64,000 nt of DNA from Blepharisma japonicum (lineage: Eukaryota; Ciliophora; Heterotrichea; Heterotrichida; Blepharismidae). The notes beneath the pieces are model-generated. The model had not been told where the DNA came from and ran no database searches. It saw only the letters and a list, made by a program, of their open reading frames with translations. Both the position numbers and the translations under genes were made by a program. Positions 1-64,000 of the stretch are shown one piece after another. The stretch is taken from positions 248,001 to 312,000 of the forward strand of contig CATKHK010000005.1 in assembly GCA_949751835.1 (NCBI GenBank). The letters run 5' to 3'. Within the stretch, counting starts at the first letter, position 1, and every line of letters begins with the position of its first letter.

Positions 1-915
1 TATGCGAAAATTGTGAAGGCTCAGCAAAATTTTTATGTGACACTTGCAATTCTCAAAATTACCTAGTTTCCAATATTTGTTTAAGGAGCTGCCCTTACGG
101 ATTTTCAAGGGATGCCGTGAAACTACTTCTATTTCAATAAATTCACATTTTGATGGAGATTTTACAGGGACTTATAATAGGAATATTTCGAACAGGAGCA
201 AGTGAAAATAACTGTTCCTTTTTCAATTCTCCAGAAACGACAGATCCAATTCCAGCCAAAAATAGAGGACTTTACTTTTCTGGAGAAAGCTATTTAGTAT
301 CATATTTTGATATTTATTTTTCACTTAATTTTTCGGTGGGGTTTTTGGTGTGATTAACCCCTACTTCAAAATCTGTAGTCTTTATGAAGCACGGCAAAGA
401 TAATAGAATTAGAATTTTGACAACCGGGATGATTGTAATATATTTAGAAAATGAATTAGAACAAACAACTTTTGCTACTTTAAGCAGCATGAGTCCAAAA
501 ATTGGAGAATGAGTGCATTTTTCTTATGCAGTGGAGGGATACTTCTACAGACAACGCAATTATCTTAGGCGAGGCTGTAAACTCAAACCTTGATGGTTTT
601 ATCTATGTATTTCATCTCTGGAATACTGCAGTGACTGATTTCAGCACGGATTATTTGAATGACTCATGCGGAAATAGAAAAATAGCGAACTGTCTTTGGT
701 CTTGCACTCTAGGAGAGTGAATAGATGATAACGGTGTTGCAACTTCTTGCGATACTTCATGCTCTTATGGATGCATAAGGAATGGATCTTGCAATATTTG
801 CTATGACCCTTTATGCAAAGTTTGTAAGAGTTTTGGTGAAGAATTGTGCGATCAATGCATAGCAAATGCTTCAGGCTCACCATGCCGCTTCGATTACACT
901 TATACAGTTTCATAA
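1..915 (+). pseudogene. Decayed 5'-cut copy 0 of the malectin/LamG/REJ receptor
   Basis: This fragment matches the Cys-rich and first LamG-like part of the two complete receptor genes downstream (compare about 12083-13050). With TGA read as Trp the Cys-rich pieces are clear, for example CENCEG at the start, CLRSCPYGF near 90-110, and a second Cys-rich block after 720. The frame changes several times (near 115, near 173 and near 535), so no continuous protein is made. The gene continues beyond the left edge of the window. Homology to the receptor coding region stops at about 910, and a TAA at 913-915 sits at the point where the repeated 9.15 kb unit begins. It is the remnant of an older copy, cut off at its 3' side by the start of the next unit. 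Confidence 0.8.
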
Positions 916-929
916 ACATAGTTTAAAAT

Positions 930-1440
930 GGCAGGTCCTTCATAATGTTTGGCGAATAAGTCTACAACTTCTTGAAGAAGAAGAAGAAGAAGAAAGCATT
1001 TATTACCCTGTGCTATTGATATGATGCTTCATTTTGATTGATTCTGATTGCTTCATTATATTACTCTATTGTTTCAGCAGTTCTTCCTGCATCTTCTTGC
1101 AAATCATGCAGTAGCTGTGAAAATTTATGACATTAATTCAGGATACGCTTTGGATTTTTTTATCATTCAAAACTCTAGACTTGTTAATTTTTATTAGCTT
1201 ATTTTTCGATGGCTTCACGAGACCAGTTCCTCTCAGCGGCCTTCTGAAAGGCCCACTGCTCAGGGAATCTGCAGCCTTTTTAACAGCAAGATTATTTAAT
1301 GGCAATCGCCATCGTACATCAAGCCTCTTCCTCCAGTAGAAGTTCCTTCATTTTCTATTCAGCAATCTTCCATTATTTCCCTGCACGATCTCCTTTATAA
1401 TCCCTGCTTCTCTAAGATCTTGATTTCCTGAGGTTCTGGA
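930..1440 (-). pseudogene. Possible relic of a TPR-repeat gene in the unit 1 upstream flank
   Basis: On the minus strand, around 1080-1020, short frames read like a tetratricopeptide helix pair (YNEAIRINQNEASYQ), but with stops and frame changes on both sides. Further 5' on that strand a stretch with few stops covers about 1440-1190. No intact protein can be read. The same block occurs at 10080-10590 in unit 2. The TPR reading rests on one motif only, and the block may be plain duplicated spacer. Confidence 0.3.
974..995 (+). repeat. GAA trinucleotide run
   Basis: There are about seven GAA units here, but only about four at the matching place in unit 2 (near 10122). It is a short microsatellite that differs in length between the two duplicated units. 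Confidence 0.8.
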
Positions 1441-2167
1441 TTAAAAAATAAAACCTATCAAACTGAGCCTTTTGCAATAAAATATTGTGTTAAAAATACA
1501 ACTAAGCTCTTTATTTTAGAATACTAGAAATATTTAACCAATAATCTAACTTATGTAATTGAAAAAATTTGATAAAGCAAACGAGTAGCTCATCTAAAGA
1601 AACCCCTTACTATGGAGGTATTATTGAAACACTTTATATTAAATCCATAATGTAATAATTGAAGGTTATTACTATTATCACACAACAATACTCAAATATT
1701 CTAGCGAAATTCGCTGCGAGGGACTGATTATGATACTGCTGGATCAGAAGAGAGTATACTTAGTATGAAATTGAGAGCAATTATAAAATATATTTTGACA
1801 AAATAAAGTTTGAATATGAGTCTGTCAAATATGTTCTATTAAATATGAAAGAATATTCAATAGAAGTTAATCAAATGTCCTTTATCTCACTAGAAGTAGT
1901 TTTAATCATTGAGTCTATATATGCTAGTATAAATTAAATGCCCTAAATTATGTGAATAATATAAATTCTGTTTAAAGTTGCTTTTTTTGCTAGCTTGATA
2001 ATTGAAATAAATTAAAAATTGCCAGAAAAAAAAAACTAAAGAAATAAAATTATTTAATTTGCTTTCGCTATAGAAGTAAATAAACTTAATTTTCTTTTTA
2101 TATTTAAATAGTTTGACTGACCGTTTTCGTTTTACGAAAAACCTTTTCCAACGATGGTTAATAATAA
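1441..2167. other. Upstream flank of receptor copy 1, no gene seen
   Basis: AT-rich spacer conserved with 10591-11316. I see no coding frame that survives in both units. The 60 bases before the receptor start are nearly the same in both copies and end in AATAATAA before ATG, which fits a shared promoter/leader. Confidence 0.6.
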
Positions 2168-5100
2168 ATGCGTTTATATCTAAGAAGCTTTCTCATCGCA
2201 AACCTTTGCTTAGTGTTAGGCTTTGACTCATCTAAAGTTTCTTTAGCAATAAACTGCGGCTCAACAGATTCATACTCATCGACGCTTGGATTTGTTTATA
2301 GTCCATTAGCCTACTACCAAACTTCCACTACCTATGTTGAGAAAACATCGAATCAAATTGGAGGAACTAAAAATCCAACTATTTATCAATCTTTCCGATC
2401 AAATTCCGGAACTTATTTGACTTATTCAATTCCTTTATCAGAAGAAGGAAACTATGTATTAATTCTTCAATTCGCAGAAATCACTTACACAGCACCGAAT
2501 AAAAGAGTCTTTACAGTAAAATTTGGAGATAATTTTAGTATAATATCAGATTTAGATATCTATGCAAAAGTCGGATCTCTCAATGCATATGATATTTTTC
2601 TCGAATTTAACGTTTACAGTGGAGTTGCCTATATAAATGATCGGTTTGTTTTATTTGTAAACGGTGCAATTCCAGTTAATTTCATAAGCTCAGGTATTGG
2701 AGATCCAATAGTTTCAGGAATAGTTTTGGTTAAGGGAAGCTGTTCAAATGATGTAGACAATTGTAACATGTGCTATGATGAAAGTTGCCAAGTTTGCGAC
2801 GCACCTACGATATCATGCAATACTTGCAATTCAAATATGACTCCTATAAATGGTGTTTGCCAATGCAACTCAGATGCCTATTACAAAATTTCTATATCAC
2901 ATTCCTGCTCCCTTTGTGATAACTTATGCAATGTTTGTGAAGGCTCAGGCTTATTTTTATGTAATTCTTGCGTATCCCCTAACATTCTAGTCTCAAAAAT
3001 ATGCTTGAGAAGTTGCCCTTCTGGATTTTCAACAGGGTGCTCAGAAGTTAATTCGATTTTAATAAATTCTCGCTTTGATGGAAGCTTTTCAGGGATTTAT
3101 GATGGAATTTTTCAAACTGGATCAACTGCTGATACTTATTACTTTTTCAACTCGCCAGCTTCAGATGATCCAATTCCTGCCTTAAATAGAGGACTTTATT
3201 TTCATGGGTCAACTTTACAGACTGTTTCTAATATATTTTTTTCAATTAATTTTTCAATTGGATATTGGGTGTGAATAAACACAGGCTTAATGCCATCTCA
3301 AGGCTTTTTAATGCATGGACAAAATTGAATTGATATATATGGAAACATATATATAATTCTAGAAAATGAAGTAGAAGCAACCGATCCTATTTTCGGTTCA
3401 ATGAATTTGAACACTGGAGTATGGATTTATATTTCTCATACAATTTTTTATTCATCAGGAGCAACTAATTACAAATCGTATATGAATAATGTTCCTGTGG
3501 ATACTCAAGTAAAGGATGGATACATTTATAGAGATAAGGATAATACTTCATTCAATAGAATTGTCTTAGGCTATTTCTATGGCTTCCTTTATACTTTTCA
3601 ATTTTGGAACTGTGCAATATTTGATTTTAGTGCAGCTTATTTTGATGACTTGTGCGGCACTGGAAATATGGCAAACTGCCTTTGATCTTGTGCTATTGGA
3701 GAGTGAATGGACAACGGTGTCCTCACTTCTTGTGATGCGTCATGCAGTAATGGATGCGTAAAAAGTGGATCTTGTAATATTTGTTTTGATCCTTTATGTG
3801 AAATTTGTCATGGATTTAATAGTGGTGATTGCGATCAATGTGTAACAAATGCTTCAGGAACTCCATGTAGCTGTCAGTCGCCTTATAAAGTTTCTGTATC
3901 TGGCATTGAATGCATTTACTGCTCGCCTGGCTGTGAATCATGCATTGGGGAGCATGCATATGATTGCATCTCTTGCAATCCTGGGTTTTATCAATTAGAA
4001 AAGTGGTGCCTAACTGATGATTCTAATTATTATCCTTCAAATTCATGCATTGCAAATTATGAGTTCACAAAAATTTCAAATGTTCAGTATGATTCTGTTA
4101 ATAATTACCAAATTTATATGGGAAGTGCTGACTTATTCTATAACGATTATGATGCAAATGATCCTTGGGTTTTACCTTACCGAGGCTTATATTTTAATGG
4201 TCACTCATTTGCATTACTTCCTAAACGGGATACAAACTCAAAAGGGATCGCGCTCTGATTAAACCATACAATTGATATATGGGCAATGGTTTTTTATGAT
4301 AATTACAATGGTGCTCTATATTCCCTTTATACTGATTATTCTTATGTAATAAAGATTGTCACGGCTCAAAAATATGATTTGTCTTCCTATAAGCACACAG
4401 TATGATATAACTTAACAAGTATTGATGGGCAGACGTCAAATCTATTTTCCTTAGAAAGTCCATTCTATTCTTTTAATATCTGGCAGAGGGTGATTGTTTC
4501 TTATTCTTATAAGTCAGGATCATTTTTGAAGCTATTTATAAACGATCAAATGGTTGATTCAAAAACCATTAGCGATTATTTTTATTATGAGTATAATCAC
4601 CAAGCTCAACTGGGAAATTGAGAAATGAGTAACGGATTTGTTGGATATATATATTCATTAAAATTATATAATTATGCAATGAACTCAGTCGCTTCATGAT
4701 CCTCTACCTCATGTGGATACCCTTTCTGCACTGAGAGCAATGATGGCTTGATAAGTTGTAATTTTCAAGAATTTTATGATGTTACTTCCAAATCTTGCAG
4801 CTCCTGCAGCAATAACTGCTTGCATGGATGTGCAAGAGGAGGTGATATTTGCAATATGCACCAAAATCCACTTTGTGGATTATATGTCGATTTGAAATTT
4901 GCTGTCTGTGAAGTATGCAAAGCAAACGCGAAAAATGTTCCTCCGTGCACTTGTGCTGATAATTTGATATATGACACTGTATCAGAAACTTGTAAATGTA
5001 GTGATGGGTCTCAGCCAGTTATTAATCAATGCTCTAACTGTATTAGATATCTCCAGTCTAATGAAATAAATGGCTATTTTACGTCAAACTTCCTGAAAAT

Positions 5101-8100
5101 AATTTTTGAGTTTTCAATTGCTGTTGATATATCAGGGCTGAAATGTGAAAATATTTTTCCAACGACCATATTAGCAAAATTTGGATTAGATTATATTTGC
5201 ATCCTTTACTCCAAAAATATTACTGTTGAGCTTGGAAAGGACTTTGCTATAAAAGATGAAGTAGTATCGCTTATAAAAGGGTCGCTAAAGTGCGGAACAG
5301 AATGTGGATATAATGCAAACGATATAAATATATCCCTAAAATACTCTGCAACTCTTATCCCTCCTCTATCTATAATAGATGCTCCCAATACAGTATTATA
5401 CAATTGCCAGGATTTATTGATTTCAGGCCAAAAATCAGCAGGAAACCTTAACTCTGCTCTCGAATATAAATGAGCACTCTCATCGGACCCCCCTTTGAAA
5501 GTCTTATCGCAGTTCAATACCGATTTTCAAAAACAAATTTCTTCCTTTTCTATACCAAGCAGTGATTTATCAACAGCAAGTATCACAGTTACTCTCACAG
5601 TTAGAGATGTTTTGGGTAGTGTAGGAACAAATTCAATTGTCATTGAATCAATTCCAAATGGGATTTCAGTAAATTTTGATAGAGCTGCAAATAATCAATT
5701 ATTAATGACCCAGTCAAATTTTTATACAGTTGGGTCAATTGTATCATGTGATGATATTAGTGAGCTTAATTTAAGCTGGAAACTTGTTAGTGCAACTGGG
5801 AATTTGACATCTGTGGATGAGAAATCTATTTGGGAAAACCAAAAATGGTCATCAAGCTTGGATATCCCTGCAAGAAGTATCCCTTTATATACGTTTGCTA
5901 CATTTGCTTTGGAAGTAACAAGCTTAAATTCAAACACCAAAGGAGTCGGAACCATTGAAATCTTTATAATTCCATCTTCTCCAATCATTAGATTTTCACG
6001 GACAGATGGGAATGCAGATATTACCAGAGCATTTGTTGTTGATGCAGGCTCCAGCTATGACCCAAATGAAAATAAAGCACTATCATTTAGCTGAAAGTGC
6101 ACAAAAAGTAGCTCAATCGATTGCTCATCGTTAATTTCTGCTCCTTATTCATCAGTTTTAAAACTACCTTCAAATTCTTTGGAAATTGGAATCGAGTATA
6201 CATTTACCCTGACAGCTATAGCTGATTTTTCGAACGGAAGACAAGGAAAATACTCAGTTCAAGCTGAAAAGATTATCAAAATAAGCACTGTTAATTATTA
6301 TGTGCCTGATTTAAATATCTTTAATGCCTTAACTAACGCCCAACCAGAGTCTATATCAGGAGGTAAAAGAGTTCCACTAGCCTCATCAGCTGAAAATGAT
6401 CAAAATAAGCAGCTTTCTTATCAGTGGAGCTTAGTAAGTGGAGAAAATCTTGAATTCACAACTCCACTTGATCAATATGCAATTGCGATCTCACAATATT
6501 CTTTAACTGCCGGAATTACTTACACTCTTAATTTAGCTGTTTTTGACGGAAGTCACTATTCTTCATTTTTTTACACTTTTTATGCCAATTCTCCTCCAAG
6601 TTTAGGAAGTTTTAATATAACTCCAGGCGAAGGTATAGAATTAGATACAATTTTTGAAATAGAGGCGTTAGGATGGACTGATCAAGAAAATGATTACCCA
6701 TTTACCTACTCATTTGGATATTTAACTGATAATAATTATGTTTTTTTGAATTTAAAAAATCAAAGCTCGACATATTATACGACTTTTCCCTATCTGAGCC
6801 AAAACGATTTATCTATTTTTGTAGATGTTTATGATTGTTTAGGAGCCTTCTCAAGAGAAATCGTGAAGGTAAAGATATTGAAAAATAAAAATCTAAACCA
6901 AACTGAAGTATATTTAAGATCTGTAAGCTATATTTCATCAATAACTTCTAATCCTCAAACATACCCTGGAACAATTGGCGATTTGTGTAGCTCTATCCTT
7001 AATAGAGACTATTATCTAAAAGGTGAATTTAAAAATCCTTCTGGTGACGACAAGATATTTCTAGAAGAAATAGTCAACTCAACTCTATATTGAACTAAGA
7101 GTTTAATTGACAGAGGCAACTTGGAAAGTCAATCAATTTCAACCTATGCAAACTTGTTAACAATGATAACGCTCAACCCTTATTTAGTGGATCATTACGT
7201 TGAAACTAAAGCGTTTGATATGATAAATAGTATAGCTGATAATATTCCAAAATCGTGGATTCTGACAAATGAACAAGCTGATGGTTATTTTATAGCAATT
7301 GATCAATCTTACCAGTATAATGCATCAAGTTTAGTTAATAAGACGGATAGCCTTAACAAAGGAGTTGACACGATAAATAGACTTAGTAAGCTTATTCTTT
7401 CACAAATGGTTATTAATGAAATAATTTTTATCACAACTGATAATTTCGAAATTACTCTGACAGTAATGGAAATTAAAAATCTTGATGGCTTTCAATTATA
7501 TTCAAGTTCCAAAAGTGCTTCAGTAACATTACCATCCAATATTTCATCTATATTAGAGAGCTACACATCAGCGACTGAAGTTGGTATTTCTATGGCCCTC
7601 CTGAAGTCTCCAAATAATCCTGGAAGTTTATCATCATCTGTTGTTGATTTCTCAATGTACGACCTTCAGAGGAATCAAAAAATTGAATTGAATATGACAT
7701 CCACATATATCTTAATAGAAATTCCTGTCTGGAATATTAAATACTCAGATTTTGTTCCTAAATGCGCTTATTTAGACACAAAATCTATGAATTGAAGTGC
7801 TCAGGGTTGTAAAAACCAGCAAATAAAATCAGAAAGCATCATCTGTAGTTCCAATCATTTCACAAGTTTTGCAGCCATTGACTCTGCAGCTTCAACAATA
7901 ATAAATTCAAATATTGGTGATACTGTAAATATATATGCATGAAATAGCTTAAATCAGTCAAATGCAATTGGTCTATATTTTGGTATTGTTACTTTGATAA
8001 TTTATATTATTTTAGCAATTATTACATATAAAAAAGATAAAAAGGAAGAAAAAATAGAAGAAGAAATTAGAAAAAAGCTGATAGGAATACCAAAAAAACT

Positions 8101-8575
8101 GGAAAAAATTATAAATAAATTTGATGAAGATCCAAAAACTGAATATATTCCTAAAAAAGATCAACTAAAGAACCTTATTTTCTGTTGTAAGAAGAAAATA
8201 AAAAATCACAGTGATGAATTAAATGATGGGGTGCAGGAAACATCATGCTCAAGGCCACTCAAACATAATCATCAAGAAAAAAATAGTGAGGATAGAGAAC
8301 TTTCTGAACGCTATAATGAAATAAACCCATCTACAGAAATAAAGAATTCGCCTTGAAAATGCTGTAAAAAAAGGCAAACATGTAAAAATGATTTAAAAGA
8401 TCAAAGTGAAGCTTTTGATCAACCTGATGAAGTCTATGTTTATAGCTTTACAGATGAAATCCACTCTGAAAGTACTGGAATTGAAGAAATCGAGCAATCT
8501 AGAGTAAGAAAATGGCTGGGAATTATCTCAGAAAAGCATGAGCTATTTAATATTCTTTTCAAAAGAGTGCCTTAG
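2168..8575 (+). CDS. Receptor copy 1: malectin/LamG/REJ/GPS protein cut short by an in-frame TAG
   Basis: With TGA as Trp a single frame runs from ATG 2168 to a TAG at 8573-8575, giving 2135 residues. The order is: signal peptide (about 1-28), malectin-like domain (29-190), Cys-rich repeats, LamG-like domain (about 297-505), Cys-rich repeats, second LamG-like domain (about 622-844), Cys-rich block, REJ module (about 1130-1640), GAIN-like region, GPS region near 1870-1905, one membrane span, then a Lys/Glu-rich cytoplasmic stretch. Receptor copy 2 has CAG where this copy has TAG, so the last four membrane spans are lost here. The GPS motif also has Ser (TCC 7850-7852) where copy 2 has Cys. The product, if made, is probably a surface glycoprotein with one membrane anchor, or the gene is on its way to becoming a pseudogene. 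Confidence 0.7.
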
Positions 8576-9250
8576 CATCCCAGCCTTTGCAGAATTACTT
8601 TATATTTTTTAGTTCTCTTAGGACAGATGTTTTTTATTGGCATGTTCTATGAAAATTCAACTTCCTCCTCAGCCCAAAATTTTACCACAAATTCAACAAA
8701 TTCAACAAATTCAGCAAATTCAACAAACTCAACAAATTCCATAACTAAAGACAATAGCTCAGAAGGCTTTTTAATCAATTACAGCTGGCGTGATTTTTGG
8801 GTTATGGTATGGTCGTCTTTATTAATGACAATTATAGTCTCAGTTTTAGGTAAGCTATTTACAGAGAAAAAAATAACTGGCCAAATAACAGCATTTCAAT
8901 ATATAAAAATTAAAAGACAAAACAAAATAAAAAGATGGGTAGGATTATTTTTAGCGTGGGGTATTATGTTTTATTTTTTGTGAAGCATAGCATTATATGC
9001 TATTCAGTTTGATGAAGATATTAGTAGAGTTTGGGTTCTTAATACAGGTATAAGCTATACGGTTAATATTTTATTTACATCAGTAGTTAAAATAGCAATT
9101 ACTGCTTATTTAACTATGAAATTATTAGAGCTTATTGAAAAATATAAAAAGAAAAAATCTAAAGAAAATAATGAAAATATTGAAGCTGAGATAAATTTTG
9201 CTATTTTCGAGACGCCTACTACTGAAATTAAAACTGAAGGAATGAAATAA
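8576..9250 (+). pseudogene. Detached 3' end of receptor copy 1 (polycystin-like membrane spans)
   Basis: The frame stays open after the TAG at 8573 up to TAA 9248-9250, with Trp-TGA at 8981. It encodes the four last membrane spans also found in intact copy 2. The Asn-Ser-Thr stretch near 8690-8740 is three NST units longer than in copy 2. Continued openness suggests the stop is recent, or that read-through still occurs. Confidence 0.7.
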
Positions 9251-10065
9251 AAGAAAATAGTAACTTAAAGCATAAAAAAATTTAGGTTAATTAGGCTTAA
9301 TATCTCAAACATAAAATCTGTTGATTAGATTCCATAATAATCTTAGACTATGTATTAGATTAAGAAATTAATTAAAATCATACTAGAATCTTATAAGCTA
9401 ATACAATTTTTACTAAGATAATTAAAAATTTGTCTTTCCTTTCCTTTCCTAATCGTATATTGTATTATTCTGAAAAATTGATATAAGTTTTGGCGCAATT
9501 CTATCTATTTGATGTTCAAAAATTTCCAGTTTTCTCAAATTTAAATATTACTTGTATAGAGTAGAGTAATAAGCTCTTTGCCATTATTGTTGCAATAAAA
9601 GTTAGAAATTATATTTAATTTGTGCTTCTTTAACAGCTTTAAATTATTTTAAACTTTTAATATTGGCAGCAAATAAAATGGCTTATACAAATCACAAACT
9701 ATATTTTGATTAGTTCCCTCCCCCTTATAACTTGTATTATTTCCTTGGCTGTGCTTGCTCTGATTTTCAGAAAGCTTGTTTGCATGTTAAGAAGTGGATG
9801 AAATTGATTTTATGTAAGCCAATATGATACATGCACACTTAGTATCTTTTGTGTTAATGGTTGCGCATATTTCAAGTTTGCGTATTCTATGGGCTGTGAA
9901 TAGCAATAAGGTGTAAAAATATATGAAGCCTTAATTATATCTTTTATCTTTAAGACTTTTGCTTGCATTTAAAAATTGGCACAATATGGGATTGATATAG
10001 ATGGTCTTATTCCATATATTGAGACAATAAGCAATAAATAATATTTCATTTTAAAAATAAAAACA
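9251..10065. other. Downstream flank of receptor copy 1
   Basis: Non-coding, AT-rich, conserved with 18382-19045. The part from about 9420 to 9700 belongs to a block that also lies upstream of methyltransferase genes C and F (see the repeat entries). I see no gene. Confidence 0.6.
9420..9700 (+). repeat. Shared non-coding block, copy 1
   Basis: The order of short landmarks here (TCTTTCCTTTCCTAATCGTA, then ATAGAGTAGAGTAATAAG, then a TTTAACAGCTTTAAATTATT stretch and GCAAATAAAATGGCTT) recurs near 18470-18740. A more diverged version lies upstream of methyltransferase genes C (about 22310-22560) and F (about 26800-27010). Confidence 0.65.
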
Positions 10066-10079
10066 TAATTTGAAATGGC

Positions 10080-10590
10080 AGGTCCTTCATAATGTCCGGC
10101 GAGGGAAGTCCAAAATTTCTTGAAGAAGAAGAAAGTATTTATTACCCTATGCTATTGATATAATGCTTCATTTTGATTGATTCTGATTGCTTAATTATAA
10201 TACTCTATGCTTTGGTAGTTCTACCTGCATCGTCTTGCAAATCATACAGTAGCTGTGGAAATTTAGGACACAAATTCAGGATCCAATTTTGTTTTTTTAT
10301 CATTCAAACTCTAGACTTGTTAATTTTTATCAGTTTATTTTTCGATGGCTTCATGAGACCAATTCCTCTCAGTGGCCTTCTGAAAGGCCCACTGCGTAGG
10401 GAGTCCTGCAGCCTTTTAGAAGCAAGATTATTCAATGACAATCATCATCGTATACCAAACCTCTTCCTCCAGTAGAAGATCCTTTATTTTCTATTCAGCA
10501 ATCTTCCATTCTTTCCCTGCATGGTCTACTTTATAATCCCTGCTTCTCTAAGATCATGAATTCCTGAGAGTTCTAGATTTAAAAAAAAAC
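10080..10590 (-). pseudogene. Possible TPR-gene relic in the unit 2 upstream flank
   Basis: This is the duplicate of the block at 930-1440. The same short TPR-like stretch can be read (AIRINQNEA), again with stops, and extra single-base differences break it further. It is of low certainty. Confidence 0.28.
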
Positions 10591-11316
10591 TATCAAACTG
10601 AGTCTTTTTGCAATAAAATATTGTGTTAAAAATACTACTAAGCTCTTTATTTTAGAATACTAGAAATATTTAACCAATAATTTAACTTATGCAATTGGAA
10701 AAATGTGATAAAGCAAACGAGTAGCTCATCTAAAGAGATCCCTTACTATGGAGACATTATGGCAGTACTTTATATTAAATCCATAACTTAATAATTGAAG
10801 GTCATTACTATTATTACACAACAATCCCTCAAATATTCTAGTGAAATTCGCTGCGAGGGACTGATTATGATACTGCTTGAACAGAAGAGAGTATACTTAG
10901 TATGAAGTTAAGGGCATAATAAAATTTATTTTGACAAAATAAAATTTGACTATGAGTCTGTCAAATATGTTCTATTAAATATGAAAGAATATTCAATAGA
11001 AGTTAATCAAATATCCTTTATCTCACTAGAAGTAGTTTTAATCATTCAGCCTATATATGCTGGTATAAATTAAATGCCCTAAATTATGTGAATAATATAA
11101 ATTCTGTTTAAAGTTGCTTTTTTGGTTGCTAGCTTGGCAATTTAAATACATTCAAAATTGCTAGAAAAAAATACCTTAAAGAAATAAAATTATTTAATTT
11201 GCTTTCGCTCTAGAAGTCAAATAAACTTAATTTTCTTTTTATTTAATAGCTCGACTGATAGTTTTCGTTTTATTTTGAATTACGAAAGACCTTTTTCCAA
11301 CGATGGTTAATAATAA
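10591..11316. other. Upstream flank of receptor copy 2, no gene seen
   Basis: AT-rich spacer matching 1441-2167, ending in AATAATAA before the ATG. It is the likely promoter/leader of the intact receptor gene. Confidence 0.6.
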
Positions 11317-14300
11317 ATGAGTTTATACCTAAGAAGCTTTCTCATCGCAAACCTTTGCTTAGTGTTAGGCTTTAACTCATCTAAAGTTTCTTTAGCAATA
11401 ATCTGCGGCTCAACAGATTCATACTCATCGACGCTTGGTTTTGTTTATAATCCATTAGCCTACTACACAACTCCCACTACCTATGTTGAGAGAACATCGA
11501 ATCCAATTGGAGGAACTAAAAATCCAACTATTTATCAATCTTTCCGATCAAGTTCCGGAACTTATTGGACTTATTCAATTCTTTTATCAGAAGATGGAGA
11601 CTATGTATTAATTCTTCAATTCGCAGAAATCACTTACACAGCACCGAATAAAAGAGTCTTTACAGTAATGTTTGGAGATTATTTTATGATAATATCAGAT
11701 TTAGATATCTTTGCCAAAGTCGGATCTCTCAATGCATATGATATTTTTCTCGAATTTACCGTTTACAATGGAGCTGCCTATATAAATGGTCAGTTTATTT
11801 TATATGTAAATGGTGCATTTCCAGTAAATTTCATAAACTTAGGTATTGGAGATCCAATAGTTTCAGGAATAGTTTTGGTTAAGGGACGTTGTTCAAGTGA
11901 TGTAGACAATTGTAACATGTGCTATGATGAAAGTTGCCAAGTTTGCAACGCACCTACGATATCATGCAATACTTGCAATTCAAATATGACTCCTATAAAT
12001 GGTGTTTGTCAATGCAAATCAGATGCCTATTACAAAGATTCTATATCACATTCTTGCTGGGTTTGTGATAACTTATGCAGTGTTTGTGAAGGCTCAGGCT
12101 TATTTTTGTGTGATACTTGCTTATCCCCTAACATTCTAGCTTCAAAAATATGCTTGAGAAGCTGCCCTTATGGATTTTCAACGGGGTGCTCAGAAGTTAA
12201 TTCGATTTTAATAAACTCTCGATTTGATGGAAGCTTTTCAGGGACTTATGATGGAATTTTTCAAGCTGGATCAACTGCAAGTACTTCTTACTTTTTTTAC
12301 TCGCCATCTGCAGGTGATTCAATTCCTGCCTTAAACAGAGGACTTTATTTTCATGGGACAATTTTACAGTCTGTTTCTAATATATATTTTTCAATTAATT
12401 TTTCACTTGGATATTGGGTGTGAATAAACCCAGGCTCAATGCCTACTCAAGGCTTTTTTTGGCATGGACACGACTGAATGGCGATGATTGATATATATGG
12501 AAACATGTGTATAACTCTAGAAAATGAATTTGAAAAAATTGATGCTATTTCAAGTTCAATGAATGTGAACACTGGAGTATGGGTTTATTTTTCTCATACA
12601 ATTTTTTATTCATCAGGAGCAACTAATTACAAATCGTATATGAATAATGCTCCTGTGGATACTAAAGTAAAGGATGGATACATTTATAGAGATAAGGATA
12701 ATCCTTCATACAATAGAATTGTCTTAGGCTCTTTCTATGGCTTCCTTTATACCTTTCAATTTTGGAACTGTGCGATATTTGATTTTAGTGCAGCTTATTT
12801 TGATGACTTGTGCGGCACTGGAAATATGGCAAACTGCCTTTGATCTTGTGCTATTGAAGAGTGAATGGACAACGGTGTCCGCACTTCTTGTGATGCGTCA
12901 TGCAGTAATGGATGCGTAAGAAATGGATCTTGCAATATTTGTTTTGATCCTTTATGTGAAATTTGCCATGGATTTAATAGTGGTGATTGCGATCAATGTG
13001 TAGCAAATGCTTCAGGAACTCCATGCAGCTGTCAGTCGCCTTATAAAGTTTCTGTATCTGGCATTGAATGCATTTACTGCTCGCCTGGCTGTGAATCATG
13101 CATTGGGGAACATGCATATGATTGCATCTCTTGCAATCCTGGGTTTTATCAATTAGAAAAGTGGTGCCTAACTGATGATTCTAATTATTATCCTTCAAAT
13201 TCATGCATTGCAAGTTATGAGTTCACAAAAATTTCAAATGTTCAGTATGATTCTGTTAATAATTACCCAATTTATATGGGAAGTACTGACTCATTCTATA
13301 ACGATTATGATGCAAATGATCCTTGGGTTTTACCTTACCGAGGCTTATATTTTAATGGTTACTCATTTGCATCACTTCCTAAGCGGGATACGAACTCAAA
13401 AGGGATCGCGCTCTGATTAAATCATACAATTGATATATGGGCAATGGTTATGTATGATAATTACAATGGTGCTCTATATTCCCTTTATACTGATTATTCT
13501 TATGTAATAAAGATTGTCACAGCTCAAAAATATGATTTGTCTTCCTATAAGCACACAGTATGATATAACTTAACAAGTATTGATGGGCAGACGTCAAATC
13601 TATTTTCCTTAGAAAGTCCATTCTATTCTTTTAATATCTGGCAGAGGGTGATTGTTTCTTATTCTTATAAGTCAGGATCATTTTTGAAGCTATTTATAAA
13701 CGATCAAATGGTTGATTCAAAAACCATTAGCGATTATTTTTATTATGAGTATAATCACCAAGCTCAACTGGGAAATTGAGAAATGAGTAACGGATTTGTT
13801 GGATATATATATTCATTAAAATTATATAATTATGCAATGAACTCAGTCGCTTCATGATCCTCTACATCATGCGGCTACCCGTTCTGCACTGAGAACAATG
13901 ATGGCTTAATAAATTGCAATTTTAAAGAATTTTATGATGTTACTTCCAAATCTTGCAGCTCTTGCAGCAATTACTGCTTGTATGGATGTGCAAGAGGAGG
14001 TGATATTTGCAATATGCACCAAAATCCACTTTGTGAATTATATGTCGATTTGAAATTTGCTAACTGTGAAATATGCAAAACAAACGCGAATAATGTTCCT
14101 CCGTGCACTTGTGCTGATAATTTGATATATGACGATGTATCAAAAACTTGTAAATGCAGTGATGGGTCTCAGCCAGGTATTAATCAATGCTCTGGCTGTG
14201 TTAGATATCTCCAGTCTAATGAAATAAATGGCTATTTTACGTCAAACTTCCTGAAAATAATTTTTGAGTTTTCAATTGCTGTTGATATATCAGGGCTGAA

Positions 14301-17300
14301 ATGTGAAAATATTTTTCCAATGACCATATTAGCAAAATTTGGATTAGATTATATTTGCATCCTTTACTCCAAAAATATTACTGTTGAGCTTGGAAAGGAC
14401 TTTGCTATAAAAGATGAAGTAGTATCGCTTATAAAAGGATCGCTAAAGTGCGGTACAGAATGTGGATATGATGCAAAGGATATAAATTTATCCCTAAAAT
14501 ACTCTGTAACTCCTATCACTCCTCTATCTATAATAGATGCTCCCAATACAGTATTATACAATTGCCAGGATTTGTTAATTTCAGGCCAAAAATCAACAGG
14601 AAATCTTAACTCTGCTCTCGAATATAAATGAGCAATCTCATCAGACCCCCCTTTGAAAGCCTTATTGCAGTTCAATACCGATTATCAAAAACAAATTTCT
14701 TCCTTTTCTATACCAAGTAGTGATTTATCAACAGCAAGCATCACAGTTACTCTCACAGTTAGAAATGTTTTGGGTAGTGTAGGTACAAATTCAATTGTCA
14801 TTGAATCAATTCCAAACGGAATTTCAGTAAATTTTGATAGAGCTACAAACAATCAATTATTAATAACCCAGTCAAATTTTTATGCTGCTGGGTCAATTGT
14901 ATCATGTGAAGATATTAGTGAGCTTGATTTAAGCTGGAAACTTGTTAGTGCAACTGGGAATTTGACATCTGTGGATGAGAAATCTATTTGGGAAAACCAA
15001 AAATGGCCATCAAGCTTGTATATCCCTGCAAGAAGTATTCCTTTATACACGTTTGCTACATTTGCTTTGGAAGTAACAAGCTTAAATTCAAATACCAAAG
15101 GAGTCGGAACCATTGAAATTTCTATATTTCCATCTTCTCCAATCATCAGATTTTCACGGACAGATGGGAATGCAGATATTACCAGAGCATTTGTTGTTGA
15201 TGCAAGCTCCAGCTATGACCCAAATGAAAATAGAGCGCTATTATTTAGCTGAAAGTGCACAAAGAGTAGCTCAATCGATTGCTCGTCATTAATTTCTGCT
15301 CCTTATTCATCAGTTTTAAAAGTACCTTCAAATTCTTTGGAAATTGGAATCGAGTATACATTTACCCTGACAGCTACAGCTGATTTTTCGAATGGAAGAC
15401 AAGGAAAATACTCAGTGCAAGCTGAAAAGATTATTAAAATAAGCACTGTCAATTATTATGTGCCTGAATTAAATATCTTTAATGCCTTAACTAACACCCA
15501 ATCAGATGCTATATCAGGAGGCAAAAGAGTTCCACTAGCCGCATCCACTGAAAATGATCAAAATAAACAGCTTTCTTATCAATGGAGCTTAGTAAGTGGA
15601 GAAAATCTTGAATTCACAACTCCACTTGATCAATATGCAATTGCAATCTCACAATATTCTTTAACTCCTGGAATTACTTACACTCTTAATTTAGCTGTTT
15701 TTGACGGAAGTCACTATTCTTCATTTTTTTACTCTTTTTATGCCAATTCTCCTCCAAGTTTAGGAAGTCTTAATATAACTCCAGGCGAAGGTATAGAATT
15801 AGATACAATTTTTGAAATGGAGGCTTTAGGATGGACTGATCAAGAAAATGATTACCCATTTACCTACTCATTTGGATATTTAACTGATAATGATTATGTT
15901 TTTCTGAATATAAAAAATCAAAGCTCGACACATTATACGACTTTTCCCTATCTGAGCCAAAACGATTTATCTATTTTTGTAGATGTTTATGATGGTTTAG
16001 GAGCCTTCTCAAGAGAAATCGTGAAGGTAAAGATATCGAAAAATAAAAATCTAAACCAAACTGAAGTATATTTAAACTCTGCAAGCTATATTTATTCAAT
16101 AACTTCTGATCCTCAAACATACCCTGGAGCAATTAGCGATTTGTGTAGCTCTATCCTTAATAGAGACTATTATCTAAAAGGTGAATTTATAAATCGTTCT
16201 GGTGACGACAAGGTATTTCTAGAAGAAGTAGTCAACTCAACTCTATATTGAACTAAAAGTTTAATTGACAGAGGCAACTTGGATAGTCAATCAATTTCAA
16301 CCTATGCAAACTTGTTAACAATGATAACGCTCAACCCTTATTTAGTGGATCATGACGTTGAAACTAAAGTGTTTGAAATGATAAATAGTATAGTTGATAA
16401 TATCCCACAATCGTGGATTCTGACAAATGAGCAAGCTGATGGCTATTTTATAGTAATTGATCAATCTTACCAGTATAATGCATCAAGTTTAGTTAATAAG
16501 ACGGATAGCCTTGAAAAAGGAGTTGACACGATAAATAGCCTTAGTAAGCTTATCCTTTCACAAATGGTTATTAATGAAAAAAATTTTATTACAACTGACA
16601 ATTTAGAAATTACCCTAACAGTAATGGAAAATAAAAACCTTGATGACTTTCAATTATATTCAAGCTCCAAAAGTGCTTCAGTATCATTACCATCCAATAT
16701 TTCATCTATATTAGAGAGCTACACATCAGCAACTGAAGTTGGTATCTCTATGGCCCTCCTGAAGTCTCCAAATAATCCTGGAAGTTTATCATCATCTGTT
16801 GTTGATTTCTCAATGTACGACGTTCAGAGGAATCAAAAAATTGAATTGAATATGACATCCACATATATCTTAATAGAAATTCCTGTCTGGAATCTTAAAT
16901 ACTCAGATTTTGTTCCTGAATGCGCTTATTTAGACACAAAATCTATGAATTGAAGTGCTCAGGGTTGTAAAAACCAGCAAATAAAATCAGAAAGCATCAT
17001 CTGTAGTTGCAATCATTTCACAAGTTTTGCAGCCATCGACTCTGCAGCTTCAACAATAATAAATTCAAATATTGGTGATACTGTAAATATATATGCATGA
17101 AATAGCTTAAATCAGTCAAATGCAATTGGTCTATATTTTGGTATTGCTACTTTGATAATTTATATTATTTTAGCAATTATTACATATAAAAAAGATAAAA
17201 AGGAAGAAAAAATAGAAGAAGAAATTAGAAAAAACCTGAAAGGGATACCAAAAAAACTGGAAAAAGTTATAAATAAATTTGATGAAGATCCAAAAACTGA

Positions 17301-18381
17301 ATATATGTCTAAAAAAGATCAACTAAAGAACCTTATTTTCTGTTGTAAGAAGAAAATAAAAAATCATAATGATGAATTAAAAGATGGGGTGCAGGAAACA
17401 TCATTCTCAAAGTCACCCAAACATAATCATCAAGCTAAAAATAGTGAGGCTAGAGAACTTACTGAATGCTATAATGAAATAAATCTATCTACAGAAATAG
17501 AGTATTCGCCTTGAAAATGCTGTAAAAAAAGGCAAACATGTAAAAACGATTTAAAAGATCAAAGTGAAGCTTTTGATCAGCCTGATGAAGTTTATGTTTA
17601 TAGCTTTACAGATGAAATCAGCTCTGAAAGTACTGAAATTGAAGAAATCGAGCAATCTAAAGCAAGAAAATGGCTGAGAATTATCTCAGAAAAGCATGAG
17701 TTATTTAATATTCTGTTCAAAAGAGTGCCTCAGAATCCCAGCCTTTGCAGAATTACTTTATATTTTTTAGTTCTCTTAGGACAGATGTTTTTTATTGGCA
17801 TGTTCTATGAAAATTCCACTTCCACCTCAGTCCAAAATTTTACCACAAATTCAACAAATTCAACAAACTCCATAACTAGAGACAATAGTTCAGAAGGCTT
17901 TTCAATCAATTACAGCTGGCATGATTTTTGGATTATGATATGGTCGTCTTTATTAATGACATTTATAGTCTCAGTTCTAAGTAAACTATTTATAGAGAAA
18001 AAAATAACTGGCCAAATAACAGCAATTCAATATATAAAAATTAAAAGACAAATCAAAATAAAAAGATGGGTAGGATTATTTTTTGCATGGGGTATTATGT
18101 TTTATTTTTTGTGAAGCATAGCATTATATGCTATTCAGTTTGATGAAGATATTAGTAGAGTTTGGGTTCTTAATACAGGTATAAGCTATACGGTTAATAT
18201 TTTCTTTACATCATTAGTTAAAATAGCAATTACTACTTATTTAACTATGAAATTTATAGAGCTTATTGAAAAATATAAAAAGAAAAAAGCTAAAGAAAAT
18301 AATGAAAATAATGAAGCTGAGATAATGTTCACAATTTTCCAGACGCCTACTACTGAAATTAAAACTGAAAGAACAAAATAA
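11317..18381 (+). CDS. Receptor copy 2, intact: malectin/LamG/REJ/GPS polycystin-1-like receptor
   Basis: One frame of 2354 residues with TGA as Trp, ending in TAA. Visible order: signal peptide (1-28); malectin-like domain (29-190, with FAEI and a closing SGIVLVKG); Cys-rich repeats (192-291); LamG-like domain (297-508); Cys-rich (510-624); LamG-like (625-847); Cys-rich (850-958); REJ module (about 1130-1640, with NSPPSLG near 1476 and GWTD after it); GAIN-like region; GPS (1879-1910, WSAQGC then CSCNHFTSF); membrane span at about 1933-1955; charged loop; four more spans at about 2141, 2203, 2251 and 2285. The HELFNILFKRVP stretch before the second span resembles the polycystin-1/PKDREJ loop. 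The channel-forming last six spans of polycystin-1 are absent and no clear PLAT domain is seen. By family it should be a plasma-membrane receptor cleaved at GPS. Glycan binding is inferred from the malectin and LamG folds; the ligand is unknown. Confidence 0.85.
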
Positions 18382-19642
18382 AAGAAAATAGTAGCCTAAA
18401 GCATAGGAAATTTAGTTTAAATAAATTTAAAATATTAAATAAAAATCTGTTGATTAGGTTCCATAAATATCTAAGATAATTAGAAATTTGTCTTTCCTAC
18501 CTAATCGTATATTGTATTATTCTGAGAAATTGATATAAGTTTTGGTGCAATTCTATCTATTTGATATCCAAAAATTGCTAGTTGTCTCAAATTTAAATAT
18601 TACTTGAATAGAGTAGAGTAATAAGTCTTTACCATTATTGTTGCAACAAAAGTTTAGAAATTATATTTAATTTGTGTTTCTTTAACAGCTTTAAATTATT
18701 TTAAACTTTTAATATTGGTAGCAAATAAAATGGCTTAAAAAAATAACAAATATTGTTATGATTATTTCCTTGGCTGTGCTTGCTCTGGTTTTCAGAAAGC
18801 TTTTTTACATGCTAAGAAGTGGATGAAATTGATTTTATGTAAGCCAATGTGATACATACACACTTAGTATCGTTTGTGATTAATGGTTGAGCATATTTCA
18901 AGTTTGCGCATTCTATGGGCTGTGAATAGTAATAAGGTGTAACAATATATGAAGTGTTAATTATATCTTTTATTTTTAAGACTCTTGCTTGCATTTAAAA
19001 ATTGGCACAATCTGGGATCGATATAGAAGGTCTTATGCCATATATCACATTTTGGTACCTACTTGAATTATATTTGATATGTGATTTGGTATTGCATTTG
19101 CTGCAAATTTATTATATCATAAATTTTGTTGCAAGAGGTAACAGAATTTAAATGACTTACGGAAAATCATTTGTTGTGTCTAATGATATTAGGACATCCT
19201 TATTTTATCTTCTAGATTCATTAAATTTAATGCTATTTGCTTATTGAAAGATGATATACAGGCATAAAATTATTTGAGGCACTTATAATAAGAGATAACT
19301 GCTAATAACTATTTTAGTCTTGTTTAAGCTATATGATTATAGTAAAATCAATAATTTTTTCTATCACAGGCAAAAATTGCACAATCTCAACCCGCTGCTA
19401 CAATAGATTAAATAATTCAAATAAAAATTAATAAAGCACACATAATAAGCTATAATAGCGATTCATAATATTGATACATTGCGATATCATCTCGAGAGGT
19501 GATTAGGAATTGATGCTTTAGAGCTCTTGATAAGACTTTGGCACCTAAATAATTATTTTAATATCTAAATAACTTAGCCATTTATCTCTCTTGAGCTAAA
19601 TTTAAAAATATGAAACAGCTATAATTTATTTTCGTTACAAAA
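18382..19642. other. Downstream flank of unit 2 and spacer before the methyltransferase array
   Basis: Up to about 19045 this is the duplicated flank. After that it is unique AT-rich spacer. A 60-codon minus-strand frame (18812-18994) is open here but is shifted by one base in unit 1, so I do not call it a gene. Confidence 0.55.
18470..18740 (+). repeat. Shared non-coding block, copy 2
   Basis: Same block as 9420-9700, part of the duplicated unit. The landmarks ATAGAGTAGAGTAATAAG and the following TTTAATTTGTG stretch are present. Confidence 0.65.
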
Positions 19643-20668
19643 ATGTCAACAGGTGGTTTTGCTCTTCACGGCTATAACGAAGGATCGCTTCTCCAAAGAA
19701 TGCTATTGATGAAAGCGTCAGATTCTTTTGGGAATTGTCTTTCACATGTTAGCACTTTATCAAATGACCAAATTGTGATTGCAGATTATGGCTCATCTGA
19801 AGGATTCAACTCAATGATCTTTTTAAGTCGAGTTCTTTCTAAATTCAGAGAGACTTACACGCAATCTATTCTTGTTATTCACAATGATTTGCCAAGTAAC
19901 AATTGGGTGAAAACTTTTAAAACCCTTTTAGAATTTGAAGAATCCTATATAAAAGTTCCAGATGTCTATTTTTCGGCTATCGGGCGTTCTTTCTATGAGC
20001 AGATTTTGCCTAATAATTCTGTGCATATAGGTTTTTCATCTGCATCTCTCCATTGACTTTCTCAACCACTTTGTGCTCCTGATCACGTTATCCCATCAGC
20101 TTCCAAAGATCCTGAATTTAAAGCTATTGCATCTGAAGTTGCTCATAATGATTTGGTCACTCTCCTTAGACAGAGACATAAAGAGCTTGTCAATTCAGGG
20201 AGATTTATCATCCAGATTGCAGATGACACTTTACCAAATGTGATATCAAGTGTAATTTTCAATTCAACAGCAGAAATAATGTGCGCTAAAGGATATATAA
20301 CTGAAGAAGAAAAGAGAAGCATCACAATGCCAACATATGGAAGGTCTGATGAAGAAATACAAAGGGCTTTAGCTGAAATTTCTGATCTTTACAAAGTAGT
20401 CTCGTTAGGGAAGATAGGAGGCGAACAATTTTGGAATGAAGATCCTCCTCCTGAGGTGCTGCCTAAAGTTATTGATGGCTTTAAAAGACTATCTCTATTT
20501 TCTTTGAAGGAGTTATTGCAAAAAGTAGTCAAAAGAAGCGAAGAAGAAAGAAATCAAATATTTGAGCATTATGTCAGGGAAGTTACGGAGTTCATTGAGA
20601 ATAATCAAAATTGGAATTGGTCACAGTATCATTCAATTGTTCTTGAGAAAATTTCTCCTAGTAGTTAA
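19643..20668 (+). CDS. SABATH-family carboxyl methyltransferase A
   Basis: 341 residues with TGA as Trp at 20054-20056. The family (Methyltransf_7, known mostly from plants) transfers methyl from S-adenosylmethionine to carboxyl groups, or sometimes ring nitrogens, of small molecules. Family signs: DYGSSEGFNS (48-57) in place of the plant DLGCSSGPN loop for SAM binding; HNDLP near 80; RSFYEQILPNNSVHIGFSS followed by LHWLSQ near 110-140; a later RHKELVNSGRFIIQ strand; and YGRSDEEIQRAL near the C-terminal third. Length is close to the plant enzymes (about 360). It is the first of eight related copies in a row and lies 203 bases before gene B. The substrate cannot be told from the sequence. Confidence 0.82.
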
Positions 20669-20871
20669 AAAAGTTCTATCTTGAGGTCATTTTTATTATT
20701 AAATTTTAAATCATCAGTCTTTTATTAGCTAGAACTCATTTTTATCTTGAGTTTTACAAATCACAGTTTGTGAATGCTCGAAGAAAACAACTTAGGCAGC
20801 TATTAAAATAATTAAGAATTTTTGATGAAGATTTTTATGATTAAAAATTGTGATTAATAAAAGCAAATAAA

Positions 20872-21876
20872 ATGTCGTCAACTGATTATGCATTTAAAAA
20901 CTATAACGAGTATTCGAGCCCTGCATTAACTTTGATGATGAGGATGTCAACCGTTTTCCAAGAAGCTCTTAGCAATGCAAGAACTTTGACAAACTCAACG
21001 ATAACTATTGTAGATTATGGCTCATCAGAATGCTTAAATTCTATGCTTTTTATAAAGTATGCTTTAATCCCTTTCAGAGAAGCCTCTCAGCAGCCAATAT
21101 TTGTCTACCATAATGATTTGCCCACAAATAGCTGGTCAAAAGCATTTAAGACAATTTTGGAGCATCAAGATTCTTACATCAACCTCCCAAATGTTTATTT
21201 CTCCTCTGTTGGGAGATCTTTTTTTGAGCAGATTTTACCTAATAATTCAGTAACAATAGGAATTTCTTCAATATCTTTCCATTTCTTATCTGAAGATCTT
21301 TCTGCTCCTGATCACGTGCTGGCTTCATCATCAAATGATCCAGAGTTCAAAGAGAAAGCTGCTGAATTTGCACATAATGACCTTATAAACCTCTTAGAGC
21401 TCAGATATAATGAATTAGTGGACCATGGATCACTAATTCTGCAATTCGCTGGTGAGACAATGGATTTTGGGCAATATCTGCAAGATGCAAATGAAAAATT
21501 GTATGAAAAAGGAATAATTAATGAAGAAGAAAAGACAAATTTGACAGCTGCGTCTTATGGAAGAACAACGGAAGAAGTCCAGAGGGCTTTAGATCAAGAA
21601 CGAGAAAAGTATAGAGTCATTTATTTCAATAAAGAAAAAGTCTCCATGTTCAACGGGAAGAGTGAAAAAAATATTGAAATAGTTACTGGAATGAGTAGGA
21701 TGGTTGTGGGATTCCAGTTGCAAAAAACAATTAAAAGATCAGAGGAAGAGAGAAATGAAATACTGAAACTGTATGTTGATGAGATAAAGGATCTTTTTGT
21801 GGCAAAAGATCAGCAACTCTTTACCGAACTATATATTGTTGCGCTTGAAAAACTCCCAGGAAAAATAAATCCATAA
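20872..21876 (+). CDS. SABATH-family methyltransferase B, divergent
   Basis: 334 residues, with no TGA codons needed. It keeps the family frame (DYGSSECLNSM, HNDLP, RSFFEQILPNNSVTIG, APDHV, YGRTTEEVQRAL) but differs at places that are constant in A, C, F and G. The SAM-loop motif has GSSEC instead of GSSEG, and the usual HWLSQ is HFLSE, so the Trp that packs against the substrate in plant enzymes is missing. The C-terminal third is also different. It may act on another substrate or be less active. A decayed relative, E, lies at 26028-26766. Confidence 0.78.
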   Translation: MSSTDYAFKNYNEYSSPALTLMMRMSTVFQEALSNARTLTNSTITIVDYGSSECLNSMLFIKYALIPFREASQQPIFVYHNDLPTNSWSKAFKTILEHQDSYINLPNVYFSSVGRSFFEQILPNNSVTIGISSISFHFLSEDLSAPDHVLASSSNDPEFKEKAAEFAHNDLINLLELRYNELVDHGSLILQFAGETMDFGQYLQDANEKLYEKGIINEEEKTNLTAASYGRTTEEVQRALDQEREKYRVIYFNKEKVSMFNGKSEKNIEIVTGMSRMVVGFQLQKTIKRSEEERNEILKLYVDEIKDLFVAKDQQLFTELYIVALEKLPGKINP

Positions 21877-22672
21877 TTGATTAAGCTTTTTTTGATTGAA
21901 ATATTTATTAAATTGAATTAAAATAGAATTATTAAAGTGAAAGTGTTTGAAACTAATAATTTAGATCACTCAGCTCTATAAAATCATATTAATTTTATAT
22001 CAATAAATTTCCTGATAGATTCTATTTTTTCGCATCTTTATTTTTGAGAGACGTATTTGTCAAATGTGCAAAAGTACATATATAGGAATGATTAGTTATT
22101 AATTTTTTATAAATTTTATTCAAAATAAAGGAACTCATCTTTAAATTGGAAGAGTTTTTTGGTTTAAATTTAATTAGAGTAATTATATATCCAAATTGCA
22201 ATTTCTTGGCAATCGATCTTAATTAATAAGTTATTTGGGTATCTTCCATCTCTTGGAAATTCAAGATTTTGTTTTTAATTAAAAGGGATCAATAAGGCAA
22301 TTAAAATCTGTTTTCCTTGCCTAATTATTTATTATATTTCGCTTAATAATTATTATGCAATTTATCTTAGAAATTAGCAAGATATTCAAGTTATCTCAAT
22401 TTAAATAAGATTTGTAGAGTAGAGTGAAAAAGTTCTTATGACATATTTATTTCAATAAAAGTTTAGCCAATTAAATCTTATTTTTAATATCTATTTTTTA
22501 GCCAGTTTTGTATTGCCTTTTTGGACTTTTTTAATAACGGATAGTAAAATGACTTGAAAAGGGCAAACTCAAGAATAAATTTTATTTTATTAAATAAATA
22601 AAAATGCTCAAATATGCCTTTGAAGCATTAATTCATTGATTTTTTGACTAATCTTTTTGAGAATTATAATAA
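21877..22672. other. Spacer upstream of methyltransferase C
   Basis: No gene. From about 22310 it contains the block shared with the receptor downstream flanks and with the upstream region of F. Close to the start, TTGATTTTTTGACTAA precedes the ATG by about 40 bases, and similar strings precede F and G, so it may be a promoter element. Confidence 0.5.
22310..22560 (+). repeat. Shared non-coding block, copy 3 (upstream of gene C)
   Basis: Diverged form of the block at 9420-9700. It has the GTAGAGTAGAGTGAAAAAG landmark, then a TTTAATATC stretch and an AACGGATAGTAAAATG end. Its place upstream of a methyltransferase but downstream of the receptors suggests shuffling of flanks between the two arrays. 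Confidence 0.55.
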
Positions 22673-23692
22673 ATGTCAACAGGTGGCTACGTTCTCCATG
22701 GCTATAATGAAGGATCACTTTATCAAAGGATGTTGTTGATGAAATTATCAAATGATTTTATGGAAAGTCTAGCCCATGTTAGCCGCTCTACAAGTGAGCA
22801 GATTGTAATTGCTGACTATGGCTCATCTGAAGGCTACAATTCTATGCTCTTTTTAAGAAAAGCTTTATCAAAATTTCGAGAAAATTCATCCAACCAAATT
22901 TTGGTTATTCACAACGATTTGCCAGACAATGAATGAGTAAAAACTTTTAAAACGATTTTGGAGTCTGAAGAATCGTATTTAAAGCTCCCAGGTGTATATT
23001 TCTTAACTGTTGGTCGTTCGTTTTATGATCAAATTTTGCCTAATAACTCTGTCCATATTGGACTCTCATCAGCAGCGTTTCATTGGCTTTCTCAACCCAT
23101 CAGCGCACCTGATCATGTTATTCCTTCTTCTTCTAATGATCCAGAATTTAAAATTACAGCTTCCACCCTTGCGCATAACGATTTGGTTACCCTTCTTCGT
23201 AATCGGCACAAAGAGCTTGCCAGCTCAGGACGTCTTATAGTGCAGTTTTTATTTGAAAACGTATCAACAACATGCTCTTTTGGTGCAATCATAAATACAA
23301 CTGTTGAAAACGCTTTTAATAAAGGATATATTACAGCACAAGAAAAAAGGGACATAACAGTACCTTGGTATGGAAGAACATATGAAGAAGTTCAAAGAGC
23401 TTTAAATGAAGTTTCAGATTTATATAAAATTATTTCATTTCCACACTTGGATGACAGCAAACTTTCTTTTGAAAGTCTACCAGAAGAGATCAGAACTGGT
23501 ATAATGCATGAACTTAAAAACCTTGAGGTATATTTTTTAAAAGGTGCTTTACGAAGGGCAATTAAAAGAACTGAGGAAGAAAATAATGCTATTTATGAAT
23601 TGCTTATTAAAGAATTATTTGATGCTATTGATGGGAGCGAAGTTGATAGATGGCCAGTTTTTCAGGAATTTGTCCTCGAGAAAACTTCTTAA
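22673..23692 (+). CDS. SABATH-family carboxyl methyltransferase C
   Basis: 339 residues. TGA at 22934-22936 stands where gene A has TGG (NNWVKTF), which supports TGA as Trp. All family motifs are present: DYGSSEGYNSM (from residue 48), HNDLP, RSFYDQILPNNSVHIGLSS, HWLSQ, YGRTYEEVQRAL. By my reading it differs from gene F at 11 of 339 residues, while the flanks of C and F differ far more. It is the third member of the A-B-C cassette. Confidence 0.85.
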
Positions 23693-25096
23693 GTTATTAA
23701 TCTTATTTATAGCTTAATTTGTATATAAAAATAATATATATATTTAAATTTAAATACAAAGAGAAAATTAAATCTGCTTTTAAAATTTTAAACAATATCT
23801 GTAACATCAGCGTAGCAATTTGAAAGATTAGAACAAAGGGTTTATTTTTCTATAAATTATGAGACTTGAGTTTAGATCTTATATGATATTTGCTCTTAAT
23901 TTTAATGTTTTATAATATACAAATATAATAAAGCATCTTATTTCTACACTAAAGTATCTTTAACAAGAGAAAAGCAACCCTCATAATCTCTATAAGTTTT
24001 ATTAGGCATTCATTCCACTCCTAAGATGCTAATTTTTGATAGGGTTCCTAATAATACCATTCGTACATAAAAAGGTCTATGATTTGTAAATTTGATACTC
24101 CATATGCATTTGCATTTATATTAAAATGAACACTTTAAATTGAAAGCAATTCTTACTTGTCCAAAAAATGCCGTTTTTCTTATACCCTAAGTTCAAGCCG
24201 ATAGCTATTGCTTAACTAAATATTTATTGCTCTTTTTAAAATATTTTAAATAGAATAACAACTTTAAGTTTAAAAAAAAATGATAGGGCTTTACAAGCAT
24301 TTTTAATTTTTTAACTCCTTGATCGAGCGATGAGTTATGATTTGATAAAGGATGGAGGGACAAAGGATCAAATAAATGATTTAAAATATTCCGACAAAAA
24401 ACTAAACTGCCTATGATTTAAAAATTTAAATAAAAGCTTAAAGCAGCTCAAACAATTAAAATTTTGGATTTTTATAGTTTTATATTTAAAAACTATTAAA
24501 AATAATTAAACTCTTAAAAACAAATTATAAAAGTATATTTAAATTATAAATATATCAATCTACTCATTTTAATAAATTGTTTTACTAGCAAATGAATTTA
24601 TTATAAGATCTTAATTGTATCATTTTTATGTCTTTATCAATTATAAAAACTATTAAACATCATAGTATCTGAATTCTTATATCATCCATTATTGTTTGAA
24701 AGTTAAATTTTATTTCTCACTATTCAGTAAACAAATTAAAAGGAAATAGCAAAGTCAAATTAAAAAGGATCAGCATATTTAACTCAAAGTTCTTTTTATT
24801 TTAATTTAATAAATGATGTACAGAAAGCATTATATCTTTTCCCTTTTTAAGAGGCTAAATAAATTCAGATATGATACACTATTAGGCGCAAAAAAAAGAG
24901 ATCAACAAATTTATCATAAATGTTAGAAAGCTGATCTTGAGTAATCCAGTAAAACAATTGTATAGAAATATATATTAAAATCTCTTAAGCTTTTTTTTAA
25001 AACATTCATGAACTGTAGATTAAAATGATCATTTAAAGTTAATAAATTTAATAATAAGCATGACCTTAAAAGAGAACTAACACTTTTTAGATATAT
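23693..25096. other. 1.4 kb AT-rich spacer
   Basis: No gene seen on either strand. It holds the string TTAACTCCTTGAT at 24311-24323, which recurs in reverse orientation at 29915-29927. Base composition is very AT-rich with long A and T runs. Confidence 0.5.
24311..24323 (+). repeat. Possible left end of a TTAA-flanked element
   Basis: TTAACTCCTTGAT here faces ATCAAGGAGTTAA at 29915-29927, which lies just beyond a decayed PiggyBac transposase. PiggyBac elements insert at TTAA and have short terminal inverted repeats. A 13-base inverted match is expected by chance several times in 64 kb, so only its position beside the transposase makes it notable. Confidence 0.25.
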
Positions 25097-25790
25097 GTAG
25101 AAATCTTCCAAAGAAAAATTGGATGGCATTGTGACCATTTCAAATTTTGATAGTCTCAACGAACTCTGTGACATTCCTAATATAATGCCATATATTTGAT
25201 TTCTTTCTTTTCCATTCTTTCCAATATCGCCTTCAAAAAATTTATAGATAGCTGCTTCACTTTATGTAAAAATTGCTTGCCATTCATTTTTTCTAACGAT
25301 ATTACTTTGTAAAGGCGAGAGAATTAATCGTAATCCTTTGTATTCTTCTTCAGATTTTCAATAAGTCGGCATTGCGATGTTTCTCTTTCCATCTTCAGTT
25401 ATATATCCTTTATATGCATTATTTCTGCTGATGAATTAAAAATTACATGATATCACAGTTGATATAGTTACTTCAGATATCTAAATGATAAATCTCCCTA
25501 AATTGGCAAGCTCTTTATGTCTTTTTCGAAGGAGAATGACCAAATAATTATGAGCAATTACAGATACAGTAGCTTTAAATTCAGGATCTTTGGAAGCGAT
25601 AGAGCAAGACGATAAGTACACAAAGTTGTGAGATAATAATCAATTGAGAGCTGCAGATTAAAACTCTATACGCACAGAGTTATTAAGTAAAACCTGCTCA
25701 TAGAAACAGCACCTGATAGCTGAAAGACATTTGAAATCTTTATATAGGATTCTACAAACTCTAAAAAGAGTTTTAAAAGTTTTGGCTAAG
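25097..25790 (-). pseudogene. SABATH methyltransferase D, decayed, inverted
   Basis: Read on the minus strand, this region follows gene A closely from its TGGGTGAAAACTTTT region to its C-terminal third. Examples are GATCCTGAATTTAAAGCTA and AGACATAAAGAGCTT, and the string CACAGAGTTCGTTGAGA near the end. Many stops and frame changes are present and the first 90 codons are missing. It is the only member of the array on the minus strand. It sits before E and F as A sits before B and C, so a copied A-B-C cassette with this part inverted is the simplest reading. Confidence 0.85.
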
Positions 25791-26027
25791 AACTTTCACA
25801 AATTAGTTTAGCCTAATTTAATGAAGATATTATTAGCAGAATGTTCTTTAAGAAATTTGCAATTTGAATATATAAATTTTCAAATAAAAATATTTAAAAT
25901 ATATTCATTAATTTTTATTTGAATAAAGATTTTATATGACTATTTTTAAAAATTAATTGAAATAAAGGAAGCAAATTCTTAATAAATGTTTATGATTTAA
26001 AATTGTGATTGAACTAAACTTAATAAA

Positions 26028-26766
26028 ATATCCTCAACAAATTATGTATTTTAAAATCTATAACGAGTATCTGAGCTCTGCATTAACTTTAAAGATGAAA
26101 ATGTCAAACTCTTTCCACTAATGCACGGAATTTGACTAGCTTGATTATTGCCATTGCAGATTATGGCTAATCAGAATGCTTAAACTCTATGTTTTTCATA
26201 CTTATGCTTTAAACCTTTCAAAGAAACCTCTCAGCTACCACTTCTTATTTTCGTAATGAATCGCCCATAAATGGTGAATCAAAAGCATTTAAGACCTCCC
26301 GTATATTTATTTCTCTTCTCTTGAGAGAATTTTTTGAGCAGATTTTACCTGATAATTATTAGCAATAGGAATTTCTAGATAACTTTCACTTCTTATCTGA
26401 AGATCTTTCTGCGCCTGATCGTGCACTGGCTTCATCTTCAAATAATTCAGAGTTTAAAGAGAAAGCTGTTGAATTTGTGCATAATGACCCTATAAATCTA
26501 TTGAAGCTCGGATATAAAGAATTAGTGGAACATGGATCTCTAATTCTGCAATTTTCTGAGAGACGATGTGCTTTGGGCAACATCTGCAAGATGCAAATGA
26601 AAAATTGCATGAAAAAAAATGAAGAAGAAAAAGCAAGTTTGTCAGCTGCGTTGTATGAAAGAACAACAGAAAATGTTTACAGAACTATCGATCTAGAAGA
26701 AGAAAAATATAGAGTTATTTATTTCAATAACGAAAACGTTCCGATGCTCAACAGTAATTTAATATA
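26028..26766 (+). pseudogene. SABATH methyltransferase E, decayed relative of B
   Basis: This copy aligns with gene B from its start, where ATA (26028-26030) replaces ATG, through TATAACGAGTAT, the GATTATGGCT region and the APDH-like region to ATTTATTTCAATAA. Several frame changes lie in the first 450 bases. A stretch from about 26477 to 26766 is still open. The last third of B (after residue about 260) is missing; the sequence passes into the flank of gene F. The 60 bases before the start also match the upstream region of B. Confidence 0.85.
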
Positions 26767-26799
26767 GCGTCTCATTAAGTGGCCTTCTGCTAAGTATTT

Positions 26800-27010
26800 A
26801 ATGAATTTTGCCTTATAATTAATAAAAAATTTTCATTCATATCTATCTATTTTTAGCTAAAAATTAGTCAAGATATTTTAGTTGCCTCAAATTTAAATAT
26901 GACTTCCAAGAATAGAACGATAAGGTCTGATGAGATATTTGTTTATATACTTAGCTCTTTAGCTGCTTTGAATTACTTTTTAGACTTTTATAATAACGGA
27001 TAGTAAAATA
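26800..27010 (+). repeat. Shared non-coding block, copy 4 (upstream of gene F)
   Basis: Homologous to 22310-22560. The landmarks are GTCAAGATATTTTAGTTGCC, then AATAGAACGATAAGG in place of the GAGTAGAGTGA string, and the end AACGGATAGTAAAATA. Confidence 0.55.
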
Positions 27011-27150
27011 AAATAACTTTTAGAAAAGGGCAAATTCAGTAAAAAGTTTCTATTTTATTAGGTAAAATAAATGTGCTAAGCAACCAAAATATTGCCTTTG
27101 AAGTATTAATTTATTGATTTTTTTACTAAATTTTTTATTAATTATAATAG

Positions 27151-28170
27151 ATGTCAACAGGTGGCTACGTTCTCCATGGTTATAATGAAGGATCACTCTA
27201 TCAAAGGATGTTGTTGATGAAATTATCAAATGATTTTATGGAAAGTCTAGTCCATGTTAGCAGCTCGAAAAGCGAGCAAATTGTAATTGCTGACTATGGC
27301 TCATCTGAAGGCTACAATTCTATGCTCTTTTTAAGAAAAGCTTTATCAAAGTTTCGAGAAAATTCATCCAAACAAATTCTTGTTATTCACAACGATTTGC
27401 CAGACAATGAATGAGTAAAAACTTTTAAAACTATTTTGGAGTCTGAAGAATCGTATTTAAAGCTCCCAGGTGTATATTTCTTAACTGTTGGTCGTTCGTT
27501 TTATGATCAAATTTTGCCTAATAATTCTGTCCATATTGGACTCTCATCAGCAGCATTTCATTGGCTTTCTCAACCCATCAGCGCACCTGATCATGTTATT
27601 CCTTCTTCTTCTAATGATCCAGAATTTAAAATCACAGCTTCCACCCTCGCGCATAACGATTTAGTTACCCTTCTTCGTAACCGGCACAAAGAGCTTGCCA
27701 GCTCAGGACGTCTTATAGTGCAGTTTTTATTTGAAAATGTATCAACAACATGCTCTTTTGGTGCAATCATAAATACAACTGTTGAAAATGCTTTTTCCAA
27801 AGGATATATTACGGAACAAGAAAAAAGAGACATAACAGTACCTTGGTATGGAAGAACATATGAAGAAGTTCAAAGAGCTTTAAATGAAGTTTCAGATTTA
27901 TATAAAATTATTTCATTTCCACACTTGGATGACAGCAAACTTTCTTTTGAAAATCTACCAGAAGAGATTAGAACTGGTATAATGCATGAACTTAAAAACC
28001 TTGAGGTATATTTTTTAAAAGGAGCTTTGCAAAGAGGGATTAAAAGAACTGAGGAGGAAAATAATGCTATTTGTGAGCTGCTTATAAAAGAACTATTTGA
28101 TGCTATTGATGGAAGTGAGATCGATAGATGGCCAGTTTTTCAGGAATTTGTCCTCGAAAAAACTTCTTAG
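27151..28170 (+). CDS. SABATH-family carboxyl methyltransferase F
   Basis: 339 residues with Trp-TGA at 27412-27414. It is nearly the same as gene C (11 residue differences by eye). All motifs are present: DYGSSEGYNSM, HNDLP, RSFYDQILPNNS, HWLSQ, YGRTYEEVQRAL. The close match stops at the gene ends, because the 3' flanks of C and F do not align and the 5' flanks are clearly more diverged. Recent gene conversion between C and F, or strong selection on both, would explain this. TTGATTTTTTACTAAA lies just upstream, as in C and G. Confidence 0.85.
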
Positions 28171-28829
28171 TTAAAATATTTATAAAATATAATATCTTTA
28201 AAGAACCAGTCCCATTTAAGGCAGTTAGTTTGACTAAAATGAAATTTTTATTTCCAATATGTTCGGAAGTGAATTAAATAAATCAAACTAATATAGAGGA
28301 AATCAGACTTTGTTTGTTATTATATGTTAATTCGTAACTTTAAGCAAGTGGAAGTGATCTAAAGAGGTTAGTGCATGTACGAAAAGCCTATATAGACCCA
28401 AGCTAGCATTGCTTATTAGAATAGAAGAACTTAATTAGTTTAAATTATTATAATTGCTCATTACTAAACATAATTTATCTTATTAAAATATTATAAAAAA
28501 TTTTTGTTGAGTATTTAAAAGAAATAAAATATTAAATATTAAATCTATGCTGATAAAAGAATAAAGAATGATATAAATTTGCTTAGTTCTCAATTGTCGC
28601 CTTAAAATAAAATCTCAAGCATCAATTTAAAGAAACAGAAAAAATTCATAATCTATGTTCCAAATTTAATTGCCAGAATCAAAACTTCAAATTGTTTCCA
28701 TACTCACTTCCCTGGAGTGCGCACACAACGTGCCACTCCAAAGAAGTGAGTATAATACTGAAACAAGGTTCATTAACTAAAGAACTTATTTTAAATATCG
28801 TAATCTTATTCATAATTCACTTATCATCT
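28171..28829. other. Spacer between methyltransferase F and the PiggyBac relic
   Basis: AT-rich and without a gene. It holds the 52-base inverted repeat at 28701-28752, which is more GC-rich than its surroundings. Confidence 0.5.
28701..28752. repeat. Imperfect palindrome with TA at both ends
   Basis: TACTCACTTC at the left is matched by GAAGTGAGTA at the right, and inside it TGGAGTG is matched by CACTCCA, with a short loop near 28724-28731. Only a few positions of the arms mismatch. It is more GC-rich than the spacer around it. It could be a small mobile-element footprint, a hairpin, or the fused ends of an excised TA-bounded element. Confidence 0.7.
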
Positions 28830-29807
28830 CCTTTATTATCCCAGTCTCCATAACGATTATCAAAACTATCTCCAATTGCCAAAATCTTGTGCTAACATTG
28901 TAAAAGAAATTATGAGTTAGGAAGAGAAATGCAATCGATGAAAGTATGATAAAATTCAAAGGACACCATATTTCAAGCAAGCAAATAAAATGAGGATTCA
29001 AAGTATTCACTTTGTGAAATTGTAAAACAAGCTATTTATGAAATTATGAAATTTACCGAGGTAAATCATCGAATAGAGAAAATAATCTCTTAATGTCTGT
29101 GGTATTTAGATTGATTGAAGAATTAAGACCAAATTGACATCATTTATACTGTGATAATTGATATACAAGTCCTTATTTATTCAGAATTTTAGAAAGTAGA
29201 AGATTTGGGGCAAATGGAGCAGTGAGAAAAAATAGACTTGGTCTACTAAAGTTTAGAGTAAATAAATTGAATCGACAGAATTTCATTTCAACAATCTTTT
29301 GCTATTTTTCGCCTGATTTGATAAGAGAGTAGTCTGAGTTTTATCTAATATTGAATCTACTTCTTTTTAAGACACAGCAGCTAGGCACTCTTCTGAAGTG
29401 GGAAAAATAAAGCCTAATATAGAAGCCAACTATTCTCAATCAATGACAGGTGCTGACTATTTTAATCAATTTCTCAAAAGTTATGCAATTGGAAGAAAGT
29501 CAAATAAATGATGGAAATCGTGCTTTTATTACTTTATCCAAATCACTTTGATCAATTCTTATATAGTTTATAAGAATCACAGTAAACTAATGACTCGTGG
29601 AGAATTCAGGATTAGTGTGGCCTTGGGATTGATAGGATACAATTACAATAGTAATTCAATAATGAAGAAAGCCATAGAGGGAGATATAAATTGAAGATGT
29701 ACTTACTGTAAAGAATTGAATAAAGACAGTAAACTTACTATATGTATTCCGCTTGTAATGAGCCAATGTATCGTAACTGTTTTATTAGTCACTATTGTAG
29801 AATATAA
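28830..29807 (+). mobile_element. Decayed PiggyBac-family transposase
   Basis: With TGA as Trp, a frame of about 135 codons from about 28900 reads IDESMIKFKG, KQIKWGFKVFTL, then YCDNWYTS, then GANGAVRKNRLG. This is the order of the first two catalytic Asp boxes of PiggyBac transposases. After a TAG (near 29330), a frame change and a TAA comes the third Asp box (QSMTGADYFNQF, then RKSNKWW and INSYIVYK). The end reads WRCTYCKELN and, in a shifted frame, ACNEPMYRNCF, the Cys-rich C-terminal domain. About four lesions separate the pieces and the N-terminal third is mostly unreadable. It is a plain DNA transposon remnant. Domesticated PiggyBac proteins excise DNA during ciliate development, but this copy is broken and is not such a gene. 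Confidence 0.85.
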
Positions 29808-30341
29808 TATATAATTTTACTTATAAAAAATAGCATCAGTATACCTGGGCAGTTCTTGTCTGAAAGGGATAATTAGGTCCAAAAATTTTGGGCAGTTTTT
29901 TGGGTAGTTTTGTCATCAAGGAGTTAAAAAAACTTTTGAAATTGGTTTACTGATGGATTTTAATTCCAAACTGGATTTATTTAATTTTTATAAAGGGATT
30001 AAGTATTTATATTTTATTAGGATCGAAAAAGTAAGTTATATAAATAATTTAATTATTTTTTAGAGAATTACAATAAATGAGAGAAAAATAAATCTTATAA
30101 AGATTTTCTTGCATAAAGGTTTCAACTATTAAATTTTAATTTTGATATCTAGTACTCTGTCAAACTTTGGTGCATTTTTTATTCTTTATGTAACGGTTAT
30201 TGAAATAAAATGAAATTTTGGGAAAAGGAAAGCATCACATAAATAATCTTTCAAATATTAAAGCAAATAAAGAAAGCAAATTATTTTAAATAAAACATTG
30301 ATTTTTTGATTTTTTAACTAAATTTTGTTAAGTTGTAAAAA
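29808..30341. other. Spacer between PiggyBac relic and methyltransferase G
   Basis: The first 120 bases may be the 3' end of the transposon and end at ATCAAGGAGTTAA. From about 30110 the sequence resembles the upstream regions of C and F (an AACGGTTATTGAAATAAAATG string, then TTGATTTTTTAACTAAA shortly before the start of G). No gene. Confidence 0.45.
29915..29927 (-). repeat. Possible right end of a TTAA-flanked element
   Basis: ATCAAGGAGTTAA, the reverse complement of 24311-24323, lies about 110 bases after the PiggyBac transposase relic. If real, the element would span 24315-29923 and carry methyltransferase copies D, E and F. Confidence 0.3.
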
Positions 30342-31361
30342 ATGTCAACAGGAGGTTACGTATTAGAAGGGTACAACGAAGGGTCGCTTTTTCAAAGAAT
30401 GCTTCTGATGAAATTATCGGATATTTTTATGGAAAGTCTAGCCCATGCTAATAGTCTAGGAAGCGAGCAAATTGCAATTGCTGACTATGGCTCATCTGAG
30501 GGTTATAATTCTATGCTCTTTTTAAGAAAAGCTTTATCAAAGTTTCGAGAAAATTCTTCCAAACAAATTCTTGTTATTCACAACGATTTGCCAGACAATG
30601 AATGAATAAAAACTTTTAAAACGATTTTGGAGTCTGAAGAATCGTATTTAAAGCTCCAAGATGTATATTTCTTAACTATTGGTCGTTCGTTTTATGATCA
30701 AATTTTGCCCAATAATTCTGTTCATATTGGGCTTGCTTCAGCAGCATTTCATTGGCTTTCTCAACCACTTAGTGCGCCAGATCATGTTATTCCTTCATCT
30801 TCAAGTGATCCAGAATTTAAAAATGTGGCTTCTAGCCTTGCACATAATGATTTAGTTTCTCTTCTTCGAAACAGACATAAAGAACTTATCAGCTCCGGCC
30901 AATTAATAGTACAATTTTTATTTGAAAATGAGTCAAATATAAATCCACATGGTGTAATTATAAATACAACTATTGAAAACGCGTTTCGTAAGGGATATAT
31001 CACTGAAGAAGAAAAAAGAAGCATTACAGTTCCATGATACGGAAGAACTTATGAAGAAGTTCAAAGAGCTCTAAATGAAGTTTCAGACTTGTATAAAATT
31101 GTTTCATTTCCACATTTGGATAATAGCAAGCTTTATTTTGATAATCTTCCTGAAGAAATTAAAGTTGAAATAATGAACGAGCTTAAAAACCTTGGGGCAT
31201 ATTTTTTAAAAGGAGCATTGCAAAAAGCAATTAAAAGAAACCAGGAAGAAAAAAATGCAATATATGTTCTGCTAATAGCAGAATTGTTTGATGTCATAGA
31301 TGTAAGCAAGCTTGACAGATGGCCAATTTTTCAGTATTTTGTTCTAGAGAAATGTTGTTAA
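30342..31361 (+). CDS. SABATH-family carboxyl methyltransferase G
   Basis: 339 residues with Trp-TGA at 30603-30605 and 31035-31037. It is of the C/F type, with the same motifs (DYGSSEGYNSM, HNDLP, RSFYDQILPNNS, HWLSQ, YGRTYEEVQRAL). Positions about 30478-30710 are almost the same as in F, while the parts before and after differ more, which again points to gene conversion. The TGA at 31035 stands where C and F have TGG. Confidence 0.84.
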
Positions 31362-31719
31362 TAATTAAAAAATATATAGCATTATATATAATTTCAATGG
31401 CTTAATTAACAAATGGATTTTTTACAAATATTTCCTATATTGCTAAATTTTTTGATAATTAGTATGGCTATGCTAAAGTTTTAAAGGGTTCAAAAGTTAA
31501 CTATTTTAAAAAATTTATGCTTAATCTGCCTTATTAGATAAAAGAGTTTTACTAAATAATCAGTTTCAAAAAGAATACAGCTTATGAGATATTTTATTAG
31601 ATAATCGATATTATTACCAGGTTGAGCGTTTTCCATATTTTGCGATTATTGATTTTAAAAAATATTATTTTTCTGATAAGATGATATCGATATTTTTTAA
31701 TGCTATTAATCAATTATAA
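31362..31719. other. Spacer between G and H
   Basis: AT-rich, no coding frame or repeat recognised. Confidence 0.5.
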
Positions 31720-32738
31720 ATGCCAGCAGGTGGGTACGCTCTTCTTGGCTACAATGAAGGCTCTTTTCATCAAAGAATGCAACTTATGATGGCAGCAGAT
31801 ATTTTCATAGAAAATCTCGAGTATGTTAAAAGCCTAACAAATGGCCAAATTTTGATTGCCGATTATGGATCATCGGAAGGCTACAACTCACAAATGTTTC
31901 TTAGTGAAACTCTTTCCAAGTTTAGAGAGAATTCATCAAATCCAATTTTAATTGTTCATAATGATTTGCCTGAAAATGACTGAATAAAAACTTTTCAAAC
32001 TGTTTTGAACTCTGAAGAGTCCTATTCGAAACTTCCAAATGTCTATTTTTCAGTCATTGGGCGGACATTTTTTGATCAGATTTTACCCAATAATTCAGTC
32101 CATCTTGGATTTTCATCGCATTCATTTAATTGACTATCCCAGCCTCTTAGCGCGCCCGATGCTATTATACCTTCAGCTTCAAATGATGGAAGATTTAAAG
32201 CTATAGCTTCTGAGATCGCACATAATGATTTGAATTCACTCCTCCGCCAAAGACACAAAGAGCTTATCAATTCAGGACGATTAATTCTACAGTTTATAAA
32301 TGAAAGTATATCAGCCACCTCTTTTTGTACCATTATTAATGCAGCAACTGAAAATTTAATGAAAAAAGGAATTATAACTCAGAAGAAAAAAGAAATATAA
32401 CGATTCCGATGTATGGAAGAACAGATGAAGAAGTTCAAAGAGCCCTAAATGCAGTCTCTGATTTATATAGAGTTATTTCCTTTACTCAAGTAGGAGAGAT
32501 TAGGCTTCCTTTTGAAAGTCTTTCTACCGAATCAGTTAATGGTATCAGAAATGCGCTTAAAAAGCTAATAGTATCCTTTGTAAAAGGAGCTTTGCAAAGA
32601 GCAATTAAAAGAAATGAGAAATAAAAAAATGCAATATATGAATTGTTTGCTAAAGAAGTCTCAGAATTTGCTGACAGGAGCGAAGTAGATCGATTGCCAA
32701 TGTCTCACTTAATTTTACTCGAGAAAATCTCATCATAA
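31720..32738 (+). pseudogene. SABATH methyltransferase H, recently broken
   Basis: It starts like the others (MPAGGYALLGYNEGS) and keeps DYGSSEGYNS, HNDLP and RTFFDQILPNNSVHLG, with Trp-TGA at 31981 and at the HWLSQ-like site (NWLSQ). Compared with the other copies, one base is missing near 32380 (at the ITEEEKR site) and a GAA codon has become TAA at 32622-32624. After both lesions the old frame is open to TAA 32736-32738. With only two lesions in about 340 codons the loss looks recent. If the first lesion were a sequencing error, the second would still remove the last 37 codons. Confidence 0.8.
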
Positions 32739-32846
32739 TCATTTATTTTAACAGATTCTTCAATTTTGCTATATTTATTGATTAATACATTTATTAAATC
32801 ACTATAATTTAAGAGATATTTGTGCTTACAAAACTATGTATTACAG

Positions 32847-33662
32847 CTAAAGATATTTATTTCTCAATGCAATTTCATCTTCAAGCATACTTTCTAATGC
32901 AATGATCAGTTCACTTTCTTTCCCTATTGCGTATTCTTGTTTAGGAGCACTTTCTAATCAATTCAGGTATTCAATTTCCTCTACCAGAAGATCATCAATC
33001 AGTGCATCAGCTGCTTCTTCTCATTGCATAACAACAAGATCAGCAAACTGCTGAAATACAAGTGCCAGCAGATCTGTGTTAGTAACTTTTAAGTTTTTCA
33101 CGAGTGCTGGTCGAGGCTCATCAATTGTGTGCAAGATTGGCTTAGGCTTTATTTGAATTTCTTCTTTAATTTCTGGGATCGAAGTTTTAGTCTCTTTTAA
33201 GTCAGGTGTTTTTGATTTAGGTGGAGGGGTTGGTTCTGATATAAATTCATCTATTGGAGATTTCTTTTTAAATGCTGCTGCTTTGGCAATATTTTCTTTG
33301 ACAAAATTTCTTGGCTTTGGGATTGGTTTTGAAATTATTTTTTTAGAAGTTTTTCTTTTGATTTGTGGCTTTTTTAATTTAATTTCATCAGGCTTTTGTC
33401 TAAAACTTATAAGTTCCTTTGTTTCTTTTCTTATTACTTTTAAATTTACTTCTTCATTGTTTTCTTCTATATTCTCATTTTCAGATAAATTAGGAGATTC
33501 AGGAAATTCGTTGAAAGTTTCTGAGTCATCAAATAGAATAGATTTAAAAGGTAAAGGAGGATTGCTAAGTATTTTTGGTTTTCTCGTGATTTTTACAGCT
33601 TTAGGCTTTTCATCAAAAACAGCGGCTTCACCCTCATCGAATAAAATTGAAACAAAAGACAT
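32847..33662 (-). CDS. Unknown Lys/Pro-rich protein
   Basis: 271 residues with Trp-TGA at 33020-33022. Two related strings occur near the N-terminus (SFVSILFDEGE at residue 2 and PFKSILFDDSE at about 38), so the start carries a short acidic repeat. The middle is rich in Lys and Pro (TSKKIISKPIPKPRNF, EPTPPPKSKTP) and probably unfolded. The last 75 residues are acidic and helical-looking (ADALIDDLLVEEIEYL). I do not recognise a family. It overlaps no other gene and ends 108 bases from the last methyltransferase copy, tail to tail. Confidence 0.7.
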
Positions 33663-33751
33663 ATTTATTAAGCATTTAGCATCTCTAAAGTCTTACTTGT
33701 TACAAAAATATACCGTGAAAATCAAGTCCACAAAATAGAATTACACATTAG

Positions 33752-34054
33752 TTATTTAGTTTTAGTTCTCGGAAATACATAATTCGCAAGCGGGTGATAA
33801 GCATCGCAACTGCTGACAGTTCTGCTTTTTCGTTTTCGCCTTTCCACTTCTGGTGAATTTAATTTTCTCTTTTGATTGTCCAAATCTAAATCAATGCTGT
33901 TCCTCCTGGGCTCTTTCTGAAGGGTATTCTTTCCAGAATCCTGATTCACAGCTGGCTGAGCATATTCTGACAGGTCTCTGGTGCTCATAACCTTGCATTG
34001 GTGAAGTTTAGCAGGTTTTTTACCTGTAAAGCAACATAAAATTAGACCTCTCAT
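33752..34054 (-). CDS. Small unknown basic protein
   Basis: 100 residues: a short hydrophobic start (MRGLILCCF), a polar middle, and a basic stretch RRNSIDLDLDNQKRKLN followed by ERRKRKSR, which could be a nuclear localisation signal. No family recognised. It is in the same direction as the 271-residue gene, 89 bases upstream of that gene's start. The composition looks coding, but at this length I cannot be certain. Confidence 0.45.
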   Translation of the reverse strand: MRGLILCCFTGKKPAKLHQCKVMSTRDLSEYAQPAVNQDSGKNTLQKEPRRNSIDLDLDNQKRKLNSPEVERRKRKSRTVSSCDAYHPLANYVFPRTKTK

Positions 34055-34582
34055 ATTTATGAGCGATGAATTGATTGATTATAAGTTCATATTATAATTC
34101 TTATTGAGCGATAGCTTTAACTTAAAATTTTTATATTGAAATTTTGAAAATAATATTAGAACAATTTAATAATTGTTAAATGTGTTTTTGCTTAATTTTG
34201 ACGATAATATTTAAATTCAAGTATAATGAATTAATGCTAACTTTAAACATTTTGCGAGATTTATAATTATAAATTAGGGCTTCAGATCTATCCTAAATAT
34301 CTTCTATCTATGCTAATAGTTCCTGTAATTTTAAAAATTATGATATGCCCAAAATCAGAATTAACTGATATTTTAGTTCCATTTGACTATAATTTTTTTC
34401 GATAAGATCCATTTGCAGTAATTTAATTTACTGTAGCTTTTATATAAAACTCTTCTTCATCATATACCTTGTCCTAATTTTAAACCTCGAAAACCTACCC
34501 ACATCTAGACATTTTCCCAAAATCTTCTTTTTAAGACAATAAAATCTTTCTCGCTCTGGCATTCATTGCTTATATATAAAAT
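34055..34582. other. Divergent intergenic region before DOP1
   Basis: No gene seen; it lies between two divergent starts and should hold both promoters. Confidence 0.5.
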
Positions 34583-37500
34583 ATGGAGAGCAGCTTCAAT
34601 AGTAAAGTTGACCTAGCTCTAACCCGAGAACTGAAACCACTTCTAATTACATTTGAAAAAGCAAAAGAATGGGAATGAAGCGATCTAATTCGCTGGCTGA
34701 AGTCAGTTAAGCATCTTCTAGACCATCATAAGAGTGAAGCAATACCTGAAAAGTTCACGCTAGCCAAACGTCTTCAGCAATGCTTGAATCCTGCACTACC
34801 ACAAGGACTTCATCTTATAACGCTAAGCATATATGACACTATTTTAGAAGAACGACAAAACTTCGAGACTTTATCCTTTTTCTCAACTGGATTTTTGCCT
34901 TTCTTTGAATATGCGTCATCGGAAAACCAAAAAGCAGTGGTCAGGCTGGCAAAGCAGTTCTTACATTTGGATCCTGCAATCAGTTTGAGAAATGCTATGA
35001 TTGGAATTGTTACACCGCTGCTACCAGGCCTTGAAGAAGGGACTTCTAATCAAGATGTAGAAAGAGAAGTAATGAATTTATTTGATGCTTTTGCTGAAAA
35101 AGATAAATTTGGGCTTTTTCAAGCAATTTGGCATGCACTTTTGAAGACCAGTCGTGCAAGATTAGGAGCTTTAAATTATTTAACAAAAAGGATTCCTAAG
35201 GATTCCAGAACCATCATAGAATTTATGCCAGAAAAAACAATGCTACTAAGTGCATTAGCTGCTGGCATAAATAGTGAAAATATTTTGGTGCAGCGAGCAA
35301 CAATTGATTTGTTGATAAGCCATTTCCCAATCCTCCAAAATGAAGGAGTTTTTATACTTGAGGAAAAAAGATCAATTTTAGAACTGTTATTTAGACTACT
35401 AGCGAAAAGAGACTCAACGTTGACAAGAAGAATTTGGGAATACGTCCAACTAGGGGAAAATTTACCGTCTGAAGATATTTTTGAAAATATTAAAGAAGAA
35501 TACATTGTGCCTACCTTAAAAGCGATTTTAGAAGCAAAAATCGATTTATCTGGAATTTCAAACCAGGAACAAATCAGCAAGGTCATTGAGCCATTAGTAA
35601 TTGCAGAGGCTGCACTTGATAAAGATAATTTAGGCACTTTATTGCTAAGAGATATTTCAGTGAGTTTGATTTCTAACGTAAAAAACCACAAAGATCATGA
35701 AACTTATGGAAAAGAAGTATGTGAGAAATTTTCAACAATGCTTAGAAGTGATTTATGTCTAAACAATGTGAAGTTAATATGGCAAGCTCTAGCAGATTCA
35801 CTTGAAGAAAATTGCATTGGAGAGGTTGGGGATATTATGGATGTCATTTATTTCTATATCACAAATTTCCCAATCAGCCAAAAAAGCTATGAGTTTATGG
35901 TTCCTATCCTTGATATTTTATATACAAATATGCACAGACTTCACAATTCTTTGAGTATCTCTTTGAAGATCGTTCAGATTTTATTAAGCAAAACTGAAAT
36001 TACAGTTGACATTCAAAATTCAATATCATGCTTCTATAGATTTTACGTAGAGTTTTCAAAAAATCGAGAAATTCCATTAAAAGACCTAAAACGAGCTTCA
36101 TTAATTGCGTTTACATTAGCTCGCCATGGAACTCCTGAGTTTGGCTGGCTAAGTTGCATAATTAATTTCATAGTAAACCAAAAAGATGTAGAGAAATCCC
36201 TAATGGGGATCGAAATTGCTATAAGTTTATTAAAAGAAAACTTAGAGCCCTACAAAGATTTCCTTCAAACCGAGCTTGGTGGCCTCGAAGACTTCTTCTT
36301 TAAGCAGCTTTGACAATTTCTCGATCAGTCAAAAAAACGAAAAAAAATTGTAAAGCTTATATGAAAGCTTTCTGATCCAATAACCTATATTCTCCAGGCT
36401 ATTCAAAACAATTTAGCATTATCTAGATTAAACCCTCCAAATGAAGTTAAGCCAAGAATTGATACACTTAATCGTTTAAATGTGGTATGGAATATCACAA
36501 GGAGCCTCAATAGAAGCGAACTTACTGACCTATTCTCCCGTGAATGCATTTTATTAATCTTAGACAAGCTTGAAGACCCTCACCCAGCAGTGAAGCACGC
36601 AGCTAAAAATTTCTTAAAAAATGCTTCTCCAGAATTTTCATTATTTATTGACCCATTATACGAATCCCTGCTATATACAGGGATTTCTCCTTTATATCCT
36701 CCAATCTCATACTCCTTCAAAATCTTTAAAACCCTCTTGTCAGCAAATTGCTTTGCTTATCAAAATATTGAAAAAATGTCATTGGGAGAAAAAATGCAAG
36801 ACCTATGGGTTGAATATAGAAGAAACATCGTGAATTCTGAAGACGTCGCAACTTATGCAGATTTATTGACTGAAGTTTGTGTTAACTATTTAGTAGCCCC
36901 TGCTGCTAATAGAAAAGATAGTGAAAACCAAGGCTCTGCTGGAGAAGTGATAGAGTTGATTTTAAGCTATGGAGATCGAGAGCTTGCTTATCGATGTGTT
37001 TTCAGAATTATCAGGTCGCTTAAAAAAATATTTGAAGCGAAAGATGGAGTCATGCAATTAGTTTACTTGAATATTTTGAACCAAATTTTATATAACTGCA
37101 GGATAGAAACTAATAAAGACAGATGCAAAGCGTTATTATCTATAAATTTCATATCAATTTTAGAAGATGATAACTTCTTGACTGGGCAAAATGAATACGT
37201 CAGAAATCACTGGGTGAGCTTTTTGATAAAATCATTAGATTTTGTGTCTGAAAGAATAGATTACGACACTTTTATAAAAATGGCTTCAATTGTCATAGAA
37301 AAATTATGCGCACAAGTAGAAATCAGTGTTAATAAAAAGCATCTGCTATTAGGGATTATGTCTTATTTGCATTATGGCCTCAGCATATCAAAACCCGATG
37401 CTTTTGCTATTTTAGAGCCAGATCCTCATTCAGTGGCAAGAGAGTCGTTTTTTGAAGGAATGTTTAAAAGACTATTAGGGAGCGACTCAGTCCCTGTTAT

Positions 37501-39337
37501 TATTGCAGCCATAAGAATATCTCAGGAAATGTTTAAAGAATTCGAAAAAGTCATGGAATGCTGCTTATTGTGCATAAGTGATTATGACTGTGAAGATATC
37601 AAGGCTAAAGGTGTAAATATTTTTACAGCAGTTAAAGGAAAGCCAATTGAGGATAAAGTCATTAAAAAATTACTTGATCCAATTATGGTATCTAGGACTT
37701 ATGAGTTGATTAGAGCTTCAATAGCGGTTTGGATCAGTCGATCTGCAGCTGAAGTCGACCCAATTCCAAGAACAGACCAAGATTTAATCAAGATTTTAAG
37801 AATATTGACTTCTTTAGATACCCCTCTTGATGTAATTTTAGAAGCCATTTTTAAGTACTTAATCGATGATTTGAAGCTGGGAAGTGGTAATTATCGAAAA
37901 AATTCAGGGTTAAATAGAAGCCAATATGAATCAGTCGCCCACTTTATATACTCTCTATTGAGTTTCTATACCAAAGAAAAATTCGAGTCAATTTCAAAAG
38001 AGCCAAACATTGTATGAAATGAAGCTTTAAGGCTATTACGGATACTAGATACATCAGAAATAAATTCTATTTCGCTTTGGATATTAGAAATTACTTATTT
38101 ATTAATAAAACGTGTAGGAATCGACTATGTAATGTCGGGAGATAAATCATTCGCGAAGGGTATCAGAGATTTGATGCAAAAATTAATGAACCAAGTAGTA
38201 GGATACTGCATGATTAATGAAGAGCTAGACATTGAATATCCATTCCCTCCATCTGCTTATGAAACTGATAAAATTTCAGCACCACTTACATTGTGTTCTC
38301 TGTTAACTCTTAAAAAAACTTTATATGAGATTTCTAAGGCGATATGAAAAGATAACCCAGAAAAGATTGCCAGTCAAATCCAATACAACACAGGAGTAGC
38401 ATTAAAAACTTTGACGAGCAAAACTAGCAATTTAGATGTCGATATCATGACAGACCTTTTATATTCTTTATTGGAATCTGGAGGGAGACGTTTAGCTAAT
38501 GCCTATAAGAATTTAATTCTTGATCATATAGCATCAAATGAATTTTTCTCATTGATGAAGTCTAGGAAAATATGCCTTAAGCATTGGTGTCAGATTATAA
38601 AACTTATTTCTTACCAATGCTATGAAGATAATAAAGAGCAGCTGATCAAAGAAATTCTTAAAAGAATAAATAAATATAACAGATCAAAAATCCTGAAGAG
38701 CATGATTTTTGTAGTTTACAGTGGAGATATTGATGATTACAATGCAGCTTTAAATACAATAAGCGAATTTTTGAATGAATTCCTACGAGTTGACAAAGAA
38801 TCAATCTCAACTGTATTTTTCTGCATCAGAGTGCTATTAGTGAAATTATCGCCTCAGCTATTAAACGATATATGGCCAAGAATCTGGCCTCACACTTTAA
38901 CTGAACTTTTGCAAATTCTTGAAGCAAATTCCAAAATCCCTAACTGCTTAGCAGCGTTGAAGCTAATTGACACCATGATTGTTTTAAATATCCAAGAATT
39001 TATAATGCATCAGTTTATATTCTTCTATGATTCTACAGCCTGCTACGACTGTTTAGATGAATTTGATGAAGGAAAAGATGAGTATGTGCCAATTATTCCT
39101 AGGAAATATACAAGAGCTCCAAAAACCATCAAAATGATGGAAGTTAAGCAAAATATTGAAACAATTGAAAAAAGAATCCTTACTATGAACGTCAAAGCTA
39201 TAGATCAAAACGAACTAGATATTAAGGCCAAAGCTCTTGCTCGAGAAATTGTCAGGCTTAGCCAAGTCAGATCGATTCCAGATGAGAAAAATATCAAAAA
39301 CTCTATAGAAGATGACTTTTTATCAGACACTTATTAA
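34583..39337 (+). CDS. DOP1: DOP1/Dopey homologue
   Basis: 1584 residues in one frame with TGA as Trp (codons at 36311, 38015 and 38345 among others). The N-terminal 130 residues carry the Dopey signature: LTRELKPLLITFEKAKEWEW, LAKRLQQCLNPALPQGLHL, FFSTGFLPFFEYA, and LLPGLEEG near residue 150. The rest is helical-repeat-like, as in the family. DOP1 works with the MON2 scaffold and a P4-ATPase in traffic between endosomes and Golgi. At 1584 residues it is near the yeast protein (about 1700) and shorter than animal DOPEY. I start at ATG 34583 because Dopey similarity begins right there. Its stop lies only 14 bases from the stop of the convergent gene at 39352-39948, so the two 3' ends must overlap or be very short. 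Confidence 0.88.
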
Positions 39338-39351
39338 TTAAAAATTTCATA

Positions 39352-39948
39352 TTATTTAAGCAATAGAAAATTTGTCTCAATAAACGCTATTCTTTCTAGC
39401 GGATGTAAAGGCATTGGATTTTTCATTGGCTTCTTTGCTTCTTTTAAAGTTTTTACCATTTCCATCATTTTAGTTTTCGCTAATTCGCATGAAGCTTTAT
39501 AAGCCTTGAACTCTTGATACACACTTGGAATAGGCTCAGACTTCGGAGGATTCGAAATTGTTGGAGAAACTGCTAGCAAACTCATTTCTTCTGAAAGCTT
39601 TTTTCATTTCGAAATGATATCTGAACTAATTGATATGCATTTATTTGATAATTCTTTTACTTCTAAAGCAAGATCAACCTGAATTGGCTCTTGCTCTTGG
39701 TCAAGAATTTTTGGCTTGATTATTGGGAGCTGATTGATGATTGTAGATGTGTCAAATGGAGCTTGGCGGGAATGAAGCTTAATTGCGTTTGTAAGTTTTT
39801 TGCAGAGGCGAGCTAAGCGGCGCTGGTAGGAAGGTGTTAAAGGGTTATCAGGGGAAAAATGAGAATCTTTAATTTGGCGATAAGAATTATCAATGAGATC
39901 GTAAATGATGGAATTGAATTGGATATCTTCGACTTCAACTCTGTCCAT
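39352..39948 (-). CDS. Unknown helical protein
   Basis: 198 residues with Trp-TGA at 39604-39606. It reads as mostly helical: SYQRRLARLCKKLTNAIKLH near residue 40, VKELSNKCISISSDIISKW near 100, and a Lys-rich helix CELAKTKMMEMVKTLKEAKK near 155, possibly coiled coil. No family recognised. It is convergent with DOP1, 14 bases apart. Confidence 0.65.
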
Positions 39949-40206
39949 TTTGAAAATATGATTGGAAACTAAAAGATTGGAAGAGAAATAAGCTAATCTT
40001 GTTTTATGAAATATATTTATTGAGAATTATAAATTAATTTAAACAATATTTATAAGGATATAGGTTGAAAATTTTTACAATGATGAGTTATAAGTTTAAA
40101 ATGTAAATTTATATTATATTTATTTGCAAAGCGAATTGTTGTATTAATTAGCAAATTTTCAAATTAACGTCATAACTGATCAGTGTTTTCCCATTTTTAG
40201 TTATTT
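39949..40206. promoter_or_regulatory. Divergent promoter region
   Basis: 258 bases between the starts of the unknown minus-strand gene and the BAH-PHD gene. AT-rich; no specific element recognised. Confidence 0.35.
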
Positions 40207-40785
40207 ATGAAAAGATTAGTGAGTCAGTATGGCGTTGCTTTAATATCAAATATCTATTATCTAATTAGCCATTCTTAATCAGTAAAAAAATATACTTCAA
40301 ATGACACTATTCGAATAAAAGAGCAAAAAGACGAAAACAGCTTTGGTACCATTATAAGAATTTGAAAAGATGCCTCCAAGCCTCAAGCTTATGCGAATAT
40401 TAGGTGGTTCTATAAGCCCAAGGAAATTTTCCAAGGAACCCATGAATTTTTATCAGCAGCTGAGCTTTTTGATTCTAATAATTATCAAGACATCCCTGTA
40501 GAGTCAATTTATGATAAAATTCAGGTTTTGAGCTTAGAAGAATACCACAAGCTTGATGAAATTAATGATGATGCATTTTTTACACGTGCAGTTTATAATT
40601 TTAGGACAAAAGAAATTTTACCACCTTTGAGTGACTGAAAAAAAGTTTGCTATTGCAAGAAAATTATTAATCCAGATCACTTGTATCTTGCTTGTGATAA
40701 ATGCAATATTTTTTTCCACCAGGAATGCGTTGGAGGCGAAATAGAGAAAGACAAAGAGTGGATTTGCAAAATCTGTAAACCTTAG
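40207..40785 (+). CDS. BAH plus PHD-finger chromatin protein, start or intron uncertain
   Basis: From about 40290 to TAG 40783-40785 the frame reads a BAH domain (TIIRIWKD, then IRWFYKPKEI, then FTRAVYNF) followed directly by a PHD finger (CYCKKI...CDKCNIFFHQECVG...WICKICKP). Such proteins read histone tails, as the plant short BAH-PHD proteins do. No ATG occurs in this frame until far inside the BAH domain. Upstream the frame continues to ATG 40207 but is crossed by a TAA at 40276-40278. A 15-base segment GCCATTCTTAATCAG (40268-40282) holds this TAA and has GC-AG ends; removing it keeps the frame. Heterotrich introns are typically 15-16 bases but GT-AG, so this is a suggestion only. Confidence 0.7.
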
Positions 40786-41281
40786 AATAGTTAATAAATT
40801 TATTAATTCAAAGGAATATAATATTAAAATTATTGTAAAAATAAAAATTATTTGGTAAATAATGCCCTATAGCCGATATATGAGAATAATAAATATTAAT
40901 GAAAACATTTATTAATTCATTAGATTATTCTAATTTAATTTTATTAGAAATCATTTCAGACTAAATAAATATGGTGGCTTACAAATATTTGGGATACTGG
41001 AGCTTAAAATTTTTTAGGGCTATGAAAAATTAATAAATTTTTTCTTTCCTTTCGATAATTGGTGGGTAAACTTCATCTTCAGTAGCCTTAAGACCTTATA
41101 ATTATTTAAGTTATCTTACAGTATTTTCAATTCTGATATTAATTAATCGGTCAATAAGAGCCCTAATTTTTATTATATCAAGATTAATAATTTCGGCAAC
41201 ATTTTCGTTTAGCTAAATATCCAGTTTATTTAGACAATAAGATTATGATTTAAAATAATCTTTCTTTGTATCGAAAACATT
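40786..41281. other. Intergenic spacer
   Basis: No gene or known element seen; it should hold the promoter of the receptor-like gene at 41282. Confidence 0.5.
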
Positions 41282-44200
41282 ATGGTTGTGCTGCTCTTGA
41301 TGATTATGAAGATTGCTCTAGCTGACTTGACCCTATATGTATTTTTTAGCCAAAATACACCTCAAGACCTTCAAACATATTTTAAAAATTCTCTTTCTTC
41401 CTTAATAGGAAGTAAAAATTATTGAGATATTCTCTTTTATCAGGTCAATGAAGCAACTGATTTCTCTAGCTGTTTTGCAAAAGACGTCCTAATTTCCTTT
41501 GATGCGACATACGATAATATTTTAAGTCAAACAATATCAGCTCTCACAGAAAATTACAATATTTTGAATTTTTCCTTTTCTCCAGCAAATCGACCATTAG
41601 GGTCCTGGCAATTTTATACTCATACCGAACCGAATGCTGAAATTGTCGCAATAAAAGCATTTACCGACTATTTGGAATGAAAAAGAATTTTAGTCGTGGA
41701 TGATGGTTCAATTGAAGCAAAAACAATTGCAACCCAATTTCAAGAAAAATATTTCGAATTTATTCAGTCACAGATTACAGTTTCTCCATCAACAGATCAG
41801 TCAATCATAGATAATATTGCAGGTCGTCTTATAAAGCCAAATGGTCAGCAAACTTTTGTTGTCGTATGTGAAGGAGCAATAATTGATAAATTCACACGCT
41901 CATTGGTGACGAAAAAGATCTATAAGCAAGGAGCAGGGATTGTTCTTTGTAGTAGAGGGATATGAGGTGGAGATCTTAATGGGTTAATTTATATCGTTGA
42001 AAAAGGCTTGGAATCTGCCATATCAATGCAACATTATGAAGCATTAGCATTAAAATATTTTACCGATCTAATTGGCGATTATTGAAATTCTACGTCAAAT
42101 AGCGAAAACCAAGCGATGAAAAACTTCGAAATTAAAAAATATTTGGAAAGAATTACAAGAAATCATAAAAAATTACCTTCTTTTTCCATTGTAAATATCG
42201 ATAATTCGGTGAAAAAGACGAAAGGTTATATATATGGTAATCGACTTAATGTAACGGATGAAATTTTTTATCCAGGAGGCTCAACAACAAAACCCAAAAA
42301 TTCAAAAACTTCTCTAAAAATGTCATTATCGACGAACGGGTTAGAATCAGATGGTTCCTATAACTCTTACAACCCTTTAAATTGTCAAGGAAATATTTTT
42401 GCGAAAGAATGAATTAATAATCAGACCTGGATCCTTGAAAATTTTGAAATAGACTTTACATCAAATACATGCGGGGTGAGTGTGTTTGTACATGATACTG
42501 TTATGAAATGTATAACCCCATTAATATCAGATCTTGGCTATGTCTGGCTTGGAGCTGATTGGGCTGCAAGCAATATAGGTTATATGGCTTTGCTTAGGGA
42601 GTTAAATATTTCGATGGTGACTGTAGCGGCTGGTCCAAACTCTCCAATTTTTTCCAATAAAACCGCTTATCCAGAGTTTATGAGAATGGTTCCAAGCGCC
42701 AACTATAATGCAGTCATCATGATTAAGCTATGCCAAATCTTTTCCTGGAAAAATGTTGTCGTCATCTATTCAAATGCCAGCGCAAATATTGCGATTTATG
42801 AAGTCTTCAAATCTGAAGCTGACAGCGCTGGAATTAGAATAGCAAATGACGAAGATAAAAGAATGCTTCCCTTGAATTATGCAAGAACCCAATATCAGCA
42901 ATACAAATACATTTTCGATCACATTCGTAATACGAATGTAAAAATCTTTTTTACATTTCAAACATCAAGCTCCAATTATCAGGCTGTGGAAGGACTATAC
43001 GATTCAGGGCTCAGAAGAGGAGATGTTATTTGTTTTTTGCCTTCAAAGACAGGAGGCCAATCTGTGCTAGACACAATGCCGGCTGCTTCTGCGGTAAAAT
43101 TAGCGAACCTCTTGAATGGAGCCATTAGTGTTTCTGCAATAGAATATACCGGAACATTTGGCAATGAAATTAAAGCACTAATGGCAGATTACTGAAATAA
43201 TACGCCTAGTTTTAAAGCAACTCATTTTGATAATACTTTATTTTCAGCTTATGGACTTGATGCCACGATTAACAGAGGAGAAGATTTCGAAAATTCAACA
43301 ATTTTGAATCGAAATTTACGAAAACAAAGAATAATAAGCGCATCAGGAGTAATTTCAATCGACTCAAGTTCAAATGATAGAAGCTACATGGTATTAGACA
43401 TACTGAATACCTATCAGTATCTTACAAATTCTTCATTTGTGGAAACAATTGTAGGGAGTTATATTCCAACTTCTAGCAATCCTATACAATTTTACACTAA
43501 TCTTACATGGCCTGGCTATACAGCAATAACTCCGACTGATACCAGAGTTCTTGATACCTCCTGCCCATTTGATAAGTCTAAAGCAACTACATCAGCTAAA
43601 GGAGTTGCTACTCTTGCAACAATATGCATATCAATAGCTCTAATGGCTATAATAATAGCAGCTTTGATATGAAAGCAATATTCTCACAGTGATTTCAAAA
43701 AACTGACTGAAAGAAAAGAAATTCAATTTGCTGATTCCGTTATTTTTGCCACAATGATTATTGAAACTTTTCAATACATTAATATAGGGCCAAGCTTCAA
43801 CTCTGATCCGATCAGTGAATATATTGGTGGATTGCTTAACATTGATTTGAAAAATGTGATTTCCCTCAAAGGAGACACTTATTTTGCATTTTTGAGTGTC
43901 GTTTTTGCCCTGGTAGGGCTTTGATTATTGGTGTTTCTTATTTTAACCCGAGCTCATACAAGTTGTGTTGAGAATATTTGGATTTTTAAAATTTTATCTG
44001 CAAATGCTCATGATATTATGTCGATACTTGGGAACTTGCTTTTTCTTCCAATAATGACATCACTATTATCAGTATTTCAATGCCATAAATCAATAGGTAG
44101 CAATTTAGATGACAGCTATATGGATATCGATTGTAATCAGTATTGCTGAACTGGAAGGCATCTAAATTATGCTATATCTTCTATAATCGCGCTATTGATT

Positions 44201-44860
44201 TATTTTCCTCTAGCTGTTATATACCGACCTCTATGACAACAATTGCAGCTTGATCAGAATTTACGATGTCAACCGAAATATCTACTCATAAAAAGCTGTG
44301 CACAAGTTATTTTTATCACTATAAATAAGATTCTAAAGCTTCTAGATAGCATCGCTCAAGGCTTGACATATCTTTTACTATTTATATTGTTTATTTGTTA
44401 CAATTTGAAATTCAAGCCTTATAATTATGATAGGGCTAACATGTGGCAAATCATCTTATTTATATGTGTGGCATGATCAGTGCTTATTTCCAGTATATCT
44501 AAAGCAATAAATACTGGCCTTATCGTACTTATGATAATTAAGATAATTGGCTGAGCAGCGCTAATTATCACTGGATTTATTTTGCAAGCTAAAAAGTTCC
44601 CAAATTTACTTTACAGGCCTCAACCTCAAAGTATAGTAAAATTAATTTTATTTTTGCTTACCTCAAAAGTTAGTGCTCAGGAGTTGGATGCAATACCATT
44701 AAAATATGTGACGTCTAAGAAAGTAGAAAATAAAGATGACAATTCTATAATCCAAGCCGATGATAAAATGCAAGCAAAGAGTTCTAATATTGGAGATGAG
44801 TCGACAAGAAGAGAAATGCTTGGAATGCTTGCATCGTTTAGAGAAGAAAGTCCCGTTTAA
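41282..44860 (+). CDS. Family-3-receptor-like membrane protein with ligand-binding region
   Basis: 1192 residues with many Trp-TGA codons. It starts with a signal peptide (MVVLLLMIMKIALA). Residues about 400-740 read as a periplasmic-binding-type receptor domain (ANF_receptor): GYVWLGADWAAS, YPEFMRMVPS, then FSWKNVVVIYS and later GLRRGDVICF. Residues about 17-390 look like a second, more diverged copy (TDYLEWKRILVVDDGS). A membrane span follows at about 774-797, then about seven more hydrophobic segments up to residue 1102, and a polar tail. Class C receptors have one ligand domain and seven spans, so the double domain and about eight spans are unusual. It is likely a surface receptor for a small molecule; ligand and signalling partner are unknown. 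I chose ATG 41282 because it gives a full signal peptide. Confidence 0.75.
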
Positions 44861-45571
44861 TTCATACACATCAAGGTATAAATATTTATTTTTAATTAAA
44901 TTGTTCCTTAAGAGTATCTTTTTAAATTATTTTTAGCCTATACTAAATGGTTCACAGGTATTTAATAAAATATTCATTGGTTGAATGATTAATTTCTTTT
45001 TATTTATATTTTCCTTTCTAGTTTATCACAGAAAACCTCATTAATTGATTTTAAATAAAAAGGATAAATATTTCTATTTAGCTCTATATATTATAAAATA
45101 TCCAAATTTCTATTAGCGATAAATCAAATGATAAATATAATTAACTGCACTAAATCTCATTTATTAATTAAAATAATTTTATTAAGGTATTGAACTTTAT
45201 AATTAAATATTAGAGAGCGTAAATCCAATTTAAACATAGAATGATGATATTGTTAAATATTTAATAAATCTTAACTTGCTAAATTGATAATTATCCATTA
45301 AAGATTATTTTGAACGAAGATAGATCTTGAATTTTATCAAAGTTAGTAAAACATTATCTTATTTATTATATTTTTAATTTATTTGACTCTGAAATTGCTT
45401 CCCAATTTCAAATTGATTGTTGTGAATTTAAAGTCTATCTTAATATTTTTTTAACTTCGATGAAAAATCTTGACGCATAATACATTTGAGAAAATTTATT
45501 GAAAAATTATTACAAATGGACAATATCCGTTATTGAATATGGATTAGAAAATATTTACCATAATAACTATA
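44861..45571. other. Intergenic spacer
   Basis: 711 AT-rich bases with no gene seen on either strand. Confidence 0.5.
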
Positions 45572-46066
45572 ATGATTGAGCAATCTAATGATGATGCAGT
45601 AGAAATGATATGGTATTGTTGCATATACCCTAACTGTGAAAATCACTATAATACAAGATTCAACCTTAAGCAACATGTTGAAAATTTTCATTTAAAAATT
45701 AAACACTACCAATGCCAGTATTGCAAGAAACTCCTTATAAGCAAGCAAAATCTTATAGAGCATCTAAACATTCACAAAGATGCAACACCATTTCAGTGCG
45801 ATTTATGTGGGAAATCGTTTAGGCAAGCAAGCCAACTTTCCTTACATAAAAGAATTCATGCTGGAAAAGAGACAGACAAAAAGCAGCGGAGGAGCAAAAA
45901 TAATAAAGATATTGAGTACGATATTATGAGGATAGAAACTGCAATAAATATAGTTCCAATAGCTATTAAATTACCAGAAATTCGTAGGATTGAAAATGAA
46001 GAAAAAGTTATGCTTCCCACTTTTATATCAATAAGCAGTAGGGATAACCCATATATAGAAAAATAA
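45572..46066 (+). CDS. C2H2 zinc-finger protein
   Basis: 164 residues without TGA codons. Three C2H2 fingers stand in a row between residues 17 and 91: the first with CIYPNC and HVENFH, the second CQYCKK with HLNIH, the third CDLCGKSFRQASQLSLHKRIH in near-perfect classic form, with short linkers (HKDATPFQC). A basic patch (KKQRRSKNN) follows, then a tail without known domain. It is likely a DNA-binding regulator. Target and role are unknown. Confidence 0.85.
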   Translation: MIEQSNDDAVEMIWYCCIYPNCENHYNTRFNLKQHVENFHLKIKHYQCQYCKKLLISKQNLIEHLNIHKDATPFQCDLCGKSFRQASQLSLHKRIHAGKETDKKQRRSKNNKDIEYDIMRIETAINIVPIAIKLPEIRRIENEEKVMLPTFISISSRDNPYIEK

Positions 46067-46643
46067 ATTGAGATCTCTATATATAACGAGCAGAATAAAT
46101 AAACAATCCAAGTTCTATTTAATTTAAATTTGATCTAAAAATGGAAATAAGACTTAGCGTTAATTTAAAATAATTTTAAAATGTTTTATTAATAATTTTA
46201 TACTTACGTTCCCTTAGTTAATAAGTAAAGCCAGCAGAAAAATCGACATTGTATAAGAATAATAATTTGGCATATCTATTAGAGTTTTGACAGCCTTACA
46301 TCCATAAAATATTTGCAAAACAGAAAATTTTTTAAACAAAATTAACCTCACCCGATCGAGTAAGATTAAATAATCATATTTTAACTTTAGAAAGATAATT
46401 TCTCTAGTACTTATAGTTAAATATTGACAACACAAATCATGAATATTTATTAGACTTTTTATAGGTATCAGTCAATTCCTTTACATAGAAATAAAAAGAT
46501 TAAGATTCCATTTTTTAAGTTATATTTTAATTTTTATTACAATGCTTATCTTCATAAAAGTAGATAAATCAAATAAATTATATACTTTTTATTGTCTTTA
46601 AAAACCAGAATTAATTTTTAATTCAAAATTATTATTGCTATTA
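46067..46643. other. Spacer between convergent C2H2 and FEN1 genes
   Basis: 577 AT-rich bases; no gene recognised. Confidence 0.5.
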
Positions 46644-47777
46644 TTATTTTTTCCCTCTTTTCCTTGTAGTTTTTGTCTCTGGCTTCTTTTTAGCTAAAGT
46701 AATATCATCTGATAATTTTCGTTTTACTATAGGTTTCCCAAAGAAATGCTCTAATATCAACTGCTTTGGACTCTCTCTTAATTTTTTTAATTTTAAAACT
46801 GCATCATCTACTCTTCCTTGAGCAAATCCTTTTCCTTGAACTAAGAATTCTTTTAGTCCTATTTCATCTGGCCCACTCCAATGAAGTTCTATTTCCTCAT
46901 TATTTTTCACTTTTGGATTTAAAAACAGCTCCCTTGCTCCTTCATAATTAAAATTTTCAGGGATTTTATATTTTTTATTTTCTTTTATAAACTCTAAAAC
47001 GTTTTCAATCCTTTTACAATCCTTAATTAATTTATAAGCAGAAACTGGACCAACTCCTTCAATATGTTCTGTATAATCACATCCTAATAAAATACACATA
47101 TCCACAAATTCACTATGACTTAATCCTAACCCATTTAGCATCTCTTCATAGCAAATTTCTGTTAAAGGTTCCTTTTTCAAGTTAAATCCTCTTAATAAAT
47201 ATGGGGCTCCAAAAACAAGAGAATCCATATCTTCCGTTGCTACAACAGAAGCATGTCCGCTTTTTACTAATTGAGCACACTCAGCTTCAGCCTCTCCTGG
47301 AGCAATAATTATTGGTAATCCCATAAGATTTAATAGTTTAATTGCATCATTTATCATACTTTCAGATATTCTTATGCTCCTCATTCTGAATTTTAATGCC
47401 TCTTCTTGCTTTTGCTCTTCAACAGCTTGCTTCATTAGGATTTCTGCTTCGGATTTTGCTTGCTGTCTTTTGGAAATCGTCTGAAGCTTTAAATTAGGAG
47501 GCTCTCCATCAAATACTCATATAGGTTTTATTTGATTTTCTAGAAGCATAAGGGTACGGTTTAAGAGACCGAGAAGATGTGCTGTAGGATTTCCTTCATG
47601 ATCGGTAAGTGTGCCAAGCCCAGATTTTGTGCTGAACTGTGTTGCAATTAAAAATTGATATAAAGCCATAGAGGCATCACATGCAACGATTTGGCCAGAA
47701 AATCGAGACAAGGGTAGTTTGTAAACAGATCCTGGAGCTTTATCATTGATAAGCTGCATAAGTTGTTTTATTCCCAT
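46644..47777 (-). CDS. FEN1: Flap endonuclease 1
   Basis: 377 residues with Trp-TGA at 47517-47519 (PIWVFDGEPP). FEN1 cuts 5' flaps during Okazaki-fragment processing and long-patch repair. The start MGIKQLMQLI matches the family, in which the N-terminus forms part of the active site. Metal ligands are visible: ACDAS near 34, VFDG near 88, GEAEAECA near 160, TEDMDS near 182, GCDYTEHIEGVGP near 235 (helix-hairpin-helix). The C-terminal PCNA-binding box QLILEHFF is followed by a basic tail (KRKL, KKKPETKTTRKRGKK) as in other eukaryotes. Length matches animal and yeast FEN1 (380). Confidence 0.95.
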
Positions 47778-48083
47778 GTCAGAAAATTATAAATAATGAT
47801 AAAATGCATTTAAGTAATAGATCATAATAATTGAGTAAAGAAAACATAATCAATTATCTCCATAAAGTTCACTCTCTTTTATACTAGCATAAAATTCTTT
47901 TATCATCATTTTTGAATAAGATTGTATAGCTAATAACCTCGTAAGAATATGCTTCGTTAACTTTGTATTTTTTTGAAAATCATTCCTGGCAATCATTGTG
48001 TTAATAAAGAATGATATCTATGTTGATATGCTTCTTTATCTATTCATTTTTCAATTTTAATTTTTATAATCTCTTGTGATTAA
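47778..48083. promoter_or_regulatory. Divergent promoter region between FEN1 and Rab genes
   Basis: 306 AT-rich bases between two divergent start codons; no specific motif identified. Confidence 0.35.
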
Positions 48084-48689
48084 ATGGAAGAAATCCCAAC
48101 ATTAAAGATTCTTACATTAGGGGATGCTAGTGTTGGTAAAACTTGTATTCTTCTCCGATTCTCTGAGGACGAATTTCCTACAGTAACAATGCCAACTATT
48201 GGAATTGAATATAAAACAAAGATTGTTCAAGTCCAAGGAAACCAAGTTAAGTTGCAGGTATGGGACACAGCAGGACAAGAACGTTATCATCGTACATTGG
48301 CAAGCACTTTTTATCGTCGTGCAAATGGAATTGTGCTTGTTTTTGATCTGACTGATCGAAATTCCTTAGACCATGTTGAAAATTGGATGAAACAAATAAG
48401 ACAGAAAGCTGATCCCAAAGTTGCAATTATTTTAGTCGGAAATAAAATGGACTTATATGACCAAACAACTTTTCCTGATGGGAAAACACTTGCTGATTCA
48501 TATGGAATTCCGTTTTTTATGGTCAGTGCTAAGACTGGCAAAAATATTGCAGAAGTTTATAATACTCTTTCAGATATGATTGTGAAACAAGATCCTACTG
48601 TATTACAAGGAAATAATTCAACACCTGCAACTGTTCAGGTTAGAACACTTCCTGCAGTTCCAAAGAAAGAAAATATGTGCTGCAAATAA
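48084..48689 (+). CDS. Rab-family small GTPase
   Basis: 201 residues. All nucleotide-binding boxes are present: GDASVGKT (P-loop, near 14), TIGIEYKTK (switch I), WDTAGQERY (switch II, near 61), NKMD (near 118) and SAK (near 147). The C-terminus ends MCCK, giving a double-Cys prenylation site typical of Rabs. The sequence before switch I (SEDEFPTVTMPTIGIEYK) is closest in style to the Rab1/Rab8/Rab18 group, but I cannot place it safely. It is expected to direct vesicle traffic. No TGA codons are needed. Confidence 0.92.
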   Translation: MEEIPTLKILTLGDASVGKTCILLRFSEDEFPTVTMPTIGIEYKTKIVQVQGNQVKLQVWDTAGQERYHRTLASTFYRRANGIVLVFDLTDRNSLDHVENWMKQIRQKADPKVAIILVGNKMDLYDQTTFPDGKTLADSYGIPFFMVSAKTGKNIAEVYNTLSDMIVKQDPTVLQGNNSTPATVQVRTLPAVPKKENMCCK

Positions 48690-48816
48690 TGATTAAGTTA
48701 TAGATAAAATATTTAATCTATGAAGATTTTTAGAGATTTTCTGTAAAATTAAGATAAAATATTGATAAATCATAAAAGAGCCTTAATATTTAATGCTTAT
48801 GATAGAACAGATATAA

Positions 48817-49452
48817 ATGGAAATAGAAAGCAAAGCTCAAGGATTGAAATTTTATAACAAATTTCAGATAGGTGAATTTCTGATTTGGAGAGTTTTCGAA
48901 AAATATTTTGAAATTAGTGATTATCAAGAAGATGATTTATGCTCAATTGGGACATTAAAATATCAAAACAAAATAAATCATGTCATGCTAACTACTTTAC
49001 CAGGGTTTATATGTATAAACTCAGACTTATTTCCTCCTGTGAATATAAAATTAGATAGGTACATCCTTAAACTCTCAAGAAAAAGTTACACCATAAATGA
49101 GGCACAAAGATTTTCAAAGTTAATCAAAAACGAAAATATTAAGAGTTTGGAAAAATTAATTCTTTTAAGAGAATCAGTTCATCACACGTTTTTATCAAGC
49201 CTTTCAAAGAATATGATAATTCAAATATTCCAATTTTTATCAAATGATGATTTATTAAGAATTCCCCAGATATGTCTTGAATTTTCTATTATAATGAAAG
49301 ACCAGCAAATCTGAAATTGGTTATATATCAATAGGTTTGAAAACACAGGATTTCAAACATCAGTTGTGGATTGGAGAAAAGCGTTTTTCATTGAAGCAAG
49401 AAGGAGATGAGAATTCAGCTGTAAAAAATGAAACATGTATAAGGAAATTTAA
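48817..49452 (+). CDS. F-box protein
   Basis: 211 residues with Trp-TGA at 49312 and two later. The second half has an F-box-like stretch (SSLSKNMIIQIFQFLSNDDL, then IPQICLEFSIIMKDQQIWNW) followed by FFIEARRRWEF, a common end of such proteins. F-box proteins bring substrates to SCF ubiquitin ligases through SKP1. The first 100 residues match no family known to me and may be the substrate-binding part. It follows the Rab gene after 127 bases on the same strand. Confidence 0.75.
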
Positions 49453-49736
49453 GTCTAATTAATATATATCTCAAGCATTAGTAATCCCTTATAAGTTTAT
49501 GGCTAGGGCCCAAATTTCATGAATCCGCCATTTTAATTTATAATTAAAATTTAAAATATTTATTATTAACTAATTTCAAAATGTGTTAATTTTTAAAATT
49601 AAAGAATTTAAAATTCTTTTAAATATATTTTTCCAAATATAAAATCTTCTTTATTTTTAAAATTATGGAAGAATTTATATTTTACTTACCCAAAAATTTT
49701 TGAGAGATCTAAAAGGGGGATATAAATTTTGTCTTT

Positions 49737-51614
49737 ATGTGCGAAATTCCATCTGAGCACTCACCCCATACTCATCCATTTGGGATATCAAGTTCATACT
49801 CTACTTATTACTCTTCTGATTCATATGGCGAATTCCAGTTTCCCACCTCTCACACACATTTTATCGATCAAGTCACCGAGCCGGTCTCATTGGAATTTAA
49901 ATCAGAGTCTACATCTTGTGATGTCTGTCTCGATTCTAATCCAATTTTACTTTTGGAGTGTACCCTCTGCAAAGTTCGTGTCCATTCATCCTGCTATGGA
50001 CTTTTTGAGTATATTGATCCTTGGGTCTGCGAGCGCTGCTTGTGGAAAGTGGTTGGAAAAAATATTTTTCCTTGCAAAATCTGCAATATATCCAAAGGTG
50101 CACTTAAGAAAATGACAAATGGAGATTGAGTCCACGTTGGATGTGTCGATTGATGCAAAAGTTTGAAATTTAATAACCTCAAAAAATCTGAATATATACA
50201 AATTAAAGACCAAGAGAGCAATAAATGCATATTTTGCAATCAAAATTCAGACTCTCTAATAAAATGCGAGGACTGTGAAGACTGATTTCATTTTAAATGT
50301 GGGCAGGTAAATGGAGTGAATTTTATAGATAATAGAGTGAGCTGCAAGAAACATTTAAAGAAAGATAATGAAGAGAAAAAAGGAGAAAAAGGTAAGGGAA
50401 AGGAAGAAGGAATAAAGTATAACATTGTGGAGAATTTGGAGGAAGATACACTTATTGTTGATTATGTAATGCCAAACAAGAAGCAAAAGAAAAAATTGAT
50501 AAAAAAGAGCGGGAAAGACAAAAAGTCAAAAGATAAAAAAATAAAAATCACAGAATCAAATGATGGAGTGCTTACTTTGCATATCAACTCTGAAGATATT
50601 GAAGAAAAAGATGATTCACAAAATAAAGTTAAAAATGAAATTAAAGTTGAAGAGAAAGACGAAAAGAAAAAACAGAAAAGTCAGCCTGAAGCTCCACTTA
50701 TGGTAGATGATAAAGCTGTCAAAGGAGCAGTTCGAAAACCTCTTTCTCTGATAAAAAACAAAGATGCAGAATTCAGAAATCCATTCGACTCATCATCCTT
50801 CAATCTTGGGTCTGAAAAAAGTATAAATTTAATAGAGCCAGCTGCAATTAGAGAGGTTCCTGCAATTCCTCCATCAAAGCTAAGGTATGTAGAACAAAAT
50901 ATATCGAGATTTTTAAAAACAAGTGAAAATGAAAAAAAGGATACTGAGGAAAAAGAACTACAAAAGAAAAATGATTATGAATCTGATATGGATATTTCAA
51001 AGGAAGGGGAATCTGAAAATGAATCTGATGGAAAAGCTGAAAAGGGCACAGATTTAATTCATTATCATAATTTGATTCAAGAAAAACTGAAAAAAGAAGA
51101 AGATCCTTCAATGGATCTCGACATGAGTGATATTCTTGTATATGAATCCAAGGCAGCAGATGATAAAAAATCTAAAAGGAGGAAAGAAAACACTTCAAAT
51201 GAATATACTAAACATAAAAAATTGAAAAAACATAAAAAAATGGCCAAAGAAACAAAAAAGAAATCAGTCATCAGTTCAGAAAAGTCCAAAAACTCACTTA
51301 TTTCTGAGCTGAAGATTGAAGAAGCAATCAATGATCAAAGCAGCAGCCAAATATCTCCTCCACCTCAAGAATTCCTATCAAAAGAAATCCTCTCCTTCAA
51401 AGAACCAATTAAAAAATATGACCCTCTTAATATTCAGGGAAATTTGCAAGAATTAGAAACCAAACTTAAAAGTTTTCTTAGAATTAATGCAGCAATAACC
51501 TTTAATTCCTATTCTTTCTCGAACAATCCAGAGCTTCAAAAAATCTTTCAAACATCTGAAATTTTATATGAGCAAATTCGATCATTTGTAATAGAAAATA
51601 CTGAAAAAGTTTAG
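49737..51614 (+). CDS. PHD/extended-PHD chromatin protein
   Basis: 625 residues with Trp-TGA at 50127, 50151 and 50282. A PHD finger lies at 61-103 (CDVCLDSNPILLLECTLC, HSSCYG, WVCERC). It is followed at 112-205 by an extended PHD with its usual GALKKM and WVHVGC, then CIFCNQ and CEDCEDWFHFKC. This PHD-plus-ePHD pair is the mark of the BRPF/JADE/AF10 group, which reads histone H3 and often serves histone acetyltransferase complexes. From 210 to about 530 the protein is Lys/Glu-rich and probably unfolded, with patches such as KLKKHKKMAKETKKK. The last 80 residues (LQELETKLKSFLRIN) are helical. I see no bromodomain or PWWP domain. Confidence 0.85.
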
Positions 51615-51739
51615 TGATTATACATAATCATTAATTTCAGATAAATTTATTAATAAATTTAATATTTTAATGACTATAATAGAAAGTACTGACATTTTAA
51701 TAAAAATGAAAATAAAAATTCTGATCATTATTATAATAA

Positions 51740-52795
<1,056 letters not shown>

Positions 52796-53072
52796 TTATT
52801 TAACGCTAAAATGGCTAAAGAATCTGAGACTCGAATTTTAGGATTAATTTCTTATATTTTTTTAAACAATAAGTGAATATTATTTCCAGTTTTATTCTAC
52901 GCAAATAAGGCTAAAGCCGACAATAAGCTCTATTTCTTCAATAACTAGCATCATAAATCCAAAATCTCGTTTTAGTAAATTTAATCGAAAAATCCATAAG
53001 AAAATTTTAATTACCTTTGCATCTTTCCAGAAATAGAAATAATAAGTAAATTTGACCTATTTAAAATCATAA

Positions 53073-53753
53073 ATGTCTACCAAACTTCTTGCTGAGGCTA
53101 TTGGGTCATTCTTCCTAGCTTCAACAATCGCGATTACAGACGTCGAGCCTTTCTCAACAGGCGGCACATACTGGTGTGCAATGATCTTTACAGGCTTTGT
53201 ATCAGGAGCTCACTACAACCCAGCAATCACTTTCGCTGTCATGATAAAAGATTGGATGGAAGATAAGCTTGACCAAGTTAAAGTAAAAGAAAACCTCTTA
53301 ATGATGGTTTCTCAATTTATTGGCGCTCTTTTTGGAATCTTGATAGGCTGGGGGATTTCTACAAGGACAATTTACTTTGAAGTTGCAGATGGTTACCAAC
53401 AAACAGAAGGATTTTTCTCTGAATTTATTTTTACTGCAGTTTTGTGCGCAGACTTCATCATGGTTTCGAAGATCACTGATAATATTATGATAGGGTCTTC
53501 TGTAATTGCTATGGCTGTCACATCAGGAGAATGGGCTATAGGGAAAATTTCAAAAGGATGCTTCAACCCTACAATTTGTTTGGCAGCAAATATTGTCAAT
53601 TATGCACATACTGGCTCCAATTTTACAGATACGTGGATTTATATTTTGGCTCCAATGATTGCTGCTATTTTTTCAGGGATGACGGCGAAGATGTTCTTGA
53701 GCGAACTAGATGAGCAGAAAAAGGCTATAGAAGAAAGTGAAGAAAAGAGATAA
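53073..53753 (+). CDS. Aquaporin-like (MIP) channel
   Basis: 226 residues, with six hydrophobic segments. The first half-pore motif is canonical, GAHYNPAITF at about 45-54. The second is GCFNPTICLA at about 163-172, with NPT in place of NPA. The Arg that normally follows the second NPA (NPAR) is replaced by Ile, so the narrow selectivity filter should be more open and less polar than in water-only channels. Transport of water or small neutral solutes is inferred from the family. The tail is short and charged. The gene is convergent with ALG1, 90 bases apart. Confidence 0.83.
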   Translation: MSTKLLAEAIGSFFLASTIAITDVEPFSTGGTYWCAMIFTGFVSGAHYNPAITFAVMIKDWMEDKLDQVKVKENLLMMVSQFIGALFGILIGWGISTRTIYFEVADGYQQTEGFFSEFIFTAVLCADFIMVSKITDNIMIGSSVIAMAVTSGEWAIGKISKGCFNPTICLAANIVNYAHTGSNFTDTWIYILAPMIAAIFSGMTAKMFLSELDEQKKAIEESEEKR

Positions 53754-53843
53754 CTAATTAAGTTCTTATTAGCCAATTTAAACATAAAAGGAATTCAATA
53801 TTGATAAAACACATGAATTTGTATCATATTCTTGGATCATAAT

Positions 53844-55100
53844 CTAAAAGAATAAGTAAGTTATTATTTTTGCTATACAAATTGAAAGAAGAATTCTGAA
53901 TATCCAAGAGCTCACTTTATTTTTTGGCATGCCGCTTAAAACTGGTCTGGCAACTTTTACCCATACTTCTTCTCAGTAATTTCCTTCCCTCTTCTTCATT
54001 AACTCCTCTCTATATTTTTCAAGCAGACTTGGATTTCTTATAAGAAACTCAATTTTTTTTGCTAAATCTTGTGAATTTTTAAAAGTTTCCCCATTTTCTC
54101 CAGAGATTACCAGTTCTTCAATAGTTTCATAATAAAAAGCTAATGCAGGTAAAGCAGCAGCGTGCATGTCTACAACTTTCATAGGAAGATCATATCCACT
54201 CGAAGAAATGTGTAAACAAACCCCTAAATCTGCTTGCTTTAATAGAATAGGGTAATCTTCTGCCTCAAGTCACGCAAAAATGACTGTGGACTTTTTCCAA
54301 GTCTTTTGTGATATTATATTTTTATAATAATCTTTCAATGGACCTTTTCCAGTAATTACAAGTGTAATATATTCAGTCTCAGCTAAAACTGATTCTAGCT
54401 TGTCTAAAGCTGATATCAAAATTGAAAAATCTTCATCTTCTGTGAAACTAGTTGAGCTGACAATTAGAAATCCTCTTACATTTAATTCATCCCTCATATT
54501 TTTTGATGATTCAGCGATATTTCTTCGAGGTTTGTCATATAAAGTTATTGAATTAACGCCCATTGTTTCCTCTAAATGCTTTTTCATCCTATTGCTGACA
54601 CAAAAATTTCCATCCGAAAATTTTCCTAAAATTTTTTCATAGGCATATGCAATTTTCACTATTTTCGAATGTTTTTTAGCTATTTGTAGCAAAGAAAAGC
54701 CATAATTGTGCCAGTCAATGCAAAGCGGGATATTTTTTAATCATGATCCTAAAAGTGCAAGAAAAATTGTAGGAATGCTCGGAGGATTTTGGATCAATAT
54801 AAATTTTGCATTCTTAATTGTTAAAATAACTAGCAAAAGCTGAAACGATTCAATAATGATTCTTAATAAAGCATAAAGTAAAAACAAATACCTTGGCAAT
54901 GATTTTATTTTGTTGAGTATTGATGAGGTTAATGAATGGATCTTCAATTTTTCATTATCGATTAAATCATTTGGAAGTTTTGTCTCATTATATCCTATCA
55001 TGTGCACAATAAAATCAGTAGCTATCAATGATCGGGCATGATTCATCATTCTTGGTGATCTTCCAATGTCTCCTAGCACAATCACAATAGCTGCAGCCAT
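53844..55100 (-). CDS. ALG1: ALG1 beta-1,4-mannosyltransferase
   Basis: 418 residues with Trp-TGA at 54741, 54270 and 53973. ALG1 (GT33) adds the first mannose to dolichol-linked GlcNAc2 on the cytosolic face of the ER during N-glycan precursor assembly. Signature parts: GDIGRSPRMMNHARSL near 9, LIQNPPSIPT near 100, CIDWHNYGFSLL near 127, YEKILGKFSDGNFCVSN, LYDKPRR, SSTSFTEDEDFSILISAL, and the donor-site region GVCLHISSSGYDLPMKVVDM with the conserved acidic residues. A membrane-associated helix near 68-95 fits. It starts 38 bases after the stop of the TMEM184-like gene on the same strand. Confidence 0.93.
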
Positions 55101-55137
55101 ATTCTAATTTAATTACTTATAAATATTATTCTTTAAA

Positions 55138-56091
55138 TTATTGTGATTCGCTTACCAAATTTTCGCGATCTCGGAGCTCTTCGGTAACTTTGCCTGTTGA
55201 TTTAGCTAATAATTCTAACCTATAGTCAGATACTGGGTAAATCATCAGCTGCAAGAAGGTGAAAATAATCATTTCACTACATAAAAGCAAATTGCTAGTC
55301 CAGTTTGTTATATTATCGACACTATCTATGTCGGTACTGATTATTAAATCTTCTGTAGCAAATAAAGTTATTATTAGTGGCTGTATAACAGTAAGCTGTA
55401 TTGCGAATTGAGTGACAGCAAATTTTGAACGAAGATTGAGATACTTCATTTCAGGGATTTTTTTGACAAAGGATGTGAAAAGCAATGTATACGTCATTGC
55501 CAATCCCATGCTTGCCGATTTAGCGATTGTAAGCCAAATTACTCCATTTGACCCATGCTCAATTGAGTAGCTGTTAAACCTCGTAGCTGCAAGAATAATC
55601 GTTATAATGACAACACAAAGCAAAACAAAAATATATTGGTATGCTCCAAATTTAATCCTTCTCATATAGCTTCAAGCTTTAGATTCAGTTGTGATATGAT
55701 ATTTCTCACAGCAGCAAAATGATGCTTTCTCTTGTTTCATTAGTAGTTTTGCTGCCCTTTCATTTGAAAAAACAGCTTGATCTTCCTCGATTGTTAAGCC
55801 TAACATTTTTTCGATGTACGTTATAAAAGCTCATATGTTAAGAGCTCTGTCTGCTGATATTAATGAATCAATAGGAGCTATTTTCGAACCTACGAGAAGG
55901 CATACCCATGATGATCAGCCTATTACAAGCGGAGTCAAAAGTAAAAGACATACTCGTTTCTGAGCTGGTGCATATATAAAATGCTTCCTGTGATGGAGCA
56001 TTTGGAGCAGCACTATGATAGATGAGATAATTAGAATGACTCCCATAACTCCTACTGCTGAGCTCTCACCAAGGCTATCATGGTCAAACAT
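55138..56091 (-). CDS. TMEM184/Ost-alpha-like membrane protein, copy 1
   Basis: 317 residues with Trp-TGA codons near 55672, 55831 and 55918. About seven hydrophobic segments. The region SIEHGSNGVIWLTIAKSASM, then LAMTYTLLF, then KFAVTQFAIQLTVIQPLI is the core of the organic-solute-transporter-alpha/TMEM184 family. A Cys cluster, FCCCEKYH, lies in a cytoplasmic loop. The start MFDHDSLGESSAVGVMGVIL is shared with copy 2 at 58284-59234. The family is linked to steroid or lipid transport in animals; the role in ciliates is unknown. The next gene upstream encodes a Cys-rich surface protein, and this pair is repeated. Confidence 0.82.
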
Positions 56092-56680
56092 TTAAAAAAT
56101 TATACTAAGCAAAATTAACTATCTTAAAATGAACAAATCATTTTAATATTTTTAATAATAAAGGTGCTAACCTTTATAGTAATTCATTGACTTTAATTAG
56201 GCGCTTTAAATATGCTTTATTCAAAAACAAAAGCGCAAATCCTAGCCTTATATACCTAGCAAGATCATTTATTTTGAAGCTAGTTTTATTTAGGCTTTGA
56301 TAATTTACATTCATTGGACAAACGCTTAAACGAATGATAAGTAAATCAGTTCTTTATTATAGGAGAAGTCTAAAGAAGTCTTTTTGTTTATAGTATTTTA
56401 TAGCCTCATACTGCAATACAATTTAATTGAGCGCTAGTACTCTCCTGATTAAAATTTAAGAAAATTATCAATTTAAAAAATGTACTATTGCTTGATTTAA
56501 AACAATGAAATTGATTAATCCTGCAAACTTGCTGGATTAACTCATTTTCATTTAAGCACTGGTGCTGTAAAGTTCATAAGAAATATTCATTTTAAATGCA
56601 AAAATCCGTTTTATTTGTGCCAGCAATAAGATTTTTAGCTTACTTTAATAAAATATGGATACTAAATTTTTTAAATAAGA
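56092..56680. other. Spacer between TMEM184-like copy 1 and the Cys-rich gene
   Basis: 589 AT-rich bases, no gene seen. The matching spacer in the second pair is only about 160 bases. Confidence 0.5.
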
Positions 56681-57853
56681 TTAAATTAGCTCAATAATTA
56701 GCATTGAGAAGACCAAGACAGCTGCTGAACTATCATCATTGTCATCATCTTTGTTATAATTCTCTCTATACATCCAGTATCCTTCTTCAAAAAATGAGCT
56801 CAGCACGCATTGCTCTGTTTTTTGTATAAAAGGATAATAATAGACGCTCACTTGATAATATGAAAGAGCATCATAGTCTTTTTTATTCCAATTAGAATAG
56901 ATGCACCAGCTATCAGTTCTTCTGCCAGTATTACATTTTTTAACATCCGAAGAATGAAGCCATTCTAATAGCTTATTATAATATGTCATGTAAGGATCAT
57001 CTCCATAAAATAAATTGCAATATAAATCATTTCCGGTGGCTGTAAAGGCACATTCGCAGCTATTTTGGCTAATAATACTAAATGGAGGGTCAAAAAAGTC
57101 ATCAGATATTGATGTGCAGGAAGCGCCTTTAGTTGTGCATGCTAATGGAATGCTTCCAGTTGATTTTAGCTGATTTGTGCAAGCAAACGAATTCTTATAC
57201 GTTGCACAATAGGCATATTGGCATAGTAAACTAAAATTGTCAATGCAGCCTGTAATAATTTCATGAGGACGAACTGTCCCATATTTTATGCATCAATTTG
57301 CATTGAAATTTAGACTATCAGTCACATTGCACCCAGCCCCATTTTCGCAGTCATAGTCTTGAAGGCATCCTTTTGAGCCAGCTTTTGTTTGAGGCTGGCA
57401 TTTATTGGAATTACACATGAATCCAGGATTGCATGAAAATGATATAGAGCACTTTTTGCCAGCAGATAATCCTTTACAGACGCCTTTTGTGCATGACAAT
57501 GTTGCGCCAGGATCACAATCATCAGAAGAGTAGCATTTTTCTCCAGGGTAGCTTTGTCCTGTTCTATCAGGAGGAATCGGAAGATTGCATGTGCTATTTT
57601 GTTTTAATGAACTCATACAAATTTTTGAGCTATCACTGCAGGGGCTACAGAAATAAGAATTGCTTGCTTCGTCTCATAGAGCACAAGTGTCTTCTGTGAA
57701 AGAAACATTTTCTGGCTTGCATGTGAATATTGGGCAAGTTGTAATTTCAATGATTTCTGGAGCTATATCGAAATTATTACCTATTTGTAGACCAGTCCCA
57801 AAGCATTGGAAAAATGCCAGAAGAAAAACTTTTTTAATCAGATTAAGAGACAT
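56681..57853 (-). CDS. Secreted Cys-rich protein, intact copy
   Basis: 390 residues with Trp-TGA at about 57675 and 57293. A signal peptide (MSLNLIKKVFLLAFFQCF) is followed by a Cys-rich region (TCPIFTCKP, CYSSDDCDPGATLSCTKGVC, CSISFSCNPGFMCNSNKC, CLQDYDCENGAGC) that looks like Dickkopf/prokineticin-style colipase repeats, and a second less regular Cys region. The last 17 residues are hydrophobic (AAVLVFSMLIIELI) and end the protein, which suits a GPI anchor or short membrane tail. It is probably a cell-surface or secreted protein. No exact family can be given. A decayed copy lies at 59394-60568. Confidence 0.72.
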
Positions 57854-58283
57854 TTATTTATTCACCGAATAAGATCTATATCTTAATATAAACTTATATT
57901 TATAATTTGATGTACTTATAAAATATATAAAAAAGGAATTTCCTATTATAATCAAATAATAGGAAGCGCTTTTTATAAATTATAATAGCTTGAATTAATA
58001 AAAACTAAAAGGTTAGGGTAAAGAGCATGAATTATCTCTATATTAAAAACTTAAAAAATATATGTGAAACCTCTCTCATGATGAATATAGAGCTTTTATC
58101 ATTTAATGCAATTTTTAATCATTATTCATATACCTTAAACAAATGCTTTGAGAGCTAATTCTGCAAGCTTGAAAACCAAGTAATTTTTGTTGCAAATTGG
58201 CTGATGTCAAACATAAAAATTTTAATGATGTATATGATAGTCGCTTATATGATAAAATATTTATAAAAATTAAGTTTAAATTA
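57854..58283. other. Spacer between the two duplicated pairs
   Basis: 430 AT-rich bases without a gene; it contains the promoter of the Cys-rich gene and the 3' end of TMEM184-like copy 2. Confidence 0.5.
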
Positions 58284-59234
58284 TTAAGAAGTCATATCCA
58301 AATTTTGTCGATCATGCAATTCTTCACTTACTTTGGCTGTTGATTTCTCAAGCAATGAGAAATCGTAATCAGATACTGGGTAAATCATGAATTGTAAAAA
58401 AGTAAAAATAATCATTTCGCTGCATAAAAGCAAATTGCTGGTCCAACTTGTTATATTATCCACACTGTCTATATCAGTGCTGATTATTAAATCTTCTGTA
58501 GCAAATAAAGTTATTATTAGTGGCTGTATAACAGTAAGCTGTAATGCAAATTGAGTAACAGCAAATTTCGGTTGGAGCTTTAGGTATCTCATTTCGGGTA
58601 TTTTTTTGACAAAAAACACAAAGAGCAGAGTATAAGTCATAGCCAGCCCCATGCTTGCCGATTTAGCAATTGTAAGCCAAATTACTCCATTTGATCCGTG
58701 CTCAATAGAGTAGCTATTATATCTTGTAGATGCAAGAATTATAGTTATGATAGCAACACAAATCAAAACAAAAATATATTGGTATGCTCCGAATTTAATT
58801 CTTTTGATATACCTACGTGCTCTAGATTCGTTGGTGAAATAAAATTTTTCACAGCAGCAAAATGATGCTTTCTCTTGCTTAATAAGCAGTTGAGACATCT
58901 TTTCCTCTGAAAATACAGCTCGATCACCTTCAATTGTGTAGCCTAGCATTTTTTCGATGTACGTTATGAAAGCTCATATGTTAAGAGCTCTGTCTGCTGA
59001 TATCAATGAGTCAATAGGGGCTATTTTTGAGCCGACTAGAAGGCATACCCATGATGATCAGCCAATTACAAGCGGAGTTAACAGTAAAAGAAAAATTCTT
59101 TTCTGAGCTGGTGGATATAAGAAATGCCTTTTGTGGTGTACCATTTGCATCAGAACTATGATAGATGCGATAATTAGGATAACACCCATGACTCCAACTG
59201 CAGAGCTCTCACCAAGACTATCATGATCAAACAT
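58284..59234 (-). CDS. TMEM184/Ost-alpha-like membrane protein, copy 2
   Basis: 316 residues with Trp-TGA near 58975, 59062 and 59107. It is closely similar to copy 1 along the whole length (SIEHGSNGVIWLTIAKSASM, DLIISTDIDSVDNI, FCCCEKFYF), with most differences in the two soluble tails and in a loop near residue 150. Both copies are intact, whereas only one of the two linked Cys-rich genes is. Confidence 0.82.
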
Positions 59235-59393
59235 TTAACAATTATAATAATTGTTGAATAATCATTAGTTCATATTTTTATCAGAATATTTTTTACATAA
59301 ATTAACATTAAAGTCTAAACCTTAAATTTAGTAATTTTAAATAATTTTTTTCTTAGAAATCAATTTAGATGTTAGTAATCTTCTTAATAAAGA

Positions 59394-60568
59394 TTAAACT
59401 CGCCAAATAATAAATATTGAGAATATCAGCATATTGGCTGAGCTGTCCTCATCTTTATTATATGCGCGTCTATGAACGCCATAAAACTGATCCAAAGACA
59501 AATTCAAAACACAAGGTTCTGCATTCTGTATCGATGGATAGTAATATGCATTTGCCTGGTAATACATTAAAGTATCATATTTTTTCTTATCTCAATTAGA
59601 TTCAATGCATCTGGAAGCAGTTTTCCTATTACTGTGGCAATTTTTAGCATCTGCAGTTTGAAGCCATTCTAATAATAGCTTATAATAAGTAATATATCTG
59701 CTATCTCCATTAAATAAATTGCAGTATAGCTCATTTCCAGTTGCTGTATAAACACATTGACAACCTGGCTGACTAAAGCGAAATGGTGGATCAAAAAAGT
59801 TATCTGATGTCGAAGTGTATTGAGCATTTTCAGCTGCATATGATACTGGCACATTTCCAGATGCTTTTAGCTGACTTGTGCAGGCATATAACTTTTATGA
59901 GGAGCACAATAGGTGTATTGACATAAATTATTCACATTATCTTCGCAGGTCGCAATAATTTCATGAGCAGCCACACATCCATATTCTAGGCACAAGTTAG
60001 AATTAAGTCTAAACTATCAGTGATATTGCACCCTGCTCCGATTTCGCAGTCAAAACCACTTAGGCAGCTTTTGAACCAGATTTCGTTAAAGGCCGGCAAA
60101 TTCCAGAAATACACCCAAATCCTGGATGACAAGAAGTTGCCATGTCACATTGCTTACCAGCAACACTGCCTTGGCATACCCCATCTGTACACGATGAAAC
60201 GAAAGCATCATCACAATTACTTAGGTTCTGCATTTTTCATCAGGGTAACTTTCTCCATGTTCATACTCAACTATTGGTATACATATAAAATTTGTTTTAA
60301 AATTGAATCCGCAATTAAGTCGAAGAATCTGTATATGGGCTGCATAGATTCGTTTTAGTTTTTGCATCATAGAAAATGCAGGTATCATTGGCGAAATCAA
60401 CATTGTCAGGCTTGCAAGTGAATATTTGACAAACTGGAAGGTTAGCAGTTTCGGACGCTTCTTCAAGAATTATATCAGATACTTGATTAACCTCTGTGTT
60501 AATCGTATAGCAGCTTAATAATCTAAAGAAATCAGCAAGAGCATTTTAGATATATGATCTAAAGACAT
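59394..60568 (-). pseudogene. Decayed copy of the secreted Cys-rich gene
   Basis: It follows the intact gene 56681-57853 from the ATG to the end, with clear pieces (CQIFTCKPDNVDF, GAGCNITDSLD, FFDPPFRFSQPGC, TGNELYCNLFNGDSRYITYY, CHSNRKTASRC, and a hydrophobic end). Several in-frame stops and at least three frame changes break it (for example near 60515, 60240 and 59570), including in the Cys-rich domain. The spacing to TMEM184-like copy 2 is like that in the intact pair. It is the dead partner of a duplicated gene pair. Confidence 0.85.
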
Positions 60569-60846
60569 TTATTTTATTCACCAAAGATTCATATATCCCA
60601 TGATTTCATATCACTTCCCCATGAACATATCATTATAAATTAAGGTAAATATCCTGAACTCCAATTTAGGTTGAATGATTAACACTGTACTTATGATTAG
60701 CATTAAGGATGCTTATATTATAATTCCCAAGATTGGTTTTTATCATCATTTTTCCTTTTGATGAGGCTTTTCTAAGTACGTAAACGTAAACATAAAATAT
60801 TTATGCTACTAGGATTTAGCTCTATTTATATTTACAATAATCTATC
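60569..60846. promoter_or_regulatory. Divergent upstream region
   Basis: Lies between the dead Cys-rich copy and the small gene at 60847. AT-rich, no motif recognised. Confidence 0.3.
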
Positions 60847-61194
60847 ATGCCTAAATCGACTAAAATAAAGATGGCTTTACCAAATTTTATTTTGAACGAA
60901 CAAGCTCGATTAAAATTAAAGGAAAAAGAATTGATAAAGAGAAAAGAAATTTTGCTTTACAAGATCAATAAAACAGAAAATGAAGAGATAAAAAGCAGTT
61001 ATATGGATATGCTAGTTCCAATTATATTTGAAATTGATGACATTAGTGATTCTATTGAAAATGCGGGAATGGTGGGAAGAGCTTGAGATGATTCTAGCTC
61101 ATCTATGTTTTACTCAAGTGAAGACACGACTACTTCCGGTTTTAGTGATTATGAGGCTATTAGAATAGCTAGAAGAAATTACGGACTTAGGTAG
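60847..61194 (+). CDS. Small unknown protein with coiled coil
   Basis: 115 residues with Trp-TGA at 61084-61086. Residues 18-60 are a charged helix (LNEQARLKLKEKELIKRKEI) and probably a coiled coil. The end is Ser/acidic (WDDSSSSMFYSSEDTT) followed by IRIARRNYGLR. I do not recognise a family. Codon use looks like that of its neighbours. Confidence 0.6.
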
Positions 61195-61406
61195 AGATGT
61201 AGTAGAAGAAGAAATTAGATTTTTAACTAAACAAAACAATTTTTCAATATATACGAAATCAATTTAGATATTTAATATAAATATCTTTTGAATTATATAT
61301 TAAGGATTCTTTGATTAATTTTAATGTATATATAAAATATATCAAGATTAGAAATAATATTAATAAAATACTGAAAACAGATGATTATAATAAAATCAAG
61401 GAGTGA
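61195..61406. other. Spacer between convergent genes
   Basis: 212 AT-rich bases, nothing seen. Confidence 0.5.
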
Positions 61407-63278
61407 TTAATTATTATTTATTCTAAACCAAGTCTGATTATGTTCAGCGCCATAACTTTGTAGGATATTCACTATTTCTTCTTTTTGGTTAATTATTGCT
61501 AAGTCCAAAGGAGTATAATCAAATGCACTCTTTGGTGATAAATCAGCCCCATATTTAAGCAAAGCATTAACTGCCTTTAAATTCCCCCTTCTTGAAGCTT
61601 GGTGGAGTGCAGTTTCACCAGAATTTTCACATTCATTTACCCTAGCACCTTTTTCACATAAAAACTCAACGATATCATCATGCCCACAAGCTGCTGCTAC
61701 CATAAGTGCTGTCCATTTATAATAATCGGGAATATTAATATCAAACCCTGCGTCAGTTATCATCTGCAGAATCTTCCACATTCTTTTTTCGACAGCCAAA
61801 ATTATAATAGGCCTCATATGAAATTTTTCACTTATTGACCTTTCTTCGAGCAAAATTTCTTTTTCCTTATTAACGATCTCATTTGAAATTAAATAATTGA
61901 GAATAATAAGAGCAATATCTTCTTGTTGGCTCAATATATATAATTGGCAAGCTTCATAAAATGATATTAAAGGAAATTGGTCTGCATATGAGTTAATTAT
62001 CTTAGTCAATATCGTTTGATTAGAAGCAAGGATATTGTAATGAAGCTTACATCGAGAAAATTTAACCGAATTTTCCAACAGAAAAGTAAACATTTCTAAA
62101 TTATTTTCTTGGAGTGCTGCACAAATTGTATTACAGTTCCCTGAAAAAAAGTTTTGAGTGTGCAAGCCTTTATCTATAAACAATTTGAAGATTTCAAGGC
62201 TATTTTTACTTTTAATAGCTTCCAATAGAGCAGGAGTTTCTTCTATATTGCTATATTTAATCGGCCATATATCTGCTCCACAATTTAAAAACAATTTGAT
62301 CAAAATACTAAAACTCTTCTTTATAGCTGCATTCAAAAGAGTTGTATGATCAAAATATAAATGATTGGATAAATCTATTCCATACATTATCATCAACTTA
62401 AAAGCTTCTACTAATTTTGCCTCATCTTCTGACTCATTTATCACCTGAAATTGAGGATATTTCCATTCTTTCCATTTATTGGAAACAATATTCGGATCTC
62501 CTCCAATTCTTAGCCACTCTTTAAGTTCTGCTGTATCTTCAAGCTTACATAAAATATCATACAAATTCAAATGAACAACATCTATATCATGATTTCTCAA
62601 TATATCAGCAATTCCAAAGGAATCCTGTTCAATAAAAATTCTTTTCAGGTGCGACCATGTAAGGACCTTTTCGAACTCTTTTATTTTTATTATAGATTTT
62701 TTGTTATAAAGTTTTGACATCATCACATCAAGAATTTCTAATTGATTCAGTTTGTCAATTATTATTACTAAGTCTGAAAAATTTGCTTTAGTATTACCTA
62801 AATAAAGTTTCTTTAATCTAGGGAAAAATTCACAAATTTTTTGAGCGCCGAGGCTAGGGCTTTGATTGTTTGTAAGTTTTAGCTCTTCTAAATTGAAATA
62901 TTTGGTATCTTCTTGAATGTTCTTATCAATTGCAGTTCATAAAATGTCTAATCTTATCTGACTGTTTGAAATGTCGAGTTTTAATAGCAAAGGATTCGAA
63001 AAAATAACTTTAGCGAGTGTTTCTTCTGAAATGCGTACATTTTTCAAATTAATAGAGAAAAGTTGATATTTCTTGATATGATTTGTAAACATAGTGTCCA
63101 TATCAAGATTGCCAGGTAATAGCCTATATATAAGAGATCCCTCAAATGATAGGTAGTGATAAGCTCTTTCAATCACAAATTTTCATTTCTTACATATAAT
63201 TTGCAAACCTACAATCTCATTAAATGGCCCAACTATTGTAAGAATGCTTGCTAAAATTGAATTAGGAATTTTATCCAT
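61407..63278 (-). CDS. F-box/LRR/ankyrin-repeat protein
   Basis: 623 residues with Trp-TGA codons in the F-box and LRR parts. N-terminus: F-box-like (IPNSILASILTIVGPFNEIV, then GLQIICKKWKFVIERAYHYL). Residues about 70-190: leucine-rich repeats (NPLLLKLDISNSQIRLDIL, FPRLKKLYLGNTKANFSDL, LNQLEILDVMMSKL). From about 210 to the end: ankyrin repeats, poor at first, clear later (DYYKWTALMVAAACGHDDIV, NSGETALHQASRRGNLKAVN, FDYTPLDLAIINQKEEIVN). LRR and ankyrin parts are both protein-binding; the F-box would link targets to an SCF ubiquitin ligase. An F-box with both repeat types in one protein is uncommon. Confidence 0.8.
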
Positions 63279-63334
63279 TGCAAATTAAAGCTCCATACTT
63301 AAGTTAATGTTATTAAAATTATAAAAATTATTTA

Positions 63335-64000
63335 TTAGAAAAATGAATATGGATCTCTATCATCTGGCTCAGTCTTCACATGCACTCCATTAACAGCTCC
63401 TAAATTTTTTAAAACCGAAACAGAGTTTCCTATTGATAAGTCTAAAGGTGTGAATCCATCGTTAGATATTGAATTAATTACTGCCCCAGATTTTACTAAT
63501 TCTTTTATCGCATCTACCTGATTACTTTTCGCAGCGTGATGAAGCGCAGTCTTTCCAGAAAAATCTTTTTGATTTACAACTGCCCCACATAAGCAAAGAA
63601 AATTAATGATATCAGTATAGCCTTTTATAGAAGCTGACATAAGAGCAGTAATTCCATTATTATCTCCCAAGCTAACATCGAAGCCTTTTTCAGTCAATTT
63701 GTATAGAACCCTTAAAGCTCGAGTTTCAGCTGCAATCACTATAAGTGGTAGTTTAGCATCTTTTGCAATACTAATACGTGATAAATTTTCTAGAATGCTA
63801 TTCTCTCTTACATGCCCAAGCTGAGCAGCTATTGTTTCAATAAGCATTAATGCTCTTGCTATATTCAAGTGCCTAACATAATTTTGAGTTGCTTCATATA
63901 GCATTTCTAAAGTAAATAGATAGCAATATGAGTTTATTAAAGTATCAAAAAATTCGCTATTCGTTAAAAGTATGTTCTTATCATCTGGGCATCTAAAATA
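63335..64000 (-). CDS. Ankyrin-repeat protein, paralogue of the previous gene, 5' part outside window
   Basis: The frame is open from the right edge to TAA 63335-63337 (221 codons). It aligns with the C-terminal ankyrin part of the gene at 61407-63278: LPLIVIAAETRALRVLYKLT, then NNGITALMSASIKGYTDIIN, then FSGKTALHHAAKSNQVDAIK, then NDGFTPLDLS. The tail differs (VKTEPDDRDPYSFF). The start and any F-box or LRR part lie beyond 64000. It is a tandem duplicate, 57 bases upstream of its paralogue on the same strand. Confidence 0.82.
   Translation of the reverse strand, partial: YFRCPDDKNILLTNSEFFDTLINSYCYLFTLEMLYEATQNYVRHLNIARALMLIETIAAQLGHVRENSILENLSRISIAKDAKLPLIVIAAETRALRVLYKLTEKGFDVSLGDNNGITALMSASIKGYTDIINFLCLCGAVVNQKDFSGKTALHHAAKSNQVDAIKELVKSGAVINSISNDGFTPLDLSIGNSVSVLKNLGAVNGVHVKTEPDDRDPYSFF

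What the first reader, a model, noticed from the sequence alone, without database searches (positions are those of the whole stretch)
19643..32738. Tandem array of eight SABATH-type methyltransferase genes in a ciliate
Five intact and three broken copies carry DYGSSEGxNS, HNDLP and SFYxQILPNNSVHIGxSS...HWLSQ, the order seen in plant salicylate/jasmonate/benzoate methyltransferases (Methyltransf_7). The family is known best from plants. An expanded, still-changing array suggests specialised small-molecule chemistry. If the host is Blepharisma, its pigments or mating pheromone chemistry offer possible acid substrates, but this is a guess.
Basis: partly seen in the sequence, partly recalled or inferred. 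Interest (0 to 1): 0.75.

Follow-up and report, generated by a model that had tools for sequence, protein, structure and literature searches.

The report
Ciliate cluster of small-acid methyltransferase genes
A single-celled ciliate, very probably Blepharisma, carries a cluster of eight copies (five intact) of a methyl-transferring enzyme gene best known from plants but closest to a bacterial fatty-acid enzyme; the enzyme family is known, while its spread in a ciliate and the chemistry behind it look unstudied.

Summary
The array is real. Window 19643-32738 holds eight copies of a Methyltransf_7 (PF03492, SABATH) gene. Five have complete frames once TGA is read as Trp (88.6-113.2 bits, cut-off 29.8); three are broken. 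Genome-wide about 21 frames are intact, six of them in a second array on another contig. Code, telomere repeat and base composition fit Blepharisma.

The family call is right, but the nearest solved relative is a mycobacterial fatty acid O-methyltransferase, not a plant enzyme. Bacterial transfer or old inheritance stays unresolved.

Most likely function: SAM-dependent methyl-ester formation on small carboxylic acids. Twelve of 22 rows keep the Gln and Trp that hold the carboxylate in characterised members, and nine of ten duplicate pairs tested show purifying selection, the tenth being saturated. Copy 2 has lost both residues. Three distant paralogues lack the SAM motif; the one modelled is still predicted as a SABATH fold.

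Substrate unknown. This is a new, expanded branch of a known family, of moderate interest.

The parts
19643..20668 (+). Copy 1: intact SABATH methyltransferase, 341 aa; Gln18, His137, Trp138 (Trp138 codon is TGA)
   Evidence: PF03492 113.2 bits; residues and codons
20872..21876 (+). Copy 2: intact frame, 334 aa, divergent; carboxylate-site Gln to Ala and Trp to Phe; 70% identical to a single gene on contig C30
   Evidence: PF03492 88.6 bits for 20866-21873; residues
22673..23692 (+). Copy 3: intact, 339 aa, 97% identical to copy 4
   Evidence: PF03492 101.5 bits
25096..25852 (-). Relic of a copy-1-like gene on the opposite strand, with in-frame TAG and TAA
   Evidence: tblastn pieces, stops, inverted repeats I1-I3
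26050..26755 (+). Relic of a copy-2-like gene with in-frame stops and more than one frame
   Evidence: tblastn 51.5% identity, E 2.8e-59; stops; D8-D12
27151..28170 (+). Copy 4: intact, 339 aa; recent duplicate of copy 3 (dS 0.17, dN/dS 0.10)
   Evidence: PF03492 103.9 bits
28946..29814 (+). piggyBac-type transposase relic (DDE_Tnp_1_7), split frames, inside the array; not part of the methyltransferase function
   Evidence: PF13843 61.5 and 28.4 bits
30342..31361 (+). Copy 5: intact, 339 aa, about 82% identical to copies 3 and 4
   Evidence: PF03492 103.9 bits
31720..32738 (+). Copy 6: recently broken; frame change near 32385 and an in-frame TAA at 32622, no intron candidate near either
   Evidence: PF03492 89.1 bits for its first 226 aa

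Best explanation
A lineage-specific expansion, in a Blepharisma-like ciliate, of SABATH (Methyltransf_7) enzymes. Each intact copy with the full site most likely binds S-adenosylmethionine in the Rossmann core (DYGSSEGxNS, HNDLP). It clamps a small carboxylic acid between Gln18, His137 and Trp138 under a variable helical cap, and transfers the methyl group to the carboxylate to give a volatile or membrane-permeable methyl ester. Bacterial fatty acid O-methyltransferase is the nearest working model, so medium-chain or modified fatty acids are the first substrates to try. Copy 2 and its C30 relative have lost Trp, copy 2 also Gln, and may act on another acceptor. Shown: family, residues, selection, duplications. 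Predicted by computation: fold. Inferred: methyl-ester chemistry. Guessed: substrate and role.
Against: No activity or expression data. Trp is also kept in caffeine-type N-methylating relatives, so the site does not by itself fix the acceptor. Identity to any SABATH enzyme of known structure is 24% or less in the structural alignment. NCBIfam gives no name to the three copies tested. The neighbouring proteins scanned show no recognisable biosynthetic cluster, so they give no substrate hint. The cap diverges faster than the core in eight of nine ciliate pairs, but does so among bacterial rows too, so that is no evidence for diversification in the ciliate. Ten of 22 rows lack the full Gln+Trp pair.
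Confidence: 0.7

Rival explanations
1. Fatty acid O-methyltransferases in the strict sense: the ciliate enzymes do what the mycobacterial enzyme does, making methyl esters of medium-chain or 3-hydroxy fatty acids for storage, volatility or detoxification.
For: Best sequence match of all solved structures and best structural match, though by about one Z unit only (29.1 against 28.0). A cyanobacterial relative is fused to a cyclopropane fatty acid synthase domain.
Against: 24% identity. The tree neither supports nor rejects grouping with the FAMT clade (AU p 0.548 when held together; 0.264 with the other bacteria). Copies 1, 3, 4 and 5 have His where this FAMT has Gln154.
Confidence: 0.3
2. The enzymes methylate acids of Blepharisma signalling or pigment chemistry, for instance gamone 2, an amino-acid-derived lactate, or its precursors.
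For: Gamone 2 is 3-(2'-formylamino-5'-hydroxybenzoyl)lactate, a carboxylic acid (PMC10892320, passages). The family elsewhere methylates small signalling acids (general knowledge; for salicylic acid PMC11278463, passages).
Against: Gamone 2 is described as the lactate, not a methyl ester, and as common to all species, whereas this gene family is expanding. No neighbourhood evidence supports it and expression could not be looked at.
Confidence: 0.08
3. The genes came by transfer from plants or algae, as the plant-like motifs suggest.
For: In the best tree ciliates and plants lie on one side of a branch against bacteria, but with support of only 76/48.
Against: Ciliate rows form their own clade (97/94) apart from a tight plant clade (100/100) on a long branch. 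The best solved match is bacterial.
Confidence: 0.04
4. Mostly a decaying array: only a few copies matter and the rest are on the way out.
For: Three of eight window copies and the C18 copy are broken.
Against: Intact duplicates show dN/dS 0.09-0.32 in 9 of 10 pairs tested, and about 21 frames are open over the family's length.
Confidence: 0.12
5. Copy-2-type members, lacking the clamp, methylate a nitrogen or other atom, or are non-catalytic.
For: Gln to Ala and Trp to Phe in copy 2, Trp to Phe in the C30 gene; the two are 70% identical with dN/dS 0.16. N-methylating plant xanthosine methyltransferase aligns Asn at the Gln position.
Against: The SAM motifs stay largely intact in copy 2. dS between the pair is 1.2, so dN/dS is rough. 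The C30 gene keeps Gln.
Confidence: 0.5

Closest known systems
Mycobacterial fatty acid O-methyltransferase (PDB 5f2k, 5f2n, 5f2o)
   Same: Best sequence and fold match; Gln and Trp of the carboxylate site; 328-329 residues aligned
   Different: 24% identity; His in place of Gln154 in copies 1, 3, 4, 5; PF03492 is single-copy in 18 of 19 bacterial genomes looked at through loci, against about 21 intact frames here
Plant SABATH enzymes (SAMT 1m6e, LAMT 6c8r, IAMT 3b5i, caffeine-type 2eg5, 2efj, 8uzd)
   Same: PF03492, same fold, same motif order; HWLSQ as in 2efj; His-Trp pair as in LAMT (PMC10420828); gene-family expansion (general knowledge)
   Different: 16-19% identity; the four plant rows form their own clade; their substrates cannot be carried over
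PbBSMT of Plasmodiophora brassicae
   Same: A Methyltransf_7 protein in a non-plant eukaryote, reported to methylate salicylic acid (PMC11278463, passages)

Membership tests
SABATH / Methyltransf_7 (PF03492) | Profile score above the curated cut-off | tested here: met
   Five of five intact window copies, 88.6-113.2 bits against 29.8; genome-wide 22 of 23 matches are over the cut-off
SABATH / Methyltransf_7 (PF03492) | Rossmann methyltransferase core with the SABATH helical cap | tested here: met
SABATH / Methyltransf_7 (PF03492) | SAM-binding motifs (D-x-G ... N, N-D-L-P) | tested here: met
   D48, G50, N56, N81, D82, L83 kept in all five intact window copies; lost in the C13, C9 and C31 paralogues outside the window
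SABATH / Methyltransf_7 (PF03492) | Carboxylate-binding Gln and Trp | tested here: met
   Met in copies 1, 3, 4, 5 and in 12 of 22 rows; not met in copy 2 (Ala, Phe) and nine further rows
SABATH / Methyltransf_7 (PF03492) | Methyl transfer from SAM to a small acid or nitrogen | not testable with these tools
   Needs protein and assay
Bacterial fatty acid O-methyltransferase | Groups with the FAMT clade in a tree | tested here: inconclusive
   AU p 0.548 with the FAMT clade, 0.264 with other bacteria; neither rejected
Bacterial fatty acid O-methyltransferase | Activity on C8-C12 fatty acids | not testable with these tools
   Property of the model enzyme per PMC9744835 (passages)
Plant SAMT/BAMT/JMT subfamilies | Placement inside the plant clade | tested here: not met
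   Ciliates one clade 97/94, plants one clade 100/100 (only 4 plant rows, partial sequences)

The most novel reading that the evidence does not exclude
A ciliate independently evolved a plant-scale SABATH repertoire: ester-forming enzymes with the full clamp, clamp-less members with a new acceptor (copy 2 and kin), and ancient SABATH-fold paralogues without the SAM motif that serve as binding or regulatory proteins. Together these would form a methyl-ester-based signalling or defence chemistry not yet described in ciliates.
Probability: 0.25. Interest if true: 0.65.

Novelty: new member of a known kind. Interest (0 to 1): 0.42.

Why it matters
SABATH enzymes are studied mostly in plants, where expansion goes with scent, hormone and alkaloid chemistry (general knowledge). 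A ciliate with about 21 open frames, whose recent duplicates are under purifying selection, is a case of the same kind of expansion outside plants. It gives a concrete handle on the little-known small-molecule chemistry of heterotrich ciliates. The altered sites (Trp to Phe or Tyr, Gln to Ala, loss of the SAM motif) are natural variants for testing what the clamp does.

Tried and rejected
Introns as the cause of the broken copies: rejected. No 15- or 16-base GT...AG stretch lies in the 100 bases scanned around the frame break of copy 6 or of the C18 copy, and no GT in the 45 bases printed around the later stop of copy 6; the two matching pieces of copy 6 overlap, with no inserted sequence between them. 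Fast-evolving cap as a sign of ciliate substrate diversification: seen in eight of nine pairs but much the same among bacteria (mean top-residue share core/cap 0.545/0.347 in 28 bacterial rows, 0.724/0.518 in 16 of the 22 ciliate rows), so dropped. Viral carrier: 35 pattern stretches in viral contigs, none encodes a relative; this scan needs short conserved peptides, so it is no proof of absence. Horizontal transfer: three placements looked at; the one in the best tree is unsupported, the other two are not rejected. Gene neighbourhood as substrate hint: ten proteins near the C155, C134, C15 and C30 genes gave TPR, PhoD-like phosphatase, cyclin, Kelch, zinc-finger/ASCH, translation-factor and 3-hydroxyisobutyrate-dehydrogenase-like domains, two gave none; 12 window proteins outside the family were scanned as well; many other ORFs of the fetched loci were not scanned. 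Literature: 10 searches. By title and start of abstract none of the listed papers is on SABATH genes in a ciliate; the lists were capped (20 of 52, 10 of 10,167). 'methyltransf' occurs 0 times in the main texts of two Blepharisma genome papers (PMC9942806, PMC9942856). Supplements could not be read, so this is not proof that it is unpublished. The 2003 SAMT structure paper is not held; the roles of Gln25 and Trp151 in SAMT are from recall.

Rows dropped: the tree left out one of 28 bacterial loci (L048, split frame), six of the 11 solved SABATH sequences, copy 6 and the relics. It included the open part of the broken C18 copy. Plant rows are partial sequences. Bacterial loci were picked by ciliate motifs, so that sample is biased. 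No other ciliate, fungal, algal or rhizarian sequences were available to me.
Full report
What is there. Window 19643-32738 contains eight copies of one gene family. Five have complete frames of 334-341 aa when TGA is read as tryptophan, and all five score 88.6-113.2 bits against Pfam PF03492 (Methyltransf_7, cut-off 29.8). Two relics lie between copies 3 and 4, one on the minus strand (25096-25852) and one on the plus strand (26050-26755), and the last copy (31720-32738) is recently broken by a frame change and a stop. Nothing that looks like a tiny intron explains the breaks of that copy. A piggyBac-type transposase relic sits between copies 4 and 5 (28946-29814).

Host. TGA alternates with TGG at the same tryptophan columns among paralogues. 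The 22 family frames, cut with a code in which TGA is Trp, end in TAA (18) or TAG (4). The window has 25-35% G+C in 2-kb steps. PMC9942806 (passages and section 5) gives the same telomere repeat, UGA as tryptophan, 41 Mbp and 66% AT for Blepharisma stoltei. The host is therefore very probably a Blepharisma; the species was not determined.

How large the family is. PF03492 finds 23 places in the genome, 22 above the cut-off. Searches with copies 1 and 2 find 28 and 27 places including fragments. Twenty-two frames of 270 aa or more were collected. One of them, on contig C18, is broken, leaving about 21 open frames: five in the window, six on C155, two on C15 and single ones on C134, C30, C88, C12, C73, C31, C13 and C9. 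Twenty of the 21 are over the PF03492 cut-off; the C31 one is just under it (27.8 bits). In bacteria the family is sparse: four of 299 genomes of one phylum have it, one of them the genome used as the centre, and 18 of 19 bacterial genomes reached through relatives have one copy, one has four.

Active site and mechanism. In plant SAMT, Gln25 and Trp151 hold the substrate carboxylate (recalled; numbering checked). In simulations of loganic acid methyltransferase Gln38, His162 and Trp163 do so (PMC10420828, passages). A 2026 paper reports that a proximity-and-desolvation mechanism has been proposed for MmFAMT and SAMT and that His162 of loganic acid methyltransferase is not a general base (PMC13223930, passages). 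The ciliate equivalents are Gln18, His137 and Trp138. Gln and Trp are both present in 12 of 22 rows, including copies 1, 3, 4 and 5; in 28 bacterial rows Trp is kept in 27 and Gln in 24 of the 25 with a letter there. In copy 1 the clamp tryptophan is itself encoded by the reassigned TGA. Seven ciliate rows, one of them the broken C18 copy, have Phe or Tyr in place of Trp; copy 2 also has Ala in place of Gln. Three long-branch paralogues (C13, C9, C31) have lost most of the SAM motif. Only the C31 protein was modelled; it is predicted as a SABATH fold (pLDDT 89.4; chains of 5f2n, 5f2o and 5f2k at TM 0.80-0.84). Its model was built with the family alignment, which favours the shared fold.

Selection. 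dN/dS by a Nei-Gojobori count with TGA as Trp is 0.10 for copies 3 and 4, 0.16-0.17 for these against copy 5, 0.09 and 0.20 for two pairs within C155, 0.15 for a C155-C134 pair, 0.32 for the C15 pair and 0.16-0.17 for two pairs with dS above 1; a tenth pair is saturated. The intact duplicates are being kept as proteins. The cap half changes faster than the core in eight of nine pairs, but bacterial rows show much the same, so this says nothing special about the ciliate.

Function. The best reading is a set of SAM-dependent carboxyl methyltransferases that make methyl esters of small acids, with some members altered towards other acceptors. The mycobacterial model acts on C8, C10 and C12 fatty acids and their 3-hydroxy acids (PMC9744835, passages), and a cyanobacterial relative is fused to a cyclopropane fatty acid synthase domain, so fatty acids are the first to test. 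Blepharisma gamone 2 is a carboxylic acid (PMC10892320, passages), but nothing here ties the array to it. The neighbouring proteins scanned give no clue.

Verdict. The plant emphasis is not. It is a new, expanded branch of a known enzyme family in an organism where I saw no report of it in the listings of 10 searches of an open-licence paper library.

Noticed in passing
window 28946-29814 +: piggyBac-type transposase relic inside the array (two of 12 PF13843 matches in the genome; three of the 12 span the whole profile); its first catalytic Asp position appears to read Asn (motif recalled and judged by eye).
   Followed up: partly
window 2168-8572 + and 11317-18381 +: Two giant proteins with the same Malectin and REJ domains, side by side upstream of the array.
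   Followed up: no
window 55141-56091 - and 58287-59234 -: Two Ostalpha-type organic solute transporters in the same window.
   Followed up: no
window 34583-39337 +: Dopey (DOP1) protein a little downstream of the array.
   Followed up: no
L021:3723-4709, L019:3500-4594, L020:3859-4788: Three long-branch SABATH-like paralogues that have lost most SAM-motif residues; the one modelled (L021) is predicted with high confidence as a SABATH fold. Possible non-catalytic members.
   Followed up: partly
L029:2822-5065: Cyanobacterial (Aphanocapsa lilacina MAG) 748-aa protein joining a cyclopropane fatty acid synthase domain to Methyltransf_7.
   Followed up: no
L009, L010 (contig C155): A second methyltransferase array with six open frames in both orientations and a fragment at L009:2620-2838.
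   Followed up: partly
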